The notes under the pieces were generated by a model. The model had not been told where the DNA came from, ran no database searches, and saw only the letters and a program-made list of their open reading frames with translations. This document shows, piece after piece, positions 1-64,000 of a stretch of 64,000 nucleotides of DNA. The stretch is from Actinomycetota bacterium (GTDB lineage: Bacteria > Actinomycetota > Thermoleophilia > Solirubrobacterales > Solirubrobacteraceae): positions 1 to 64,000 of the forward strand of contig VAYS01000002.1 of assembly GCA_005883215.1 (NCBI GenBank), given 5' to 3'. Position 1 is the first letter of the stretch. The number at the start of each line of letters is the position of its first letter. A program made the position numbers and the translations under genes.

Positions 1-4016
<4,016 letters not shown>

Positions 4017-4040
4017 AGGCGTGTCCGGGCACGGTGCGAC

Positions 4041-4886
4041 ATGGCCGACCGTGACCGAGGCTACGGCGAGCCCGAGCTGGAGATCCTGGAGATCGAGCTG
4101 CTGCTCGAGGGGATCCACCGGCACTACGGGTTCGACTTTCGCGGCTACGCGTACAGCTCGCTGAAGCGCCGGCTGTGGCGCGTGATGGCCGAGGAGCACC
4201 TGAGCACCGTCTCCGAGCTGCAGAGCCGGGTGCTGCACGACGAGGCGTGCATGGAGCGGCTGCTGCGCGCGCTCTCCATCAACGTCACCGCGATGTTCCG
4301 CGACCCGGACTTCTTCGTCGCCTTCCGGGACAAGGTCGCCCCGCTGCTTCGGACCTATCCCTTCATCCGGGTGTGGAACGCCGGCTGCTCGACCGGCGAG
4401 GAGACCTACTCGCTGGCCATCCTTCTCGCCGAGGAGGGCCTGTACGAGCGCACGCGCATCTACGCCACCGACATCAACGACGCCGTGCTCGAGCGGGCCG
4501 AGGCGGGGGACTTCCCCGTCGAGAAGGCGAGCGAGTACGCCCAGAACTACCTCAAGGCGGGGGGTAGCGGCGCATTCTCGGACTACTACGCCACCCGGGA
4601 GGGCACGGCGCGGCTGAGCCGCCGCCTCAAGGACAACGTCGTCTTTGCCCAGCACAACCTGGTCTCGGACCGCTCGTTCAACGAGTTTCACGTGATCCTG
4701 TGCCGCAACGTGATGATCTACTTCGGGCGGCCGCTGCAGGATCGGGTCCACGGCCTGTTCTACGACAGCCTGGACCGGCTCGGGATCCTGGGGCTGGGCC
4801 AGAAGGAGTCGATCAGGCTCACGCGCTACGAGGGCTACTACGAGCCGCTCGACGTCCACCACCGGCTCTACCGCAGGATCGGGTGA
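4041..4886 (+). CDS. CheR-type protein-glutamate O-methyltransferase
   Basis: 281 aa, the usual CheR length. It has the N-terminal helical CheR domain (residues 1-75) and a SAM-binding Rossmann domain with AGCSTGEE near residue 115, TDIN near 150 and LCRNVMIYF near 232. CheR enzymes methylate receptor glutamates using S-adenosylmethionine. No chemoreceptor or flagellar gene is in view, so here the pair with cheB may modify a signalling protein other than a classical MCP, possibly the HAMP-rich kinase upstream; that is inference. The start ATG lies 24 bases after the kinase stop, without a clear Shine-Dalgarno. The stop overlaps the next start by one base (TGATG), indicating translational coupling. 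Confidence 0.9.
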   Translation: MADRDRGYGEPELEILEIELLLEGIHRHYGFDFRGYAYSSLKRRLWRVMAEEHLSTVSELQSRVLHDEACMERLLRALSINVTAMFRDPDFFVAFRDKVAPLLRTYPFIRVWNAGCSTGEETYSLAILLAEEGLYERTRIYATDINDAVLERAEAGDFPVEKASEYAQNYLKAGGSGAFSDYYATREGTARLSRRLKDNVVFAQHNLVSDRSFNEFHVILCRNVMIYFGRPLQDRVHGLFYDSLDRLGILGLGQKESIRLTRYEGYYEPLDVHHRLYRRIG

Positions 4887-5476
4887 TGGTCGGGCGCGTG
4901 GTGGCGATCGGGGGCTCGTGGGGCGGAGGGGCGGCTCTGGGCCGCGTGCTGGCTTCGCTGCCCGGGGACCTGGGCGCCCCCGTGGTGGTGGCCCTTCACC
5001 GCTACCCGGGCGCCAGCCGGCTGGCCGAGCAGCTGGGCCGGCACGGGCCGCTGGCGGTAGCCGACGCCGAGGACAAGCAGGAGCTTTGGCCCGGCTGCGT
5101 CCTGCTGGCGCCTCCCGACTACCACCTGCTGGTCGAGGGCGGCATGTGCGTGCTGTCGATCGACGAGCCCGTTCGCTACAGCCGCCCGTCGATCGACGTC
5201 CTGTTCGAGTCGGTGGCCGACGCCTACCGATCGCGCGCGGTGGGCGTTCTGCTCACCGGGGCCAGCGAGGACGGCAGCGCGGGGCTGGCACGCATCCAGG
5301 CGCGGGGTGGGCTGACCATTGCCCAGGATCCGGCTAGCGCGGAGTGCCCGATCATGCCGCGCGCCGCGATCGAGGCCGGCGCGGTTGGGCGCGTGCTGGG
5401 GCTCGAGGAGATCGGGGAGGCGCTGGTGTCGGCGTGCGCCACCGAAGATGTGGGCGTCGAGGAGGGCGCTCGATGA
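4886..5476 (+). CDS. CheB-type methylesterase domain protein without receiver
   Basis: 196 aa, consisting only of the CheB catalytic domain. The Ser-His-Asp triad is visible: Ser11 in GGSWGG, His38 in ALHRYPG and Asp129 in LTGASEDGSAG, with spacing close to classical CheB. Classical CheB has an N-terminal receiver that gates activity; this one lacks it, so control must come from another protein, perhaps the receivers of the neighbouring kinase (inference). The ATG at 4886 overlaps the cheR stop by one base. The end overlaps the next gene by four bases (ATGA). The reaction is hydrolysis of glutamyl methyl esters, or deamidation of glutamine, on a partner protein. Confidence 0.88.
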   Translation: MVGRVVAIGGSWGGGAALGRVLASLPGDLGAPVVVALHRYPGASRLAEQLGRHGPLAVADAEDKQELWPGCVLLAPPDYHLLVEGGMCVLSIDEPVRYSRPSIDVLFESVADAYRSRAVGVLLTGASEDGSAGLARIQARGGLTIAQDPASAECPIMPRAAIEAGAVGRVLGLEEIGEALVSACATEDVGVEEGAR

Positions 5477-6573
5477 ACGACCGCCAGGCGAGCATCCTGC
5501 TGGTCGACGACCAGCCCGAGAACCTGCTGGCGATGGAGGCGGTCCTGGAGCCGCTGGGGCACGAGCTGGTGCGCGCCGCCTCCGGGGAGGAGGCGTTGCG
5601 GCGGCTCCTGCACGACGATTTCGCCTTGATCCTGCTCGACGCCCGCATGCCGGACATGGACGGCTTCGAGACGGCGGCCCTGATCAAGCGGCGAGAGCGG
5701 ACCCGCAACATCCCGATCATCTTCGTCACCGCGGTCAGCACCGACGCCAGCCAGGTGTTCCGTGGCTACTCGCACGGAGCCGTCGACTACATCTTTAAGC
5801 CCGTCAACCCCTCGATCCTGCGCAGCAAGGTCGGGGTGTTCGTCGAGCTCTACCGCAAGGAGCGCGACCTCCACACCAGCGAGCAGCTGTTCCGGGGCGC
5901 CTTCGACGACGCCCCGGTAGGGGTGGCCATGATCTCGGCCGAGGACGGGGATGCGCGGCTGCTGCGGGTCAACCGCGCCCTGTGCACGCTGAGCGGCTTT
6001 GAGGCCGGGCAGCTGCTGGAGGGCACGCTGGACGACCTCATCCAGGGACCCCAACGGGCGCACATCCGGCTGAGCTTGGGGCGGGTGCGCGGCGGCGATC
6101 TGGGCGCTCTCCAGGTCGAGACCCAGCTGGCGCACGCCCGCGGGGCTAGCCGGTCGGTTCTGTTCAGCGCGTCGCTGGTGCGCGACATGGACGGCGACCC
6201 CGTCTGTGCGCTCGCCCATGTCCAGGACCTAACCGAGTACAAGCGAGCCGAGGCCGAGCTCACCCGGGCGCGGGCCGAGCTCGAGCTGCGCACGGCGGCG
6301 CGGCGCCAGGCCCTGGAGCTCAACGACAACGTGCTGCAGGGGTTGGCGATCGCCAAGTACGCGCTGGCGTCGGGCAACGTCGCGCAGGTGGCGCAGGCCA
6401 TCGAGCAGACGCTGGCCAACGTCCGCCAGATCGTCGACGACCTGATCGGATCGGGCGGGTTGCAGGCCGGCGACCTTCGTCGCGACCGTCCGGCGCTCAG
6501 TGGGGATGGGCCGCCGGCGCGCCGGCGCGCCCGGCGTGGGGGGGTACGGGGCCGGCCGACACCGGGCGGCTGA
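5473..6573 (+). CDS. Receiver-PAS protein with degenerate HisKA_3-like C-terminus
   Basis: 366 aa. The receiver domain (residues 5-125) has the acidic pocket VDDQ, phospho-acceptor Asp56 in LLDARMPDMDG and Lys in FKPVNP. A PAS domain follows at about 140-255. The C-terminus (about 270-325) resembles a two-helix dimerisation domain of HisKA_3 kinases, but the motif reads ELNDNVLQGL, with Asn284 where the phosphorylatable His of ELHD is expected. No ATPase domain follows. It therefore looks like a signalling adaptor or phosphatase-like output rather than a kinase (inference). The last 40 residues are Arg/Gly/Pro-rich and of doubtful structure. The start overlaps the cheB-type stop by four bases. 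Confidence 0.82.
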   Translation: MNDRQASILLVDDQPENLLAMEAVLEPLGHELVRAASGEEALRRLLHDDFALILLDARMPDMDGFETAALIKRRERTRNIPIIFVTAVSTDASQVFRGYSHGAVDYIFKPVNPSILRSKVGVFVELYRKERDLHTSEQLFRGAFDDAPVGVAMISAEDGDARLLRVNRALCTLSGFEAGQLLEGTLDDLIQGPQRAHIRLSLGRVRGGDLGALQVETQLAHARGASRSVLFSASLVRDMDGDPVCALAHVQDLTEYKRAEAELTRARAELELRTAARRQALELNDNVLQGLAIAKYALASGNVAQVAQAIEQTLANVRQIVDDLIGSGGLQAGDLRRDRPALSGDGPPARRRARRGGVRGRPTPGG

Positions 6574-6581
6574 GCTCGGCT

Positions 6582-6638
6582 GGCGCGGGGCGGCTCGGTG
6601 CGCGGCGGCGCGGGGCGGCTCGGTGCGGGGCGGCTCGG
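6582..6638. repeat. GC-rich intergenic direct repeat
   Basis: A 20-base word (GGCGCGGGGCGGCTCGGTGC) occurs at 6582-6601 and again at 6607-6626, with a 13-base partial third copy at 6626-6638. It lies in the gap between two convergent genes. No function is evident. Confidence 0.7.
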
Positions 6639-6667
6639 CGCGGCGGCGGCGAGGCCGGCCGGCGCTC

Positions 6668-7786
6668 TCAGTCGACGCCGCCCGGCTGGCGGTCGGGGAG
6701 GAAAATGCAGAAGCGGCACCCGTCTCGCTTGGCATCGTCCACCCAGATGCGGCCCCCGTGGGCCTCGACAATGCGCCGGCAGGTCGCCAGGCCGATGCCC
6801 GTCCCCTCCTCGGCGCCCGCGGGGCCCACGCGGGTGAACATGTCGAAGATCCGGGTGCGGTCGGAGGGATCGACGCCGACCCCGTTGTCCTGGACGGACA
6901 GACGCCAGCCGCCGTTCTCGCGCGCCGCCTGCACCTCGACCTGGGGGGCCTTGTCGGAGCAGTATTTGATCGCGTTGGAGACCAGGTTCTGAAACAGCTG
7001 CCCGAGGCGATCGCGGTCGCCCGGGACGGTGGGCAGCTTCCTGACCGAGACCTTCGCGCCCTTGCGCTCGATCGTGGCGTGCAGGGCGTGGCGCACGTGG
7101 TCGAGGACCTCGTTGAGGTCGACGGGCTCGGCGGCCGCCGCCGGTCCGCCGGCGCGCGAGTACCCGAGCAGGTCGCGGATGAGCGTCTGCATGCGCCCGG
7201 TCGCCGTCCCGATGTGCTCGACGAACTCCCTGCCCTGGTCGTCGAGCTGGGCCCCGTAGCGCTGGGAGAGCAGGCCGGTAAAGCCCGCGATCGTGTTGAG
7301 CGGCTCGGACAGGTCGTGCGAGGCGATGTAGGCGAACTGCTCGAGCGCCTCGTTGGAGCGTTTGAGCTCTTCGGTCCGCCGCTGGAGCTGGACCGAGGTG
7401 CGGTGCAGCTCGACGAAGGCCTTGACCTTGGCCCGCAGCACCTCGGCCTCGAACGGCTTGATGACGTAGTCCACCGCCCCGACCGAGTAGCCGCGAAAGA
7501 CCTGGTGGCGCTGGTCGCCGACCGCGGTAATGAAGATGATCGGGGTCTCGGCGGTCCGGGGGCGGCCCTTGATGTACCGGGCCGTCTCGAAGCCGTCCAT
7601 GCCGGGCATCTGGACGTCGAGCAGCACGCAGGCGAACGTTTCGCGCAGGAGCTGGTCCAGCGCCTCGGTTCCGGACCCCACGCAGACCAGGCGTTGCTTC
7701 AGCGGCTCGAGGGTGGCCTCGATCGTGCGGAGGTTCGCGGGCCGGTCGTCGACGACCAGGATGTTGGTTTGTGGTTCGTCGGCCAT
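6668..7786 (-). CDS. Receiver-histidine kinase fusion (REC-HisKA-HATPase)
   Basis: 372 aa. The N-terminal receiver (residues 8-125) has Asp57 in LLDVQMPGMDG. A short coiled linker leads to a phytochrome-type HisKA box, ASHDLSEPL, with His157. The HATPase domain (about 250-365) shows NLVSNAIKY, DNGVGV and GTGIGLA. It is a soluble orphan kinase that probably receives phosphate on its own receiver and responds to upstream phosphorelays. ATG 7786 was chosen over the longer frame to 7960 because the preceding residues are Arg/Pro-rich and do not resemble a receiver. It converges on the receiver-PAS gene, and the two receivers are similar to each other (FRGYS.GAVDY in both), suggesting duplication. 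Confidence 0.9.
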   Translation of the reverse strand: MADEPQTNILVVDDRPANLRTIEATLEPLKQRLVCVGSGTEALDQLLRETFACVLLDVQMPGMDGFETARYIKGRPRTAETPIIFITAVGDQRHQVFRGYSVGAVDYVIKPFEAEVLRAKVKAFVELHRTSVQLQRRTEELKRSNEALEQFAYIASHDLSEPLNTIAGFTGLLSQRYGAQLDDQGREFVEHIGTATGRMQTLIRDLLGYSRAGGPAAAAEPVDLNEVLDHVRHALHATIERKGAKVSVRKLPTVPGDRDRLGQLFQNLVSNAIKYCSDKAPQVEVQAARENGGWRLSVQDNGVGVDPSDRTRIFDMFTRVGPAGAEEGTGIGLATCRRIVEAHGGRIWVDDAKRDGCRFCIFLPDRQPGGVD

Positions 7787-7967
7787 CGCGACCCTGAGTC
7801 TGCTCGAGGACTCGCGGCTCCCCCCGGAGGCGGTGGTCCGGGGGGAATCGTACCGCCGGGCCTGCCCGCGCGGGAGGCCTCGACGCGCAGCGTGCCCTCG
7901 CGGGGTCCGATCGCCGACATCGCGTGCCGGAGGCTCAGGCATCGGAGGCCGGTGCGACAATCGGCCG

Positions 7968-9008
7968 GTGGCGGCATCGACGGCATCGGAGGCAGTGGGC
8001 GCGGCGTTCGCCCGGCGCGTGCGCGAGGAGGAGGAGCGGCGGCTCTCGCCGGCGGCCGCCCGGTCCTACCCCGCGCGGCGCGTTCACCCCGAGGAGGACT
8101 GCTCGCTGCGCACGCCGTTTCAGCGCGACCGCGACCGGATCGTGCACTGCAAGGCGTTTCGCCGGCTCAAGCACAAGACCCAGGTGTTCGTCGCCCCCGA
8201 GGGCGACCACTACCGCACGCGGCTGACCCACACCCTCGAGGTGGCTCAGATCTCCCGGACGGTGGCGCGCGCGCTGCGGCTCAACGAGGACCTGGCCGAG
8301 GCGGTGGGGGTAGGGCACGACCTCGGTCATCCGCCGTTCGGCCACATCGGCGAGGCGGTGCTCGACCGGTGCCTGGCCGAGCGCTTCGGCCGTGGCTTTG
8401 CCCACTTTGAGCACTCGTTGCGGGTGGTGGACCACCTGGAGCGCGACGGCCGGGGGCTCAACCTGACCGAGGCGGTGCGCGACGGGATTCGCCGCCACTC
8501 GGGCCGGGCGCCCGAGCCGGCCACCCTGGAGGGGCGGATCGTGCGGCTGATGGACCGCGTGGCCTACATCAACCACGACATCGACGACGCGCTGCGGGCG
8601 GGGATCCTGGCGGAGCGGGCGCTGCCCGCGGAGCCCCTCTCCATCCTGGGCGACAGCGGCTCGGAGCGGATCGACACCCTGGTGCACGACCTGGTCGAGC
8701 ACTCCGAGCGAGCGGGGGAGATCGTGCAGGGGCCGAGGGTGGGGGAGGCCATGGCCGAGCTGCGGGCGTTCATGTTCGAGGAGGTCTACCTGGGGCCGGT
8801 GGCGCGGCGCGAGCACGCCAAGATCGAGGTGGTGCTGCGGGCGCTGTTTCATCACTACGTCGCCGATCCCGACGCGCTGCCCGACGGCGGCGGCGCGCCC
8901 GACGCTGACCTGGCCCAGCGGGTGACCGACTACCTGGCCGGGATGACCGATCGCTACTGCATCCGGGCGTTCGAGGCTCTGGCGGTGCCGAGCCAGTTCG
9001 CGGTGTGA
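7968..9008 (+). CDS. dgt: dGTPase-like deoxynucleoside triphosphate triphosphohydrolase
   Basis: 346 aa. HD-domain hydrolase with the dGTPase N-terminal signature (SLRTPFQRDRDRIVH and FRRLKHKTQVF, residues 46-75), metal ligand His88 in TRLTHTLEV, and His117-Asp118 in GHDLGHPPFGH. The family removes triphosphate from dNTPs, helping to balance the dNTP pool. In actinobacteria the dgt gene commonly lies next to dnaG, and here dnaG follows after one intervening SDR. The GTG at 7968 gives an N-terminus matching the family; the frame is open further upstream, but that stretch reads antisense to the divergent kinase gene. No good Shine-Dalgarno is seen. Confidence 0.9.
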   Translation: MAASTASEAVGAAFARRVREEEERRLSPAAARSYPARRVHPEEDCSLRTPFQRDRDRIVHCKAFRRLKHKTQVFVAPEGDHYRTRLTHTLEVAQISRTVARALRLNEDLAEAVGVGHDLGHPPFGHIGEAVLDRCLAERFGRGFAHFEHSLRVVDHLERDGRGLNLTEAVRDGIRRHSGRAPEPATLEGRIVRLMDRVAYINHDIDDALRAGILAERALPAEPLSILGDSGSERIDTLVHDLVEHSERAGEIVQGPRVGEAMAELRAFMFEEVYLGPVARREHAKIEVVLRALFHHYVADPDALPDGGGAPDADLAQRVTDYLAGMTDRYCIRAFEALAVPSQFAV

Positions 9009-9052
9009 CGGGCCGCGGTAGAGTCGCCCGAGCGGACGATCAAGGAGGAGAC

Positions 9053-9979
9053 GTGGCGCAGGCGCAGTCGATGGCCGGTAGGCGGGTTCTGATCACCGGG
9101 GCGGCACGCGGAATCGGCGCCGAGACCGCGCGTCAGGTGGTGCGCGCCGGCGGGCGCGTGGGCCTGGTGGGGCTCGAGCCCCAGGAGCTCGAGCGAGTGG
9201 CGACCGAGCTCGGGCCCTCCGCGGTGTGGGCCGAGGCCGACGTCACCGACTGGGACCAGCTCGAGGCGGCGGTGGGGGGCGTGGTCGGGGAGCTGGGCGG
9301 ACTGGACGCGGTGGTGGCCAACGCGGGCATCGGCGCGGGGGGGCCGATCCACCTGATGGACCGGGACATGTTCGAGCGGGTGCTGGAGGTCAACCTGATC
9401 GGGGTGTGGCGGACGGTGCGGGTGTGCCTGCCCCACGTGATGGCCACGCGGGGCTACGTGCTCATCATCACCTCGCTGGCGGCGATCAGCGCGGCGCCGC
9501 TGATGGGGGCCTACTGCACGAGCAAGCGCGGCGCGGAGGCGTTCGGGGACGTGCTGCGCATCGAGATGGCGCCCCACGGGGTCGACGTGGGCGTGGCGTA
9601 CTTCTCCTGGCTAGACACCGACATGGTGCGGGCCGCCGCCCAGCAGCGGACGTTCAACGAGCTGCGCGACAAGCTGCCGGCGCCGATGCGGCGCACCTCG
9701 CCGGTGTCGGCGGCGGGCGTCGCGATCGTGGACGGGATCGCGACCCGCGCGCGCTACGTGATGGTGCCCGGGTGGATCCGGATGCTCAAGTGGACCCGGG
9801 GCGTGGGGACGAGGGCGCGCGAGGTGCTGACCAGGCGCCAGGCGGCGCGGGCCGAGGAGCTGTTCGTGGCCGACCTGGGGGAGGACGGGCAGATGATGGG
9901 TGGTCCCGGCGCCCAGGCGGCGTGGGACGCCGGTCGCGCGCGCGAGCGGGCCAAGGCGGGGGCCGGTTCGGAGGCGTGA
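9053..9979 (+). CDS. SDR-family NAD(P)-dependent oxidoreductase
   Basis: 308 aa classical short-chain dehydrogenase. It has the cofactor motif TGAARGIG (about residues 14-21), NAG near 90, a catalytic Ser in the strand IITS and YCTSK as the Tyr-Lys pair. The C-terminal extension after about residue 250 is Arg/Ala-rich. The start GTG at 9053 is preceded by AAGGAGG (9042-9048), one of the strongest ribosome binding sites in the window, which decides against the alternative GTG at 9005. The substrate is unknown. It lies between dgt and dnaG, 44 bases after the former. Confidence 0.88.
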   Translation: MAQAQSMAGRRVLITGAARGIGAETARQVVRAGGRVGLVGLEPQELERVATELGPSAVWAEADVTDWDQLEAAVGGVVGELGGLDAVVANAGIGAGGPIHLMDRDMFERVLEVNLIGVWRTVRVCLPHVMATRGYVLIITSLAAISAAPLMGAYCTSKRGAEAFGDVLRIEMAPHGVDVGVAYFSWLDTDMVRAAAQQRTFNELRDKLPAPMRRTSPVSAAGVAIVDGIATRARYVMVPGWIRMLKWTRGVGTRAREVLTRRQAARAEELFVADLGEDGQMMGGPGAQAAWDAGRARERAKAGAGSEA

Positions 9980-9999
9980 GCGCGCGCCCCGACACGGGC

Positions 10000-10005
10000 T
10001 AGCTT
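10000..10005 (+). promoter_or_regulatory. -10 box TAGCTT for leaderless dnaG
   Basis: TAGCTT ends 6 bases before the GTG start at 10012. This spacing puts transcription start at or next to the start codon. Confidence 0.55.
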
Positions 10006-10011
10006 TCGCGC

Positions 10012-11772
10012 GTGGCCCGCTACACGTCCGATAGCAAGGAGCGCGTGCGCGAGGCCGTCGACATGGTCGACCTGGTCGCGGCACGCACCGAGCTGCGTCG
10101 CTCGGGCCCCGGCAGCTATCAGGGGCTGTGCCCGTTTCACGACGAGCGCACGCCGTCGTTTTCGATCAACCCGGCCGAGAAGGTGTACTACTGCTTCGGC
10201 TGCCAGGCCTCGGGCGACGCGTTCACGTTCGTCCAGGAGACCGAGGGGGTGGACTTCAAGCGGGCGCTCGAGCTGCTGGCCGACCGCTACCGGGTGGCGT
10301 TGGAGGTGGAGGACGAGGACCCCCGCCAGGCGCGGGCCCGGGAGCGGCGCGAGCGGCTGGTGGGCCTGCTGGAGCGGGCGGCCGGGTTCTATGAGCGGTA
10401 TCTGTGGGACTCGGCCGAGGCCGGCCCGGCGCGCGAGTACCTGGCCGGTCGCGGCCTGGGCGAGGAGGTGCTGCGCCAGTTTCGGATCGGCTTCTCCCCC
10501 GGGGCGTGGGACCGGCTGGTGGGCGCGTCGCGGCGGCAGGGGTTCGGCGAGGGCGAGTTGCTGGAGGCGGGGCTGGCGCAGCGCTCGCGGCGCGGCGGGC
10601 TGATCGACCGCTTCCGCGCCCGGATCATGTTCCCGCTCGCCGACGGGCGCGGGCGGGTGCTGGGGTTCGGGGCGCGGGCGACGGCGCCCGAGCAGCGGCC
10701 CAAGTACCTCAACAGCGCCGACGGGGCCGTCTACCACAAGGGGAGGCACCTGTACGCGGCGCACCTGGCGCGCGCGGCGGCCAGCCGGGCGGGGGAGGTG
10801 ATCGTGTGCGAGGGGTACACGGACGTGCTGGCGCTTCACCAGGCGGGGCTGGCCAACGCGGTGGGGCTGATGGGCACGGCGCTGACCTCGGAGCAGGTGG
10901 CGGAGCTGGGGCGGATGGCGTCGCGGGTGGAGCTGGCGCTGGATGCCGACAGCGCGGGGCAGCAGGCGATGCTGCGGGCCGAGGAGATGGCGCGGGAGAG
11001 AAAGCTGGATTTGCGCGTGGTGCCGCTGCCCGAGGGGAGCGACCCCGCCGACCTGGTTCAGCGCGAGGGGGCCGAGGGGATGGGGGCCAGGGTGCAGTCG
11101 TCGGTGCCGTTCGTGCGCTTTCAGGTCGAGCGGGCGCTCGAGCGGGGGGAGCTGGACTCGGCCGAGGGGCGCGACCGGGCGCTGGCGGAGCTGCGGCCGA
11201 TCCTGGTCTCGCTGCGGCCCAGCGTGACCCGCGACGAGCTGGTGCGCCTGGTCGCCGACCGCCTGTCGCTGTCGGAGTCCCTGATCGAGTCGCTGGTGCG
11301 CGGAGCGCTGGTCGAGCCGGGGGGGAGGGGGGCGGTGCTGCGGGCGGCGGATCGGCGGGCGCAGACCGAGCGGCTGTTCCTGGGGCTGTGCCTGGCCCTG
11401 CCCGAGGTGGGCGAGCGCCGGCTGGCCGAGATCGAGCCCGAGGAGCACTTCACCAGCCCGCTGTTGCGCCGGGCGGCGCTTCACCTGCGCGAGCACTTGC
11501 GCTCGCCGCGGTGGGGGGTGCCGGCCGAGGACTCAGAGCTGGAGGCGCTGATGGCGGAGCTCTCGGTGCGGGCGAGCGCCGAGGCGGTGACGCCCGAGCG
11601 CCTGGAGGTGGAGGCCACCCAGCTCGAGCTGGCGCGGGTGGACCGGGCGATCAGCGCGGCCCAGGCGGCCGGCGAGGGGGATATCGCCGCCTTGGCCACC
11701 CGCCGGGCCAAGGTCAAGGTCGACCTCGACCGGGCGATGGACCGGGCGATGGAGGCGCTGCCCGAGGGGTAG
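10012..11772 (+). CDS. dnaG: DNA primase
   Basis: 586 aa. The N-terminal CHC2 zinc-binding domain has Cys40, His43, Cys61 and Cys64 (CPFH...CFGC). The catalytic primase core follows, with the TOPRIM motif EGYTDVLALHQ near residue 266 and the acidic metal site DADSAG near 310. The C-terminal helicase-binding region (about 430-586) is Arg/Glu-rich and poorly conserved, as is normal. The enzyme makes RNA primers for replication and acts with the replicative helicase DnaB. The GTG start follows a TANNNT box by 6 bases, and there is no Shine-Dalgarno. Confidence 0.96.
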   Translation: MARYTSDSKERVREAVDMVDLVAARTELRRSGPGSYQGLCPFHDERTPSFSINPAEKVYYCFGCQASGDAFTFVQETEGVDFKRALELLADRYRVALEVEDEDPRQARARERRERLVGLLERAAGFYERYLWDSAEAGPAREYLAGRGLGEEVLRQFRIGFSPGAWDRLVGASRRQGFGEGELLEAGLAQRSRRGGLIDRFRARIMFPLADGRGRVLGFGARATAPEQRPKYLNSADGAVYHKGRHLYAAHLARAAASRAGEVIVCEGYTDVLALHQAGLANAVGLMGTALTSEQVAELGRMASRVELALDADSAGQQAMLRAEEMARERKLDLRVVPLPEGSDPADLVQREGAEGMGARVQSSVPFVRFQVERALERGELDSAEGRDRALAELRPILVSLRPSVTRDELVRLVADRLSLSESLIESLVRGALVEPGGRGAVLRAADRRAQTERLFLGLCLALPEVGERRLAEIEPEEHFTSPLLRRAALHLREHLRSPRWGVPAEDSELEALMAELSVRASAEAVTPERLEVEATQLELARVDRAISAAQAAGEGDIAALATRRAKVKVDLDRAMDRAMEALPEG

Positions 11773-11829
11773 GCGGACACGCACCGTCGCATCGGCTATC
11801 TACACGACAGCGGAGCCGCAGGCGCCCGC

Positions 11830-12678
11830 TCAGGAGGCCTTCTGTAGACCGTCGCCGGCGCTATTCTCAGCCCAAGATCCCCGGTGATCTAACGGCCAAG
11901 ATTCCTGACTGTTAATCAGGCTATGGTGGTTCGAATCCACCCCGGGGAGCTTTTCGGGCGTCGGAAGTGACTGGTATCCGGCCTCGACCTCGGCGTGACA
12001 GGTCGCGCAGAGTAGGACGCACTTGCGCGCTTCCTCGCGAGCCTCGGCAAGGCTGCGGGCAACGCCTTGGCGAGAGATTACGAAACGATTGGTCTCCGGT
12101 GTGATGTGGTGGAACTGGAGGGCTGCGAAGCAGCGGTCATAGCCGCAGAGCACGCACTTGCCGCCAGCCTCGGAGACGAGCGTGCGCTTTACGCGTCGCC
12201 GCCACTCCGAGACTCGCTCCGAGCGGCAGCGCAGGCATCGATAGCTGCCCCGTTGGAGGCGAAACGTCGTCATCCCGTGCCGCTGACAGCGCATGAGCAC
12301 CTTCTCGGGCGCGCATGCAGGATCGACGGGTGTGCGGGTTGAGCGTGGCTGCCGAGCGATCGCCCATTTACGCAGCCAGTAGCGGACCGTTGCGATCGAG
12401 CGATCGAGCTCGATCGCCATCTCCTGCAGCGTCGTCCCGGCCGCGGCGAGCGCCTCGAGCCGCCCCCGATCGGGCGCTCCGCGCGGCGAGAACTTGGCTG
12501 CTCCACTCGATCGCAGGCCGTACTTCCTGGCCCAGTATCCGATCGTGGATCCGTGTAGTCCGATCTCTCGACCGACCTGCTCGAGGGACTTCCCCTGGGC
12601 TAGCTGGTCGGCGAGCCAGCGACGCTGCACGAACATATGTTCGCCTTTGTCCCGGACGGAAATACCCCGGCGCGCCAT
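11830..12678 (-). CDS. HNH endonuclease with two HTH-like modules, running antisense across tRNA-Asn
   Basis: 282 aa as an open frame. Two similar HTH-like modules come first (about residues 20-55 and 72-108, each ending in a Tyr-Trp-x-Arg-Lys type helix). A zinc ribbon follows (Cys131, His134, Cys148, Cys151), then an HNH nuclease domain (Cys175, Cys178, His190, His191, Cys224, Cys227, His228). Residues 244-267 are simply the antisense of tRNA-Asn, and the natural end of the protein may be near residue 240. GC content is visibly lower than in neighbouring genes. ATG 12678 has GGAGGG 11 bases upstream; ATG 12636 has AAAGG 7 bases upstream and is an equal candidate. A LexA-type palindrome covers the second start. 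The combination suggests a free-standing homing-type or selfish nuclease targeted near a tRNA gene (inference). Confidence 0.75.
   Translation of the reverse strand: MARRGISVRDKGEHMFVQRRWLADQLAQGKSLEQVGREIGLHGSTIGYWARKYGLRSSGAAKFSPRGAPDRGRLEALAAAGTTLQEMAIELDRSIATVRYWLRKWAIARQPRSTRTPVDPACAPEKVLMRCQRHGMTTFRLQRGSYRCLRCRSERVSEWRRRVKRTLVSEAGGKCVLCGYDRCFAALQFHHITPETNRFVISRQGVARSLAEAREEARKCVLLCATCHAEVEAGYQSLPTPEKLPGVDSNHHSLINSQESWPLDHRGSWAENSAGDGLQKAS
11862..11867 (+). promoter_or_regulatory. -10 box TATTCT upstream of tRNA-Asn
   Basis: TATTCT ends 10 bases before the mature tRNA 5' end, a plausible distance for a short 5' leader. The -35 region is not clear. Confidence 0.45.
11878..11949 (+). tRNA. 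tRNA-Asn (GTT)
   Basis: Cloverleaf of 72 bases. The acceptor TCCCCGG pairs fully with CCGGGGA (11942-11948) and is followed by discriminator G. The anticodon stem CCTGA/TCAGG encloses loop CTGTTAA with anticodon GTT. The T arm is GGTGG-TTCGAAT-CCACC. CCA is not encoded. The antisense strand is read by the C-terminal codons of the HNH endonuclease ORF. Confidence 0.97.
12630..12643 (-). promoter_or_regulatory. Perfect CGAAC-N4-GTTCG palindrome (LexA/SOS-type box)
   Basis: CGAACATATGTTCG matches the Gram-positive/actinobacterial SOS box CGAACRNRYGTTCG at every position. It lies at codons 12-16 of the long HNH ORF and contains the alternative ATG at 12636, so a bound repressor would block the transcript of that gene. 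Function is inferred from the match alone. Confidence 0.45.
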
Positions 12679-12819
12679 ACGTCAGTTAGCCCTCCGTTAG
12701 GCGTCCGCTCGCCGCCCAAAACTCCTCCCGCGGTGCTAGTGTCAAATGTGGCCACCCGGGCGTGGGGAGTGTCCCGACCCTTGCCTGGCGTTCTGTATGG
12801 CGACCCGCGGGGAGGCGAC

Positions 12820-13188
12820 ATGAGTTCGGCATCCGAGGAGCCCCGGCTGGAGCCGCAGGGAGCGACTGCAGCGCCACCCATGAGCGTGGAAGTCTCCCGG
12901 CAAGGACACGAGCACGTGATTCGGCTCAGCGGGGAGCTGGATCTCCTGACCGTGCGCGAGCTGGAAGCGGCGATCGACGTCGCCGAGGCCGGCGACGCCC
13001 GGGCGATCGTCATCGACCTGAGCGGCCTGGAGTTCATGGACTCCACCGGTCTGGCGGCGATCCTCGCCGCCGAACGGCGCTCGAGCGCCAACGGCAGCCG
13101 GATGGAGCTGATCCGCGGCCCCGAGCAGGTGCACCGCGTGTTCACGCTCACCAAGACCGAGGAGCGGCTCCCCTTCAGGGACCGCTAG
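12820..13188 (+). CDS. STAS-domain anti-sigma factor antagonist
   Basis: 122 aa. The single STAS domain (residues 22-118) has the SpoIIAA-like core IDLSGLEFMDSTGL, with Ser75 as the likely phosphorylation site. Such proteins release a sigma factor by binding its anti-sigma kinase when unphosphorylated. GGAGG at 12811-12815 lies 4 bases before the ATG at 12820 and fixes the start; the longer frame upstream is not supported. No partner kinase or sigma factor is adjacent. The 3' end overlaps the convergent glycosyltransferase gene by 14 bases. Confidence 0.88.
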   Translation: MSSASEEPRLEPQGATAAPPMSVEVSRQGHEHVIRLSGELDLLTVRELEAAIDVAEAGDARAIVIDLSGLEFMDSTGLAAILAAERRSSANGSRMELIRGPEQVHRVFTLTKTEERLPFRDR

Positions 13189-14497
13189 GTCCCGCCGCCT
13201 CCGGCGACCCGACGCCCGAGCAACCCCCGCCCGCGGCCGCGCCACCCGCGGCCCCCGCACCCCCTCCGCCGGCCCGGGCCACGAGCCGCTCCACCTCGTC
13301 GGCCGCCCGCGCCGCCGGGTCCTGGGCGGCCACCCACGCCGCCAGCTCCCGCGCCCGCGCCCGCCGCTCGGGCTGGGCCAGCAGGCGCAGCACCGCCACC
13401 CGCACCGCCCGCGCGCTGGCCCACCGCCGCGGCAGGCGCACGCCCACCCCGGCCCAGTCCACCCGTGCTGCGTTCTCGTTCATATCCCCCGCGGCGGGGC
13501 ACACCACCACCGCGCACCCCGAAGACAAGGCTCGCATCACCGTCCCGTGCCCGCCGTGGCAGACCACCACGTCGCAGCGCGGCATGGTCCGCGAATAGCT
13601 GACCCACTCCACCAGCCGCGCGTTGGCCGGCGCCGCCAGCGGCCGCGGCGGCGGCCTCCGGTTCCACGTCCCCAGCACCCGCATGGGCAGGCCGGCCAGC
13701 CCCTCCAGCGCCGCCGACAGCAACCGCTGCTCTGGGTCCTGTGAGGTCGACGGCGCCACCAGCACCACCGGCCCCTCGCCCTCCGGCAACGCCACCTCCT
13801 CGGCCGGCGGCTCCCACATCAGCGGGCCCACCACCTGCGTGTGGAGCGGCCACCGGCGCCGATACTCGAGCTGGGGGAACGTCCCCACCAGCGCCAGCTC
13901 CTGGCTGATGCCCCCGTGGAAGCGCTCCACCGGTGGAAGGCCAAGCCGGGCCCGCGTCTCGTTTAGCTCCTCTCGGCCCCGGCGCAGCCCGGCCGTCATC
14001 GGAGCGTCCACCGCCCGCCACAGGGCCCGGCCCGCCCGCGTCCTGGGCAGCCGCGCGCCGAACGAGTAGGGGGGAGAATCCGGCGCGCCGACCGGATACA
14101 CGTGCGGGATCAGCGTGCCCACCGGCACCCCCGCCCGCTCGGCCGCCAGCGCCGGCGCCAGCGTCAGGATGTCGGCCACCACCGCCTGGGGGTCCACCTC
14201 CTCGACCAGGGGCTCGATCTCCCGCGCCGCCTTGACCGCCGCCGCATAGGGCTTCATCTGCCGCTCCCGGGTGGGAAAGACGTGGTACTCGGGCGCCGGC
14301 ACGAAGCGCATCCCGGGCTCGCGTACGTACTCGGCCCACTTCTCCCACGTCTGCATCGTCACCTCGTGGCCCCGCCGCGCCAGCGCCGTCCCCAGCGCGA
14401 GCATGGGAAACGCGTGGCCCGGGTCGCCGAACGCCCCCAGCATGAGGCGCAGCCGGGGACTGGCCCCGCCCGGGACGCCGCCCCCCGGCGCGCTCAA
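13175..14497 (-). CDS. GT1-family (UDP-glycosyltransferase/MGT-like) glycosyltransferase
   Basis: 440 aa from the TTG at 14497. GT-B fold enzyme: the N-terminal domain begins MLGAFGDPGHAFPML, and the C-terminal donor-binding domain carries VVCHGGHGTVMRAL and a Gly/Asp/Asn-containing loop, typical of antibiotic or sterol glycosyltransferases of GT1. It probably transfers a nucleotide-activated sugar to a small lipophilic acceptor in the cytoplasm. The TTG overlaps the stop of the upstream LLM gene (TTGA), suggesting coupling; ATG 14443 is an alternative that would cut into the first strand. The last 40 residues are Gly/Ala-rich and run 14 bases into the convergent STAS gene. Confidence 0.82.
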   Translation of the reverse strand: MSAPGGGVPGGASPRLRLMLGAFGDPGHAFPMLALGTALARRGHEVTMQTWEKWAEYVREPGMRFVPAPEYHVFPTRERQMKPYAAAVKAAREIEPLVEEVDPQAVVADILTLAPALAAERAGVPVGTLIPHVYPVGAPDSPPYSFGARLPRTRAGRALWRAVDAPMTAGLRRGREELNETRARLGLPPVERFHGGISQELALVGTFPQLEYRRRWPLHTQVVGPLMWEPPAEEVALPEGEGPVVLVAPSTSQDPEQRLLSAALEGLAGLPMRVLGTWNRRPPPRPLAAPANARLVEWVSYSRTMPRCDVVVCHGGHGTVMRALSSGCAVVVCPAAGDMNENAARVDWAGVGVRLPRRWASARAVRVAVLRLLAQPERRARARELAAWVAAQDPAARAADEVERLVARAGGGGAGAAGGAAAGGGCSGVGSPEAAGPSGP

Positions 14498-15528
14498 GCC
14501 GCCAGCTCGGCGGCTAGCCGCAGCTGCTGGAGGCGCTCGTCGCGCGTGAACGCCATCGGCGAGATCCCGAGCGTTCCCACGCCGGCCTCGCGGTAGACCG
14601 CTATCCGCTCGCGCACCCGGTCGGGCGGCCCGCACAGCGCCACCGTGTCGATCAGCGCGTCGGGGAGGGCGGCGGCCGCCTGATCCTTCTTGCCTTCGAG
14701 ATACAGGTCCTGGACCTCCTTGGCCTCCCGCTCGAACCCGTAGCGCTGGACCACCTGGTTGTAGAAGTTGCGCTCCCGCGAGCCCATCCCCCCGACGTAG
14801 AGGGCCAAGTAGGGCCGCATCGCATCGCGCGCCGCTGCGGCGTCGTCGGAGATGAACACGTTGACCGTCGGCGCGATGTCAAACCCCTGCAGCGTCCTCC
14901 CGGCCCGTTCCGCCCCCTCCTGAAGCAGCGCCCGGAACTCCACCACGTGCTCGGGCGAGAACAGGGTCGGGATCCACCCGTCGGCGATCTCGCCCGCCAG
15001 CGCGGTGTTCTTGGGCCCGATCGCGGCCAGGTAGATCGGGATCCGCTCCTGCACCGGGGCGATCATCAGCTTGAGCGCCTTGCCCGGGCCGTCGGGCAGC
15101 GGCAGCTCGAGCGTCTCGCCCGAGAACTCCAGCCGCTCGCGCGCCAGCGCCTGGCGCACCACCGCCACGTACTCGCGGGTGCGCTGCAGCTGGCGGCCAA
15201 AGCGCTGCCCGTGCCAGCCCTCGGCCACCTGGGGCCCCGACGAGCCGATGCCCAACAGCATCCGCCCACCAGACAGCTGGTCGATGGTCGCCGCGGTCAT
15301 GGCGGTCATCGCCGGCGAGCGCGCCGGCATCTGAAAGATCGCCGACCCCAGCCGGATCTTCGACGTCTGCCCCGCCAGCCAGGCCAGGATCGTGGCCGCA
15401 TCCGACCCGTAGGCCTCGGCGGTCCACACCGAGTCAAAGCCCAGCCGCTCGGCCTCCTGCACGACCGCCAGCTGGTCGTCCGAGCTCATCCCGAGCCCCC
15501 AGTAGCCGATGTGGACGCCGAGTCTCAA
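14494..15528 (-). CDS. LLM-class F420-dependent oxidoreductase
   Basis: 344 aa luciferase-like TIM barrel. Typical features are the N-terminal LRLGVHIGYW, the region RIRLGSAI-like near 65, GRMLLGIGSSGPQV near 95, PIYLAAIGPKN near 165 and IADGWIPTLF near 185, resembling F420-dependent methylene-H4MPT-reductase-like enzymes. The cofactor is likely F420, as usual in actinobacteria. The substrate is unknown. The TTG at 15528 is chosen because GGAGA lies 6 bases upstream and the protein starts in the first beta strand; the longer frame is antisense to the next gene. It forms a two-gene unit with the GT1 gene (4-base overlap). Confidence 0.85.
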   Translation of the reverse strand: MRLGVHIGYWGLGMSSDDQLAVVQEAERLGFDSVWTAEAYGSDAATILAWLAGQTSKIRLGSAIFQMPARSPAMTAMTAATIDQLSGGRMLLGIGSSGPQVAEGWHGQRFGRQLQRTREYVAVVRQALARERLEFSGETLELPLPDGPGKALKLMIAPVQERIPIYLAAIGPKNTALAGEIADGWIPTLFSPEHVVEFRALLQEGAERAGRTLQGFDIAPTVNVFISDDAAAARDAMRPYLALYVGGMGSRERNFYNQVVQRYGFEREAKEVQDLYLEGKKDQAAAALPDALIDTVALCGPPDRVRERIAVYREAGVGTLGISPMAFTRDERLQQLRLAAELAA

Positions 15529-15649
15529 TGCAAGTCTCCGTGCACGGGAAGGGGACGGGTTGCCGACCCCGTGGCGCTCTCCTACGCTCGCCACGCCCCG
15601 AGAAACCAAGGTCCGGCCGACCGGACCCCCCTCGCGGGCGCCACAGCCT

Positions 15650-16186
15650 ATGCCAACCACGCCCCGCTCGATCCACAGTCTGCGCGCGGTCATCGACCGC
15701 CTCCCCGTCCCCACCCGGGTGGCCATGCTCGAGGGGGTCGACTCGAGCACGATCATCGTCGGCGCCTACACCAGCCGCGACGGAGGCGAGTGCCCGATGC
15801 TCGCCGCCCACCGCCGCGGGGGGCGCGCCGAGGGAGGGATCGACTACGTCACCTTCGCCCGCACCTGGGATCGGTTCACCGGCGCCCGCGGCCCCCGCCC
15901 CGCCACCCGCCGCGAGCTCGGCATCCTGCGCGCCCAGCTCCAGTCCAGCCTGCTGGCCGAGCACGACGTCGACCTGGCCGGCGCCATCCGCGAGCACCGC
16001 GCGACCACCCGGGGCAATGAGCCCGACCTGGCCACCGCCATCTCCGAGCACCGCGAGCTCGTCCGCCGGCGCGTCGAGCACGAGCAGCCCGAGCGCGAGT
16101 TCGGCCTGATCCGGGCCCTGGACCGCCGCTCGCGCGACCGCCGCCGGCGCGCCGCCGCCTACGAGCAGGCGCTCGACCGCCTCTAA
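15650..16186 (+). CDS. Conserved hypothetical protein
   Basis: 178 aa, no recognised domain. The first 80 residues look ordered (VPTRVAMLEGV, then IIVGAYTSRDGGECPMLAAH). The C-terminal half is very rich in Arg and Glu, with heptad-like spacing, suggesting a helical or coiled segment. No signal peptide or membrane segment is seen. The ATG at 15650 is chosen because upstream codons are Pro/Arg-rich and lie antisense to the LLM gene start region. It is divergent from the LLM gene and convergent with the SDR. GC3 is high, as in a real gene. I do not know its function. Confidence 0.65.
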   Translation: MPTTPRSIHSLRAVIDRLPVPTRVAMLEGVDSSTIIVGAYTSRDGGECPMLAAHRRGGRAEGGIDYVTFARTWDRFTGARGPRPATRRELGILRAQLQSSLLAEHDVDLAGAIREHRATTRGNEPDLATAISEHRELVRRRVEHEQPEREFGLIRALDRRSRDRRRRAAAYEQALDRL

Positions 16187-16204
16187 GCGGCGGCCGTCGG
16201 CCCG

Positions 16205-16927
16205 CTACAGCGCGTCGCCCGGGCGAATGAACATGATCTCGGGCACGATGCACTGCGGCGAGACGGAAAGCAAGAACCGCACCGCCTCGGCGATGTCCTC
16301 GGGCTGAATCATCTCCTCGGGAGAGACCTGGCCCTTGACGAAGTCGGTCATCGGCGTGTCCACGTAGGCGGGGCACAGCGCGCAGGACTTGATCCCCTCC
16401 TGGGCAAGCTCGTGGTTCATCGACGCCGTGTAGCCGATCACCGCGTGCTTGGTGGCCGAGTAGATCGCCAGCCACGCCTGCCCGTGCTTGCCGGCGATAG
16501 AGGCGGTGTTGACCACCAGTGCCTTGCGGTGATCGGCGCCGGCCGCGCGCAGCATCTCCAGGCACTCGCGGTAAAAGAGGATGATCGAGCGCAGGTTGAC
16601 GTCTAGCTGGATGTCCAGCTTCTTGGTCTCGGTCTCGCCCACCGCCGCCCCGATCCCGATGCCGGCGTTGTTGACCAGCACGTCCAGGCGCCCGTAGCGG
16701 TCACGGTGGTCGGCCACGACGCGCTTGATCGTCTCCTCGTCGGCCAGGTTGCCCGCCACCTCGGCCACCTCGATGCCGTCGGCGCGCAGGCCCTCGACCG
16801 CGCCCTGGAGCTTCTCCGGCCGGCGCGCGGCGACCGTGAGCTTGTACCCCTGTGTGCCGAGCATCCGGGCGACGGCCAGGCCGATCCCGCTCGAGCCCCC
16901 GGTCACGATCGCTGCTCGCTCTGCCAT
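16205..16927 (-). CDS. SDR-family NAD(P)-dependent oxidoreductase
   Basis: 240 aa classical SDR. TGGSSGIG (residues 10-17) binds the cofactor, NNAG is near 86, the catalytic Ser lies in NTAS and the Tyr-Lys pair is YSATK near 155. Reductases of this kind act on keto or hydroxy groups of many small substrates; the substrate is not evident. ATG 16927 is preceded by AGGAGGAG, a strong ribosome binding site, which fixes the start. It is divergent from the thioredoxin-like lipoprotein gene. Confidence 0.9.
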   Translation of the reverse strand: MAERAAIVTGGSSGIGLAVARMLGTQGYKLTVAARRPEKLQGAVEGLRADGIEVAEVAGNLADEETIKRVVADHRDRYGRLDVLVNNAGIGIGAAVGETETKKLDIQLDVNLRSIILFYRECLEMLRAAGADHRKALVVNTASIAGKHGQAWLAIYSATKHAVIGYTASMNHELAQEGIKSCALCPAYVDTPMTDFVKGQVSPEEMIQPEDIAEAVRFLLSVSPQCIVPEIMFIRPGDAL

Positions 16928-16993
16928 GTGCGCTCCTCCTCGCTCGGTGAGCAAAGCGCGGATCAAACCAGACCCGAGGCGCCACGGCGTCCC

Positions 16994-16999
16994 TATGAT
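16994..16999 (+). promoter_or_regulatory. -10 box TATGAT, leaderless lipoprotein gene
   Basis: TATGAT ends 6 bases before the GTG at 17006, placing the transcription start at the codon. Confidence 0.6.
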
Positions 17000-17005
17000 C
17001 CCCCG

Positions 17006-18034
17006 GTGCCCGTGGCCCGCCCGCCCTCCGGCGCCCCTCGCCTCGGCCCCGGCGGCGGCCTCGGCGATCAGAGAAAGGGCCGCCTGACGGCGGCCGTTCC
17101 CGTCCTCGCCGCGGCGCTATGCGCGCTGGCGGCGGCTGTGGCCGGGTGCGGCAGCTCGTCCAAGCCCGCCCCCTACCCGCCGGGCGCGGGCAAGACGATC
17201 GACCAGCTGCGCAAGGGTCTGCCCGAGCAGGCGGTGCTCGCCCCGTCGGGGGCGTTCGTCGAGCCGGGCAAGAGCCGCTTTGCCTTCGCCCTGTTCGACC
17301 GCTCGCACCGCCTCGTCAACGCCTCCTCGGTCGCCCTGTACACCGCCGACGCCCAGGGCAACGGCGTCCAGGGCCCGTTCCCGGCCGCCAACGAGTCGCT
17401 CGCCGTACGGCCGCCCTTTCAGTCAAAGACCGTGGCCCAGGATCCCGACGCCGCCCACAGCGTCTGGGTCACCCACGTGAGCTTCTCGGGGACGGGCACC
17501 CACCAGGTCATGGGCCTGGCCCAGCTGGGGGGAAAGCGCGTGGTCACCACGCTGGACCAGGTCGACGTGGGGGCCACCGGCGCGGCGCCTCCCGGAGTGG
17601 GCCAGAAGGCTCCGCTCATCCACACGCCGACCGTCGCCTCGGTGGGGGGAAACGCCTCGAAGATCGACACCCGCGACCCTCCCGCCGGTGACCTCCAGGC
17701 GGCCGACTTCGCCAGCGTGCTGGGGCGCAAGCCGGTGGTGCTGATGTTCGCCACGCCGGCCCTGTGCCAGAGCCGCGTGTGCGGGCCGGTGGTCGACATC
17801 GAGGACCAGGTCAAGTCCCAGCTCGGCGACGGGACGGCGTTCATCCACATGGAGATCTACAACCAGAACAACCCGTCCAAGGGGCTGCGGCCCCAGGTCA
17901 ACGCCTACCACCTGCCCACCGAGCCCTGGACGTTCCTGATCGACCGCCACGGCATCATCCGCGAGCGCATCGAGGGCGCCCTGTCGGCCCACGAGCTCGC
18001 GGCGGCGGTGCGCCTGGTCGCCGCGATCAAGTAG
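17006..18034 (+). CDS. Thioredoxin-like fold lipoprotein
   Basis: 342 aa. Lipoprotein signal with a hydrophobic stretch at residues 30-46 and lipobox AVAGC (Cys48). A beta-rich region follows (about 55-220). The C-terminal thioredoxin-like domain (about 230-340) begins KPVVLMFATPALCQSRVC, with Cys254 and Cys259 as a CX4C pair instead of the usual CXXC, and ends with the cis-Pro-like EPWTFLIDRHG. Likely a membrane-anchored extracytoplasmic redox or copper-related protein; the CX4C spacing makes standard oxidoreductase activity uncertain. The start is leaderless; the frame is open upstream only antisense to the SDR. Confidence 0.8.
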   Translation: MPVARPPSGAPRLGPGGGLGDQRKGRLTAAVPVLAAALCALAAAVAGCGSSSKPAPYPPGAGKTIDQLRKGLPEQAVLAPSGAFVEPGKSRFAFALFDRSHRLVNASSVALYTADAQGNGVQGPFPAANESLAVRPPFQSKTVAQDPDAAHSVWVTHVSFSGTGTHQVMGLAQLGGKRVVTTLDQVDVGATGAAPPGVGQKAPLIHTPTVASVGGNASKIDTRDPPAGDLQAADFASVLGRKPVVLMFATPALCQSRVCGPVVDIEDQVKSQLGDGTAFIHMEIYNQNNPSKGLRPQVNAYHLPTEPWTFLIDRHGIIRERIEGALSAHELAAAVRLVAAIK

Positions 18035-18046
18035 CGACGCGGCCCC

Positions 18047-18066
18047 CGGGCGGGCGGCCCCGCCCG
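18047..18066. terminator. Hairpin between convergent genes
   Basis: CGGGCGGG (18047-18054) pairs with CCCGCCCG (18059-18066) around a four-base loop, lying between the lipoprotein stop and the DoxX stop. There is no T tract; it could serve both strands. Confidence 0.45.
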
Positions 18067-18076
18067 CGCCCCCGGG

Positions 18077-18460
18077 TCAGCGCCGCCCGGCGCCCAGCCC
18101 GCGCACCCGCTGGCGCCAGAATCCCGGCCCCTGGCGGACCAGCAGCGCCACCATCGCCGCCAGCAGCGCCGGGGCCAGCGTCAGGCTGACCATCTCCCCG
18201 CGTCCGATGCCCGACACCACGATCGCGCCCACCATGTCGCCGGCCAGCACGAGCGCGGCCAGCGGGGCGCTCGCCCGGACCAGCAGCGCCAGCCCGCCAA
18301 GGATCTCCGCCACCCCGATGGCGTAGGCGAACGCGCCCGGGTGGGGCAGCCCGTAGGCCCGAAACGAGCTGGTCTCCGAGGCGTGGTTGGTGAACTTCCC
18401 CACCCCGAAGGCCAGGAACACCAGCGCGGGCGCCAGGCGCGTGAGGATCACCTCGACCAC
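18077..18460 (-). CDS. DoxX-family membrane protein
   Basis: 127 aa with about four hydrophobic helices. The DoxX-type segments are FLAFGVGKFTNHA near the N-terminus, VAEILGGLALLV in the middle and LTLAPALLAAMVALLV near the end. The family includes subunits of quinol oxidases and many proteins of unknown role in redox or thiol stress. The adjacent convergent lipoprotein has a thioredoxin fold, which is at least compatible with a redox link. Start choice is uncertain: GTG 18460 or GTG 18451. Confidence 0.75.
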   Translation of the reverse strand: MVEVILTRLAPALVFLAFGVGKFTNHASETSSFRAYGLPHPGAFAYAIGVAEILGGLALLVRASAPLAALVLAGDMVGAIVVSGIGRGEMVSLTLAPALLAAMVALLVRQGPGFWRQRVRGLGAGRR

Positions 18461-18521
18461 GCGCGAGCTTCTATCAGGACGGGGATGGGCTCCGCGCACG
18501 AATTGCCGCTGGCCGAGCCCC

Positions 18522-18527
18522 TATGCT
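18522..18527 (+). promoter_or_regulatory. -10 box TATGCT, leaderless LCP gene
   Basis: TATGCT ends 8 bases before the GTG at 18536. Confidence 0.6.
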
Positions 18528-18535
18528 GCCACGCC

Positions 18536-20341
18536 GTGGCAGGACCCCCGGAGCGAATCGGCTGGCGCTCGCTGCGCCGGGCCCTGCTCGGCGCCCTGCT
18601 GATCGTGGCGCTCGCGGCGGCGGCGACGGTCACCGCCGCGCTCATGGAGGTGGGCAAGGTCGCTCAGGCCCTGCACCGCAACCAGACGATCACCGTCCAG
18701 CACGGCACGCTCGATCCCGCGACCCCGGATGCGCCCCAGACGCTGCTCCTGGTCGGCGACGATCGCCGGCCGCCGCCCAAGGGCCGCCCCACCCAGTCGG
18801 TGGCCCCGCACTCCAACGAGATGCTGCTCGTGCGCCTGGACCCCAGCGCGCCGACGATCTCGATGCTCTCGATCCCGCGCGACCTGCAGGAGACGATCTA
18901 CCCGTCCAACGGCCCCCCGATGACCAACCGCATCAACGTCGCCTACACGCTGGGCGGGATCCAGCTCATGACCCAGACGATCAAGCGCGTGCTGGGCCTG
19001 AAGGTCAACCACGTGGTGGTGATGACCTTCCCCCGCTTCAAGCGCGCGGTGGACGAGATGGGCTGCGTCTACAGCACCATCGACCGCCGCTACTTCCACT
19101 CCAACGCCGCCGGGGGCCAGCAGTACTTCGAGATCGACCTCAAGCCCGGCTACCAGCGCCTGTGCGGCGACCAGGCCCTGCAGTTCGTCGCCTACCGCCA
19201 CGGCGACACGGCGCTGATCCGCGACGCTCGCGACCAGCGCTTCCTGCTCGACGTCAAGGCCCAGTACGGCCCCTCGCTGGTGGACAACCGCGACAAGTTC
19301 GAGCAGATCTTCGGCAAGGCGGTCCAGACCGACATCCATCGCAGCGACCAGGTGCTCGACCTGCTCCAGATCCTGATCCAGTCGGCGGGCAAGCCCGTGC
19401 GCCAGGTGCACTTCCAGGCCAACGTGGGCAAGGAGGTGACCGCCACCCCCGAGCAGCTCCACCGCTCGGTGTCCGACTTCCTGCACGGCGTCGCGCCGAT
19501 CGCCCGCAATCAGGCGGCCAACGCCCTGCGCGTGCGCCGGCAGGTGCACCGCCGCGGGGGCCCGGCGGCCTCCGGTCTACAGCTGGCAGCCACCCCCAAG
19601 GCGGACCTGACCGCCGCCCACCGCCTGGCCCGTCGCCTACCCTTCGCCCTCGAGTACCCGCGGGTGCGCAACAAGTTCAACACCACGCGCGACTCGGTCC
19701 GCCGCTACGGGATCCGCGACGGCCACGGGCGCGTGCACCAGGCCTACGTGGTCGTCATCGACCGCGGCCGGCTCGGCGAGTACTACGACGTCCAGGGCAC
19801 CGGCTGGCCGGACCCGCCGCTCCTCCAGCATCCCGACCAGACCGTCAAGGTCGGCTCCCGCACCTACGGGCTGTTCTACGAGGGCAGCAAGCTGCGCATC
19901 GTGGCCTGGCGGGAGGGCGCCGCCGTCTACTGGATCTCGAACACGCTGGTGGACGGCGTGCCCCCGCGCGAGATGCTGGCCATGGCCGAGCAGACGGTGC
20001 CCGTGATCGGGAGCCGGAGCGTGGTGCGCGCCCAGACGCGACCGCGCAACTTCGCCCTGCCGCCGCGGCGCGGCGCCAGCCACGCCACCGGGCCCGTCGT
20101 CCTCGCCGGCGCCGTCCTGGGTCTGCTGGCGATCCTCGGAATCGTCGTGCTGGGCCTGCGCCTGCTCCGCGGGGCCCGCGAGCTCGAGGAGCTGCGCTAC
20201 GACTACCACGAGATCGCCCGCATCGAAGAGCTCGAGCGCTCGTTCGCCAGCCGCCCCGCGGTTCGCGCCGGCGCCCTGCGCGATCCCCAGGACACCCCGC
20301 TCCCGGACCTTCCCGCGCCCCCGCCCGAGCGGGTCCCCTGA
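18536..20341 (+). CDS. LytR-CpsA-Psr (LCP) family cell-wall ligase
   Basis: 601 aa. Short cytoplasmic N-terminus, transmembrane helix at about residues 15-37, and an LCP domain at about 70-300 with LLVGDDRR, SIPRDL, NRINVAYTLGG and the Arg/Asp-rich YRHGDT...RDARDQRF. An extracytoplasmic C-terminal domain (about 370-500) and, unusually, a second transmembrane helix (about 519-543) follow, then a charged cytoplasmic tail. LCP enzymes move glycopolymers from lipid carriers to peptidoglycan; a role with the glycan locus 15-35 kb downstream is possible but not shown. The GTG start has a leaderless -10 box. Confidence 0.9.
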   Translation: MAGPPERIGWRSLRRALLGALLIVALAAAATVTAALMEVGKVAQALHRNQTITVQHGTLDPATPDAPQTLLLVGDDRRPPPKGRPTQSVAPHSNEMLLVRLDPSAPTISMLSIPRDLQETIYPSNGPPMTNRINVAYTLGGIQLMTQTIKRVLGLKVNHVVVMTFPRFKRAVDEMGCVYSTIDRRYFHSNAAGGQQYFEIDLKPGYQRLCGDQALQFVAYRHGDTALIRDARDQRFLLDVKAQYGPSLVDNRDKFEQIFGKAVQTDIHRSDQVLDLLQILIQSAGKPVRQVHFQANVGKEVTATPEQLHRSVSDFLHGVAPIARNQAANALRVRRQVHRRGGPAASGLQLAATPKADLTAAHRLARRLPFALEYPRVRNKFNTTRDSVRRYGIRDGHGRVHQAYVVVIDRGRLGEYYDVQGTGWPDPPLLQHPDQTVKVGSRTYGLFYEGSKLRIVAWREGAAVYWISNTLVDGVPPREMLAMAEQTVPVIGSRSVVRAQTRPRNFALPPRRGASHATGPVVLAGAVLGLLAILGIVVLGLRLLRGARELEELRYDYHEIARIEELERSFASRPAVRAGALRDPQDTPLPDLPAPPPERVP

Positions 20342-20420
20342 TCGGGGATCCGGGTCAGGGGCGGTGCTAGCGTGGCTCGCCCGCGGCGCTCGGGCCCCCG
20401 GTGGGTAGCGACGCGTCGTC

Positions 20421-20493
20421 GGGCCGGTAGCTCAGCGGTCAGAGCAAGGGGCTCATAACCCCGTGGTCGGAGGTTCGAATCCTCCCCGGCCCA
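20421..20493 (+). tRNA. tRNA with CAT anticodon (elongator Met or Ile2)
   Basis: 73-base cloverleaf. The acceptor GGGCCGG pairs with CCGGCCC, D arm is GCTC...GAGC, anticodon stem AGGGG with loop CTCATAA (anticodon CAT), and T arm is GGAGG-TTCGAAT-CCTCC. CCA is not encoded. CAT can be elongator tRNA-Met or, with lysidine at C34, tRNA-Ile2; the base-paired first acceptor position excludes initiator Met. The TGGTCG variable region is reminiscent of Ile2 but does not settle it. Confidence 0.93.
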
Positions 20494-20549
20494 CTCCGGA
20501 TCCCGCGCGGGTGGTTATCTATGGGGTTCTCGAGGCAGGCTTGCTGGCC

Positions 20550-21197
20550 TCATTGCGCGCCCGGTTTGCGCTGCCCCAAGCGCTGCCGTAGGGCGGGGAA
20601 GATCGCGAGCAGCAGCCACGACAGCAACGCGGCGGTGGTGCTCGCCCAGGCGATCGGAATCGACGCCAGGAACACGGTGGGCACGAGCGCCGGATGCTCG
20701 CGGCGTCCGAGCTGCCGCCGACCGGCCGGGGAGACCAGGCCGGCACGCAGGGCGTGTGTGCGGCTGAGGCCGGCGAGCAGGCCGAGGGTTCCGGCGGTGG
20801 CGGCGTAGAGCGTCACCGCTATCGCCTGGTCGCCGTAGAGCCCTAGCACTCGGGTGGGGTAGGGCAGGAAGGCGACGAACCCCAGGTAGACCAGGTTGAG
20901 CACCGTGATCCGGCCGTCCACCCGGCGCAGCTCGCGAAAGAAGGTGTGGTGGCGGACCCACAGCCCGGCGATCACCACGAAGCTCAGCGCGTAGGAGCCG
21001 AACTCAGAGCCGCGGTGCAGGAGCCGTCGATCCAGCTCGCCGTGATGTCCGCTCGACAGCGTGGGCACGGTGATACTGAGCACCAGCAGCGTCAGGGCGA
21101 TGGCGAACACGCCGTCGCTCAGCGCGACCGTACGCGCGAAGTCGAAGGTCCGCTCCTCCTCGGTCTCCACGCTCGCGTTCCCTGGCTCTGCCGCCAT
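20550..21197 (-). CDS. TMEM175-family (DUF1211) potassium channel-like protein
   Basis: 215 aa, six hydrophobic helices. The first helix carries RTVALSDGVFAIALTLLVL, close to the R...FSDG signature that lines the pore of bacterial TMEM175 channels (Leu replaces Phe before Ser-Asp-Gly here). Known members are K+-permeable tetrameric channels of the plasma membrane. The cytoplasmic N-terminus is short and acidic. ATG 21197 follows a leaderless -10 box. It is divergent from nagB, with 91 bases between the starts. Confidence 0.85.
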   Translation of the reverse strand: MAAEPGNASVETEEERTFDFARTVALSDGVFAIALTLLVLSITVPTLSSGHHGELDRRLLHRGSEFGSYALSFVVIAGLWVRHHTFFRELRRVDGRITVLNLVYLGFVAFLPYPTRVLGLYGDQAIAVTLYAATAGTLGLLAGLSRTHALRAGLVSPAGRRQLGRREHPALVPTVFLASIPIAWASTTAALLSWLLLAIFPALRQRLGQRKPGAQ

Positions 21198-21205
21198 CGG
21201 GGCGG

Positions 21206-21211
21206 AGTATC
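21206..21211 (-). promoter_or_regulatory. -10 box GATACT, leaderless TMEM175-type gene
   Basis: On the minus strand GATACT ends 8 bases before ATG 21197. Confidence 0.5.
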
Positions 21212-21275
21212 GCCCAGCGGGCGCCCGCCCCGGCTTCGGCGCCGGCGACGGATGATTTTCCGCCGCCGCCTGCCG

Positions 21276-21281
21276 TAGCTT
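21276..21281 (+). promoter_or_regulatory. -10 box TAGCTT, leaderless nagB
   Basis: TAGCTT ends 7 bases before ATG 21289. The upstream in-frame GTG at 21283 would lie only one base after the box and is rejected as start. Confidence 0.55.
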
Positions 21282-21288
21282 CGTGGCC

Positions 21289-22020
21289 ATGCTCGAGCCG
21301 GTGGTGCTCGGCGACTCCGAGGCCGTGGGCGCGGCGGCCGCCGCCCATATCGCGCGTACGCTGAAGGCCGGGCCGCGAGCCCGCATCCTGCTGCCCACCG
21401 GCTCCACCCCGGGGCCGATGTACGCGGCCCTGCGCCGGCTCGCCGCCGGGCGCCGGCTGGCCAGCCACCGCGCCACGCCGCTGCAGCTCGACGAGTACGT
21501 CGGCGTGTGCCCTGAGGACCCCCGCAGCTTCAGCCACTTCCTCTCCCGCGAGCTGCGCGGAATCGAGTGGGCCCGCCCGCTGGTGTCTCCCCGCGGCGAC
21601 GTCGACCCCGAGCGCGCCGCGCGCCGGCACGCGGCGCACCTCGCCGAGCCGGTGGCGCTGGCGGTGCTCGGCATCGGGATAAACGGCCACGTGGCGTTCA
21701 ACGAGCCCGGGTCGCTGCCCGCCGAGCCCACGCGGGTGGTGCGCCTCACCCGCCGCACCCGCGAGCGGGCGGCGACCGCGTTCGGCGGCCTGACCCACGT
21801 GCCCACCCGGGCCATCACCGTCGGGTTGCGAGAGCTCCTGGCCGCCGACGAGCTGCTCCTGTTGGCGACCGGCGCCGCCAAGCGCGAGGCGCTGGCCTAC
21901 ATGCTCGCCGGTCCGTTCTCGCCCTCCTGCCCGGCGTCCCTGCTGCGCCGCCATCCGCGCCTTACCGTGCTCGCCGATCGCGCCGCGGCCGGCGGGACGC
22001 AGACTGCGCTGGCCGCCTGA
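21289..22020 (+). CDS. nagB: Glucosamine-6-phosphate deaminase
   Basis: 243 aa, the short form of the family. LLPTGSTPGPMY near residue 38 binds phosphate, LDEYVG near 68 carries the catalytic Asp, and GIGINGHVAFNEPG near 127 carries the ring-opening His and the Glu. The enzyme converts glucosamine 6-phosphate to fructose 6-phosphate and ammonia. Asn precedes Gly-His where E. coli has Asp; this variant is common in Gram-positive NagB. It stands alone, without nagA or a transporter nearby. An RpiR-type regulator lies 6 kb downstream, but a regulatory link is speculative. Confidence 0.88.
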   Translation: MLEPVVLGDSEAVGAAAAAHIARTLKAGPRARILLPTGSTPGPMYAALRRLAAGRRLASHRATPLQLDEYVGVCPEDPRSFSHFLSRELRGIEWARPLVSPRGDVDPERAARRHAAHLAEPVALAVLGIGINGHVAFNEPGSLPAEPTRVVRLTRRTRERAATAFGGLTHVPTRAITVGLRELLAADELLLLATGAAKREALAYMLAGPFSPSCPASLLRRHPRLTVLADRAAAGGTQTALAA

Positions 22021-22025
22021 GGCGC

Positions 22026-22781
22026 TCAGGCCGGGGTGGCGACCGGCGAGGCCCGCAACACGGTGACGTCGTCGTGGACCTTGGAGCTCGCGTGCCGGCG
22101 CAGCTCGTGGCGCTCCCAGTGGCGTAGGCGCTCCAGCCAGGCCTCCAGGTCCGCCACCCGGCGGGGATCGAGCCGGGCGCCGTCGGAGGACAGGAGCAGC
22201 CGTGAGAAGCCCCCCTCGATCGTGGCTCGCTCCACCAGCGGCTCACCGAAGCGCCCGAGCGCGGTGGAGTGCCACGCCGCGCGTAGCCCGAGGATCTCCT
22301 CCTCGATCTCGCACAGCTCGCCGCGCCCCGCGTGGGGGTGCTCCTGCTTCCAGCGCTCGTAGGCGCGCTCGGCCCACGGCGCGAGCATGCTGCGCTCAAA
22401 CACCCGCTCCCAGCGGCCGTCGCGCTCGACCCAGGCTTCGCAGTCGCCTCCCCGGATGAGCTTGACGCGGTTTGCAGCCACCTCGGCCACCACGAACACC
22501 GCCTGGGGCCGGGCCCGCGAGGAGGCGATGCGCGGGTCGAACAGGAACTCGTTGGCGGCGGCGATCGAATCGCTCAGGGGCCGCTCGGCCTGCAGTCCGG
22601 CGCGTATCACCGACGCGGCCCAGGTGGCGCCGTCGACGCCGAGGTAGCGCGGCGTGTGGGGCGTCGGCGTGCACCCGTCGATAACCGCCAGGCGCAGACG
22701 GTCACGCGCGCAGTGGATCAGGGACTGGTCCTGGCTGGGCACGCCGGGCGCGCCGGCCTCCTCCCAGCACTCGATCTCCAT
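22026..22781 (-). CDS. PP2C-like serine/threonine phosphatase domain protein
   Basis: 251 aa. The frame shows the PP2C outline: LAVIDGCTPTP near residue 35, GVDGATWAASVI near 50, VVAEV and GGDCEAWVE near 100-115, LLSSDGARL near 200 and the terminal DDVTVL. The metal-binding Asp residues of VIDG, SSDG and DDVT are present, so activity is possible, though the protein is divergent. ATG 22781 is chosen because it starts just before the first predicted strand; the longer frame to 22949 is Arg/Pro-rich. It converges on nagB with 5 bases between the stops. Substrate unknown. Confidence 0.72.
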   Translation of the reverse strand: MEIECWEEAGAPGVPSQDQSLIHCARDRLRLAVIDGCTPTPHTPRYLGVDGATWAASVIRAGLQAERPLSDSIAAANEFLFDPRIASSRARPQAVFVVAEVAANRVKLIRGGDCEAWVERDGRWERVFERSMLAPWAERAYERWKQEHPHAGRGELCEIEEEILGLRAAWHSTALGRFGEPLVERATIEGGFSRLLLSSDGARLDPRRVADLEAWLERLRHWERHELRRHASSKVHDDVTVLRASPVATPA

Positions 22782-23110
22782 CGCCCCGACCCGCCAGCGC
22801 GAATGCTTGCGCGACTTCAAATGCGACTCCCAGCGGCCACTCGAGCGGGGCGCGGGAACGGAGAGCGTCGCGGGCGATCGGCTCACCGGTCTCGACCATA
22901 GGGCTGGCCGCGGACGAATGGCCCCGAAACGGGGGCTTCGTGTGACCATGGTGTTATCGCGCCGCCCCTGTTTGGGCGCGCCCGCGTCGCCGCGCTGGAC
23001 GGCGGGACGCGTATTACTGCCGCGGTGGGCCTGGACGTGGCGGGGCGCCGTCGTGAGGGCGCCCCGCCACGGTGATGGTCGGCCAAGCCGTGCCGGCCGA
23101 CCCGCGCGCC
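22782..23110. other. Intergenic region without a convincing gene
   Basis: 329 bases between the start of the PP2C-like gene and the stop of the secreted-protein gene, both on the minus strand. Apart from the strong hairpin at 23036-23071 nothing clear was seen; short frames here have no ribosome binding site. Confidence 0.6.
23036..23071 (-). terminator. 14-bp perfect GC hairpin
   Basis: Bases 23036-23049 pair perfectly with 23058-23071 (14 bp) around an 8-base loop, 40 bases after the stop of the secreted-protein gene. No T tract follows, as is usual in high-GC actinobacteria. Confidence 0.6.
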
Positions 23111-24484
23111 CTACCCGTGTCTCCTGCGCCGCACGCGAATGAACAGCTTCCGACGCGACGCCACGTCGGGCCGGTTGAGGAACCCTCGGTATGTGAACAC
23201 GATTTTGCGCGTCGTCAGGTTGTTGGGCAGGATCAGGGTCATCTTGCCTCCCCGACGCGAGCGAAGCCCCGTCTTCATCAGGTGCAGGTTGCCGTGGACG
23301 TAGTGGACGACGTCGATCTTCGCGTGGACGATCGGCTTGCCCTTGCAGTTGCGGATATAGCCGCGGACGACGCGCCGCACGCCGGGCATGGTGGTCAGCG
23401 CCCTCGGTCCTCGCTTGGACACACGCCCATGGGGCTCGAGGTCGAAGAACATCCGCATGTGCGCACAGCTCGAGCCGTTGATCCCGTTGCGTATTGGCCG
23501 AGTGATCGTCGAGGAGCGCCTGACGATCACGATGCTGGTCGGACCTCCGGACCCCCCGCTGGTCGAGTTGGCATTGGTCGATGGAACGCCGCCGCCGCTT
23601 GCCGAGCCGCCCGAGGTCGTGCCGCCGACCGAGGAGGAGGCGCCCGAGGTCGAGCCGCCGGCGGGGGAAGAGCCGCCAGCCCCGCCGGTCGAGGCGCAGA
23701 CCGGACCGTGGCGACCCACGGTCGCGCTGCCCAGCACGATCGTGGAGACCGGAGAACCGGCGCCGTCCAGCAGCTCGATGCGCACCGCCTCGCGCCGGAG
23801 AGCCTGGTCGGTACTCGAGGAATCCCCGCTCGAATACTCGTGGTTGAGGACCACATGAACCAGCGGCGCCAGCGGGCTCAGGCCGCTGAACAGCTGATCC
23901 AGCGCCTGGTCCGGCTGGCCCGGAGCCGGGATCGGCGTTCCGTTGATCGCCAGGCCGACGACCGTCGAGCTCGACTTGAGGCTCGGCGAGCCGCCGACGC
24001 AGCTGGCGCCGGCCGAGGCGTTGGCGAGCTGCGCGGTCAGGTGCAGCTGCCCACCCCCGAGGTCGACCGTTGCATTCTCGATGCCCGCCTGGGCGCTTGG
24101 ACTCTGGCCCGCGGTCGGCGCTCCGGCCTGGCCCTGCGTCGTCTGGGCGAACACCGTGCCCGAGTCCGCGACCACGCTGTTCGGTCCGAACGGGTCGTTG
24201 ATCGCAAAGCTCGGCGCGCTGGCGCCGTCATCGGCGCAGGCCGCGTTGGGATCGGGGTTGGCGTGCAGCGGATCGAGCGTGCCACCCGAGGAGCCGCCGA
24301 GATTGATCGTGCCCGCGGTCGCGGTGCAGGTCCACGCGGTGCTAGCCGGCGCTGCCGGCGCCAACGCCACCGGGGCCCCGATCGCCATTCCCGCTACAGC
24401 CAGTATCCCCGCACCCAGACGCTTGGCCATGCGTCGTCGGGAGCTCGCTCGTTGGGCGAGCCTGTGCATCGTGTGCAACTTCAC
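23111..24484 (-). CDS. Secreted protein with Ser/Gly/Thr-rich linker
   Basis: 457 aa. Signal peptide: Arg-rich n-region (SSRRRMAKR), hydrophobic core LGAGILAVAGMAIGAPVAL and APA-type cleavage near residue 48. An N-terminal extracellular domain (about 50-275) precedes a linker of Gly, Ser and Thr (about 275-330). The C-terminal basic beta-rich domain (about 340-457) resembles carboxypeptidase-regulatory or Ig-like folds (VRGYIRNCKGKPI...). It ends in Arg/Lys, with no LPXTG or membrane anchor. GTG 24484 has GGAGG 8 bases upstream (24493-24497, minus strand). Function unknown; the build suggests a wall-associated adhesin or matrix protein (inference). Confidence 0.75.
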   Translation of the reverse strand: MKLHTMHRLAQRASSRRRMAKRLGAGILAVAGMAIGAPVALAPAAPASTAWTCTATAGTINLGGSSGGTLDPLHANPDPNAACADDGASAPSFAINDPFGPNSVVADSGTVFAQTTQGQAGAPTAGQSPSAQAGIENATVDLGGGQLHLTAQLANASAGASCVGGSPSLKSSSTVVGLAINGTPIPAPGQPDQALDQLFSGLSPLAPLVHVVLNHEYSSGDSSSTDQALRREAVRIELLDGAGSPVSTIVLGSATVGRHGPVCASTGGAGGSSPAGGSTSGASSSVGGTTSGGSASGGGVPSTNANSTSGGSGGPTSIVIVRRSSTITRPIRNGINGSSCAHMRMFFDLEPHGRVSKRGPRALTTMPGVRRVVRGYIRNCKGKPIVHAKIDVVHYVHGNLHLMKTGLRSRRGGKMTLILPNNLTTRKIVFTYRGFLNRPDVASRRKLFIRVRRRRHG

Positions 24485-24646
24485 CGTGAAGTCCTCCGTG
24501 TCATCCGTGCAGACAGCCGCCGACGCTCGTCGACACCCCTGCGTTGCCTGGAAGCGGGCGAACCCTGCCCTTCGCCGAATCGTGCGTGACCGGACCCCGC
24601 CCGCCGTGAGCCGCGTCATACCCAGAACGACAGGCGAGCAAACGGT

Positions 24647-24652
24647 TAAGCT
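24647..24652 (+). promoter_or_regulatory. -10 box TAAGCT, leaderless cupin gene
   Basis: TAAGCT ends 8 bases before ATG 24661. Confidence 0.55.
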
Positions 24653-24660
24653 CGGCGCCC

Positions 24661-25056
24661 ATGAGCCCATACACGATCCGCCGACTGGAGGAGGTGCCCG
24701 ATGCGTTCGGCGGGCAGTACCCCGGCGCCATGCGCTTTTTCACCGAGCGCCTCGGCGCCGAGCAGATCGCCTTCACCCACCGCCACATGCCCCCCAAGTC
24801 GGGCGGCAAGGGCGGCTACGGCCATCGCCACAAGACGCAGGAGGAGATCTACTTCCTCGTCTCCGGCAAGGTGCAGTTCAAGCTGGGCGACGAGGTCGTG
24901 GAGGTCGAGGGCGGCACCGCCGTCCGCGTGGCCCCGGACGTCGTGCGTTCGATCTGGAACGAGGGTCCCGACGACGCCGAGCTGGTGATCTGCTCGGTGC
25001 GGGTGGATGACCCGCGTGCCGACGGCGAGATGGTCGAGGACTTCTGGCCCGATTGA
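24661..25056 (+). CDS. Cupin-domain protein
   Basis: 131 aa, single small beta barrel. Cupin motif 1 is visible as GHRHKTQEEIYFLVSGK (about residues 54-70), with two His and a Glu able to bind a metal; motif 2 is weaker (VAPDVVRSIWNEG near 92-104), with the usual His missing. It could be a small isomerase, a dioxygenase-like enzyme or a ligand-binding protein; the sequence does not decide. Monocistronic, with a leaderless start, and convergent with the transglycosylase-like gene. Confidence 0.83.
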   Translation: MSPYTIRRLEEVPDAFGGQYPGAMRFFTERLGAEQIAFTHRHMPPKSGGKGGYGHRHKTQEEIYFLVSGKVQFKLGDEVVEVEGGTAVRVAPDVVRSIWNEGPDDAELVICSVRVDDPRADGEMVEDFWPD

Positions 25057-25122
25057 CGCCCGCCCGGCCCGCGCCGCAAATCCCATCCGATCGACCGGCT
25101 TGGCTGCCGGCGCCGGGCGATC

Positions 25123-25917
25123 TCAGCGACGCCCGAGCACGGCGGGGGCGTAGGCGGCGTGGACGGCGGCGACGATGCGCTCGTCCAGCGGGCAGTTGAC
25201 GCACAGGCCGCGCTGGGACCAGGAGATCGCCCGCGCCACGACCTGGTCGGCGTAGGTGATGCCCGTGGCGTCGTGGCCGTAGTAGTCGTAGGCGGCCGAC
25301 CAGGCGCGAGCGTCGAGCCCCTGGCGGGCGCCGTCGGCCGCCAGCAGGCGCGCGGCGGCCATCATCGCGTCGAAGTCGTCGTAGATCGAGGGGTGCTGGA
25401 TGGTGGCGTGGGGGTAGCTCGGGGGGCGGCTGCCGTAGCGGAAGGAGTCGGCGACCCGGCTCCAGGTGCTGACCGGCTTGTTGATCACGTTGAACTGCAT
25501 CGACCCTCCGCAGCAGTGGGCGAAGTTGAGCCCGGCGTAGGTCGTGCGGTCGGTTGAGAACGAGGTCTCCTGGTCGTGGATCGAGGCCAGCAGCAGCCAG
25601 TTGACCCCGAAGGTGCGGGCCGCGACTCCGTAGAGGGGATAGAAGCCGGCCACCCAGCGCGCCGGCACGTGCAGCGGGCGACGCTGCTGAAAACGGCGCA
25701 GGTCGATCACCTGTTGGGCCGGCGGCGGCGCAGAGACGATCGGAGCGCCGGCGCTTATCGCCGCGGGCGGGGTGGAGGATGCGGGAGGGCCCGAGCTGCC
25801 GCCCCCACCGGTGACCAGCCACGCGGCCAGGGCCGCGGCGGCGACCAGGATCATTCCCACCACGGCGTCGATGGGCCGCAGCGCGTGAGCGTCGTGGTGT
25901 GAGGGCGCCGGGGGCAT
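25123..25917 (-). CDS. Membrane-anchored lytic transglycosylase-like protein
   Basis: 264 aa. Cytoplasmic N-terminus, one transmembrane helix (about residues 16-36), a Ser/Pro/Ala linker and a globular domain from about 85. The stretch GVNWLLLASIHDQETSF resembles the SLT/lysozyme-like fold, with Glu117 as the candidate catalytic acid; GGSMQFN corresponds to the downstream substrate-binding loop. It probably cleaves peptidoglycan glycan strands outside the membrane. Paired Cys residues (CCGG, CVNC) may form disulfides. It lies 18 bases after the retropepsin-like gene on the same strand and is probably cotranscribed with it. Confidence 0.78.
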   Translation of the reverse strand: MPPAPSHHDAHALRPIDAVVGMILVAAAALAAWLVTGGGGSSGPPASSTPPAAISAGAPIVSAPPPAQQVIDLRRFQQRRPLHVPARWVAGFYPLYGVAARTFGVNWLLLASIHDQETSFSTDRTTYAGLNFAHCCGGSMQFNVINKPVSTWSRVADSFRYGSRPPSYPHATIQHPSIYDDFDAMMAAARLLAADGARQGLDARAWSAAYDYYGHDATGITYADQVVARAISWSQRGLCVNCPLDERIVAAVHAAYAPAVLGRR

Positions 25918-25935
25918 GACCGCCGAAAATCGAGG

Positions 25936-26424
25936 TTAGCCGCCCAGCGTCATCACCTGGTGGGCGTAATCGATGCTCACCTTTCCGAAGCTCGACAGCA
26001 CGTCGGATCCCAGCAGGCCGACCACCAGCCCGCCGCCAAGCGAGAACTTGGTGCTGGAGATGCGCCGGCTGGCCAGCCGAATCGAGCCCAGCGACCAGTT
26101 GGACACTCGCACCGGCTGGGACGAGCCGCCGCAGCCCACGCCGCTGAAGTGCTGGACGCGCCCGACCCTGGGCAGGTGCAGCTTCTTGGCCGCGCGCTTG
26201 TCGATGAGCGAGCCCGAAGCCCCCGTGTCGACCACGAACAGCGCGCGGCGCCTGTTGATCGATAGCGGAGCGATGACCAGCACCTCGCCGTGGCTGTGCA
26301 GCACGGCGACCGGGACCTGCACCGGTGCCGCGGCCGCGCGCGCCGGGGCCGCTCCAGTCGCGGGCCCGGCCAGGGCCGTGGTCGCCGCCGCCAGGGCGGT
26401 CCAACTGGTGAGCTTGGGGCACAT
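25936..26424 (-). CDS. Secreted retropepsin-like aspartic protease
   Basis: 162 aa. Signal peptide of about 32 residues (Ala-rich core, ARA-A type site). The single-domain aspartic protease fold has VVDTGASGSLID with Asp66-Thr67-Gly68, the flap region near 95-105 and the hydrophobic GLLGSDVLSSFG near 138-149. Retropepsin-like enzymes act as homodimers, each chain supplying one Asp. ATG 26424 follows AGGAGAGGA. It is located between a transglycosylase-like and a LytM-like gene, so a role in envelope protein turnover is plausible but unproved. Confidence 0.83.
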   Translation of the reverse strand: MCPKLTSWTALAAATTALAGPATGAAPARAAAAPVQVPVAVLHSHGEVLVIAPLSINRRRALFVVDTGASGSLIDKRAAKKLHLPRVGRVQHFSGVGCGGSSQPVRVSNWSLGSIRLASRRISSTKFSLGGGLVVGLLGSDVLSSFGKVSIDYAHQVMTLGG

Positions 26425-26550
26425 GGCTTCCTCTCCTCGCCTTTGCCGGCGTGCGGGGCGGGATCGTCGGCCGACCGCCCCGGCGGGCGCGCGCCCGCCG
26501 GGGATCAGTCTCGCGCGCCTGGCGCCGGCGCGCCGAGGTTGACGGTGCGC

Positions 26551-27735
26551 TCAGCTCCCGTAGGCGCTGTGGAGGAGGGCGAGCATCCGCCCCGAGGTGC
26601 CGCCGATCGGCGTTCCGCTGGCGTCGCAGAAGCCAATCTCCAGGTGGGGACCGGTTGAGATTCCGACGCTGCCCGCGCCCACTTCGCCGATGGCCTGCCC
26701 GCCGCCCACATGGCTGCCCACCGGGACCATGCCCCCGGGCCCCGCGTGCCCGTAGTAGACGTAGTCGCCGCCGTCGAGGTGAAGCACCGGCGCCGAGGGG
26801 CCGAAGCCGCCGATCCCGTGGAGCACGATCGTCCCCGAGCCCACCGCGTACAGCGGCGTTCCCCCCGGGGCCGAGATGTCCACCCCCTGGTCCTGCGACC
26901 AGCTACCCGGCCCCGAGGCGGCGCCGGTGGGCAGGGGGAAGGTAAAGCCCCCGCCGCTGCGCACGCCGCGCCCGCCCGCGGCCGGGCTCGCCGGTTGCAG
27001 GCGGGCCAGCTCGTGCTCGAGGTGCCGGCGCTGGGAGCGCGCGCGGGCCAGCCGGGCGGCGCTGTGCGAGCGCGAGCGCTCGAAGCGGATGCGGCGTCGC
27101 ACGAGCTCCAGGCGAGTACTCGCCAGCTGGTTGCGCTGGGCGCGGATCGAGTCCGTCAGCTGCTGCTGGCGCACCTGCAGTTGGCCCAGGCGGGTGGCCT
27201 GGGTGATCACCTGCGAGCGCAGCACGCGGTCGGTGCGGATGATGGCGCTGTCGTGGTCGCGCGCGCGGCGCAGGAAGTCCAGCCGCTCGAGCAAGTCGGC
27301 GAACCCGTTGGACCGGAACACCACCACCAGGGCGTCGGGCGTGTCGCCCTCGTACCTGGCCACCAGGTTGGCGGCCAGTGCCTGGTCGGCGACCTGCAGC
27401 GTGTGCTGGAGTTGGGCCAGGCGAGCCCGCGCCCGGGCCAGCTCGGCGTTGGTCTGGGCTAGGCGCTCGGCCTGGGCAGCCAGTCTCGCCTGGACCGGTC
27501 GCAGGCGCGCCTCCAGGGCCGAGATGCTGCCCCGCACGCCAGCGACGCGATGGCTGTCGGCCGCCACCCTGCCGGCGAGCGCGCGTTCGGCGTCGCGCTT
27601 GGCCGATAGGCGTGCGGCGACGTCGGCCGCCGAGCTCGAGTGGGCGGCCGCCGGCGCAAGGCACAGCCAGGCGATGGACGCGCCCAGCGGCGCGACCACG
27701 GCACCGGAGAGCGGCCACCGCCCCAGCGAGAGCAT
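26551..27735 (-). CDS. EnvC-like coiled-coil protein with degenerate M23/LytM domain
   Basis: 394 aa. Signal peptide or N-terminal anchor (residues 1-32), long coiled coil (about 38-250, rich in Ala, Arg, Leu and Gln) and a C-terminal LytM domain (about 265-390). The fold markers GTPLYAVGSGTIV and YYGHAGPGG are present, but the zinc ligands are not: the first site reads DQGVD where HxGxD is expected (about 281) and the second GPHLEIGF instead of GPHLHF (about 362). It is therefore more likely an activator of cell-wall hydrolases, as EnvC and NlpD are, than an endopeptidase. ATG 27735 has TAGCCT ending 9 bases upstream (27745-27750). Confidence 0.85.
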   Translation of the reverse strand: MLSLGRWPLSGAVVAPLGASIAWLCLAPAAAHSSSAADVAARLSAKRDAERALAGRVAADSHRVAGVRGSISALEARLRPVQARLAAQAERLAQTNAELARARARLAQLQHTLQVADQALAANLVARYEGDTPDALVVVFRSNGFADLLERLDFLRRARDHDSAIIRTDRVLRSQVITQATRLGQLQVRQQQLTDSIRAQRNQLASTRLELVRRRIRFERSRSHSAARLARARSQRRHLEHELARLQPASPAAGGRGVRSGGGFTFPLPTGAASGPGSWSQDQGVDISAPGGTPLYAVGSGTIVLHGIGGFGPSAPVLHLDGGDYVYYGHAGPGGMVPVGSHVGGGQAIGEVGAGSVGISTGPHLEIGFCDASGTPIGGTSGRMLALLHSAYGS

Positions 27736-27744
27736 CGGCGGGCG

Positions 27745-27750
27745 AGGCTA
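27745..27750 (-). promoter_or_regulatory. -10 box TAGCCT upstream of the LytM-like gene
   Basis: Minus-strand TAGCCT ends 9 bases before ATG 27735, giving a leader of at most a few bases. Confidence 0.45.
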
Positions 27751-27958
27751 GGCCCAGCCGGCCAGCCGGGGCAAGGAGCGCAAGCGCCGTTGCACCGGCC
27801 GCGATACTCGGAGATCGGGCAGGACCCGGGCGCCCGGCGCCGAAGCGATCGTGCTCGCCGGCCGGCGCCGGGGAGCGTCAGGTGGGTGGGCTCCGCGCAG
27901 GCGCCGTCGCCTCTGCGGGAGGAACCCGCCCTCGGGTTGTCGAAACACGGCGCGTCTG

Positions 27959-29026
27959 ATGAAGAGAGCCGCGACCACCACTCGCTCGGCGCCTTCGCGC
28001 CGTCCGCGGGCTCGCGGCGGGGCCGCGGCCAAGGCCGCCGCCCCGCCCTCTCGCACCCCCCGCGGCGCCGATGGCGCCCGCGGCGCTGGCAGCGGCGCCG
28101 CCCGCAACGGCGCAGCCCCGCCCGCCGGCAACGGGGCCGTGCTCGCGGCCAAGACCGCGCCCCCCAAGCGCCAAGCCCAGGACGCCGAGCATTCCCCCGC
28201 CCACCAGACCCTCTCGGTCTACATCCAGTCGCGCTTCGAGGAGTGCTCGCGCTCCCAGAAGGATGTCGCCCAGTACATCGTCGACCACCTGGACGAGGCG
28301 GCCTTCCAGACCGCCGAGGAGCTCGCGCGGCGCGCCAACACTTCGAGCTCGACGGTTGTGCGCTTCTCCCAGGCGCTCGGCTTCGAGGGCTTCCCCGAGT
28401 TGCAGGCCGCCGCGCGCGAGGAGTACCGGCGCGTTCACGCCCAACCGGCGCCCGACGCCTCGGGCGGACCGCTGTTCGCGCTGGACCCCACCGAGTTCGA
28501 GGCGGCGATGGCGGCCGACCACGCCAACGTCGAAGAGACGGGGCGCAAGCTCTCGCGCTCGGCGGTGGACGCGGCCGTGGACGCCATCACCGCAGCCGAG
28601 AAGGTGCTGATCGCCGGCACCGACCAGATGGCGTTCTTCGCCAGCTACCTGCGCCACCTGCTGATGCTGCTCGACCTGCGCGCCGACATCGTTGCCAGCC
28701 CGTCCCAGGAGGCGCTGAGCCGCCTGGGACGCATCGACGAGAGCACCCTGCTCATCGGCATGAGCGCCGGCCGGCCCCACCCGCTGGTGGTGCGGGCGAT
28801 GAAGCTCGCCCGCCACCGCAAGGCGACCACCGCGGCGGTCACCGACGCCACGCTCTCCGAGGTCGCCCGCCTGGCCCAGATCAAGCTCTACTACTCGTCC
28901 AACAGCCCCGCCTTCGTGCGCTCGCACACGGCGCTGCTGAGCATCATCCAGGCGCTGGCCTACGGCGTCTACTCGCGCGACGCCGCCCAGTACGCCGATC
29001 GCATCAAGGCCTTCCGGCTCAAGTAG
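27959..29026 (+). CDS. MurR/RpiR-family transcriptional regulator
   Basis: 355 aa. The first 75-80 residues are low-complexity Ala/Arg/Pro/Gly. An RpiR-type HTH_6 domain follows (about 85-160: SRSQKDVAQYIVDHL, AEELARRANTSSSTVVRF), then a SIS sugar-phosphate-binding domain (about 190-330: LIAGTDQMAFFAS, TLLIGMSAGRPHPLV). Such regulators sense sugar phosphates and control sugar or cell-wall recycling genes. ATG 27959 is taken as start, but the real start could be further in, since the N-terminus is disordered. It is divergent from the LytM-like gene and 126 bases upstream of pdxS; which promoter it controls is unknown. Confidence 0.85.
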   Translation: MKRAATTTRSAPSRRPRARGGAAAKAAAPPSRTPRGADGARGAGSGAARNGAAPPAGNGAVLAAKTAPPKRQAQDAEHSPAHQTLSVYIQSRFEECSRSQKDVAQYIVDHLDEAAFQTAEELARRANTSSSTVVRFSQALGFEGFPELQAAAREEYRRVHAQPAPDASGGPLFALDPTEFEAAMAADHANVEETGRKLSRSAVDAAVDAITAAEKVLIAGTDQMAFFASYLRHLLMLLDLRADIVASPSQEALSRLGRIDESTLLIGMSAGRPHPLVVRAMKLARHRKATTAAVTDATLSEVARLAQIKLYYSSNSPAFVRSHTALLSIIQALAYGVYSRDAAQYADRIKAFRLK

Positions 29027-29054
29027 GAAACGGCCGTCCAAGTAGGAAACGGCC
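29020..29054 (+). repeat. 16-base direct repeat spanning a stop codon
   Basis: CAAGTAGGAAACGGCC occurs at 29020-29035 and 29039-29054 (19-base period). The first copy contains the TAG stop of the RpiR-type gene. Confidence 0.8.
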
Positions 29055-29056
29055 TT

Positions 29057-29072
29057 CAGGCCTGTCGGCCTG
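29057..29072 (+). terminator. Weak hairpin after the RpiR-type gene
   Basis: CAGGCC-TGTC-GGCCTG forms a 6-bp stem with a 4-base loop, 30 bases after the stop and ahead of the pdxS promoter. No T tract. Confidence 0.35.
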
Positions 29073-29134
29073 CGGCCGGTGTTCGCGCGCCCGCGCGGCG
29101 CGGCCGCCGGGCCGGTGACGCGCAGGTCAGCTTG

Positions 29135-29140
29135 TACAGT
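29135..29140 (+). promoter_or_regulatory. -10 box TACAGT of pdxST
   Basis: TACAGT ends 12 bases before the GTG at 29153, giving an expected leader of about 5 bases. Confidence 0.45.
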
Positions 29141-29152
29141 GAGCAGTGGACC

Positions 29153-30046
29153 GTGAGCTCCATACGCGAGCAAGCAACCCCCCGCGTCAAGACCGGCCTG
29201 GCCGAGATGCTCAAGGGCGGCGTGATCATGGACGTGGTCAGCGCCGAGCAGGCGTCCCTGGCCGAGCACGCCGGCGCGGCCGCGGTGATGGCGCTCGAGC
29301 GGGTGCCGGCCGATATCCGGCGTGACGGCGGGGTCGCGCGCATGTCCGACCCGGCGATGATCCGCCAGATCCAGGCGGCGGTGAGCATCCCGGTGATGGC
29401 CAAGGCCCGCATCGGACACTTCGCCGAGGCCCAGGTCCTACAGGCGCTGAAGGTGGACTACATCGACGAGTCGGAGGTCCTGACGCCCGCCGACGAGGAG
29501 AACCACATCGACAAGTGGGGCTTTCAGCTGCCGTTCGTGTGCGGCGCCACCAGTCTGCCCGAGGCGCTGCGGCGCATCGGCGAGGGCGCCGCGATGATCC
29601 GCTCCAAGGGGGAGGCGGGCACCGGCGACATCGTCGAGGCGGTCCGCCATCTGCGCAGCATCCGCGGCGAGATCCGTCGCCTGGCCACGCTCGGGGAGGA
29701 CGAGGTCTTCTCGGCGGCCAAGGAGCTGCGCTCCCCGCTCGAGCTGGTGCAGGCGGTGGCGCGCGAGGGCAAGCTGCCGGTGCCGTTGTTCTGCGCCGGG
29801 GGCATCGCCACTCCGGCGGACGCCTCGCTGGTCATGCAGCTCGGCGCCGAGGCCGTGTTCGTGGGCTCGGGCATCTTCAAGTCCGAGGACCCCGAGCGGC
29901 GTGCCCGGGCGATCGTCGAGGCCACTACCCACTTCGACGATCCCGAGCGCGTCGCGGCCGCGTCGGATGGCCTGGGCACGCCGATGGCCAGCCTGGAGGC
30001 GGCCAAGCTCCAGGGCGAGGAGCTGCTCGCCCAGCGTGGCTGGTAG
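29153..30046 (+). CDS. pdxS: Pyridoxal 5'-phosphate synthase lyase subunit
   Basis: 297 aa, standard length. Catalytic residues are in place: Asp27 in GGVIMDVVS, Lys84 in [10 protein letters not shown] and Lys152 in RSKGEAGTG, equivalent to Asp24, Lys81 and Lys149 of the B. subtilis enzyme. With PdxT it makes PLP from ribose 5-phosphate, glyceraldehyde 3-phosphate and glutamine-derived ammonia. The GTG at 29153 gives a normal N-terminus; the TTG at 29132 is inside the -10 region and rejected. pdxT overlaps its 3' end by 11 bases. Confidence 0.96.
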
Positions 30047-30665
30047 CGCCGGGGCCGCTCCCCTGATCGGGGTTCTCGCGCTCCAGGGCGGGTTCGATGC
30101 CCATCAGCGCCGGCTGGCGCGGCTCGGGGCCGACTCGCGCCGGGTGCGCACCGGGCGCGACCTCGAAGAGCTCGACGGCCTGATCCTCCCGGGCGGAGAG
30201 TCGACCACGATGAGCTTGGGGATCGAGCGCGAGGGACTCGCCGATCCCCTGCGCGATCTGGCCCGGGCCGGCGTGCCGGTGCTCGGGACCTGCGCCGGGC
30301 TGATCATGCTCGATCGCGACCACCTGGACCTCATGGACCTCCGGGCCCAGCGCAACGCCTTCGGCACCCAGCTCGAGTCCTTCGAAGCCGACCTGGCGCT
30401 GGAGGGCGTCGAGGGGGCTCCCCTGCACGCGGTGTTCATCCGGGCCCCGTGGATCGCCGAGTACGGACCCGATGTGCGGGTCCTGGCCGCCATGGACGGG
30501 CATCCCGTCGCCGCGCGGCAAGGCGACCTGCTGGCAGTCGCCTTTCACCCCGAGCTCTCCGACGACGACCGCGTGCACCGCCTCCTGCTCGACGCGATCG
30601 CCGCTCGCCGGGACGGCGGTGGCCCCGATCCGGACCGGGATCGGGCCGAGCGGGCCCAAGCCTAG
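30036..30665 (+). CDS. pdxT: Pyridoxal 5'-phosphate synthase glutaminase subunit
   Basis: 209 aa class-I glutaminase. The triad is visible as Cys86 in GTCAGLI with His171 and Glu173 in AFHPEL; LALQG and LPGGEST match the family. It hydrolyses glutamine and channels ammonia to PdxS. GTG 30036 overlaps the pdxS gene by 11 bases. The Asp/Arg-rich last 20 residues are an extension. The stop shares the palindrome CTAG with the stop of the convergent sigma-like/anti-sigma gene. Confidence 0.95.
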
Positions 30666-32332
30666 GGCGAAGGCTGGAATCCCGGCGAGCTGGCGGGGGG
30701 CGCCTGAGATGCCGGCGGCGCACTGCCGCCGCCGCCGCCCTCGTGGGCGGTGCTCGGCGTCGAACCGCCGCCCGACGAGCCGCCGCCGCCCGACGAGCCC
30801 CCGCCGCCCGAGGAGCCCCCGCCGCCCGAGGAGCCCCCGCCGCCCGAGGATCCCCCGCCGGAGGAGCCGCTCGATCCTCCGGCGCCTGAAGAGCTGGAGC
30901 CCGAACCGCCGCCCCCCGCGCCCGAGGCGGCACTCCTGTGTCGCGCATGGCGCGCGCGGTGAGCGCCGCGACGGTGATGAGGCTTTCGCGCCGGGGGAGA
31001 CGGGGCGGCCGGCGTCGGCGCGGCCTGCCTGACGGCCGGCGGCGCGGCACGGGCGACCGAGCGCCGGCTACCCGCCCGCGAGCCCGAGCCAAAGACGCCG
31101 GCCACTGCCAACGCGCCGGCGACCGCGGCCACCAGCAGCACCGCCGGGAGCGCGATCCGCCACGCCCAGGCACCGCGGGCCCGCTGGCCGTCGGCTCGGC
31201 CGAGGGGATCGGCGCGGCGCGCGCGCGGCAGCGCCCGCCCGCGGCCCAGGGGGCCCAGGATTCCCCCGCCGTTTGCCTTCTCGGCGACCGCAGCCAGCGG
31301 CGAGATGACCACCGTGTCGCGCGCCGCGGCGCCCGACTGCTGCTCACCGAGCGCCTCCGGCTCTTGCACGGGGGGCGCGGCGGCCGGATGTGGCCCGCCG
31401 GTCCCCGGCTCCTCGCCGGTTCCCAGCTCCTCGCCGGTACCCAGGTCCTCGCCGGCCCCCGGCTCATGTCCCGGGCGCCCTGCGGCAGCATCGGCGGCAG
31501 CGGTTGGGTCGCCGGTTGGCTCGGGCCGGGTACCGAAGATCGAGATCACCGAGCTGTCGAACTCGCCCGTATCCCCGTCCCCAATCTCAGGGCCGTCCCT
31601 ACCGGACTCGGCCTCCCCGGCGACTTCAGGGGCATCGCTCCCCTGCTCTGCGCCGTCCGTGCCATCGGGTCCAGCGGTCGCGATCTGGGGATCCGCGGCC
31701 GGGGCATGGTCGGCGGGAGGCGCATCGGTCGGTGGCTCGGCTTGCGGGGCACCTGGGGCTCCATTGGCCTCGGCGAACTCTGGGGCGACCGGTGCCGCGC
31801 TCACCAGGGCCGACCGCAATCGCTCGAAGACCTCGCCGGAAACCGGGTCGGGCGGGGGATCGCCGTAGGCTCGCTCGGCCGAGTGAAAGCGCCGGGCGAT
31901 TGCCTGGCAGGCCTCGCAGCGTTCGAGGTGGCGTCCCAGCCGGCCCCGGTCGGCGTCGCTGAGCGTCCCCTCGGTCCGGGCTACCAGCAGCTCGGGCATC
32001 AACTCACATGCGTTGCGTCCTGGGGTGCGGCGCCGGCCAAGGAGGCCACGGCGAGGCCCGGAGTGCGGCGCGTGGCGGGCGGCGGCCCGCCGGGTCTGCG
32101 AGAGCAGGAGGGCCTCCGGATCGACCGCCTCCGGCCGCTCGGTGCGCGCGACCTCGGTGCGAAAGCCGGCGAATGCCTCGGCCGCGGCCGTCGCGGCGGC
32201 CTGGGGTCGGCAGGCGACCTCGCAGTAGGCGAGGACGGCGGGCCCGCGACGCTGGAGGACACCCTCGAGCGCGGCCGGATCCCCATCGCGGACCCCGGAA
32301 GGGGTCACCCGGGCTGAGCTTTGCTCCTGCAC
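30662..32332 (-). CDS. Sigma-like N-terminus fused to zinc-finger anti-sigma-type membrane protein
   Basis: 556 aa. Residues 15-90 resemble a degenerate sigma-70 region 2 of ECF factors. A putative anti-sigma zinc finger follows at 105-150 with Cys109, His135, Cys139 and Cys142 (HLERCEAC). A long acidic Pro/Glu/Asp/Gly-rich region reaches about 385, then one transmembrane helix (about 390-415), a basic segment and an outer Gly/Ser repeat tail. The topology, cytoplasmic sigma-binding end and extracellular tail, fits a membrane anti-sigma factor. GTG 32332 is preceded by TACCCT with 8 bases between. The partner sigma factor is not in the window. Confidence 0.72.
   Translation of the reverse strand: MQEQSSARVTPSGVRDGDPAALEGVLQRRGPAVLAYCEVACRPQAAATAAAEAFAGFRTEVARTERPEAVDPEALLLSQTRRAAARHAPHSGPRRGLLGRRRTPGRNACELMPELLVARTEGTLSDADRGRLGRHLERCEACQAIARRFHSAERAYGDPPPDPVSGEVFERLRSALVSAAPVAPEFAEANGAPGAPQAEPPTDAPPADHAPAADPQIATAGPDGTDGAEQGSDAPEVAGEAESGRDGPEIGDGDTGEFDSSVISIFGTRPEPTGDPTAAADAAAGRPGHEPGAGEDLGTGEELGTGEEPGTGGPHPAAAPPVQEPEALGEQQSGAAARDTVVISPLAAVAEKANGGGILGPLGRGRALPRARRADPLGRADGQRARGAWAWRIALPAVLLVAAVAGALAVAGVFGSGSRAGSRRSVARAAPPAVRQAAPTPAAPSPPARKPHHRRGAHRARHARHRSAASGAGGGGSGSSSSGAGGSSGSSGGGSSGGGGSSGGGGSSGGGGSSGGGGSSGGGSTPSTAHEGGGGGSAPPASQAPPASSPGFQPSP
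30771..30869 (-). repeat. Gly/Ser-coding short tandem repeats
   Basis: Imperfect 18-base units of the type CCGCCCGAGGAGCCCCCG encode the GGGGSS repeats in the extracellular tail. They are in frame, so copy-number change would alter tail length only. Confidence 0.85.
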
Positions 32333-32340
32333 GCCTCCAC

Positions 32341-32346
32341 AGGGTA
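32341..32346 (-). promoter_or_regulatory. -10 box TACCCT, leaderless anti-sigma-type gene
   Basis: Minus-strand TACCCT ends 8 bases before GTG 32332. Confidence 0.5.
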
Positions 32347-32401
32347 TTGCGCCCGGCCGGCGACTTGGCCGCCACCAGCCGGCGCGGCGCGGACAGGGTG
32401 C

Positions 32402-32407
32402 AATACT
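32402..32407 (+). promoter_or_regulatory. -10 box AATACT, leaderless rpiB-like gene
   Basis: AATACT ends 7 bases before ATG 32415. Confidence 0.5.
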
Positions 32408-32414
32408 CGCTGCG

Positions 32415-32861
32415 ATGCGAATCGCCGTGGCGGCAGACGAGCGCACCGGCATCGCCGACGCGCTGGTGGAGGAGTTGCGACGCCGAGGCCATGAGACCTC
32501 GCTGCACGGCGCATTGAGCGACGACGAGCGTCCTGACTGGGCGTGGGCGTCGGAGTCGGCCGCCCGCGAGGTGTCCTCGAGAACGGCCGATCAGGCGGTC
32601 GTGTGCTGCTGGACCGGAACCGGCGCCGCGATCGCGGCCAACAAGGTCCAAGGCATCCGGGCCGCGCTGTGCGCCGACGCCCCGACGGCCGCCGGGGCGC
32701 GACGGTGGAATGACGCCAACGTGCTCGCCCTCAGCCTGCGCGCCACCTCTGAGGCCCAGCTGGCCGAGATCCTCGACGCCTGGTTCGCCGGCCAGCCGAG
32801 CGAGGAGCCCGACGATCGGGCCAACGTCGCTCACCTCGACGAGCTCGAGCACAGCCGCTAA
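32415..32861 (+). CDS. RpiB/LacAB-family sugar-phosphate isomerase
   Basis: 148 aa. RpiB-like fold: MRIAVAADE at the start, then VVCCWTGTGAAIAANK, where Cys65 aligns with the catalytic Cys of E. coli RpiB, and ARRWNDANVLALSLR. The family interconverts ribose 5-phosphate and ribulose 5-phosphate (or allose and galactose phosphates). The active-site loop has Trp-Thr-Gly-Thr-Gly rather than Gly-Thr-Gly-Ile-Gly, so substrate preference may differ and no symbol is assigned. Ribose 5-phosphate is a PdxS substrate, and pdxST lies 1.7 kb away; the link is only suggestive. Confidence 0.83.
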   Translation: MRIAVAADERTGIADALVEELRRRGHETSLHGALSDDERPDWAWASESAAREVSSRTADQAVVCCWTGTGAAIAANKVQGIRAALCADAPTAAGARRWNDANVLALSLRATSEAQLAEILDAWFAGQPSEEPDDRANVAHLDELEHSR

Positions 32862-32865
32862 GGCC

Positions 32866-32880
32866 GGCCGGACACCGGCC
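32866..32880. terminator. Hairpin between convergent genes
   Basis: GGCCGG-ACA-CCGGCC, a 6-bp stem in the 34-base gap between the rpiB-like stop and the MBL hydrolase stop. Confidence 0.4.
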
Positions 32881-32895
32881 ACCCGGGCCGGGGTC

Positions 32896-33918
32896 CTAGG
32901 TGGCGCGAAAGCGCGTCAGCTCGCCCTCGGCGACCTCGCCCACCCGCCCGTCGGCCAGCAGTAGGTCCATGTGCCCCAGCACCTCGGACAGCGCCAGGAA
33001 CGCCTGGGTCACCGCCACGTTGCCCCACAGCTCCTGGGCGATCTCATAGGCGGTGCGGGGCCGCTCGCGGATGAGCGCCAGCATGCGCTCCGCCCGCCGG
33101 GTGTGCATGGCAAAGCGCTCCTCGATGAGGCCGGCGTGGTCGGTGATCGGCTCGCCATGACCGGAGAGGACGAGGTCAACGTCCATCTCCTGGGTGGCGC
33201 GCAACGACTGCATGTAGGTGACCAGCGCTCGGGGACGCTCCTGCGCCGAGGGCTCGCTGCCCAGCGGGCGGGAGATCAGGGGGTTGGAGGAGACGTGCTT
33301 GATCAGGTGGTCGCCGGCGATGAGCAGCGAGCGGCGGCGGTCGAAGAACACGGTGTCCGACGGGCTGTGCCCGGGGCGGTGGTGGACGTCCAGGGTGCGG
33401 TCCCCCAGCTCCAGCTCGGCGCCGTCGGCGAGGGGGCGGGTAACCTCGACGCTCGACCCCCAGGCCCGAAACGAGGCGGATACCGACCGCAGCGCGAAGA
33501 CCACTTCGGACGGGATCCCGTGATGGAGCATCAGGCGCTCGGCGAACTCGTCGTCGCGCTCCATGTCCTGGCCGAAGCGGCTGAGGAACGGCGCCAGCAG
33601 GTCGAGCGCGGCGACCTCGGCCCCGGAGCGGCGAGCCACGATGTTGGCCAGCCCGACGTGGTCGATGTGCTGGTGGGTGATGATCAGGAGGCCGAGGTCC
33701 TCCAGGGCGTGGCCGCGCCCGGCCAGTGCCCGCTCGAGCTCGTCGAGGGCCTTGCCCGAGTTGGGCCCCGAGTCCACCAGCGTGAGCGGGTCGTCCTCGA
33801 TCAGGTAGGTGTTGACCCGGCCGACCATGAACGGGGTCGGGATCGGCAGACAGTGGATGCCCGCCTCGGCGGCGCGGGCCAGGGCGGCGGACGCCTCGCC
33901 GCTATGGGTCGAGCTCAC
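32896..33918 (-). CDS. MBL-fold metallohydrolase with C-terminal winged helix
   Basis: 340 aa. The metallo-beta-lactamase fold has the zinc motif THQHIDHVG near residue 82, HRPGHSPSD near 183, AGDHLI near 203 and SGHGEPI near 253. The C-terminal 65 residues look like the winged-helix extension found in LACTB2/glyoxalase-II-like proteins. Likely a hydrolase of a thioester or phosphoester; the substrate is not evident. GTG 33918 overlaps the phosphomannomutase stop (GTGA), so the two genes are translationally coupled. Confidence 0.87.
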   Translation of the reverse strand: MSSTHSGEASAALARAAEAGIHCLPIPTPFMVGRVNTYLIEDDPLTLVDSGPNSGKALDELERALAGRGHALEDLGLLIITHQHIDHVGLANIVARRSGAEVAALDLLAPFLSRFGQDMERDDEFAERLMLHHGIPSEVVFALRSVSASFRAWGSSVEVTRPLADGAELELGDRTLDVHHRPGHSPSDTVFFDRRRSLLIAGDHLIKHVSSNPLISRPLGSEPSAQERPRALVTYMQSLRATQEMDVDLVLSGHGEPITDHAGLIEERFAMHTRRAERMLALIRERPRTAYEIAQELWGNVAVTQAFLALSEVLGHMDLLLADGRVGEVAEGELTRFRAT

Positions 33919-35291
33919 GACCGGATCAGCGCGAGCACCTCGTCGCGCTGTTGCTCCATGTGCTGGTGGGAGACCAGCGACTCGAGCGTCAGCCGCAGCA
34001 GGGGCTCGGTGTTGGACGGGCGTACGTTGAAGTGCCAGTCGGGATAATCGATCGAGACGCCGTCGATGTGCGTGACCTGGGCGTCGGCGTAGCGCTCCTC
34101 GAGCTCGCGCATCTTGGCGGCGCCGTCGGCGACCTCGGAGTTGATCTCGCCCGAGATGAAGTACCGCGACCGGTAGGGCTCGAGCAGCTCGCTCATGCGC
34201 CTGCCCTCGTCGGAGAGCTTCTCCAGGATCAGCAGCGCCGGGATCGTCCCCGAGTCGGCGTTGTAGAAGTCGTGGAAGTAGTAGTGCCCCGAGACCTCGC
34301 CGCCGAAGAGGGCGCCCTCGTCGCGCATCCGCGTCTTAAAGAACGCGTGGCCCACCCGGTTGACGTACGGCGTGCCGCCGGCGCGCTTGACCGTGTCGGG
34401 CACCGCTCGCGAGGCGCGGGCGTCGTAGAGAATCGAGGCGCCCGGATGCTTGGCCAATAGGTGCTCGGCCAGGATCGCGGTGAGAAAGTCTCCGGCGACG
34501 AACTGGCCGATGTCGTCGATGAAGAAGCAGCGGTCGGCGTCGCCGTCCCAAGCGATCCCCAGCTCGGCGCCGGACTCGACCACCTTCTCCACGATGAAGC
34601 GGCGATTCTCCTCCAGGAGCGGGTTGGGCTCGTGGTCGGGAAAGTCGCCGTCGGGGGTCCAGTAGGTGGCGACCAGCTCGAGCCCCAGGCGCTCGAGCAC
34701 CGGGCCGACCATCGGCCCCGCCATGCCGTTGCCCCCGTCGCACACCACCTTCATCGACCGCACCCGGCGGGGATCGATGAACTCCAGGGCGGACTCCTGG
34801 AACTCGGGATAGATGTCGATTTCCTCGCACGAGCCGCCGCCGGGGGGATCGGGCAGGCCGGTCTCGAGCGCGCGCCGGATGTCCTGGATGCCCCGGTCTC
34901 CGGACAGGGCGATCGATCCGCGCTCGATCATCTTGGCCCCGGTGTACGGCTTGGGGTTGTGCGAGGCGGTGCACATCAGGCCCCCGTCCAGGCCGCGGGA
35001 GCCGACCAGGTAATAGAGCATCTCGGTGCCCACCTGACCGGCGTCGAGTACGTGCACGCCCTCGGCGAGCATCCCCTCGCGGTAGCGCGCCGCCATCTCG
35101 GGCGCGCTCAGGCGCATGTCGCGCCCCAGGCCGAGGGCCAGATCGCCCGCCCGCTGGCCCGACAGCTCGGCGATGACGCGGGCAAAGCCGCGCCCGAGCT
35201 GCTCGGCCAGGTCGCCGTCGATCTGCTCGCCGTAGAGCCCACGCACGTCGTAGGCCTTGAAGATCTCGGCGGGGACGGTCACCGCGGGCAT
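33915..35291 (-). CDS. Phosphomannomutase/phosphoglucomutase
   Basis: 458 aa, full-length alpha-D-phosphohexomutase. The phospho-serine loop is CTASHNPKPYTG, the metal loop is DGDADR, the sugar-binding loop is GGEVSGHYYF and the phosphate-binding loop is RPSNTEPLLR. It interconverts hexose 6- and 1-phosphates and so feeds GDP-mannose or other nucleotide sugars to the glycan genes that follow. ATG 35291 is divergent from a methyltransferase start, and the two share a 35-base promoter region. A TTATGT element lies about 20 bases upstream. Confidence 0.94.
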   Translation of the reverse strand: MPAVTVPAEIFKAYDVRGLYGEQIDGDLAEQLGRGFARVIAELSGQRAGDLALGLGRDMRLSAPEMAARYREGMLAEGVHVLDAGQVGTEMLYYLVGSRGLDGGLMCTASHNPKPYTGAKMIERGSIALSGDRGIQDIRRALETGLPDPPGGGSCEEIDIYPEFQESALEFIDPRRVRSMKVVCDGGNGMAGPMVGPVLERLGLELVATYWTPDGDFPDHEPNPLLEENRRFIVEKVVESGAELGIAWDGDADRCFFIDDIGQFVAGDFLTAILAEHLLAKHPGASILYDARASRAVPDTVKRAGGTPYVNRVGHAFFKTRMRDEGALFGGEVSGHYYFHDFYNADSGTIPALLILEKLSDEGRRMSELLEPYRSRYFISGEINSEVADGAAKMRELEERYADAQVTHIDGVSIDYPDWHFNVRPSNTEPLLRLTLESLVSHQHMEQQRDEVLALIRS

Positions 35292-35313
35292 CCTAGGGAG
35301 CGCGCGACGCCGA

Positions 35314-35319
35314 CATAAT
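35314..35319 (+). promoter_or_regulatory. -10 box CATAAT, leaderless methyltransferase gene
   Basis: CATAAT ends 7 bases before ATG 35327. The same AT-rich core may serve the divergent phosphomannomutase gene. Confidence 0.5.
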
Positions 35320-35326
35320 CCGCGCC

Positions 35327-36271
35327 ATGGCGCCCGACCCCGGCCCGGCGTGTGCCGCGTGCGGCGCACGGGATCTGCGCCTGCGCCACCGGGTGGCCGG
35401 GGAGGCGGGCCAGGCGGGCCTGATCCCCACCACCGACCGTTACGGGACCGCGCTCGGTGACCTGCTGCTGTGCTCGGCGTGCGGACACATGCAGACCCAC
35501 CCGCCGCCCTCTGCGGCCCAGCTGCGCGCCGGCTACGCCGAGGCCGCCTCCGATGACTACCTCGAGGAAGAGGCCGGGCAGCGCGAGACCGCCCGCCGGG
35601 CGCTGGCCCACCTCGAGGAGTTCGCCTCGCCGGGTCGGCTGCTTGACGTGGGGTGCTGGACTGGCTTCCTGCTCGACGAGGCTAGGCGCCGGGGCTGGGA
35701 GCCGCTGGGGCTCGAGCCGAGCCGCTTTGCCCGCACCTACGCACGCGAGCGGCTCGGCCTGCCCGTGCTGGACGCCCGGCTCGAGGACGCCGAACTGCCC
35801 GCCGGCGAGCTGCGGGCGGCGGTGATGGCCGACGTGGTCGAGCACCTGCTCGACCCCGGCCGGGCGCTGGCCCGGGTGCGCGGGTGGCTGGGACCCGAGG
35901 GGGTGCTGTGCCTCATGCTGCCCGATGCGGGGAGCCGGGTAGCGCGCGCCATGGGGCGCCGCTGGTGGTCGGTGCTCCCCACCCACGTCCAGTACTTCAC
36001 CCGCCACAGCCTGGCCGTGCTTCTCGGCCGGCATGGATTCGACGTTCTCGCCCAGACCACGGCGCCCAAGGCGTTCACCGTCGGCTACTACCTCCGGCGC
36101 ACGAGCGGCTATTCGGAGGGCTTGAGCGCGGCGCTGGTGGCGGGGAGTCGCGCGCTCGGCCTGGCCGATCGCCTGTGGGCCCCGGACTTCGGGGACCGGA
36201 TGCTGATGGTCGCTCGCCGGGCGCCCCAATCCGCCGCCGAGCGCCCGCGCTCCGACGCGCGCTCGGCCTAG
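35327..36271 (+). CDS. Class I SAM methyltransferase with N-terminal zinc ribbon
   Basis: 314 aa. The zinc ribbon is at residues 9-52 (Cys9, Cys12, Cys49, Cys52). A Rossmann methyltransferase follows with LLDVGCWTGFLL near 105, GLEPS near 127 and the HL-containing ADVVEHLLDPGRAL near 168. This arrangement is typical of the C-methyltransferase-like or methyltransferase 11/23 proteins found in surface polysaccharide clusters. The substrate is probably a nucleotide-linked or lipid-linked sugar (inference from context). It converges on the FAD oxidoreductase gene. Confidence 0.87.
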   Translation: MAPDPGPACAACGARDLRLRHRVAGEAGQAGLIPTTDRYGTALGDLLLCSACGHMQTHPPPSAAQLRAGYAEAASDDYLEEEAGQRETARRALAHLEEFASPGRLLDVGCWTGFLLDEARRRGWEPLGLEPSRFARTYARERLGLPVLDARLEDAELPAGELRAAVMADVVEHLLDPGRALARVRGWLGPEGVLCLMLPDAGSRVARAMGRRWWSVLPTHVQYFTRHSLAVLLGRHGFDVLAQTTAPKAFTVGYYLRRTSGYSEGLSAALVAGSRALGLADRLWAPDFGDRMLMVARRAPQSAAERPRSDARSA

Positions 36272-36298
36272 GCGAGCGTTGGTCCCCCGGGCGGCGGC

Positions 36299-37687
36299 CT
36301 ACGCCGATCCGGCCCCCTGGGCCTGCTCTAGCAGGCCGCTGACCGCCTGGTCGGCGAGACGCACGGCGTAGTTGGTTCCGCGGTCCTCGGGGAAGACCTG
36401 GGTGGTGTTGATCAGCCACAGGCCCGGCACCGGGGTGCGAGGCGGCGGAATGCGCCGGCGGTAGCCGACGGTCACGATCGGCTGGGCGTGGGGCTCGCGA
36501 AACAGCCAGGCGTTGCGGATCCAGGCGCCCTCGAACGCCGGGTTGATCCTCCGCAGGGCGGGGGTGTACAGCGAGATCAGCGCGTCGGCGTCGCCCCGCA
36601 TCAGGGGGTCGCTCCAGTCGACATAGTTGGCCACGTAGAGGAAGCGCCGGCCGTTGTAGCGCCCGGGGGGGACGAAGTTGGTGTGCTCGACCAGTCCCAC
36701 GAACGGGATATCGGCGTCGACGACATTCATCCAGAAGAAGGGGGCGAACTGCCGGTCGAGCTCCAGCACCAAGCACACGGCTGCGTTGTACTCGCAGGCC
36801 CGCAGGCGCTCCAGGTAGGCCGACCCTAGGGCCTGGCGCAAGGGGGGATCGAGGAGCGCCTCGAAGACGTCGTTGGGGACGGTGGCGATCACCCCGTCGT
36901 AGCGCTCGGACTCGCCGGTGGGCTCGAACTCGCGCGGGTCCAGTCCGCGCCGAAACGAGCCCGGCGCGGCCGGGGTGAGCACGAAGCCCGCCCCCTCCCG
37001 CGCCAGGCGGGCCACCGGGCGGTCGATCAGGACGCGCCCGCCCGCCTTTTGGATACGCGCCGCCAGCGCGGCGAACAGAGGCTCCCACCCGTGGCGCCCG
37101 TAGCCGAGCAGCTCCCGCCGAGCTTCGCGGCCGCGAAGCTGACGGCGGAGCATGAGCTTGCTCCACAGCCAGGCCATCGCGATGTCGTCGGCGCGGGCGC
37201 CGAACTTGCCCCGCAGGAGGGGGCCCCACACCCGCTCATATACCTCGGGGCCCATCGAGCGTTCGATCCACTCCCTGGCCGTGATGTTCTCGAACGGCCC
37301 GACACCGCGGTGTCGGTGGTGGAGCATGAGCACCGACCAGCCGAGCCGCAGCCGCGATCGCAGCGACAGCGGCCGGTAGCGCAGCAGGTCGACGGGGGTG
37401 GTGAACGGGTGCAGGCGCCCGCCCGCGAACATGGCCACGGTCGACTCGCGGAACTCCAGCTCGTCGGGCATCCCCAACCGGTCATACAGCCGGCGCATGT
37501 CCCAGTCGGTGGCCAACAGGACGTGGTAGTAGCGCTCGATGCGGTGGCCTTGGCCGATGTCCAGCGTCGCCGCCTGGCCGCCGAGGCCGGGCCAGCGCTC
37601 GTAGACGTCGACGTCATGGCCGCGAGCGCTCAACAGCTCGGCGGCGACTAGGCCCCCTACCCCGGCGCCCACAACGGCGACGCGCAT
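36299..37687 (-). CDS. FAD-dependent protoporphyrinogen-oxidase-like/UDP-galactopyranose-mutase-like oxidoreductase
   Basis: 462 aa. The N-terminal dinucleotide fold is VAVVGAGVGGLVAAELL, with a Glu/Arg motif (VYERWPGLGGQ) at the end of strand 2. The body is of amine-oxidase type, and the C-terminal FAD contact is GLWLINTTQVFPEDRG. Related proteins in glycan clusters reduce or rearrange lipid- or nucleotide-linked sugars; a carotenoid or porphyrin oxidase role is less likely by context. ATG 37687 overlaps the stop of the upstream GT-C gene by one base (TGATG), so the two are coupled. Confidence 0.85.
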   Translation of the reverse strand: MRVAVVGAGVGGLVAAELLSARGHDVDVYERWPGLGGQAATLDIGQGHRIERYYHVLLATDWDMRRLYDRLGMPDELEFRESTVAMFAGGRLHPFTTPVDLLRYRPLSLRSRLRLGWSVLMLHHRHRGVGPFENITAREWIERSMGPEVYERVWGPLLRGKFGARADDIAMAWLWSKLMLRRQLRGREARRELLGYGRHGWEPLFAALAARIQKAGGRVLIDRPVARLAREGAGFVLTPAAPGSFRRGLDPREFEPTGESERYDGVIATVPNDVFEALLDPPLRQALGSAYLERLRACEYNAAVCLVLELDRQFAPFFWMNVVDADIPFVGLVEHTNFVPPGRYNGRRFLYVANYVDWSDPLMRGDADALISLYTPALRRINPAFEGAWIRNAWLFREPHAQPIVTVGYRRRIPPPRTPVPGLWLINTTQVFPEDRGTNYAVRLADQAVSGLLEQAQGAGSA

Positions 37688-38949
37688 CACGCCATGGCAG
37701 CCGCTGGCGTCACCACGCTCGTTCGGGCCGAGCGCGCCAGGCGCCGGACCACCACCACGATCCCGGCCACCGAGGCCACCCACAGGGTGATCATTGGGAA
37801 CGTGTAGAACAGCCACACGTGCCACGCGTGCAGACCGGTGGCGTAGGTGACGACCGTCGCGGGAAGCACCAGCGCCTGCAGGGCAAGCGCCTCGCGCAGG
37901 TACCCGGCCATGATCAGGAAGGGCAGGCCCCAGACCAGGTATTGCAGGAAGAAGGTCACGCCGAACGCCCACACCGCCAGCCACACCAGTACGGCGGCGT
38001 CGACGGGACGCGGCCGATAGCGCAACACGACCGCGGCCACCGCGAGCAGGGCGGCGCCGGTGATGAAGCGGGCCGCGTCGTAGACGGTCTTGGTCAGGCC
38101 GTGCACGGCCTCGTGGGCCACCCCGAAGGCGGCCTTGGGTAGGCCTGGGGCGGTCAGGAGGCTGAGCCCACCCAGGCCCGGTCCCCCGCGGTAGCGCAGC
38201 GGCAGGCCCTTGCCCGGACCGTCGAAGATGAGCCAAGGCGCGAAGGCCAGCGCGGGCAGGCCGACGGCGACGGCCACCAGCTTGACCGCCTCGCGTGGTG
38301 AGCGGGCGGCGGGTACCAGCGCGATAAGCGTCAGCACTGGCACGGTCTTGATCGCCGTGCCCGCCCCGATCAGGACGCCGGCGGCGTAGGGTCGCCAGTC
38401 GGCGTCTGTGCGATCCCACAGCCAGACGGCGGCCACCGCGGGAAGCATCGCCACCGAATCGATCTGCCCGTGAAAGCCCGAGATCGCCGCGAACGAGGGA
38501 CCGAGCGCGATGAGCGCGACGGCGAGCAACCTGGTGGTCTCGGCGCGCCCGTGACGCCAGAGGAAATCCTGCACCAACCAGGCGATGGCGCAGTCCGAGA
38601 CGGCGGCGGGAAGTCGGATCAGGCTGGTGAAGCTCAGGCCGGTGGCGTGGGCGAAGCTGGCGAGCGGGACGATTGCCGCGAAGAACCCCGGGGGGTAGGG
38701 CCAGCGGCCGTAAGGGGCGACCGAGTAGTTGTCGAGCTGGTGGTAGACGCCGAACACGTGGGCGTGCAGCGCCGAGTTGACAACCGCGTAGGACTGCAGG
38801 TCAAAGCGCTGGCCCGACGTGGTGAAAGCCAGCAGCACACGGCCCACCAGCCCCACCCCGATCAGCAGCCACAAGAGCAGGTGAAAGTCCTGCGTGGAGG
38901 GGTGAGAAGCGGCCGGCGCCCCGCCCTGCCTGGGAACTTCGGCCGCCAT
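37687..38949 (-). CDS. GT-C-fold membrane glycosyltransferase (mannosyltransferase-like)
   Basis: 420 aa with about 10 hydrophobic helices. The first external loop contains SGQRFDLQSYA, with an acidic residue typical of the GT-C catalytic loop, and SVAPYGRWPYPPGF, as in polyprenyl-phosphate-mannose-dependent enzymes (GT87/DUF2029-like). It probably adds a sugar outside the membrane from a polyprenyl-phosphate donor. ATG 38949 follows TATCGT (38958-38963) by 8 bases. The open frame continues far upstream, antisense to yebC and GT2 genes; that part is not coding. Confidence 0.82.
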   Translation of the reverse strand: MAAEVPRQGGAPAASHPSTQDFHLLLWLLIGVGLVGRVLLAFTTSGQRFDLQSYAVVNSALHAHVFGVYHQLDNYSVAPYGRWPYPPGFFAAIVPLASFAHATGLSFTSLIRLPAAVSDCAIAWLVQDFLWRHGRAETTRLLAVALIALGPSFAAISGFHGQIDSVAMLPAVAAVWLWDRTDADWRPYAAGVLIGAGTAIKTVPVLTLIALVPAARSPREAVKLVAVAVGLPALAFAPWLIFDGPGKGLPLRYRGGPGLGGLSLLTAPGLPKAAFGVAHEAVHGLTKTVYDAARFITGAALLAVAAVVLRYRPRPVDAAVLVWLAVWAFGVTFFLQYLVWGLPFLIMAGYLREALALQALVLPATVVTYATGLHAWHVWLFYTFPMITLWVASVAGIVVVVRRLARSARTSVVTPAAAMA

Positions 38950-38957
38950 GCGCGGCG

Positions 38958-38963
38958 ACGATA
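38958..38963 (-). promoter_or_regulatory. -10 box TATCGT, leaderless GT-C gene
   Basis: Minus-strand TATCGT ends 8 bases before ATG 38949. Confidence 0.5.
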
Positions 38964-39002
38964 GCAGTGGGGCACAGGGCGCTCGGGCGCGTCGGGCGGA
39001 AC

Positions 39003-39008
39003 TACACT
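39003..39008 (+). promoter_or_regulatory. -10 box TACACT, leaderless yebC
   Basis: TACACT ends 7 bases before ATG 39016. It is one of the clearest examples in the window. Confidence 0.6.
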
Positions 39009-39015
39009 GGCGGCG

Positions 39016-39765
39016 ATGTCGGGACATTCCAAGTGGTCCTCGATCAAGCACAAGAAGGCCCTCGTCGACTCCCGCCGGGGCCAGCAGTTCACCAAGCTCG
39101 CGCGCGCCGTCACGGTGGCGGCACGCGAAGGCGGGGGAGACCCCGACGCCAACCCGGCGCTGGCCAGCGCGGTGCAGAAGGCGCGCGACGCCTCGATGCC
39201 CAAGGACAACATCGAGCGCGCGATCGCCAAGGGAACCGGCGCCGGGGCCGACGCCCAGGCGATCGAGTCGGTCTCCTATGAGGGCTACGGGCCCGGCGGC
39301 GTGGCGCTCCTCATCGAGGCGCTGACCGACAACCGCAACCGTACCGGGGCGGAGATCCGCCACCTGCTCACCAAGCACGGCGGCAGCCTCGGTCAGCCGG
39401 GATCGGTTGCCTACCTGTTCGACCTCCAGGGCGTGGTGGTGGTCGACGCCACTCTGTTCTCCGAGGACAACCTGCTCCCTGCGGTGGAGGCGGGTGCGAC
39501 CGACATCGCGATCGACGAGGACGTCTACGAGATCATCTGCGCGCCCGCCGATCTGGCTCACGTGCGCGCCGCCCTGGAGGAGGCCGGCGTCTCGGTGGAG
39601 TCGGCGGAGCCCACCCAGCGACCGTCGACTCGCGTCGAGCTCGCCGAAGAGCAGGCGCGCTCCCTGTTTCGTCTCATCGAGGCGCTGGAGGACAACGACG
39701 ACGTCAGCGCCGTGCACGCGAACTACGACGTGCCCAGCGAGGTCATGGAGCGCGTCGCGGGCTAA
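39016..39765 (+). CDS. yebC: YebC/PmpR-family regulatory protein
   Basis: 249 aa, the usual length. N-terminal signature GHSKWSSIKHKKALVDSRRG, then KARDASMPKDNIERAI and YEGYGPGG. The family has been described both as DNA-binding regulators and as translation factors that help ribosomes through proline-rich stretches. In actinobacteria it usually sits between pdxT and ruvC; here it is separated from both, with ruvC 18 kb away. It is divergent from the GT-C gene, and each has its own -10 box. Confidence 0.95.
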   Translation: MSGHSKWSSIKHKKALVDSRRGQQFTKLARAVTVAAREGGGDPDANPALASAVQKARDASMPKDNIERAIAKGTGAGADAQAIESVSYEGYGPGGVALLIEALTDNRNRTGAEIRHLLTKHGGSLGQPGSVAYLFDLQGVVVVDATLFSEDNLLPAVEAGATDIAIDEDVYEIICAPADLAHVRAALEEAGVSVESAEPTQRPSTRVELAEEQARSLFRLIEALEDNDDVSAVHANYDVPSEVMERVAG

Positions 39766-39813
39766 GCTGCCGCGCCGCGGCCCCGGCCGCGCGCGGCTCG
39801 CCCGGGGGAGCCG

Positions 39814-40758
39814 ATGCCTGCGGTGAGCGTAGTCGTACCGGCCCGCGACGCGGTGGCCGACATCGGTCCCCTGACCGATGCCCTCCGGCGCCAGGACGCC
39901 CCGGGCGGATTCGAGGTGATCGTCGTCGACAACGGATCGCGCGACCGGACCGCCGAGCTGGCCGAGCGCGCCCCCGCCGTGACCCGCGTGCTCCGCCGTG
40001 CGCGGGGCGAGGGCCCGGGCGCGGCGCGCAATGCCGGGGCCCAAGCAGCCCGTGGCGAGGTGCTGGCCTTCATCGACTCCGACTGCCGTCCCGTGGCGGG
40101 TTGGCTGTCCGCCGGCGTCGAGGCGTCGGCTCGCGCCGAGCTGGTCCAGGGCCGGGTGCTGCCCGATCCTGCTGTGCCCGCGGGCCCGTTCGATCGCACG
40201 CTGACGGTCAACGGCGCCCACGGGCTGTTCGAGACGGCCAACCTGTTCGTCCGTCGCTCGCTGCTCGACCGGCTCGGCGGGTTCCCCGCCGGCCTGGAGA
40301 GCGACGGGACGCCGTTCGGCGAGGACGTGCTCTTCGGCTGGCGGGCCCGCCGGGCCGGGGCCCGCATCGGCTTCTGCCCCCGCGCGCTCGCCTATCACGC
40401 CGTGACCCGGCGCCCGGCGCGCGACTACGTCGCCGAGCGCGGTCGCCTGGCCTTGTTCTGCGAGCTGGCGCGCCAGGTCCCCGAGCTGCGCGAGAGCTTC
40501 TTCTACCGGCGCTACTTTCACTCCCGGCGAAGCGCCGCCTTCGACCTGGCGCTGGCCGGCGCGCTCGTGGCGGTGGTCGGCGATCGCCCCGCCGCCCTGC
40601 TCGCGGCCCTTCCCTATCTGCGCCAGGTTGGGCGCAGCGCGCGCCCCTGGGGTCGCCGCGTCGCCCCGCGGGTCGCCGCCGCCGAGGTGGCCGCCGACGC
40701 GGTGGGAGCCGCGGCCCTGGCGCGAGGAAGCGTGCGCTCGCGGACCCCGCTGCTCTAG
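39814..40758 (+). CDS. GT2-family glycosyltransferase
   Basis: 314 aa. GT-A fold: VSVVVPARDAVADIG, VIVVDNGSRDRT near residue 36, and the DXD-like FIDSDCRP near 90. The ED motif GEDVLFGWRARRAG is near 168. A C-terminal hydrophobic stretch (about 245-265) may associate with the membrane. It transfers a nucleotide sugar to a lipid-linked or protein acceptor, which is unknown. It starts 48 bases after yebC, and the next GT2 starts 2 bases after its stop, so it leads a run of colinear glycan genes (39.8-45.1 kb). Confidence 0.87.
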   Translation: MPAVSVVVPARDAVADIGPLTDALRRQDAPGGFEVIVVDNGSRDRTAELAERAPAVTRVLRRARGEGPGAARNAGAQAARGEVLAFIDSDCRPVAGWLSAGVEASARAELVQGRVLPDPAVPAGPFDRTLTVNGAHGLFETANLFVRRSLLDRLGGFPAGLESDGTPFGEDVLFGWRARRAGARIGFCPRALAYHAVTRRPARDYVAERGRLALFCELARQVPELRESFFYRRYFHSRRSAAFDLALAGALVAVVGDRPAALLAALPYLRQVGRSARPWGRRVAPRVAAAEVAADAVGAAALARGSVRSRTPLL

Positions 40759-40760
40759 CC

Positions 40761-41663
40761 GTGGCTCGGCCCTCGGTCTCGGTCGTGGTTCCCTTCGTCG
40801 GCGGCGAGGCGGAGCTGGCCGGCGTCCGGCGGGCTTTGTCCCGGCTGCGCCGGGGCCCGGCCGACGAGCTGATCGTGGTCGACAACCGCCGGGCGCCCGC
40901 CACGCCTCGGCGCGTCGGCGCGTTGGCGCCCGGCGCGGGGGCAAACGCGCACGAGGGCGGCGTGAGGATCCTGCGCGCCTCCGGCGTCCGCACCCCCGCA
41001 TACGCCCGCAACGCGGGGGCCCGGGCGTCAATCGGGGAGTGGCTGGTGTTCGTCGACGCCGACACCGACCCCGACCCCGGGCTTCTGGACGCCTACTTCG
41101 CGCCCACCCCCGACGAGATGGTGGGCGTGCTCGCTGGCGCGGTGAGCGACGCCGTGGGCGCCGACACGGTGGCGTCGCGCTATGGCGTCCAACGGGGCGG
41201 CATGGATCAGGCCGTGACGATGGAGCGCCGGGGCACGCCTTACGCCCAGACGTCCAACTGCGCCGTGCGCCGCCGCGCGTTCGAGCAGATCGGCGGCTTC
41301 ATGGCGGAGGCGCGCGCCGGCGAGGACGCCGACCTATGCTTTCGCCTGGCCCGCGCGGGCTGGACGCTCGAGTCACGTCCCGAGGCTCGCGTTTGCCACC
41401 GGGCGCGGGCCACGGTGCGCGCGCTGGTCGTCCAGCTCGCCCGCCACGGCAGCGGCGCCGCGTGGTTGGAGCGCCGCTATCCGGGCGAGTTCACCGCCCC
41501 GGGAACGGGCGTGCTGATGCGCCGCGCCGTCGCTGACGTGCGCGCGGCGGCGCGGGCGCTGGCCCGCGGCGACCGGGAGGAGGCGGCGTTCGCGATGATC
41601 GACCTGGCGGGAGCCGTGGCCTTCGAGGGCGGCCGGCGCCTGCCGAACCTCCGCCGCCACTAG
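40761..41663 (+). CDS. GT2-family glycosyltransferase
   Basis: 300 aa. VSVVVPFVGGEAEL, LIVVDNRRAP, the DXD region FVDADTDPDPGL near residue 95 and the ED motif EDADLCFRLARAG near 190. The end is Arg/Ala-rich. It follows the previous GT2 by two bases. GTG start by frame and position; no separate promoter is seen. Acceptor unknown. Confidence 0.85.
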   Translation: MARPSVSVVVPFVGGEAELAGVRRALSRLRRGPADELIVVDNRRAPATPRRVGALAPGAGANAHEGGVRILRASGVRTPAYARNAGARASIGEWLVFVDADTDPDPGLLDAYFAPTPDEMVGVLAGAVSDAVGADTVASRYGVQRGGMDQAVTMERRGTPYAQTSNCAVRRRAFEQIGGFMAEARAGEDADLCFRLARAGWTLESRPEARVCHRARATVRALVVQLARHGSGAAWLERRYPGEFTAPGTGVLMRRAVADVRAAARALARGDREEAAFAMIDLAGAVAFEGGRRLPNLRRH

Positions 41664-41666
41664 TTT
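41661..41666 (+). promoter_or_regulatory. -10 box TAGTTT before the third GT2 gene
   Basis: TAGTTT, formed by the preceding stop codon and the next bases, ends 7 bases before ATG 41674. It could add an internal leaderless transcript within the run. Confidence 0.4.
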
Positions 41667-41673
41667 GCCGGCC

Positions 41674-42696
41674 ATGCGCGAGCCCGTGGTGTCCGTGGTG
41701 GTGCCCACCCGCGACCGGCCCGAGCGCCTGGAGCGACTGCTCATCTCCCTGGCCGCCCAGTCGCTGGGCGGCGAGGCGTTCGAGATCGTCGTGGTAGACG
41801 AGGCCTCGGGCCCGGCCACCGCGGCCGTGCTCGATCGCCATGCCACCGGGACCGGGACCGGGGCCGGGGCCGGGGCCGGGGGCCACGACGACGCGCCCCG
41901 CGCGGCGGCTACCGCGGCGGCCGGGTCGGCGCCGTCGGTGCGGGTGCTGCGCCATCCGGTGGCGCTTGGCCCGGGCGCGGCGCGCAACGCCGGCTGGCGG
42001 CGCGCGCGCGCGGCGCTGGTGGCGTTTACCGACGACGACTGTCGCGCGCACCCCGACTGGCTGCGGGCCGGGGTCGAGGCGCACCGCGGCGATCCCGGGG
42101 CGATCGTGCAGGGGCGCACCGAGCCCGACCCCGGCGAGCTGCCCGCCGGCCTGCTCTCGCGCACGGTGCGCATCGAGCGGCTCGGCCCCCAGTACGAAAC
42201 GTGCAACATCTTCTATCCCCGGGCCCTGCTCGAGCGGCTCGGCGGGTTCGACGAGGGCTTCGGCCTGCGCCCGGGTGGCGAGGACACCGATCTGGCGTGG
42301 CGAGCGCTGGAGTCCGGGGCGCGCGCGGTGCACGCCCCCGGCGCGCTGGTCTATCACGCGGTCGAGCGCCTGGGCATCGGCGGGCGCTTGCGCGAGGCGA
42401 CGCGCTGGACCGCCACCGTGCGGATCTTCGCCGAGCACCCGGGCACCCGGGCGATGCTCACCCGGCGGGTGTTCTGGAACGTCTGGCACTACCTGCTCGT
42501 GCGCTCGCTGCTGGCGCTGGCGCTTCCCCCCGCGCCGCGCCGGGTGCTGATCACGCGCCACGCGATCGCCCTGCGGCGCCGCGCGCGCGAGGCCGGCGCC
42601 GGCCCCTGGGCGATCCCGTTCCTGGTGCTGTGCGATGCGATCGAGCTCGGCGCGCTGATCCGGGGCGGTCTGCGCTACCGCACGCTGGTCCTGTGA
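41674..42696 (+). CDS. GT2-family glycosyltransferase
   Basis: 340 aa. VSVVVPTRDRPERLERLL, VVVDEASG, FTDDDCRAHPDW near residue 115 as the metal-binding DXD region, and GGEDTDLAWRALESG near 205. A hydrophobic Leu-rich stretch near 275 may bind the membrane. Residues about 58-69 are an unusual Thr-Gly/Ala-Gly run encoded by a hexanucleotide repeat, inserted between the first strands. ATG 41674 is preferred over TTG 41665. The last four bases overlap the next gene (GTGA). Confidence 0.87.
   Translation: MREPVVSVVVPTRDRPERLERLLISLAAQSLGGEAFEIVVVDEASGPATAAVLDRHATGTGTGAGAGAGGHDDAPRAAATAAAGSAPSVRVLRHPVALGPGAARNAGWRRARAALVAFTDDDCRAHPDWLRAGVEAHRGDPGAIVQGRTEPDPGELPAGLLSRTVRIERLGPQYETCNIFYPRALLERLGGFDEGFGLRPGGEDTDLAWRALESGARAVHAPGALVYHAVERLGIGGRLREATRWTATVRIFAEHPGTRAMLTRRVFWNVWHYLLVRSLLALALPPAPRRVLITRHAIALRRRAREAGAGPWAIPFLVLCDAIELGALIRGGLRYRTLVL
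41845..41880 (+). repeat. Hexanucleotide microsatellite inside a GT2 gene
   Basis: Three ACCGGG units (41845-41862) are followed by three GCCGGG units (41863-41880), encoding alternating Thr-Gly and Ala-Gly. Being in frame, slippage would change loop length without a frameshift. Confidence 0.9.
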
Positions 42697-44327
42697 CGAC
42701 GCCCGCGGGCGCCCGCGGAGTGCTGGCTTGGGCGTGGGCGCCGCGGCGGCGCCCGGAGGTCGTCCTGGCCGCGTTGCTCGGGCTGTGGTCGCTGGTGGCG
42801 CTGGCCGTGCTGCTCGTCCACGTCGGCGGGGGGGAGGTGGTCGGGATCCACACCGCCGGCTTTAACGGCTCCGATGGGCTTCAGGTCGACGACCACCTCC
42901 AGTACCTGGCGTGGGCGCGCGACGCCGGCGAGCACGTGCTGATCTCAAACCCGTTCGACACCCGGCCCGACCCGCACCTGTTCCTCGACCCGGTGCTGGC
43001 GCCGTCGGGACTGGCGTGGCGGCTGGGGCTCAGCCTCCAGCTCGCCTACCTGCTGTGGAAGCCGGTGGCGGTCGCCGCGCTGTTCTGGGGGTTCGCCGCC
43101 TACGTGCGCCGCCTGGTGGGCCCCGATCCGGGGCTGCGCTTCCTGGCGCTCGCGCTGGCGCTGTTCTATTTCACCCCGGCCACGGCGCTGGCCGACTGGT
43201 TAAGCGCGGGTTTCAACCTGCGGTTCGGGACCGAGGTGATCGGCCTGGAGACGTTCACCGCCGGCTTTCCCTGGGGCGGCTACAGCGGCACGCTGGCGGT
43301 CGCCGGCATGCCGCTGTTCCTGCTCGGCATCGAGCGGGTGCTCGACCCCGCCCGCCGCGCGCCTGGACGCTCGGCCCGCTTTTACGCGGTCGGGGCCGGC
43401 CTGGCGGGGATGACGGCCTCCTGGCTTCACCCCTGGCAGGGGATCACCCTGCTGGTGATGGTCGTCGGCCTGGTGGTCTGGGGACGCTTGGACCGCCGCT
43501 ACCTGGCGCTGGCGGTGCCGGTGGCCCTGGCCGCCGCGCCGCTCGTCTACTTCGCCGCGCTCTCTCGCACCAGCTCCTCGTGGGGCCTGTCCTCGCACGT
43601 CGTCGACTACGCCCACTTGGGCGCCTGGTTCTGGGCGGGGATGGCCCCCCTGACGCTGGCGCTGGTGGGCTGGGTGCGCCGACCCGGCGCCGACGTGCAG
43701 GAGCGCCTGCTGCGTCTGTGGCCGGTGGCCGCACTGCTCGTGTACTTCGGCCTGCGTCGCACCTGGTTCTATCACTCGCTGGTCGGCCTCAGTCTTCCGT
43801 GCGCGGTGCTCGCGGTTCGCGGCTTCGGCGCGCTGGCGCGCCGCGGGGCGTGGCCCCGGGGGCTCGTCCGGACGGCCGGCGGCGCCGTCGCCCTGGCGCT
43901 GACCGTCCCGGGCATGGTGTGGGCGGTAGGCGAGCTCGACCGCACACGGGCGGCGCATTTCGTGAGGACCGACGAGGCCCGGGCGCTGGGCTACCTGGAT
44001 CGCCTGCGCCGCCCGGGCGCGGTGCTGGCCGCCCAGCCACTGGGCCTGGTGGTGCCCGCGTTCACCGGCCGCCACACCTGGGTGGGCCACTACAACTGGA
44101 CGCCGCGCTACCAAGCGCGAGTGGGGCAGGCGGCGGCGCTGTTCGGCGGGCGCCTGGGCGCCGCCGACTCCACCCGGCTGGTGCGCGACTCCGGAGCGCG
44201 GTTCGTGGTCGCCCGGTGCGTCGACCACGCAGAGCTCTCTCGGCTGCTGGCCCCGCGCCTCGCGTCGGTGCGACGCTTCGGCTGCGCCGGCGTCTATGAG
44301 CTGCGGACCGGGCGGGCGGGCAGATGA
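42693..44327 (+). CDS. Polytopic membrane protein, GT-C-like
   Basis: 544 aa with roughly 10-12 hydrophobic helices and a C-terminal extracytoplasmic domain (about 425-544). The first outer loop has DGLQVDDHLQYLAWARDAG, with acidic residues where GT-C enzymes carry catalytic Asp/Glu, followed by NPFDTRPDPHLF. It has no clear family name. By fold and context it is probably a glycosyltransferase acting on polyprenyl-linked sugars outside the membrane. GTG 42693 overlaps the preceding stop by four bases, and the stop overlaps the next start (ATGA). Confidence 0.77.
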   Translation: MTTPAGARGVLAWAWAPRRRPEVVLAALLGLWSLVALAVLLVHVGGGEVVGIHTAGFNGSDGLQVDDHLQYLAWARDAGEHVLISNPFDTRPDPHLFLDPVLAPSGLAWRLGLSLQLAYLLWKPVAVAALFWGFAAYVRRLVGPDPGLRFLALALALFYFTPATALADWLSAGFNLRFGTEVIGLETFTAGFPWGGYSGTLAVAGMPLFLLGIERVLDPARRAPGRSARFYAVGAGLAGMTASWLHPWQGITLLVMVVGLVVWGRLDRRYLALAVPVALAAAPLVYFAALSRTSSSWGLSSHVVDYAHLGAWFWAGMAPLTLALVGWVRRPGADVQERLLRLWPVAALLVYFGLRRTWFYHSLVGLSLPCAVLAVRGFGALARRGAWPRGLVRTAGGAVALALTVPGMVWAVGELDRTRAAHFVRTDEARALGYLDRLRRPGAVLAAQPLGLVVPAFTGRHTWVGHYNWTPRYQARVGQAAALFGGRLGAADSTRLVRDSGARFVVARCVDHAELSRLLAPRLASVRRFGCAGVYELRTGRAGR

Positions 44328-45091
44328 GCGAGGACGAAGGTCCCCGCACCAGTGCTGACCCCCCCCACGCCGCCGCCCGCCGCTACGACCAGGCCTGGCG
44401 CGACGTCTACGGGGACATACAGGACCTCGGTCCGGTGCACCGCCACCTGCGCCGCATCCTGGTCGCCGTGCTCGCCGACCTGCGCTACGCGGACGCGCTC
44501 GAGATCGGCTGCGGCGCCGGGCACAACCTGGCCCTGCTGGCGGGTGAGCGCCCCGCCGGCGCGATCGCCGGAGCCGACGTCTCGGGCGAAGCGTTGCGGC
44601 GCGCCCGCCGGCGCCACGACGGCAGACTGTTCGAGCTCGACATCGAGCGCGCGGCGCTGGCCGGCGCCTGGGATCTCGTCTTTAGCTCGCTCGTGCTCGA
44701 GCACCTGGCCGACGACGAGGCGGCGCTGCGCCACATGCGGGCGATGACCCGGCGCCACGTCCTCATCGCCACGATCGCCGGCGACCGGGAGCGCTACCTC
44801 CCCTACGAAGCCCGGATCGGCCACGTGCGCAACTACCGCCGGGGTGAGCTCGAGGCCAAGCTAGAGCGCGCCGGACTGGCGGTGCGGCGCGCGATCTACT
44901 GGGGCTTTCCCTTCTACTCGCCGCTCGCCCGCCGGGCCCAGCGGCGCTGGCGCCCGGAGCCCTCCTTCGGGGCGGGCGCCCGGATCGCTGCCCGCGCCCT
45001 GCACGCGCTGTATTGGCTGAACTCCTCGCGGCGCGGCGACCTGCTGATCGTGCACGCCGAGGTCGGCGAGGCAGCTTCAATGGGGGCCTAG
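44324..45091 (+). CDS. Class I SAM-dependent methyltransferase
   Basis: 255 aa. Motif I is LEIGCGAGHNLALL near residue 60, motif II GADVSGEAL near 83, and the post-motif FSSLVLEHLADDEAAL near 122 is typical of methyltransferase 11/12 domains. The C-terminal part is Arg-rich with an amphipathic stretch. ATGA overlap with the membrane protein upstream makes it the last gene of the 39.8-45.1 kb run. It overlaps the convergent ATP-grasp gene by 15 bases. Substrate unknown. Confidence 0.87.
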   Translation: MSEDEGPRTSADPPHAAARRYDQAWRDVYGDIQDLGPVHRHLRRILVAVLADLRYADALEIGCGAGHNLALLAGERPAGAIAGADVSGEALRRARRRHDGRLFELDIERAALAGAWDLVFSSLVLEHLADDEAALRHMRAMTRRHVLIATIAGDRERYLPYEARIGHVRNYRRGELEAKLERAGLAVRRAIYWGFPFYSPLARRAQRRWRPEPSFGAGARIAARALHALYWLNSSRRGDLLIVHAEVGEAASMGA

Positions 45092-46144
45092 CCGGCCCCA
45101 GTCCTCGACCAGCGTCCCCGCGGCATCGGCGTGGTCGAGCCTCCCCGTGCTCTGGAGCTCCGCCACGGCCTGTGCGGGTAGGTACAGCTCGTTGAAGTAG
45201 CGCACCACGGTCCCGTGCCGGGCGTCGGCCATGCCGCGGGCCGGCTCGCCGAGCGCCAGGTGGCGCACCGCCTCCTCGACCTCGTTGAAGCCCAACCGCG
45301 CGCGCATCGGGGTGGTCCCCGAGAAGCGCACGTTGAGCTCGAAGGGCACTGGTCTTCCCTCGCGCAGGCGCAGCTGCACGTTGCAGGGCCCGACCGGGGC
45401 CAGGCGCTCGACGACGCGCTCGCTGAGGGCGCGGATCTCCGGATAGGCCCCCACCTCCGCGCGCACCGTCGTTCCCAGGCGCAGCTCGCGCCGCATCGCG
45501 ACGCTGCCCCTCAGCCTGCCCTCGCGGTCGCACAGGCATCCGACGGTGTACTCGCCCCCGGCATCGTCCAGGTGCTCCTGCACGAGCACGTCCTCGCGGC
45601 CGACCAGGCGCTCCAGCGCGGCCCCGTCGGGGACGATCACCACGCCGCGCGCCGTGCGCCCGCGCCGGGGCTTGGCGACCAGCGGATAGCCGCACTCGGC
45701 GGCCAGCGCGGCCACGGCGCCCTCGTCGTCGCCGGCGGCGAAGCGGGGGTGGGGAAGGCCGGCATCGGCCAGCCAGCGGCAGGTGGCCAGCTTGTCGTGG
45801 CCGATCTCGAAGGTGTCCGGAGGCGAGACCACGCACACCGCGCCGGTGCGCTCGGCGAGCTGCTCGGCCGCGGGCGAGAGCGTCGCCAGGACCGGCTCCA
45901 CGCCGGAGAGCACCGCACGCACCCCCTCGGCCTGGCAGACCTCCGTCAGCCAGTCGAGGAAGGCGGGGTCCTCGGCGTAGGGGCAGATGTAGGCGCGCTC
46001 GGCGGTGTACAGGCCGGCGGAGTAGGGCGTCACGCACGCCGCCACGATTCGCGTGGGCAGCTCGGCGATGGCCAGCGCCTTGAGGATCCCCTGGGTGACG
46101 CTGGATCCCGTGCCGATCGCCAGCGCGGTGGGCGCGTCGCTCAT
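45077..46144 (-). CDS. ATP-grasp family ligase
   Basis: 355 aa. The N-terminal pre-ATP-grasp Rossmann region (residues 1-110: ALAIGTGSSVTQG) is followed by the ATP-grasp domain with KLATCRWLADAGLPHPRF near 120, the ATP-binding YPLVAKPRRGRTARGV near 155, VQEHLDDAGGEYTVG near 190 and the metal-binding FELNVRFSGTTPM near 268. Such CarB-like enzymes join a carboxylate to an amine via an acyl phosphate. In a glycan cluster it may add an amino acid or other amide to a sugar or lipid (inference). Convergent with the methyltransferase gene. Confidence 0.85.
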   Translation of the reverse strand: MSDAPTALAIGTGSSVTQGILKALAIAELPTRIVAACVTPYSAGLYTAERAYICPYAEDPAFLDWLTEVCQAEGVRAVLSGVEPVLATLSPAAEQLAERTGAVCVVSPPDTFEIGHDKLATCRWLADAGLPHPRFAAGDDEGAVAALAAECGYPLVAKPRRGRTARGVVIVPDGAALERLVGREDVLVQEHLDDAGGEYTVGCLCDREGRLRGSVAMRRELRLGTTVRAEVGAYPEIRALSERVVERLAPVGPCNVQLRLREGRPVPFELNVRFSGTTPMRARLGFNEVEEAVRHLALGEPARGMADARHGTVVRYFNELYLPAQAVAELQSTGRLDHADAAGTLVEDWGRLGPH

Positions 46145-46193
46145 GAAAGCGCCTTGGGCACGGATACCGCGGCCGGGGCCGCCCTCCGTCGGC

Positions 46194-47177
46194 TCACTCC
46201 GCCCAGGACCGCTCTAGCGGCGCGTCGGCGTCGCGCTCGGAGGCGGGACGCGACTCGTCGCCGTCGAGCTCGACGTCGACCACGTACAGGGGCCGGCCCT
46301 TGACCTGCTCGAAGATCTTGCCCACGTAGAGCCCGGTGACCCCGCCGGCGATGGTGAGAAAGCCGGTGAGCAGGAGGATCAGGATTGGCAGGGCCGTCCA
46401 GTCGGGCAGATGGCGTCCGAGCGCGAACACCACCAGCGCGTAGGCGACCAGCGCCAGGCCGGCCAGCGCGATCACGAACCCGGCGTACACCATCCAGCGC
46501 AGCAGCGCGGTGGACTGAAAGAAGATCCCGTCGATCGCCACCCGCACCAGCGCGCCGAAGCTGTAGGAGCTCTGGCCCGCGTAGCGCTCGTCCTGCTCGA
46601 TGTCGATTACGGCCTGGCGAAAGCCCAGCCAGTCCACGATCAGCAGGTACTGGCGGTCCTGGTCGCCCAGGCGCAGATAGGCGTCGACGACCTTGCGCGA
46701 CAGGAGGCTCAGGTTGGGCATGTTGTTCTCGAGCCGTCCGCCCACCAGCGCCTTGCGCACATAGAAGTACACGCTGCCCGCCAGGCGGCGAAGCGCCGGC
46801 TGTCGTCGGCGCGGCCGGCGGGTGAGCACGACGTCATAGCCTTCGAGCGCGCGCGCGTAGAGGCGCTCGAGCTGCTCGGGAGGGTCCTGCAGGTCGCAGT
46901 CCATGACCACCGCGTAACGGCCGCGGCTGCGCTCCAAGCCGGCGGTGATCGCGGCGTGCTGGCCGAAGTTGCGCGACAGACGCACCGCCCGCACGTGGGC
47001 GTCAGCGCGAGCCAGCTCGCACACGACCTCCCAGGCCGCGTCGGGGCTGCGGTCGTCGACGAGGATGACCTCGTGCGCGGCGGTGATCCGATCCAGCGTT
47101 TCGCGCAGGCGGCGGTGGAGCTCCCGCAGCGAGTCGGAGCAGCCGTAGACCGGTATGACGACGCTCAGCTCGACCAT
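46194..47177 (-). CDS. GT2 polyprenyl-phosphate glycosyltransferase (GtrB/ArnC-like)
   Basis: 327 aa. LSVVIPVYGCSDSL at the start, VILVDDRSPDAAW near residue 39, the metal site MDCDLQDPPEQLERL near 92 and RNFGQHAAITAGL near 70, followed by two C-terminal transmembrane helices (about 230-255 and 265-290). This is the classic plan of enzymes that load a sugar on undecaprenyl phosphate, giving the donor used by GT-C proteins. Three such membrane proteins are encoded nearby. ATG 47177 is chosen because the protein begins two residues before the first strand. The acidic C-terminal tail faces the cytoplasm. Confidence 0.9.
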   Translation of the reverse strand: MVELSVVIPVYGCSDSLRELHRRLRETLDRITAAHEVILVDDRSPDAAWEVVCELARADAHVRAVRLSRNFGQHAAITAGLERSRGRYAVVMDCDLQDPPEQLERLYARALEGYDVVLTRRPRRRQPALRRLAGSVYFYVRKALVGGRLENNMPNLSLLSRKVVDAYLRLGDQDRQYLLIVDWLGFRQAVIDIEQDERYAGQSSYSFGALVRVAIDGIFFQSTALLRWMVYAGFVIALAGLALVAYALVVFALGRHLPDWTALPILILLLTGFLTIAGGVTGLYVGKIFEQVKGRPLYVVDVELDGDESRPASERDADAPLERSWAE

Positions 47178-47262
47178 GTCTGGCCCCGCGGCACGGAACA
47201 GGGACGGTACCAACGAGCAGAGCAATGGCCGGGCGCTCACGCTCACGCCCACCGCGCCCGCC

Positions 47263-47268
47263 TATAGT
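47263..47268 (+). promoter_or_regulatory. -10 box TATAGT, leaderless methyltransferase gene
   Basis: TATAGT ends 8 bases before GTG 47277. Confidence 0.6.
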
Positions 47269-47276
47269 CCGCCGGC

Positions 47277-48152
47277 GTGCTGGCGCGCCCGGACGAGATA
47301 GCCGCGATCCAGTGGTACCACACGATCGAGCTTCCGGGAGGGGTCGTCACGCCCGGCTTCTACGACCACCGGCCGCTACTCGCCCACCTGCCGCTTCCGG
47401 CGTCGCTGGCGGGCCAGCGCTGCCTGGACATCGCCGGCAGCGACGGGTTCTGGGCATTCGAGATGTGGCGCCGCGGCGCGCGCGAGGTGATCAGCGTCGA
47501 TCTCGAGGACGGCTCGCGCCAGGACTGGCAGGGGGCGTCCCACGCCCGCCGGGCCCTGGCCGCGTCGAGCGGTCGCTGGGAGGGTGATACGGGCCGCACG
47601 CGCCGCGGCTTCGAGCTCGCCCGGGCCGCGCTGGGGGCCGACGTCGAGCGCCGCGACGTGTCCGCCTACGACGTGTCCCCCAAGGCGGTGGGGACGTTCG
47701 ACTTCGTGTTCATGGGCAGTCTGCTCCTGCACCTGCGCGACCCGGTGGGGGCCCTGATCGCCGCCCGCAGCGTGACCGCCGGCCGGTTCCTGGTGCTGGA
47801 GCCGGTGCTGCTGTCGCTCTCGCTGCTGTTTCGCCACACCCCACTGGCGTCGCTGTGGCAGCTGGACGAGCCACGCTGGTGGCTGCCCAACATCGCCGGG
47901 CTGCGGCGGTTCGTGCACGCCGCCGGCTTTCGCGTCCTCGACTCCGGAGGTCCACGCGCCCAGCGCTTCGGTCGCGCCTTCCCGCGCCTTCCTCCCCGCC
48001 GGCGCCCGACGTTCTCCGAGCTGGTGTTCTGGTCGCTGGTGCGCCCGCTCGGCGTCCCCTCCGCGTGGGTGCTGGCCGAGCCGGTGGCGTCCGCGGCGCA
48101 GCTACCCGCCGACGAGCCGCCTGCTCGGGTGCCGGCGCTGGGGTGGATCTGA
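47277..48152 (+). CDS. CmoB/DUF1698-like SAM methyltransferase (paralogue 1)
   Basis: 291 aa. It starts with the paralogue signature QWYHTIELPGGVVTPGFYD, then motif I LDIAGSDGFWAFEM near residue 50, VDLED near 73 and FMGSLLLHLRDPVGAL near 143. The core resembles the wybutosine/CmoB-type (DUF1698) methyltransferase domain, but the N-terminal part of CmoB is absent and the location among glycan genes argues for a sugar or lipid substrate rather than tRNA. The next gene is a paralogue starting 5 bases after this stop. Start by leaderless -10 box. Confidence 0.83.
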   Translation: MLARPDEIAAIQWYHTIELPGGVVTPGFYDHRPLLAHLPLPASLAGQRCLDIAGSDGFWAFEMWRRGAREVISVDLEDGSRQDWQGASHARRALAASSGRWEGDTGRTRRGFELARAALGADVERRDVSAYDVSPKAVGTFDFVFMGSLLLHLRDPVGALIAARSVTAGRFLVLEPVLLSLSLLFRHTPLASLWQLDEPRWWLPNIAGLRRFVHAAGFRVLDSGGPRAQRFGRAFPRLPPRRRPTFSELVFWSLVRPLGVPSAWVLAEPVASAAQLPADEPPARVPALGWI

Positions 48153-48157
48153 GCGTG

Positions 48158-48976
48158 ATGGGCGCGCCCGCCGAGGTCGAGCTGCGCGAACGCATCGGCG
48201 GTCACCCGCTGTGGTACCACACGCTGGAGCTCGCCCCCGGCGTGCTGACCCCAGGCTGGTTCGACCTGCGGCCGATCGTCGGGCGCTTGCCGTGGCCCGA
48301 CGTGCGGGGCAAGCGCTGCCTGGACGTGGGGACCTACGACGGGTTTCTCGCCTTCGAGCTCGAGCGCCGCGGCGCCCGCGAGGTGATCGCCACCGACATC
48401 GGCGACGAGCGAGCGTGGGACTGGCCGCCGGACATGCGTGGCACCGGCCCGACCAAGCTCACCGAGCTGGTGTCCGGCGAGCGCGCGCGGGGCTTTGAGA
48501 TCGCCCACGACGCCCTGGGCTCCTCGGTCAGACGGCTGGAGTGCAGCGTGTACGACCTCTCGCCAGAGACGGTGGGACGCTTCGACGTCGTCGTATGCGG
48601 GAGCCTGCTCCTGCACCTGCGCGACCCCCAACGCGCCCTGGAGGCGATCCACGGCGTGTGCGATCAGGCGCTGCTGTCGGCCGAGGAGGTGCGCCTGGGG
48701 CTATCGGCCCTTCACCCGCGCCGCCCCCTGGCCGAGCTCAACGGCTCGGGGGAGCTGCTGCAGTGGTGGGTGCCCAACTCGGCCGGGCACCGACGCATGT
48801 TGTTCGCCGCGGGCTTCGAGGTGCTCCGCGCCACGCGCCCGTACGCGGTCCCGTTCGGCGTCGGTCATCCGGGCCCGAACGACCTCGGTGCCCGCCTGCG
48901 GCTGTGGCGGCGCCGGCTGGTCTTGGGCCACGCGGGCGTACCCCACGCCGCGGCGCTGGCTCGCCCCCGCCTCTAA
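48158..48976 (+). CDS. CmoB/DUF1698-like SAM methyltransferase (paralogue 2)
   Basis: 272 aa. PLWYHTLELAPGVLTPGWFD at residues 18-37, motif I LDVGTYDGFLAFEL near 55, TDIGDE near 77 and CGSLLLHLRDPQRAL near 148. It is close to the gene upstream and to the minus-strand gene at 52704. The region after about 185 (QWWVPNSAGHRRML) matches WWLPNIAGLRRF in paralogue 1. ATG 48158 or GTG 48155 may be used; cotranscription with paralogue 1 is likely. Confidence 0.83.
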   Translation: MGAPAEVELRERIGGHPLWYHTLELAPGVLTPGWFDLRPIVGRLPWPDVRGKRCLDVGTYDGFLAFELERRGAREVIATDIGDERAWDWPPDMRGTGPTKLTELVSGERARGFEIAHDALGSSVRRLECSVYDLSPETVGRFDVVVCGSLLLHLRDPQRALEAIHGVCDQALLSAEEVRLGLSALHPRRPLAELNGSGELLQWWVPNSAGHRRMLFAAGFEVLRATRPYAVPFGVGHPGPNDLGARLRLWRRRLVLGHAGVPHAAALARPRL

Positions 48977-49006
48977 CCGGCGGCCCGCCCGGGTCGGGCC
49001 CGCCGG
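48977..49006. terminator. Bulged hairpin between convergent genes
   Basis: CCGGCGG (48977-48983) pairs with CCGCCGG (49000-49006), continued inside by CCCG/CGGG with one bulged C and a 7-base loop. It fills the gap between two convergent stops. Confidence 0.45.
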
Positions 49007-49010
49007 GCGG

Positions 49011-51083
49011 TCACGGTCCGGGGCTCGGCGGCGCGCGGTAGAGCGCCAGCCGCCGGGTGGCGCTGACCGCGACGAAGCCCAAGCGCGAGAGCCACCGCTC
49101 CTCGCGCGTCCGGGGGAGGGGCGGCTGCCCACGGCCCACGAGCACGAGGTCCCAGCGGCCGCGACGGACCGCCGCCTGGAAGTTCAGCCGGCGGGTGTAC
49201 TGGCGCAGCAGGCCCGCGGTCACGGGGCCGATGTAGGCGACGCGGTTGCGCAGGCGGGGACCGAAGGAACAGAACACCGGTGACAGCCCGTTGACGCTCC
49301 AGACCCCCACCAGGCCCACTCGGTGGCCGGCCCCGGCGTGCTGGTCGATCCAGGCGATCGGCGGCTCGGCGGCGCCACAGGTGTGGCGCGCGAAGCGCTG
49401 CTGGTCGAGGCGACCGGCGGCGCCCACCACGAGCACGGCGGCCACCCCGACGGCCGCCCAGATCGGCCAGCCCATGGCCGCGAGGCGACCGCGCCCCCGC
49501 AGCGCCAGCCACCCGAGGGCCCCTGCCGCCAGCGCGACCGCCACCCCGGCCAGGAGCGACGCGCCCGACACCGGCGGCCCGCGGTGGATCCCGTCGACCA
49601 CGGCCGCCAGGGCGACCAGCTCGGCGGGCACCCGGCGCCGCGGCGAAGCGCCCGCCCACGCCGCCGACAGCGCGGCGGCGAGCAGCAGCGCCGGGATCAG
49701 CCAGCGCAAGGTGGTGTCGGCCTGCACCGGCATGTTTTTGGCCCCGAAGGCCGAGCCCGGAGTCGCGGCATAGAGCAACGCGATGCCCAGGGCGGTCAGC
49801 CCCACGCCCCACACCGCCAGCTCCCTAGTGGGGCGGCGGCCGGCGCGACGCAGCGCCGGCGCGGAGGCCGCCAACGCGGCCACCAGCCCGACTGCGACCA
49901 CGGCGCCCGAGACCCCCAGGCGGGTGCGAAAGCCCGGCAGCACGTAATGGTCGATGACCGAGGGCTTGCCGAGATAGCCGACGATCGTGTAGCCGACGCG
50001 ATCGAGGATCGAGTGGCGCGGGGAGGGGAACGGCTGGAGCCCGAGGATCGAGAAGCGCTGGGGAAACAGCGGGTTGCCGGATTCGACGACGTTTCGCAGC
50101 ATCCACACCCCGCCCGCCGCCGCGATCGCGCCGACCACGATCGCTCCGTCGCGGGCGACCCGTTTGATGCCCCGCCGGGCCACCAGCGCCAGGGCTCCCC
50201 AGCACGCGAGCAGAGCGACCGCCGAGGTGACGCCGTACCACTTGGTCCCGACCGCGACCCCGAGCGCCGCTCCGGCGAGCACGAGCTCTGAGCGCCGGCC
50301 CTCGCGCTCGTAGCGCAGGGCGAACACCACCCCGGTCACGAACGCGAACAGCATGACCACGTCGGGCAGGCCGTCCAGCGCGTAGTCCGAGAGCGCGGGA
50401 ACCACCGACACCGCGGCCGCGAAGGCGACGGCCGTCGAGCGCGGCGCACGCAGCTCGCGGGCGAGCGCGTACACCGCGAGGGCGGCGAGCGCGAAGAACG
50501 GCAGCTCGACCAGGCGGGCGAAGGCCGCCAGGCGCCAGGGCAACACGGCGCCCAGGACGAGCGTGTCACCGTTGTTGGGGTAATAGCCGGTGACGAAGTA
50601 GGGGAAGAGCTGGTCGATCTGCCACAGCGAGCCGGACTGGATCCAGCGTGCGACGCCCGGCAGGTGAAAGTTGAGGACGTCGATGTCCGTCGGCTGCTGG
50701 GCGATCAGGCCACGCAGACGGGCCAGCTCGAATCCCACGGCGCCGGTCGCCGCCAACGCGGCGATGGCGACCGACTCCCGGCGATCGTGGGATCGCGGAC
50801 GCCTGGCGGGCGGCTCCGGACGCCCGACCGGGATGCGTGTGGCCACGACGGCGAGCACCCCGGCGGCGGCGAGCACGGTTCCCCGCGTCAGCACTCCGAG
50901 CACCAGTGGGATCACGTGGACGGCCAGGGCGCCGAGGGTGAACAGCAGCGCGCCGGCGAGCACACGGGGAGATCCGGCGAGGTGCCCGTAGCGCCGGCGA
51001 AGGGTGAGCCAGGCGGCGACCGCCACCCCGGCTGTCGTGCCCAGGAAGAACCCGAGCCCGGCGACGTATTGGGGCAGCGGCAT
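49011..51083 (-). CDS. Large polytopic membrane protein, GT-C-like
   Basis: 690 aa, about 12-14 hydrophobic helices with a C-terminal soluble domain (about 600-690). After the third helix lies IDVLNFHLPGVARWIQSG, similar in position to the catalytic loop of PMT/ArnT-type glycosyltransferases, and YYPNNGDTLVLG further on. It most likely transfers a sugar from polyprenyl phosphate in the outer leaflet (inference). ATG 51083 starts at the first helix. The divergent methyltransferase starts only 24 bases away, with an AT-rich element TATTGT between them. Confidence 0.78.
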   Translation of the reverse strand: MPLPQYVAGLGFFLGTTAGVAVAAWLTLRRRYGHLAGSPRVLAGALLFTLGALAVHVIPLVLGVLTRGTVLAAAGVLAVVATRIPVGRPEPPARRPRSHDRRESVAIAALAATGAVGFELARLRGLIAQQPTDIDVLNFHLPGVARWIQSGSLWQIDQLFPYFVTGYYPNNGDTLVLGAVLPWRLAAFARLVELPFFALAALAVYALARELRAPRSTAVAFAAAVSVVPALSDYALDGLPDVVMLFAFVTGVVFALRYEREGRRSELVLAGAALGVAVGTKWYGVTSAVALLACWGALALVARRGIKRVARDGAIVVGAIAAAGGVWMLRNVVESGNPLFPQRFSILGLQPFPSPRHSILDRVGYTIVGYLGKPSVIDHYVLPGFRTRLGVSGAVVAVGLVAALAASAPALRRAGRRPTRELAVWGVGLTALGIALLYAATPGSAFGAKNMPVQADTTLRWLIPALLLAAALSAAWAGASPRRRVPAELVALAAVVDGIHRGPPVSGASLLAGVAVALAAGALGWLALRGRGRLAAMGWPIWAAVGVAAVLVVGAAGRLDQQRFARHTCGAAEPPIAWIDQHAGAGHRVGLVGVWSVNGLSPVFCSFGPRLRNRVAYIGPVTAGLLRQYTRRLNFQAAVRRGRWDLVLVGRGQPPLPRTREERWLSRLGFVAVSATRRLALYRAPPSPGP

Positions 51084-51095
51084 GCGGGCGCGGCG

Positions 51096-51101
51096 ACAAT
51101 A
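51096..51101 (-). promoter_or_regulatory. AT-rich core shared by divergent promoters
   Basis: TATTGT on the minus strand ends 12 bases before ATG 51083. On the plus strand the overlapping CAATAA region lies just before ATG 51108. With only 24 bases between start codons, the two promoters must overlap. Confidence 0.4.
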
Positions 51102-51107
51102 ACAGCG

Positions 51108-51731
51108 ATGCCTGGGCCCCCGGATGCTCGGCGCGTGCTCGTCTCGGCGCGCGTCTACTCGGCGCTCCAGCGCGCGCTCGGAGCCGCCCGCGTGCGGCGC
51201 GTACTGGTCGCCGAGCACCTTCGCCCGGCGCCCGGGGAGCGCGTCCTGGACCTCGGCTGCGGCCCTGGTGACGTGCGCGCCGAGCTCCCCGCCGTGGAGT
51301 ACGTGGGGGTCGACCACAGCGAGCGCTACCTGGCCGCCGCCCGGGCCCGGCACGCCGGCCGGGGTCGCTTCGTGCGGGCAGACCTGCGCCTGCTGCGTCT
51401 GGAGGACGAGGAGCCGTTCGACGCGGCGATCGCGATCGGCGTGTTGCACCATCTCGACGACGGCGAGGGAGCGGCGATGCTGGCCTCGGCGGCGCACGCC
51501 CTCAAGTCGTCTGGGCGTCTGATCACGATCGACCCGGCCCTGGGTGACCGAGAGTCGCCGCTGGCGCGCTGGCTCATCCTCCGGGATCGCGGCCGCCACC
51601 TGCGCAGCAGCGAGGGCTATGCGGGCCTTGCCCGCGGGCGCTTCGATCACGTCGTGGCGAGCACCCGCCACGACCTCGCCCGCGTGCCCTACTGCCACGC
51701 GATCCTCGAATGCACAGAGCCGCGCCCGTGA
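51108..51731 (+). CDS. Class I SAM-dependent methyltransferase
   Basis: 207 aa. Motif I is VLDLGCGPGDVRAEL near residue 47, GVDHSERYL near 67, IAIGVLHHLDD near 110 and LKSSGRLITIDPA near 135. Methyltransferase 11-type domain; the GVLHHL motif is common in enzymes acting on small molecules or lipids. It overlaps the next GT2 gene by four bases (GTGA) and is divergent from the GT-C-like gene. Substrate unknown. Confidence 0.86.
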   Translation: MPGPPDARRVLVSARVYSALQRALGAARVRRVLVAEHLRPAPGERVLDLGCGPGDVRAELPAVEYVGVDHSERYLAAARARHAGRGRFVRADLRLLRLEDEEPFDAAIAIGVLHHLDDGEGAAMLASAAHALKSSGRLITIDPALGDRESPLARWLILRDRGRHLRSSEGYAGLARGRFDHVVASTRHDLARVPYCHAILECTEPRP

Positions 51732-52693
51732 CCGGGCCCGCCGCTTCGGTGGTCGTCGCCACCCGCGACCGCCCCGTCCGGCTGCGCTGGCTGCTCAACG
51801 CGCTCGCCGACCAGGCCACCGGCGAGCGAATAGAGGTGATCGTCGCCCACGACTCGCGCGGCCCCGAGACCGAGCGGCTGTTACGCACTCATCCCCTGCG
51901 CGACGAGGGCCGACTCTCGCACCTGACCTTCCCCGCCCACACCCAGCAGGCGGCGGCCAAGCGCGACGCCGGCTGGCGCGCCGCTTCGGCCCCGCTGATC
52001 CTGTTCACCGACGACGACTGCCGTCCGAGCGCCGACTGGGTGGCGCGGGCGATCGCCGCCGCCCAAGCCCATCCGGGTGCCGTCCTGCAGGGCAGGACGG
52101 CAGCCGATCCCGACGAGGCCGCGGTGTTGCGGGGCGCGCCCTGGGCCCAGAGCCAGACCGTCGAGCCGCCCACCGTGTGGGCGGAGACGTGCAACATCGC
52201 CTACCCCCGCGCCCTGCTCGAGCGAGTCGGCGGCTTCGATCCGCGCCTGGCGGTAGGGGAGGACACCGATCTGGCCCTGCGCGCCCGGGCCCAGGGGGCC
52301 GCGCAGGTGCCCGTGCCCGGGATGCTCGTCTACCACGCCGTGCACGCTCCCTGGCTGCCGGCCCGCCTGCGCTCGCTCAGGCGATGGCAGGACATGCCCG
52401 CCGTGGTCAAGCGCCATCCCGTGCTCCGCCGCTCCGTCTACGCGCGCGTGTTTTGGAAGCGCGAGCACGCCGCCCTGTGCGCCGCGGCCCTCGCCCCGAT
52501 GCTGATACGCCGCTCGGAGCTGGCGTGGGGGCTGGCCCTGCCCTGGCTGGCGCTGTCCCTCGGGCACCGGGGCGCCAGCGCCCGCGGCATCGCGCGCTCG
52601 ATCTCCGAGCTGCCGGGGCGGGTCGCCATCGACGTCCTCGAGACCGCCGAGCTGGTGTGCGGTAGCGCGCGCCACCGCACCCTGCTCGTCTAG
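51728..52693 (+). CDS. GT2-family glycosyltransferase
   Basis: 321 aa. ASVVVATRDRPVRLRWLL, VIVAHDSRGPET, AAKRDAGWRAA near residue 80, the DXD region LFTDDDCRPSADW near 97 and the ED motif VGEDTDLALRARAQG near 180. It is similar in plan to the GT2 at 41674 (both have TDDDCR...DW and YP.ALLERVGGF-type segments), suggesting duplication. GTG 51728 overlaps the upstream stop, which decides it over ATG 51710. A hydrophobic stretch near 255-275 may bind the membrane. Confidence 0.86.
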   Translation: MTGPAASVVVATRDRPVRLRWLLNALADQATGERIEVIVAHDSRGPETERLLRTHPLRDEGRLSHLTFPAHTQQAAAKRDAGWRAASAPLILFTDDDCRPSADWVARAIAAAQAHPGAVLQGRTAADPDEAAVLRGAPWAQSQTVEPPTVWAETCNIAYPRALLERVGGFDPRLAVGEDTDLALRARAQGAAQVPVPGMLVYHAVHAPWLPARLRSLRRWQDMPAVVKRHPVLRRSVYARVFWKREHAALCAAALAPMLIRRSELAWGLALPWLALSLGHRGASARGIARSISELPGRVAIDVLETAELVCGSARHRTLLV

Positions 52694-52703
52694 GGCGGTC
52701 CCC

Positions 52704-53432
52704 TCAGGCGGCGGCGGGCGGCGTACCGTGGCGCGCGTGCAGGACCACGTGGCGCACCGAGAAGCCCCGCCGGGAGCGCAGCTTGAGCCGGGCCCGCTGC
52801 TCGACGTCGTCAAAGCCGGCCGTCCACAACATGCGCCTCCAGGTCCGCGCGCTCGGCTCCCAGAAGACCACCGACTTGGGCCGGTCGGCCCGGTAGCGGG
52901 TCACCGGAACGGGGAGCAGTTCGATCAGCGGGTCGTAGGCCTCGGCGCAGATGAACCGCCCCTGGCACAGGTCGGCTATGCGCTCGAGCGCCAGCAGCTG
53001 GTCGCGCAGATGGATGAGCACCGAGCCGCAGAACACCAGGTCAAACGTGCCCAGCTCGCCAGGGTCGGCCTCGTAGATGTTGCCCTCGACGCGCCGCACC
53101 GAGGATCCCAGCGCTTCGTGGGCCACGCGGAAGCCGTCCCCGCGGGCCGCGCAGGTGTCTGCCTCGCCGCGTCGCCGCGGCGGCCAGTCCAGCTCGGGCT
53201 CGTGCTCGAGGTCCAGGGCCACCACCTCACGCGCCCCGCGGCGCTCCATCTCAAACGCCCAGAAGCCGTCGAAGGTGCCGACGTCCAGCGCCCGCATGCC
53301 GTCCATGCGCTCAGGCAGGCCGTAGCGCGCCACGTAGGGGCGCAGATCGAACATGCCGTCGGTGACGCGCCCGGGTGCTAGCTCGATGGCGTGGTACCAG
53401 CTCAGCTGGTCGGCCCGAGCGAGTACGTCCAC
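52704..53432 (-). CDS. CmoB/DUF1698-like SAM methyltransferase (paralogue 3)
   Basis: 242 aa. LSWYHAIELAPGRVTDGMFD at residues 10-29, motif I LDVGTFDGFWAFEM near 49, LDLEHEPELDWP near 71 and CGSVLIHLRDQLLAL near 128. It has the same architecture as the two genes at 47.3-49.0 kb, with a shorter C-terminus. GTG 53432 is preceded by TACACT with 7 bases between. It converges on the GT2 gene. Confidence 0.83.
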   Translation of the reverse strand: MDVLARADQLSWYHAIELAPGRVTDGMFDLRPYVARYGLPERMDGMRALDVGTFDGFWAFEMERRGAREVVALDLEHEPELDWPPRRRGEADTCAARGDGFRVAHEALGSSVRRVEGNIYEADPGELGTFDLVFCGSVLIHLRDQLLALERIADLCQGRFICAEAYDPLIELLPVPVTRYRADRPKSVVFWEPSARTWRRMLWTAGFDDVEQRARLKLRSRRGFSVRHVVLHARHGTPPAAA

Positions 53433-53439
53433 CGCCGGC

Positions 53440-53445
53440 AGTGTA
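53440..53445 (-). promoter_or_regulatory. -10 box TACACT, leaderless methyltransferase paralogue 3
   Basis: Minus-strand TACACT ends 7 bases before GTG 53432. It lies 4 bases downstream of the flippase stop. Confidence 0.55.
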
Positions 53446-53448
53446 GGA

Positions 53449-54969
53449 CTAGAGCGGCGCCTCGCCGGGCGTGAGCGGCGCCGACCTCGGCCCCCCGCCC
53501 ACCAGGTAACCCGCGACCTCGCGCAGCAGGCGTCGCTCGAAGGCGAAGGTGGCCACCACGGTGGCCGCCAGGTACGCCCCGAGCTCGCCCAGGGCGGCCC
53601 CCGGGCCGCGCGGCCCGTGCTCCAGCGCACGCGCGGCGAGCACGAGCGCTACCGGCGCGACCGTGGGGGCCAGCGCCCGGACGGCGTGCGCCACCGGCCG
53701 CAGCCCCGGCAGCAGGGCCTTGGCGTAGAGCGCTCGCACGATCAGGCTGACCAGCGTCGTCACCGCCATTCCCACGGCAAAGCCGTCCAGACCCTCCAGG
53801 ATCAGCAGCGGAAGCGCGCAGGCCAGGAAGGTGCCCAGCAGCGCCAGGCTCCAGACCGCGATCGGGCGTGTGTCGCCGCGCGCGCGGTAGAACGCGTCCC
53901 AGTTGAAGCCGATGTGGTTGGCGGCGGCGATCACCCCGAACGCCTCGATCAGGTGCACGCCCGGCCGCCAGCGCGACCCGAGCACGAAATCGACCAGGTC
54001 GGGGGCAAAGAGCGCCAGGCCGACCCCGAACGGGATACCCCACATGAGCGCGAGACGGTTGGACTTCACGAACGTCTCCAGCAGCAGGTCCACCCGGCTG
54101 CGGACGGCGCAGATCGACGGGTACAGGGTCTCGGTGAGGATCGAGTCCACCCGGTTTGCGTAGTCCGAGATCGAACCCGCGAGCACGATCACGCCGACGC
54201 TGGCCAGCCCGAGCGCCTGCTGGCCGGCCAGCACCGAGCTCTGGGCCATGACCACCGGCGCCAGGCCGGCGGCGAACAGCGGCCAGGAAAAGCTCGCGTA
54301 CTCCCGGACCCGCACCCGCTCCCAGCGCAGAGCCAGGCGATAGGGACACGACCGCAGGGCGACCAGCGCGCCCACCCACGCTCCGGCCAGCGTCCCCACC
54401 ACCAGGCTCCAGTAGCCGGCGCCGGCGATCGCCAGGCCCACGGTGACCGCGAACGCCACCAGCGGATCGGCCGCCTGCAGCCGACGCTGACGGACGAAGT
54501 CCAGGCGCCGGTAAAAGACCCACACCGGCGCCTGCAGCGCCGCGCCGAGCGGCGCCAGCGCCAGCACCAGCCCGGGGGCGATGAACTCCGGGTGATCGTA
54601 GGCCAGCGCCAGCACGGGGACCAGCAGCGCCATCGCCGCCGCCACCCCGGCCGACAACGCCAGCTCGAGGGTGAACGCCTGCTGGAAAGCGCGTTCCTGG
54701 TCGGCGTCGGACTGCTGGATATATTTGTCGCCGATCCCGACCTGCTTGAGCTGCAGCACGGTCCCCAGCGCGATGGCCAGGATTCCCCATACGCCGTACT
54801 GGCTCAGCGACAGGAACGCGGCCACCACGAACCCGCGCAGCAGCGACAGCGAGTAGAAGCCGATCAGATAGACGCCGTTGACCACAGCGCCGCGCGCCGT
54901 GAGCTGGCGAAGCGACCGGTCGCCCAGGTCGATGCGATCGGCGAGACCGGGGTCGGCCATGGCCCCCAT
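53449..54969 (-). CDS. Wzx-like polysaccharide flippase (MOP superfamily)
   Basis: 506 aa with about 12-14 hydrophobic helices and the plan of the polysaccharide transport proteins (RfbX/Wzx/TuaB): an N-terminal helix pair with LIGFYSLSLLRGFVVAAFLS, LSQYGVWGI, a conserved QQAFTLELALS loop and a Gly-rich end. Flippases of this type move undecaprenyl-linked oligosaccharides across the membrane, consistent with the surrounding glycosyltransferases. ATG 54969 or ATG 54960 may be the start. It is divergent from the GT4 gene, with 42 bases between starts. Confidence 0.87.
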   Translation of the reverse strand: MGAMADPGLADRIDLGDRSLRQLTARGAVVNGVYLIGFYSLSLLRGFVVAAFLSLSQYGVWGILAIALGTVLQLKQVGIGDKYIQQSDADQERAFQQAFTLELALSAGVAAAMALLVPVLALAYDHPEFIAPGLVLALAPLGAALQAPVWVFYRRLDFVRQRRLQAADPLVAFAVTVGLAIAGAGYWSLVVGTLAGAWVGALVALRSCPYRLALRWERVRVREYASFSWPLFAAGLAPVVMAQSSVLAGQQALGLASVGVIVLAGSISDYANRVDSILTETLYPSICAVRSRVDLLLETFVKSNRLALMWGIPFGVGLALFAPDLVDFVLGSRWRPGVHLIEAFGVIAAANHIGFNWDAFYRARGDTRPIAVWSLALLGTFLACALPLLILEGLDGFAVGMAVTTLVSLIVRALYAKALLPGLRPVAHAVRALAPTVAPVALVLAARALEHGPRGPGAALGELGAYLAATVVATFAFERRLLREVAGYLVGGGPRSAPLTPGEAPL

Positions 54970-55011
54970 GATGGCGACTCGCGCCCGGTCGAACCCCTGC
55001 GCTCCGCGGCG

Positions 55012-56142
55012 GTGACCGGCTCGGCGGTCAGTGGGCGCGGGCTGCGCGTGGCGTTGCTCAGCCCGTGCACCTGGCCCGAGGTCCGGCGCGGCGCCGAGCG
55101 CATGTTCCGCGACCTGGCCGCCGGCCTGATCGCCCGGGGGCACGAGCCCCGGCTGCTCACCAGCCACCCGGGGTGGCCGCGTACGAGCGTGGAGGACGGC
55201 CTGATGGTGACCCGCCACTGGCGCCCGCCCGACGCCCGGCTGACCCGCCGCGGCTGGGAGGAGCACCTCACGCACGTGCCGGCCAGCTTCCTATCGCTGC
55301 GCCGCGCCGCTCCCGACTTGGCCCACGCCTCCCACGCCCCCGACGCCCTGGCCGCCGCCCGCTGGGCTCGCTGGCACGGCCGCCCGGCGATCTTCAGCTT
55401 CATGGGGATCCCCGACCGCCAGTGGCTGGTGGCGCGCCGCTTTCGGCTTCAGTGCATGCTCAGCGCCGTTCGCGGCTGCCACGCGGTGGTGGCGCTCTCG
55501 CGCACCGCCGCCCAGGAGTTCACCCGCTCCCTCGGCGTGCCCGCCCGGGTCATCAGCCCCGGCGTCGACCTCCGCGCCTTCTTGCCCGGCGGCGAGCGCT
55601 CTCCGGCTCCGCGGATCGTGTGCACCGCCCCCCTCGAGGTCCCCGAGAAGCGGGTCGGGCTGCTGGTCGCGGCACTGCCCCAGGTGCGCCGGGCCCACCC
55701 CGACGCGCAGCTGGTGCTCCAGCGCCCGAACGACGCCCGGCTGGCTGCGGCCGTGGCCTCCGAGCCCGGGGTGGAGCTGATGGACCCCGACCCCGGTCTG
55801 CTCCCCGAGGCCTATCGCCGCGCCTGGATCGCGGCGCTTCCGTCGCGCAGCGACGCCTTCGGGCTGGTGGTGGCCGAGGCGCTGGCCTGCGGCACGCCGG
55901 TGGTGGGCTCAGACCGCGGCGCCGTCCACGAGCTGGTCGATCGCCCCGAGGTCGGTCGACTGTTCTGCGGCGAGGATCCCTCCGCCGTGGCCCGCGCCCT
56001 GCTCGAGGCGCTCGAGCTGTCCCGCGACCCGGCGTGCGCCGCGGCCTGCCGGGCGCGCGCCGAGGAATTCTCGATCGACCGCTGCGTCGACGCCTACGCC
56101 GCGCTCTACCGCGAGCTGCTGGCCGGGTCCGACGGTGCTTGA
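55012..56142 (+). CDS. GT4-family glycosyltransferase
   Basis: 376 aa GT-B enzyme. The N-terminal domain has VALLSPCTWPEVRRGAERM, with the Gly-rich acceptor loop; the C-terminal domain has CTAPLEVPEKRVGLLV, PSRSDAFGLVVAEALACGTPVVGSD-type residues (EX7E motif with Glu in AEAL) and GRLFCGEDPSAVA. Retaining transfer from a nucleotide sugar, probably to a lipid-linked glycan at the cytoplasmic face. GTG 55012 begins a few residues before the first strand; the open frame upstream is antisense to the flippase. It overlaps the next gene by 8 bases. Confidence 0.9.
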   Translation: MTGSAVSGRGLRVALLSPCTWPEVRRGAERMFRDLAAGLIARGHEPRLLTSHPGWPRTSVEDGLMVTRHWRPPDARLTRRGWEEHLTHVPASFLSLRRAAPDLAHASHAPDALAAARWARWHGRPAIFSFMGIPDRQWLVARRFRLQCMLSAVRGCHAVVALSRTAAQEFTRSLGVPARVISPGVDLRAFLPGGERSPAPRIVCTAPLEVPEKRVGLLVAALPQVRRAHPDAQLVLQRPNDARLAAAVASEPGVELMDPDPGLLPEAYRRAWIAALPSRSDAFGLVVAEALACGTPVVGSDRGAVHELVDRPEVGRLFCGEDPSAVARALLEALELSRDPACAAACRARAEEFSIDRCVDAYAALYRELLAGSDGA

Positions 56143-56839
56143 GCAGAGCGCGGAGCGCATCCTGCGCGAGGTCGGCGAGCGGAGCCTGGTGCTCGACGTG
56201 GGTGGCTGGGCCAAGCCGTTCCCCCGCGCCGACTGGGTGATCGACCTGCACCCCCATGCCACCCGCGGCCTCTACGACTACGACCGCGAGAGCGTCGAGG
56301 AGCGCTTTGGCCCCGACACCTGGGTGCAGCGCGACATCTGCGATCGCCAGCCGTGGCCGTTCGCCGAGCGCCAGTTCGACTTCGCCGTGTGCGCGCAGAC
56401 GCTAGAGGACCTCCGCGACCCGCTATGGGTGTGCGCCGAGCTCACGCGGGTGGCTCGCGCCGGCTACATCGAGGTGCCCTCGCGCCTGGAGGAGCAGAGT
56501 CTGGGCGTCGACGGGGCCCAGTGGGCGGGCTGGAGCCACCACCGCTGGCTGTGCGACGTCGACGAGGGCGCCATCCGCTTCGTGCACAAGCCTCACCACC
56601 TGCACGCGCGAGCCGATCGCCATCTGAGCGCCGCCTTCCTGGCCCGGCTCTCGCCCACCCAGCGCGTAGCGGCCCTGTGGTGGCGGGAGTCGTTCTCGTT
56701 CACGGAGGAGATATTCACCGCCGGCGAGGCGCTGGACGCCTACCTGCGCGAGCCGGTGCTCGCGCACGAGCCGGCGCGGGTCAGCTCACCCGGCAGCGCA
56801 CGAGGGTGGCGAGCACGCGCACGCCGTCGAAGGCGGTGA
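56135..56839 (+). CDS. SAM-dependent methyltransferase-like protein
   Basis: 234 aa. LVLDVGGWAKPFPRADWVIDL at residues 18-38 replaces the usual Gly-rich motif I with a shortened form; FAVCAQTLEDLRDPLWVC near 90 matches the post-motif of methyltransferase 11 proteins. The last 20 residues are Arg/Ser-rich and overlap the convergent GT2 gene by 59 bases, so the natural stop may have been lost or the tail is dispensable. GTG 56135 overlaps the GT4 stop. Catalytic competence is uncertain because of the altered motif I. Confidence 0.73.
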   Translation: MLEQSAERILREVGERSLVLDVGGWAKPFPRADWVIDLHPHATRGLYDYDRESVEERFGPDTWVQRDICDRQPWPFAERQFDFAVCAQTLEDLRDPLWVCAELTRVARAGYIEVPSRLEEQSLGVDGAQWAGWSHHRWLCDVDEGAIRFVHKPHHLHARADRHLSAAFLARLSPTQRVAALWWRESFSFTEEIFTAGEALDAYLREPVLAHEPARVSSPGSARGWRARARRRRR

Positions 56840-57506
56840 GCTTCTTGCCCTCCTCGCGCGAGCGCGCGCGGTAGGAGACCGGCACCTCGTAGATGCGCTC
56901 ACCGGCGAGCAGCACGCGCGCGGCGAGCTCGGGCTCGATGGCAAAGCCCCCTTCGCGCAGGGGCAACGAGCGCAGGAGGTCGGTGCGCATGAGTTTCAGG
57001 CAGCACATGATGTCCGACATCCAGGTGTTGTAGAGGACGTTGCCGGCGAACGTCACGGCCCGATTTCCGAGCACGTACCAGAAGCCGTAGGCCGAGTGCG
57101 AACGGAACCCCCGGGCGCCGAAGACGACGTTGGTCTCACCGGCCAGCAGCGGCTCGAGCAGCGCGGGCAGGTCGGCGGGGTCGTATTCGAGGTCGGCGTC
57201 GAAGATCGCCACCAACCCTCCCGTGGCGTGGGTCAGACCGGTGCGCACCGCGGCCCCCTTGCCGCCGTTGTCCTCCCGGTGGACCACCCGCACTGGCGCC
57301 GGCCACGTCGTCTCGGCCAGCAGCTCCCGTGACCCGTCGGTGGAGCCGTCGTCGATGACCACCAGCTCGGCCAGAGGGGCGGGTAGCTCCACCTCGAGCA
57401 GGCGCTCGATGGCTCGCGCCACGGTGGCGCGCTCGTTGAACACGGGCATGAGAACGGTCAGGGCCTGCGCGTCCGGCGGGGGCTGAGGCGCGGTCCCGGC
57501 GCTCAT
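56781..57506 (-). CDS. GT2-family glycosyltransferase (DPM1-like)
   Basis: 241 aa. LTVLMPVFNERATVARAI, LVVIDDGSTDGSREL near residue 48, GKGAAVRTGL near 83, the metal site IFDADLEYDPADLP near 100 and DIMCCLKLMRTDLL near 165. It is soluble, without C-terminal helices, like dolichol- or polyprenyl-phosphate mannosyl/glucosyltransferases of the short class. It could supply a lipid-linked sugar donor for the GT-C proteins. ATG 57506 overlaps the stop of a possible small ORF (ATGA). Confidence 0.89.
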   Translation of the reverse strand: MSAGTAPQPPPDAQALTVLMPVFNERATVARAIERLLEVELPAPLAELVVIDDGSTDGSRELLAETTWPAPVRVVHREDNGGKGAAVRTGLTHATGGLVAIFDADLEYDPADLPALLEPLLAGETNVVFGARGFRSHSAYGFWYVLGNRAVTFAGNVLYNTWMSDIMCCLKLMRTDLLRSLPLREGGFAIEPELAARVLLAGERIYEVPVSYRARSREEGKKLTAFDGVRVLATLVRCRVS

Positions 57507-57628
57507 CTCGGCGTGCTCACCGAGCCGAGAGCCCGGGCCCGGGGCGCGATCGGCCCTCCCGGCCGCCCCGGGGGCCCCTCGGCCTCGAAGTCCACCGTCA
57601 GCTTGCCCATGACCATGAGCCTACGCAT
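57503..57628 (-). CDS. Possible small ORF upstream of the GT2 gene
   Basis: 41 codons; starts ATG 57628, or ATG 57616 or 57610, and its TGA overlaps the GT2 start in ATGA. The product begins MRRLMVMGKLTVDF and is then Gly/Pro/Arg-rich. Third positions are mostly G or C. No family is recognised; it could be a leader peptide coupling translation to the GT2 gene, or chance. Confidence 0.33.
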   Translation of the reverse strand: MRRLMVMGKLTVDFEAEGPPGRPGGPIAPRARALGSVSTPR

Positions 57629-57678
57629 GAAGGCCGCCACCGGGCAGGCGTCCGGGGTCGGGCGCAGAATCCCGAGCC

Positions 57679-58260
57679 ATGATCGTGCTCGGCATCGATC
57701 CCGGCATCGCCAACACCGGCTACGGCGTGGTGGTACGCCGCAGCGGCCGGCTCGCCGCGCTCGACGGCGGGGTGATCCAAACGCGCTCAGAGCTCGCCCC
57801 CGAGCGGCGCCTGACGCTGGTCCACCAGCGCCTGCTCGACCTCATCGACGAGCACACGCCCGGGGCGATGGCCCTCGAGGAGCTGTACTTCGGCCAGAAC
57901 GCCGGCAGCGCGTTCGCGGTGGGCCAGGCCCGGGGGGTGGCCGTCCTGGCGGCCGGCCAGCGCGACGTCCCCTGCGCCTCCTACACCCCGCAGCAGGTCA
58001 AGGCGGCGGTGTGCGGAAACGGCCGCGCGCCCAAGGAGCAGGTGGCACGCATGGTCGCCACGCTGCTCGGGCTGCCCCAAGCGCCCGGCGCCGACCACGC
58101 CGCGGACGCCCTGGCGGTGGCGATCTGCCACGTGCACCGCGCGCCGCTGGCCGCCGCGGTCGCCGACCACCCCGATACGCGACGGGGCGCCAGCCCGATC
58201 CGCATCGCCCGCCGCCGGGGGGCGCCGCGAAAGACGCCCGACGCGCGGGGCAAGCGATGA
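57679..58260 (+). CDS. ruvC: Holliday junction resolvase RuvC
   Basis: 193 aa. RNase H-like fold with the catalytic acids in LGIDPGIANTGYG (Asp7), ALEELYFGQN (Glu67) and GADHAADALAVAIC (C-terminal Asp pair). It cuts Holliday junctions in the RuvABC complex. A Lys/Arg-rich tail of about 25 residues extends it. A weak -10-like CAGAAT ends 8 bases before ATG 57679. No LexA-type box was seen in front of it. ruvA overlaps by four bases. Confidence 0.95.
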   Translation: MIVLGIDPGIANTGYGVVVRRSGRLAALDGGVIQTRSELAPERRLTLVHQRLLDLIDEHTPGAMALEELYFGQNAGSAFAVGQARGVAVLAAGQRDVPCASYTPQQVKAAVCGNGRAPKEQVARMVATLLGLPQAPGADHAADALAVAICHVHRAPLAAAVADHPDTRRGASPIRIARRRGAPRKTPDARGKR

Positions 58261-58910
58261 TCGCCCTGGTGCGCGGCGAGGTCGCCGCGCGCGGCGAGGA
58301 CCACGTCGTGCTCATGTGCGGCGGGGTGGGCTACCGGCTGTCGGTGTCGGCCGAGACCCTCAGCCACCTGGCGCCGGTGGGTGGGCAGGCCACGCTGCAC
58401 TCGCACCTGGTGGTGCGCGAGGACGCCCTGCAGCTCTACGGGTTTTACAGCGCGGCCGAGCGCGAGCTGTTCCTGATGCTGATCTCGGTCCAGAAGGTGG
58501 GACCCAAGGTGGCGCTGGGCGTGCTGTCGGCCGGGCGCCCGGCCGATCTGCTGGCCGCGCTGGCGGCCGGAGACGCCAGTCGCTTTCAGTCGGCCCCCGG
58601 GGTGGGCAAGCGCACCGCCGAACGGATCGTGGTCGAGTTGCGCGAGCGCGTGGCCGAGCAGGTCGGGGGCGGGGACCCGATCGTCGTCACCCGGGCCGAC
58701 GGGCCGGGCCGGGTGGCGCGGGAGGGTCTGCTGGAACTGGGTCTGACGCCGGTCGAGGCCGACGCCCTGCTGCGCGACGCCGAGGGCGACTCGCCCGAGG
58801 AGCTGATCGCCGACGCCTTGCGCCGTTCCGGCGGGGAGCGCGGCGCCGGCGCCGGCGCTCGCCCTGAGGCCGAGGCGCCCGCCAACGGTCGAGGCCGCCA
58901 AGGACGATGA
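58257..58910 (+). CDS. ruvA: Holliday junction branch-migration subunit RuvA
   Basis: 217 aa. OB-fold N-terminus MIALVRGEVA with YGFYSAAERELF, two helix-hairpin-helix motifs (LISVQKVGPKVALGVL near residue 77; APGVGKRTAERIVVEL near 112) and a C-terminal RuvB-binding domain (about 150-200). It binds the four-way junction as a tetramer and loads RuvB. ATGA overlaps on both sides couple it to ruvC and ruvB. The last 20 residues are Ala/Gly/Arg-rich. Confidence 0.95.
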   Translation: MIALVRGEVAARGEDHVVLMCGGVGYRLSVSAETLSHLAPVGGQATLHSHLVVREDALQLYGFYSAAERELFLMLISVQKVGPKVALGVLSAGRPADLLAALAAGDASRFQSAPGVGKRTAERIVVELRERVAEQVGGGDPIVVTRADGPGRVAREGLLELGLTPVEADALLRDAEGDSPEELIADALRRSGGERGAGAGARPEAEAPANGRGRQGR

Positions 58911-59923
58911 CCTCCGAGGCCCGAATCCAGACGCCCTACCTGGTCGAGGAAGACGAGCTCGACCGCTCGTTGCGCCCCCGCCGGCTGGAGGACTTCATCG
59001 GCCAGGCTCGCATCAAGGACCAGCTGGAGGTGTCGATCGAGGCCGCTGAAGCCGAGGGCCGCGCGCTCGACCACGTGCTCCTGTCCGGGCCCCCGGGGCT
59101 GGGCAAGACCTCGCTGGCCCAGATCGTGGCCGCCGAGCTGGGGGTCGACTTCGTCGCTACCGCCGGGCCGGCGCTCGAGCGCAAGGCGGACATCGCCGCC
59201 TTCCTGGCGGCGCTCGAGCCGCGCAGCGTGTTCTTCATCGACGAGATGCACCACCTGCCGCGCGCCCTGGAGGAGGCGTTCTACCCGGCGATGGAGGACC
59301 AGGCGCTGCCCATCACGGTGGGCGCCGGGGCGGGCGCCCGGGTGGTGACCGTGCCCCTGCCGCCGTTTACCCTGGTCGCCGCGACCACCCGCACCGGTCT
59401 GCTCAGCACGCCCCTGCGCGAGCGCTTTGAGATCCAGCTGCGCCTGGAGACCTACGGGGTGAGCGAGCTCGCGGCGATCGTCCGGCGCTCGGCGGCGATC
59501 CTCGCCGTCGAGCTGCGGGACAACGGGGCCGAGGCGATCGCCGCGCGCAGCCGTGGTACCCCGCGGGTGGCCAACCGGCTGCTCAAGCGTGTGCGCGACT
59601 ATGCCCAGGTTCGCGGCGACGGCGTGGTCACCGCCCAGGTGGCTGGGGCCGCGCTCGACCTGCTCGAGGTCGACCACCTGGGGCTGGACCGCCTGGATCG
59701 CGAGATCCTGCGGGCCATCTGCGAGAAGCATGGCGGCGGGCCGGTGGGGCTGTCCACCCTGGCCATCGCGGTGGGTGAGGAGCAGGACACGATCCAGGAC
59801 GTCTATGAGCCCTACCTGCTCCAGAGCGGCCTGCTCAAGCGCACTCCGCGCGGGCGGGCGGCCACCGCCCAGGGGTTCGCTCACCTCGGGCTCGAGCCCC
59901 CGCGCGAACCGGCGTTGTTCTGA
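58907..59923 (+). CDS. ruvB: Holliday junction branch-migration ATPase RuvB
   Basis: 338 aa, standard length. RPRRLEDFIGQARIKDQL at the start, Walker A GPPGLGKTS near residue 63, Walker B FFIDEMHH near 106, sensor TTRTGLLSTPLRERF near 160 and the C-terminal winged helix GGGPVGLSTLA near 280. Hexameric motor of RuvABC. The ATG overlaps the ruvA stop. Confidence 0.97.
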   Translation: MTSEARIQTPYLVEEDELDRSLRPRRLEDFIGQARIKDQLEVSIEAAEAEGRALDHVLLSGPPGLGKTSLAQIVAAELGVDFVATAGPALERKADIAAFLAALEPRSVFFIDEMHHLPRALEEAFYPAMEDQALPITVGAGAGARVVTVPLPPFTLVAATTRTGLLSTPLRERFEIQLRLETYGVSELAAIVRRSAAILAVELRDNGAEAIAARSRGTPRVANRLLKRVRDYAQVRGDGVVTAQVAGAALDLLEVDHLGLDRLDREILRAICEKHGGGPVGLSTLAIAVGEEQDTIQDVYEPYLLQSGLLKRTPRGRAATAQGFAHLGLEPPREPALF

Positions 59924-60030
59924 ATAGCTGGCGCCCGCGGCCGGCGATCTCCCCGGCGTCGGGCCCCAGCGGCCGGTCGCGTCTCGCCGGCGTGGGGTCC
60001 CCGGCAGGCGGTCCAGCGCCCGGCGCGGAC

Positions 60031-60036
60031 TACTCT
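60031..60036 (+). promoter_or_regulatory. -10 box TACTCT, leaderless zinc-ribbon/PAS gene
   Basis: TACTCT ends 8 bases before ATG 60045. Confidence 0.55.
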
Positions 60037-60044
60037 TTCACGCC

Positions 60045-60494
60045 ATGGCACACCCCTTCATCTGCCCCAACTGTGGGCACCGCAGCAGCGAGGCGGAGCG
60101 CACCGCCGGGTTTCGACGCGAACCCAAGGGGTGCGCGAACTGTGGGTACGCGATCCTGTTCGAGCTGCTCGATGACTACTACCCGGCGCCCGACGCCGCC
60201 TTCTTCGTGTGCGACCGCGAGGGCCGGGTGATCGGCTGCGGCCGCGGCTCGTTTGAGCTCACCGGCCTGCACGACGAGCAGCTGATCGGTCGGCCGGTCT
60301 CCGAGGTGCTGGGCCTTCAGTTCCCCAACGGCGACGACCATGTGCGCACGGTCCTGGAGTGGGGCGTGCGCCAACTATCCAAGCCCGTGTCGGTCAAGGC
60401 CGAGGGCGATCTCGAGGCGCGGGCCACCGCCGACCTGTTTCCCGCCTACGACGATGACGGCGGCCTTTTGCTGGTCCTCACCCCGGCGCGCTAA
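60045..60494 (+). CDS. Zinc-ribbon and PAS domain protein
   Basis: 149 aa. The N-terminal zinc ribbon has Cys7, Cys10, Cys30 and Cys33 (CPNCGH...CANCGY). A PAS-like domain follows at about 48-145 (AAFFVCDREGRVIGCGRGSFELTG, LIGRPVSEVLGL). There is no output domain, so it likely acts by binding a partner. It lies where yajC is usually found, immediately before secDF (30 bases), but shows no membrane helix and is not YajC. A sensor role linked to secretion would be inference from position only. Confidence 0.8.
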   Translation: MAHPFICPNCGHRSSEAERTAGFRREPKGCANCGYAILFELLDDYYPAPDAAFFVCDREGRVIGCGRGSFELTGLHDEQLIGRPVSEVLGLQFPNGDDHVRTVLEWGVRQLSKPVSVKAEGDLEARATADLFPAYDDDGGLLLVLTPAR

Positions 60495-60524
60495 CGTCAA
60501 GCCCGGGCAGCTGGCCTCCCGCCG

Positions 60525-63500
60525 ATGACCGACCGCCGCCGCAACATCCTCGTCCTCCTGACCGTGGCGGGCCTGATCCTCGCCTCGCTGGTGATCGTGA
60601 CCGGGATTCCGGGCGTGGTCAAGTCGAAAAAGACGCGTCTTGGCCTCGACCTCAAGGGCGGCGTCGAGCTTGTCTACCAGGGCAAGCCCACCAAGCAGTC
60701 CCAGGTCACCGGCGACGCGCTCGACCGCGCGATCGAGATCATGCGCTCGCGGGTGGACCAGCTCGGCGTGGCCGAGCCCGAGATCCAGCGCTCGGGCTCC
60801 AACCAGGTCGTCGTCGACCTGCCCGACGTAAAGAACGCCCAGCGCGCCGAGGAGCAGGTCGGCCAGACCGCTCAGCTGTTCTTCTACGACTGGGAGCCCA
60901 ACGTCATCGGAGCCAACGGCAAGCCGGCGCCCACCGATGCGTCGGTGACCGGGGGCCAGGGCGCGGGCGACGTCCAGAGCGGCCTGTCGCTGTATGACGC
61001 GGTGATCCGCGGCTCGCAGCGGGCGGCGGTCGAGCGTCCCAACGAGTCGACGAACGGGACCTACTACCTAGTCGACGACAAGACCAAGTCGGTGCTACGG
61101 GGTCCCGAGGACAGCCGGGCCAACCTGGTCGCCGAGGCGCCCGCCCCACCCGGTAGCAGGGTGGTGGAGGTAAAGCCCGGCACGGTGGTGGTGCAGGCGT
61201 TCAAGGGCGACAACGCGGCCAAGGGCACGCCCAACACCTACTACGTCCTCAACGACGACCCGGCGCTGCGGGGCACCGACATCAAGGACCCCCAGCAGAG
61301 CTTTGACAACGGAGCGGGTGGCACCGGGGCGCCGATCGTCACCTTTAACTTCTCCGACAAGGGCAAGTCGACCTGGCAGAAGGTCACGCGTGAGATCGCC
61401 CAGCGGGGCGAGTCGCTGCAGCTCCCGGGCACTCCCGCGCAGGCGGTCTTCCAGCACTTCGCGATCGTGCTGGACGGCAAGCTGATCTCGGTCCCCTACA
61501 TCGACTTCAAGCAGAACCCGGACGGGATCGACGCCGCCAACGGCTCGCAGATCGAGGGCGGGTTCACGATCGACTCCGCCCAGACCCTGGCCAACCTGCT
61601 GCGCAGCGGCGCGCTGCCGATCAAGCTGGCGCTGATCTCTCAGTCACAGGTGTCGGCCACGCTGGGCAAGCAGGCGCTCAACCAGGGCCTGCTCGCCGGC
61701 CTGGTCGGCCTCGCGGTGGTGGCGCTGTTCTTGCTGCTGTTCTACCGCGTCCTGGGCGCGATCGCGGTCGGGGCGCTGGGCATCTACGCCCTGTACTTCT
61801 ACGGGCTGATCAAGCTCATCCCGATCACCCTCACCCTCCCGGGCATCGCGGGGCTGATCCTGACGATCGGGGTGGCGGCCGACGCCAACATCGTTATCTT
61901 CGAGCGGGTCAAGGAGGAGATCCGGTCGGGGAGATCGGTGGCCGCCGGCATCGCCGCGGGCTACAAGCGCGGGTTCGCCGCGATCATCGACGCCAACGTG
62001 GTCACGTTCATGACCGCGTTCATCCTGTTCATGCTCGCCACCGCGGGAGTCAAGGGCTTCGCGCTGACGCTGGGCATCGGAACGCTGGCCTCCCTGTTCA
62101 CCGCCGTGCTGGCCACCCAAGCCGCCCTGGGCTCGATGGGACGCTCGCGCCTGATCACTCATCCCAGCGCGCTGGGGGCCGGACCCCAGCGGCGACGCTG
62201 GCGCTATGACTTCATGGGCGCCTCGCGCTGGTTCTTCTCGCTGTCGGGGACGATCCTGCTGATCGGCTCCCTGGCAGTGGCGGGCAAGGGGCTGAACTTC
62301 GGGATCGACTTCGAGTCGGGCACGCGCATCCAGACCGCCCTGGTCAAGCCCGCCACCGAGAACCAGGTCCGGGACGTGATGAAGGCGGCGGGCTATCCCG
62401 ACGCCCAGATCCAGAAGGTGAGCGGCAAGGGCGTGGGAGGCAACGGGTTCCAGATCTCCACCCGCACGCTCCAGCCCGACAAGGTCGCCAAGGTCAAGGG
62501 CGGCCTGGACCAGCGCTTCGGCACCCAGAACTTCTCCAACCAGTCGATCGGACCCACGTTCGGACGGACGGTGGCCAACACGGCGGTGATCGCCATCATC
62601 GCCTCGCTGCTGGTGATCTCGATCTACATCGCGCTGCGCTTTGAGTGGAAGTACGCCGTGCCGGTGCTGATCGCCCTGATGCACGACCTGCTCATCACCT
62701 CGGGCGTCTATTCCCTCACCGGCCGGGAGGTGACGACGTCGACGGTCGCGGCGTTGCTCACCATCCTCGGGTACTCGCTCTACGACACGATCATCGTCTT
62801 TGACCGTGTGCGCGAAAACGTTCCCCGCATGCCTCGCGCCGCCTTCTCGCAAATCGTCAACCGTTCCATGGCCGAGGTGCTCACCCGGTCGCTGGCGACC
62901 ACGTTCTGCACCCTGCTGCCCGTGGCCAGCCTGCTTTTGTTCGGCGGCCAGACCCTCAAGGACTTCGCCTTCGCGCTGCTGGTCGGGGTCGCCTCCGGTG
63001 CCTACTCCTCGATCTTCATTGCCTCGCCGGTGCTCACCCACTGGAAGGAGCGCGAGCCCGTCTACACCGCTCGCCGCCGGCGCATACAGCGCGAGCTCGG
63101 CGTCGTGCCCGCCTACGCCGAAGTGAGCACCGGCGCACCCGCCGACGTTTCGCCGACCGAGCCGCGTCGCCGCCGGCGGGGACGCCTGACCGCCCCCGAC
63201 CCCGACCAGGAGCAGGTCTCTCGGGAGGAGTTCGAGGAGCTGGTCGCCGACCTCGACGTCGACGAGCCGGCGGCGCCGGCGCGGGGACGCCGCGGGCGCC
63301 GGGGACGGGCCGCCACCGCCCCCGCCGAGGTCGCCAAGCGCGCCGGTCTCGAGCCCGAGCCCGAGAGCGGCGACGGCGCGCCCGACGGCGCCGACAGGGC
63401 GGACGGCGCCGACGGCGCCCCGGGACCCGCCGATGACCTGCGCCCGGAGGACGTGGTCATGCCCAAGACCGGCGACCGCGCCGCCCGGCCCAAGGCCAAG

Positions 63501-63539
63501 CGCCGCGGCCGCAACCGCCGTCACGGAAGGACGCGCTGA
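60525..63539 (+). CDS. secDF: Fused protein translocase subunits SecD-SecF
   Basis: 1004 aa. SecD half: first helix at about residues 8-28, LGLDLKGGVELVYQ near 40, periplasmic P1 domain to about 380, and helices carrying GVAADANIVIFERVKEEI near 450. SecF half from about 570: LNFGIDFESGTRIQ near 592 and the membrane region with LGYSLYDTIIVFDRVREN near 755. Both RND-type conserved proton-path Asp/Arg motifs are visible. SecDF uses the proton gradient to pull proteins out of the SecYEG channel. Most actinobacteria have separate secD and secF; here they are one gene with a cytoplasmic tail of about 140 residues, alternately Arg-rich and acidic. The next gene overlaps by one base. Confidence 0.95.
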   Translation: MTDRRRNILVLLTVAGLILASLVIVTGIPGVVKSKKTRLGLDLKGGVELVYQGKPTKQSQVTGDALDRAIEIMRSRVDQLGVAEPEIQRSGSNQVVVDLPDVKNAQRAEEQVGQTAQLFFYDWEPNVIGANGKPAPTDASVTGGQGAGDVQSGLSLYDAVIRGSQRAAVERPNESTNGTYYLVDDKTKSVLRGPEDSRANLVAEAPAPPGSRVVEVKPGTVVVQAFKGDNAAKGTPNTYYVLNDDPALRGTDIKDPQQSFDNGAGGTGAPIVTFNFSDKGKSTWQKVTREIAQRGESLQLPGTPAQAVFQHFAIVLDGKLISVPYIDFKQNPDGIDAANGSQIEGGFTIDSAQTLANLLRSGALPIKLALISQSQVSATLGKQALNQGLLAGLVGLAVVALFLLLFYRVLGAIAVGALGIYALYFYGLIKLIPITLTLPGIAGLILTIGVAADANIVIFERVKEEIRSGRSVAAGIAAGYKRGFAAIIDANVVTFMTAFILFMLATAGVKGFALTLGIGTLASLFTAVLATQAALGSMGRSRLITHPSALGAGPQRRRWRYDFMGASRWFFSLSGTILLIGSLAVAGKGLNFGIDFESGTRIQTALVKPATENQVRDVMKAAGYPDAQIQKVSGKGVGGNGFQISTRTLQPDKVAKVKGGLDQRFGTQNFSNQSIGPTFGRTVANTAVIAIIASLLVISIYIALRFEWKYAVPVLIALMHDLLITSGVYSLTGREVTTSTVAALLTILGYSLYDTIIVFDRVRENVPRMPRAAFSQIVNRSMAEVLTRSLATTFCTLLPVASLLLFGGQTLKDFAFALLVGVASGAYSSIFIASPVLTHWKEREPVYTARRRRIQRELGVVPAYAEVSTGAPADVSPTEPRRRRRGRLTAPDPDQEQVSREEFEELVADLDVDEPAAPARGRRGRRGRAATAPAEVAKRAGLEPEPESGDGAPDGADRADGADGAPGPADDLRPEDVVMPKTGDRAARPKAKRRGRNRRHGRTR

Positions 63540-63829
63540 TGGGGCTCCTGGCCTGGGTGATGATGGGCCTGGCCCTGTGGCACTTCACGATCTTCCTGCC
63601 CGACCGCTTCTGGGGAGGGATCGTGGGCGCCTTCGTGGCCGCGCTGGTCGGCGCGATCGTCATCGGGCTCATCGTCAACCTCGGCGCCCACGGCGCACTG
63701 ACCATTCCCGGGCGCCGCGCCACCCACCTGCAGACCGCGCTCTATGCGGTGCCCGGTGCGCTCCTGGGCATGGCGATCGCCTACGCCCAGGGCATCCGCC
63801 ACGAGCGCCAGCTGCGGGCGCACAGGTAG
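63539..63829 (+). CDS. Small three-helix membrane protein
   Basis: 96 aa with three hydrophobic segments (about residues 3-20, 25-48 and 65-82) and a basic tail. The Gly/Ala-rich GGIVGAFVAALVGAIVIG resembles transglycosylase-associated (GlsB/YeaQ-like) small proteins, but not closely enough to name it. ATG 63539 overlaps the secDF stop (TGATG), so it is cotranslated with secDF and may be an accessory of the translocase (inference). Confidence 0.75.
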   Translation: MGLLAWVMMGLALWHFTIFLPDRFWGGIVGAFVAALVGAIVIGLIVNLGAHGALTIPGRRATHLQTALYAVPGALLGMAIAYAQGIRHERQLRAHR

Positions 63830-63853
63830 CGCCCGGGGCGGCCGTCTCCCCGG

Positions 63854-64000
63854 CTAGCGAGCCGGCGGCCGGGGACCCTGCCGCTCGTAATAGCCCTCGA
63901 ACGGAGGCCGCTCGTCGCCGCGCTCGCGAGCATCGCCGCGCTCGCGAAAATAGGACAGCGGGGGGAGCATGGGAGCGGTGGGAGCTGGCCGCGCGACGAT
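63854..64000 (-). CDS. Partial gene, C-terminal end only
   Basis: Open in one frame for 48 codons from the window edge to TAG (63854-63856). Visible residues include SYFRERGDARERGD and PPFEGYYERQGPRP, hydrophilic and Arg-rich, ending PPAR. Possibly the tail of a larger protein entering from beyond base 64000. Not identified. Convergent with the small membrane protein gene. Confidence 0.4.
   Translation of the reverse strand: MVARPAPTAPMLPPLSYFRERGDARERGDERPPFEGYYERQGPRPPAR

What the first reader, a model, noticed from the sequence alone, without database searches (positions are those of the whole stretch)
47277..53432. Three CmoB/DUF1698-like methyltransferase paralogues within 6 kb
The genes at 47277, 48158 and 52704 (minus) share a WYH.(I/L)EL...G.(V/L)T.G.(F/Y)D N-terminal motif, an unusual motif I with (G/S)-x-DGF-AFE and a (L/I)HLRD motif. 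They lack the N-terminal region of CmoB and sit among glycosyltransferases. The likely explanation is repeated duplication to methylate different positions of one glycan, a role not usually given to this family.
Basis: partly seen in the sequence, partly recalled or inferred. Interest (0 to 1): 0.52.

Follow-up and report, generated by a model that had tools for sequence, protein, structure and literature searches.

The report
Three old glycan methyltransferase genes
A soil actinobacterium carries three distantly related, CmoB-shaped methyltransferase genes inside a sugar-chain assembly island; they are old, separately kept gene lines that probably add methyl groups to a surface sugar chain, though nobody has yet tested this.

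Summary
In detail: three paralogues (38-49% identical pairwise), with the stated motifs, lie at 47277-48152 (+), 48155/48158-48976 (+) and 52704-53432 (-), and nowhere else in the held genome. They sit in an 18-kb glycan-assembly island between yebC and ruvC. CmoB is their closest solved structure (Z 19-20, clearly above the rest) for the two models made, beginning at CmoB residue 67-79, so they lack CmoB's N-terminal tRNA platform. The three residues that read carboxy-SAM in CmoB (K91, Y200, R315) are replaced, and no CmoA or CmoB was found in the genome, so plain SAM is the likely donor. They match no CmoB or TIGR04290 model at its cut-off; TIGR04290 is nearest. Best reading: three SAM-dependent O-methyltransferases acting on different acceptors in one glycan pathway, in islands that mix ancient subfamilies. 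Activity and acceptor are untested. Ordinary chemistry, moderately interesting family.

The parts
47277..48152 (+). MT1: class I SAM methyltransferase with CmoB-type fold, most diverged of the three
   Evidence: AF2 pLDDT 90.8, CmoB top by VIA Z 19.5; clade of 12 rows support 99
48155..48976 (+). MT2: same family, starts 2-5 bases after the MT1 stop
   Evidence: AF2 pLDDT 97.0, CmoB top by VIA Z 20.3; clade of 31 rows support 83
52704..53432 (-). MT3: same family, most widespread subfamily of the three (23 of 37 other genomes with a strong copy)
   Evidence: clade of 27 rows support 99; counts; no structure predicted
46194..47252 (-). GT2 glycosyltransferase, polyprenyl-phosphate type (PgfS/ArnC-like by NCBIfam, below cut-offs)
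49011..51098 (-). membrane glycosyltransferase of the PMT type (PF02366)
50664..51731 (+). class I methyltransferase of another subfamily (domain in the C-terminal half of this ORF; true start not determined)
51710..52693 (+). GT2 glycosyltransferase
53449..54969 (-). Wzx-type polysaccharide flippase (PF13440)
   Evidence: relatives near family genes in 12 of 37 genomes
55012..56142 (+). GT4 glycosyltransferase
56135..56839 (+). MetW-like methyltransferase-fold protein
   Evidence: within 15 kb of a family copy in 19 of 37 genomes
56781..57506 (-). GT2 glycosyltransferase
39814..42696 (+). three consecutive GT2 glycosyltransferases (39814-40758, 40761-41663, 41665-42696)
42720..44327 (+). large protein without Pfam or NCBIfam match, membrane-type by its hydrophobic sequence
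44324..45091 (+). class I methyltransferase of another subfamily
45077..46144 (-). ATP-grasp enzyme, over the cut-off of NF009402 (carbamoyl phosphate synthase-like)
39016..39765 (+). yebC, left border of the island
57679..58260 (+). ruvC, right border of the island

Best explanation
MT1, MT2 and MT3 are SAM-dependent O-methyltransferases that methylate sugar hydroxyls (different residues or positions) of the oligosaccharide built by this yebC-ruvC island, before or during its export by the Wzx-type flippase. They share the CmoB fold from about CmoB residue 70 on, without the tRNA platform. SAM sits in the Rossmann fold; the conserved W20-Y21-H22 segment (MT2 numbers) covers the donor where CmoB has W89-R90-K91, and the nearly invariant H154 is the likely general base. 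Shown here: homology, fold of MT1 and MT2, residue swaps, glycan context, old separate origins. Inferred: O-methylation, sugar acceptor, the roles of H22 and H154, separate acceptors.
For: Island content: six GT2, one GT4, a PMT-type membrane protein and a Wzx flippase between yebC and ruvC. In 30 other genomes, 110 of 302 genes within 4 kb of family copies were drawn and scanned: 19 of 110 GT2, 11 of 110 GT4; of 110 control genes drawn from 144, neither reached the 25 families listed, so at most 2 (Fisher with 2 as bound p 5.6e-5 and 0.009). CmoB top in structure for MT2 (Z 20.3, 231 residues, 2.9 A; next non-CmoB 17.4, 175 residues) and MT1 (Z 19.5, 223 residues, 2.8 A; next 16.9). Cx-SAM residues replaced: K91 by H in 174 of 177, Y200 by L in 112 of 177 (then I, V), R315 by H in 111-112 of 177. 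CmoB H201 matches H154, kept in 175 of 177 and in 82 of 82 profile-found rows; PMC4482062 (passages) reports that the H201 alanine mutant is still active and notes ho5U's low pKa, so a kept His fits a less acidic acceptor such as a sugar hydroxyl (my inference). Separate old clades; 14 of 37 other genomes hold MT2 and MT3, 4 of 37 all three.
Against: No activity, acceptor or glycan structure is known. Gene neighbourhood cannot tell sugar from lipid or other acceptors in the same pathway. One plasmid copy lies away from annotated glycan genes, and 9 of 37 genomes hold a single strong copy, so a multi-position scheme is not general. The island holds other methyltransferases that could do the sugar methylation. 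The K91-H22 match depends on trimming CmoB to residues 70-323; untrimmed, MAFFT put W20 on W42, and hhalign did not align the N-terminal part of either form. R315 is in a poorly aligned end. The MT2 clade is only moderately supported (83; no starred set).
Confidence: 0.68

Rival explanations
1. They are tRNA wobble-uridine modifiers of the CmoB kind that happen to lie among glycan genes.
For: CmoB is the best solved-structure match by profile (1e-14) and by fold.
Against: N-terminal platform absent; all three Cx-SAM residues replaced; no CmoB or CmoA over cut-off in the genome; up to seven strong copies per genome; glycan neighbours in relatives.
Confidence: 0.04
2. They are glycan-pathway methyltransferases, but act on something other than a ring hydroxyl: a terminal phosphate, a uronate carboxyl, an amino-sugar nitrogen, or a carbon of a keto-sugar nucleotide.
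For: Class I methyltransferases do all of these (general knowledge). In the Paraconexibacter antarcticus island a family copy lies between a glucose-1-phosphate cytidylyltransferase-like gene and a CDP-glucose dehydratase-like gene (both below the models' cut-offs), as a nucleotide-sugar C-methyltransferase might.
Against: The window island has no nucleotide-sugar dehydratase among the genes scanned; Pfam shows no extra C-methyltransferase domain in the three.
Confidence: 0.2
3. The three arose by recent duplication at this locus and are largely redundant.
For: They are neighbours and the only copies in the genome. MT2-MT2 tandem pairs occur in 3 genomes (G010, G088, G094).
Against: One clade rejected, p-AU 9.4e-9; MT1+MT2 as sisters rejected, p-AU 0.0015 (the MT2+MT3 and MT1+MT3 tests did not finish). 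MT2 and MT3 have closer kin in other genomes (66% and 68% identity).
Confidence: 0.02
4. They tailor a secreted small glycoconjugate (a glycosylated natural product) rather than a surface polymer.
For: Sugar-modifying natural-product methyltransferases (AtmM, EvdMO1, RebM) are among the matches below CmoB.
Against: No polyketide or peptide synthetase gene among the island genes scanned; a Wzx flippase and a polyprenyl-phosphate-type GT2 fit a lipid-linked glycan.
Confidence: 0.06

Closest known systems
CmoB, tRNA U34 carboxymethyltransferase (4qnu, 4qnv, 4qnx, 4p7c, 7ct8)
   Same: Same overall fold from CmoB residue about 70 to the end; W89 and H201 kept.
   Different: No N-terminal tRNA platform; K91, Y200, R315 replaced; no CmoA or CmoB over cut-off in the genome.
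TIGR04290 family methyltransferase (Rta_06860 type)
   Same: Nearest curated model; profile match 99.6%, E 3e-24, over 188 columns; shares the W-(Y/F)-H start, H154 and HLR; beside four glycosyltransferases in Tistrella mobilis.
   Different: 50-65 bits against a cut-off of 300; separate branch; keeps Tyr at the Y200 place.
Sugar O-methyltransferases AtmM (6uv6), EvdMO1 (5t38), RebM (3bus)
   Same: Class I fold; act on sugars (general knowledge, recalled for RebM and EvdMO1); Z 16.7-17.1 for MT2.
   Different: Lower Z and shorter aligned length than CmoB; only weak sequence matches.

Membership tests
CmoB | CmoB catalytic fold | tested here: met
   Seven CmoB entries head the list for MT2 and for MT1; MT3 was not modelled
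CmoB | N-terminal ~100 residues for oligomer contacts and tRNA binding | tested here: not met
   Models align from CmoB residue 67-79 on; MT3 is 242 aa
CmoB | K91, Y200, R315 contacting the Cx-SAM carboxylate | tested here: not met
   H22, L153, H264 in MT2 (CmoB trimmed); roles from PMC4482062 passages
CmoB | Curated CmoB score (TIGR00452, NF011650) | tested here: not met
   14.7-28.8 bits against 275 and 209
CmoB | CmoA in the genome to supply Cx-SAM | tested here: not met
   one match of 26.8 bits against 193.3; assembly 92.9% complete
CmoB | Carboxymethylation of ho5U34 tRNA | not testable with these tools
   needs enzyme assay
PF08003 (Methyltransf_9, DUF1698) | Gathering score 23.8 | tested here: not met
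   18.4 (MT1), not listed at E<=1 (MT2), 14.3 (MT3)
TIGR04290 | Cut-off 300 bits | tested here: not met
   65, 58.4, 50.4
PF13489 (Methyltransf_23) | Gathering score 27 | tested here: inconclusive
   MT1 24.9, MT2 31.2, MT3 39.6
Glycan O-methyltransferases | Located with glycan-assembly genes, here and in relatives | tested here: met
Glycan O-methyltransferases | Methyl transfer to a sugar hydroxyl | not testable with these tools
   needs enzyme assay or glycan analysis

The most novel reading that the evidence does not exclude
A CmoB-fold methyltransferase lineage without the tRNA platform has become a toolkit of glycan decorators in Solirubrobacterales and kin: several ancient subfamilies are shuffled among glycan islands, often near yebC-ruvC, so that the set each strain holds writes its own methylation pattern on its surface sugar chains, perhaps as a defence against phages or for desiccation.
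Probability: 0.3. Interest if true: 0.6.

Novelty: new variant of a known kind. Interest (0 to 1): 0.42.

Why it matters
It would show that CmoB's catalytic domain has relatives with a quite different job, and give at least three candidate sugar methyltransferase specificities to test. Complete genomes of named organisms carry the family (Conexibacter sp. DBS9H8, Paraconexibacter antarcticus), which makes glycan analysis feasible. My literature searches pairing Thermoleophil-, Conexibacter or Solirubrobacter with glycan and methylation terms found no paper.

Tried and rejected
Rejected: tRNA role (residues, missing platform, no CmoA). Rejected: local triplication. Led nowhere: phage records (no match for MT3); searches for TIGR04290 and DUF1698 in papers (0 papers each); for Thermoleophil-, Conexibacter and Solirubrobacter with glycan terms (0 each). 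A search for CmoB-like names and PF08003 gave 17 papers, seen as a listing only; many concern Plasmodium, and from titles and abstract starts none reports a glycan methyltransferase of this family. A search on O-methylated O-antigen terms gave 12 papers, listing only. No pocket comparison was possible: no model coordinates are in the Python box.

Limits: the 76 loci were found with patterns holding WYH and DGF(W/L)AFE, so motif conservation there is partly circular; in the 82 rows found by profile alone H22 is kept in 79 and H154 in 82. Genes in relatives were called by my own GC3 script, which can miscall. Domains under 50 bits or covering under 120 profile positions were dropped, and those under 180 aa before the larger tree. 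The weaker matches (62 of 201 genomes, own included, at E<=1e-15) were left out of the counts; those use the 37 other genomes with copies of at least 150 bits. Control genes came from nine genomes, neighbours from 30.
Full report
OBSERVATION. The three genes exist at the stated coordinates with the stated WYH and HLRD motifs; motif I is DGF(W/L)AFE. MT2 starts within five bases of MT1's stop. They are homologues (47% and 38% identity to MT1; E 2e-52 and 7e-51 from MT2) and the only matches at E<=0.001 in the 3.29-Mb assembly.

SURROUNDINGS. The block between yebC (39016-39765) and ruvC (57679-58260) holds six GT2 glycosyltransferases, one GT4, a PMT-type membrane glycosyltransferase, a Wzx-type flippase, an ATP-grasp enzyme, a large protein without a match, three further methyltransferase-fold proteins, and MT1-3. 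A GT87, an amine-oxidase-like flavoprotein, another methyltransferase and a phosphomannomutase (PMM) lie just before yebC. Around strong copies in other genomes of the order, YebC lies within 15 kb in 11 of 37, RuvC in 7, PMM in 9, the MetW-like protein in 19, the flippase in 12; contig and stretch ends make these lower bounds.

FAMILY. Of 201 genomes of the order (own included), 62 match the profile at E<=1e-15. Of these, 37 besides the own genome have copies of at least 150 bits; 28 of the 37 have two or more, and in 19 of those 28 two copies lie within 12 kb on one contig. In a pattern search of named genomes the kin came mostly from Actinomycetota, with some from Chloroflexota, Pseudomonadota and others (80 best of 97 kept, 76 loci).

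ANCESTRY. Trees of 149, 180 and 66 rows place MT1, MT2 and MT3 in different clades: MT1 with 12 rows (99), MT3 with 27 (99), MT2 with 31 (83, less firm). Forcing the three together is rejected (p-AU 9.4e-9), as is MT1 with MT2 (0.0015). Of 37 other genomes, 8 have MT1, 18 MT2, 23 MT3, 14 both MT2 and MT3, and 4 all three. So this is a kept assortment of old paralogues, not a fresh local duplication. MT2-clade pairs do lie side by side in three genomes.

KINSHIP TO CmoB. Profile search of solved structures puts a CmoB first (1e-14). The MT2 model (pLDDT 97.0) matches CmoB at Z 20.3 (231 residues, 2.9 A), the best other entry at 17.4. The MT1 model (pLDDT 90.8) gives 19.5 (223 residues, 2.8 A) against 16.9. 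Both begin at CmoB residue 67-79. [quoted passage not shown] With CmoB trimmed to 70-323, two MAFFT modes put K91 on H22 (H in 174 of 177), Y200 on L153, R315 on H264, H201 on H154 (175 of 177). Untrimmed, the N-terminal match fails, so the K91 mapping is likely, not proven; the structural range (model 1 on CmoB 70) fits it without a gap. The genome has no CmoA or CmoB over cut-off.

CONTEXT TEST. Of 302 neighbour genes (within 4 kb, 30 genomes), 110 drawn at random were scanned: 19 GT2, 11 GT4, 12 with Methyltransf_11. Of 110 control genes (from 144 in 16 stretches), GT2 and GT4 are not among the 25 families listed, whose last have two members, while Methyltransf_11 has two. With 2 as the upper bound, Fisher p is 5.6e-5 and 0.009.

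MECHANISM. Shown: fold, residue swaps, context, ancestry. Inferred: the enzymes use plain SAM; the W-Y-H segment lies over the donor; H154 acts as general base. In CmoB the matching His is dispensable, and the authors note the low pKa of ho5U; a sugar hydroxyl would need a base, which fits its near-invariance here. Separate clades kept together suggest separate acceptors.

NOVELTY. Class I sugar methyltransferases are well known. For a CmoB-fold branch with several old subfamilies in glycan islands I found no described function in my searches. I call it a new variant of a known kind.

Noticed in passing
window 39016-58260: An 18-kb glycan island separates yebC from ruvC; in several relatives glycan genes lie beside yebC-ruv too, which suggests a preferred site.
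   Followed up: partly
window 56135-56839: MetW-like methyltransferase-fold protein lies near family copies in 19 of 37 genomes; its role is unknown.
   Followed up: partly
L119:11855-14285: In Paraconexibacter antarcticus a family copy sits between glucose-1-phosphate cytidylyltransferase-like and CDP-glucose dehydratase-like genes.
   Followed up: partly
L079:9677-11590: A Dehalococcoidia open frame holds two family domains in tandem, with two more copies downstream.
   Followed up: no
L213:8974-9687: A Methylobacterium nodulans plasmid carries a copy (42.6% to MT2) with no glycan gene annotated in 13 kb.
   Followed up: no
window 42720-44327: Large hydrophobic protein with no Pfam or NCBIfam match; possibly the polymerase or a membrane glycosyltransferase.
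   Followed up: no
window 45077-46144: ATP-grasp enzyme over the cut-off of a carbamoyl-phosphate-synthase-like model in a glycan island; no homologue near family genes in the other loci examined.
   Followed up: no
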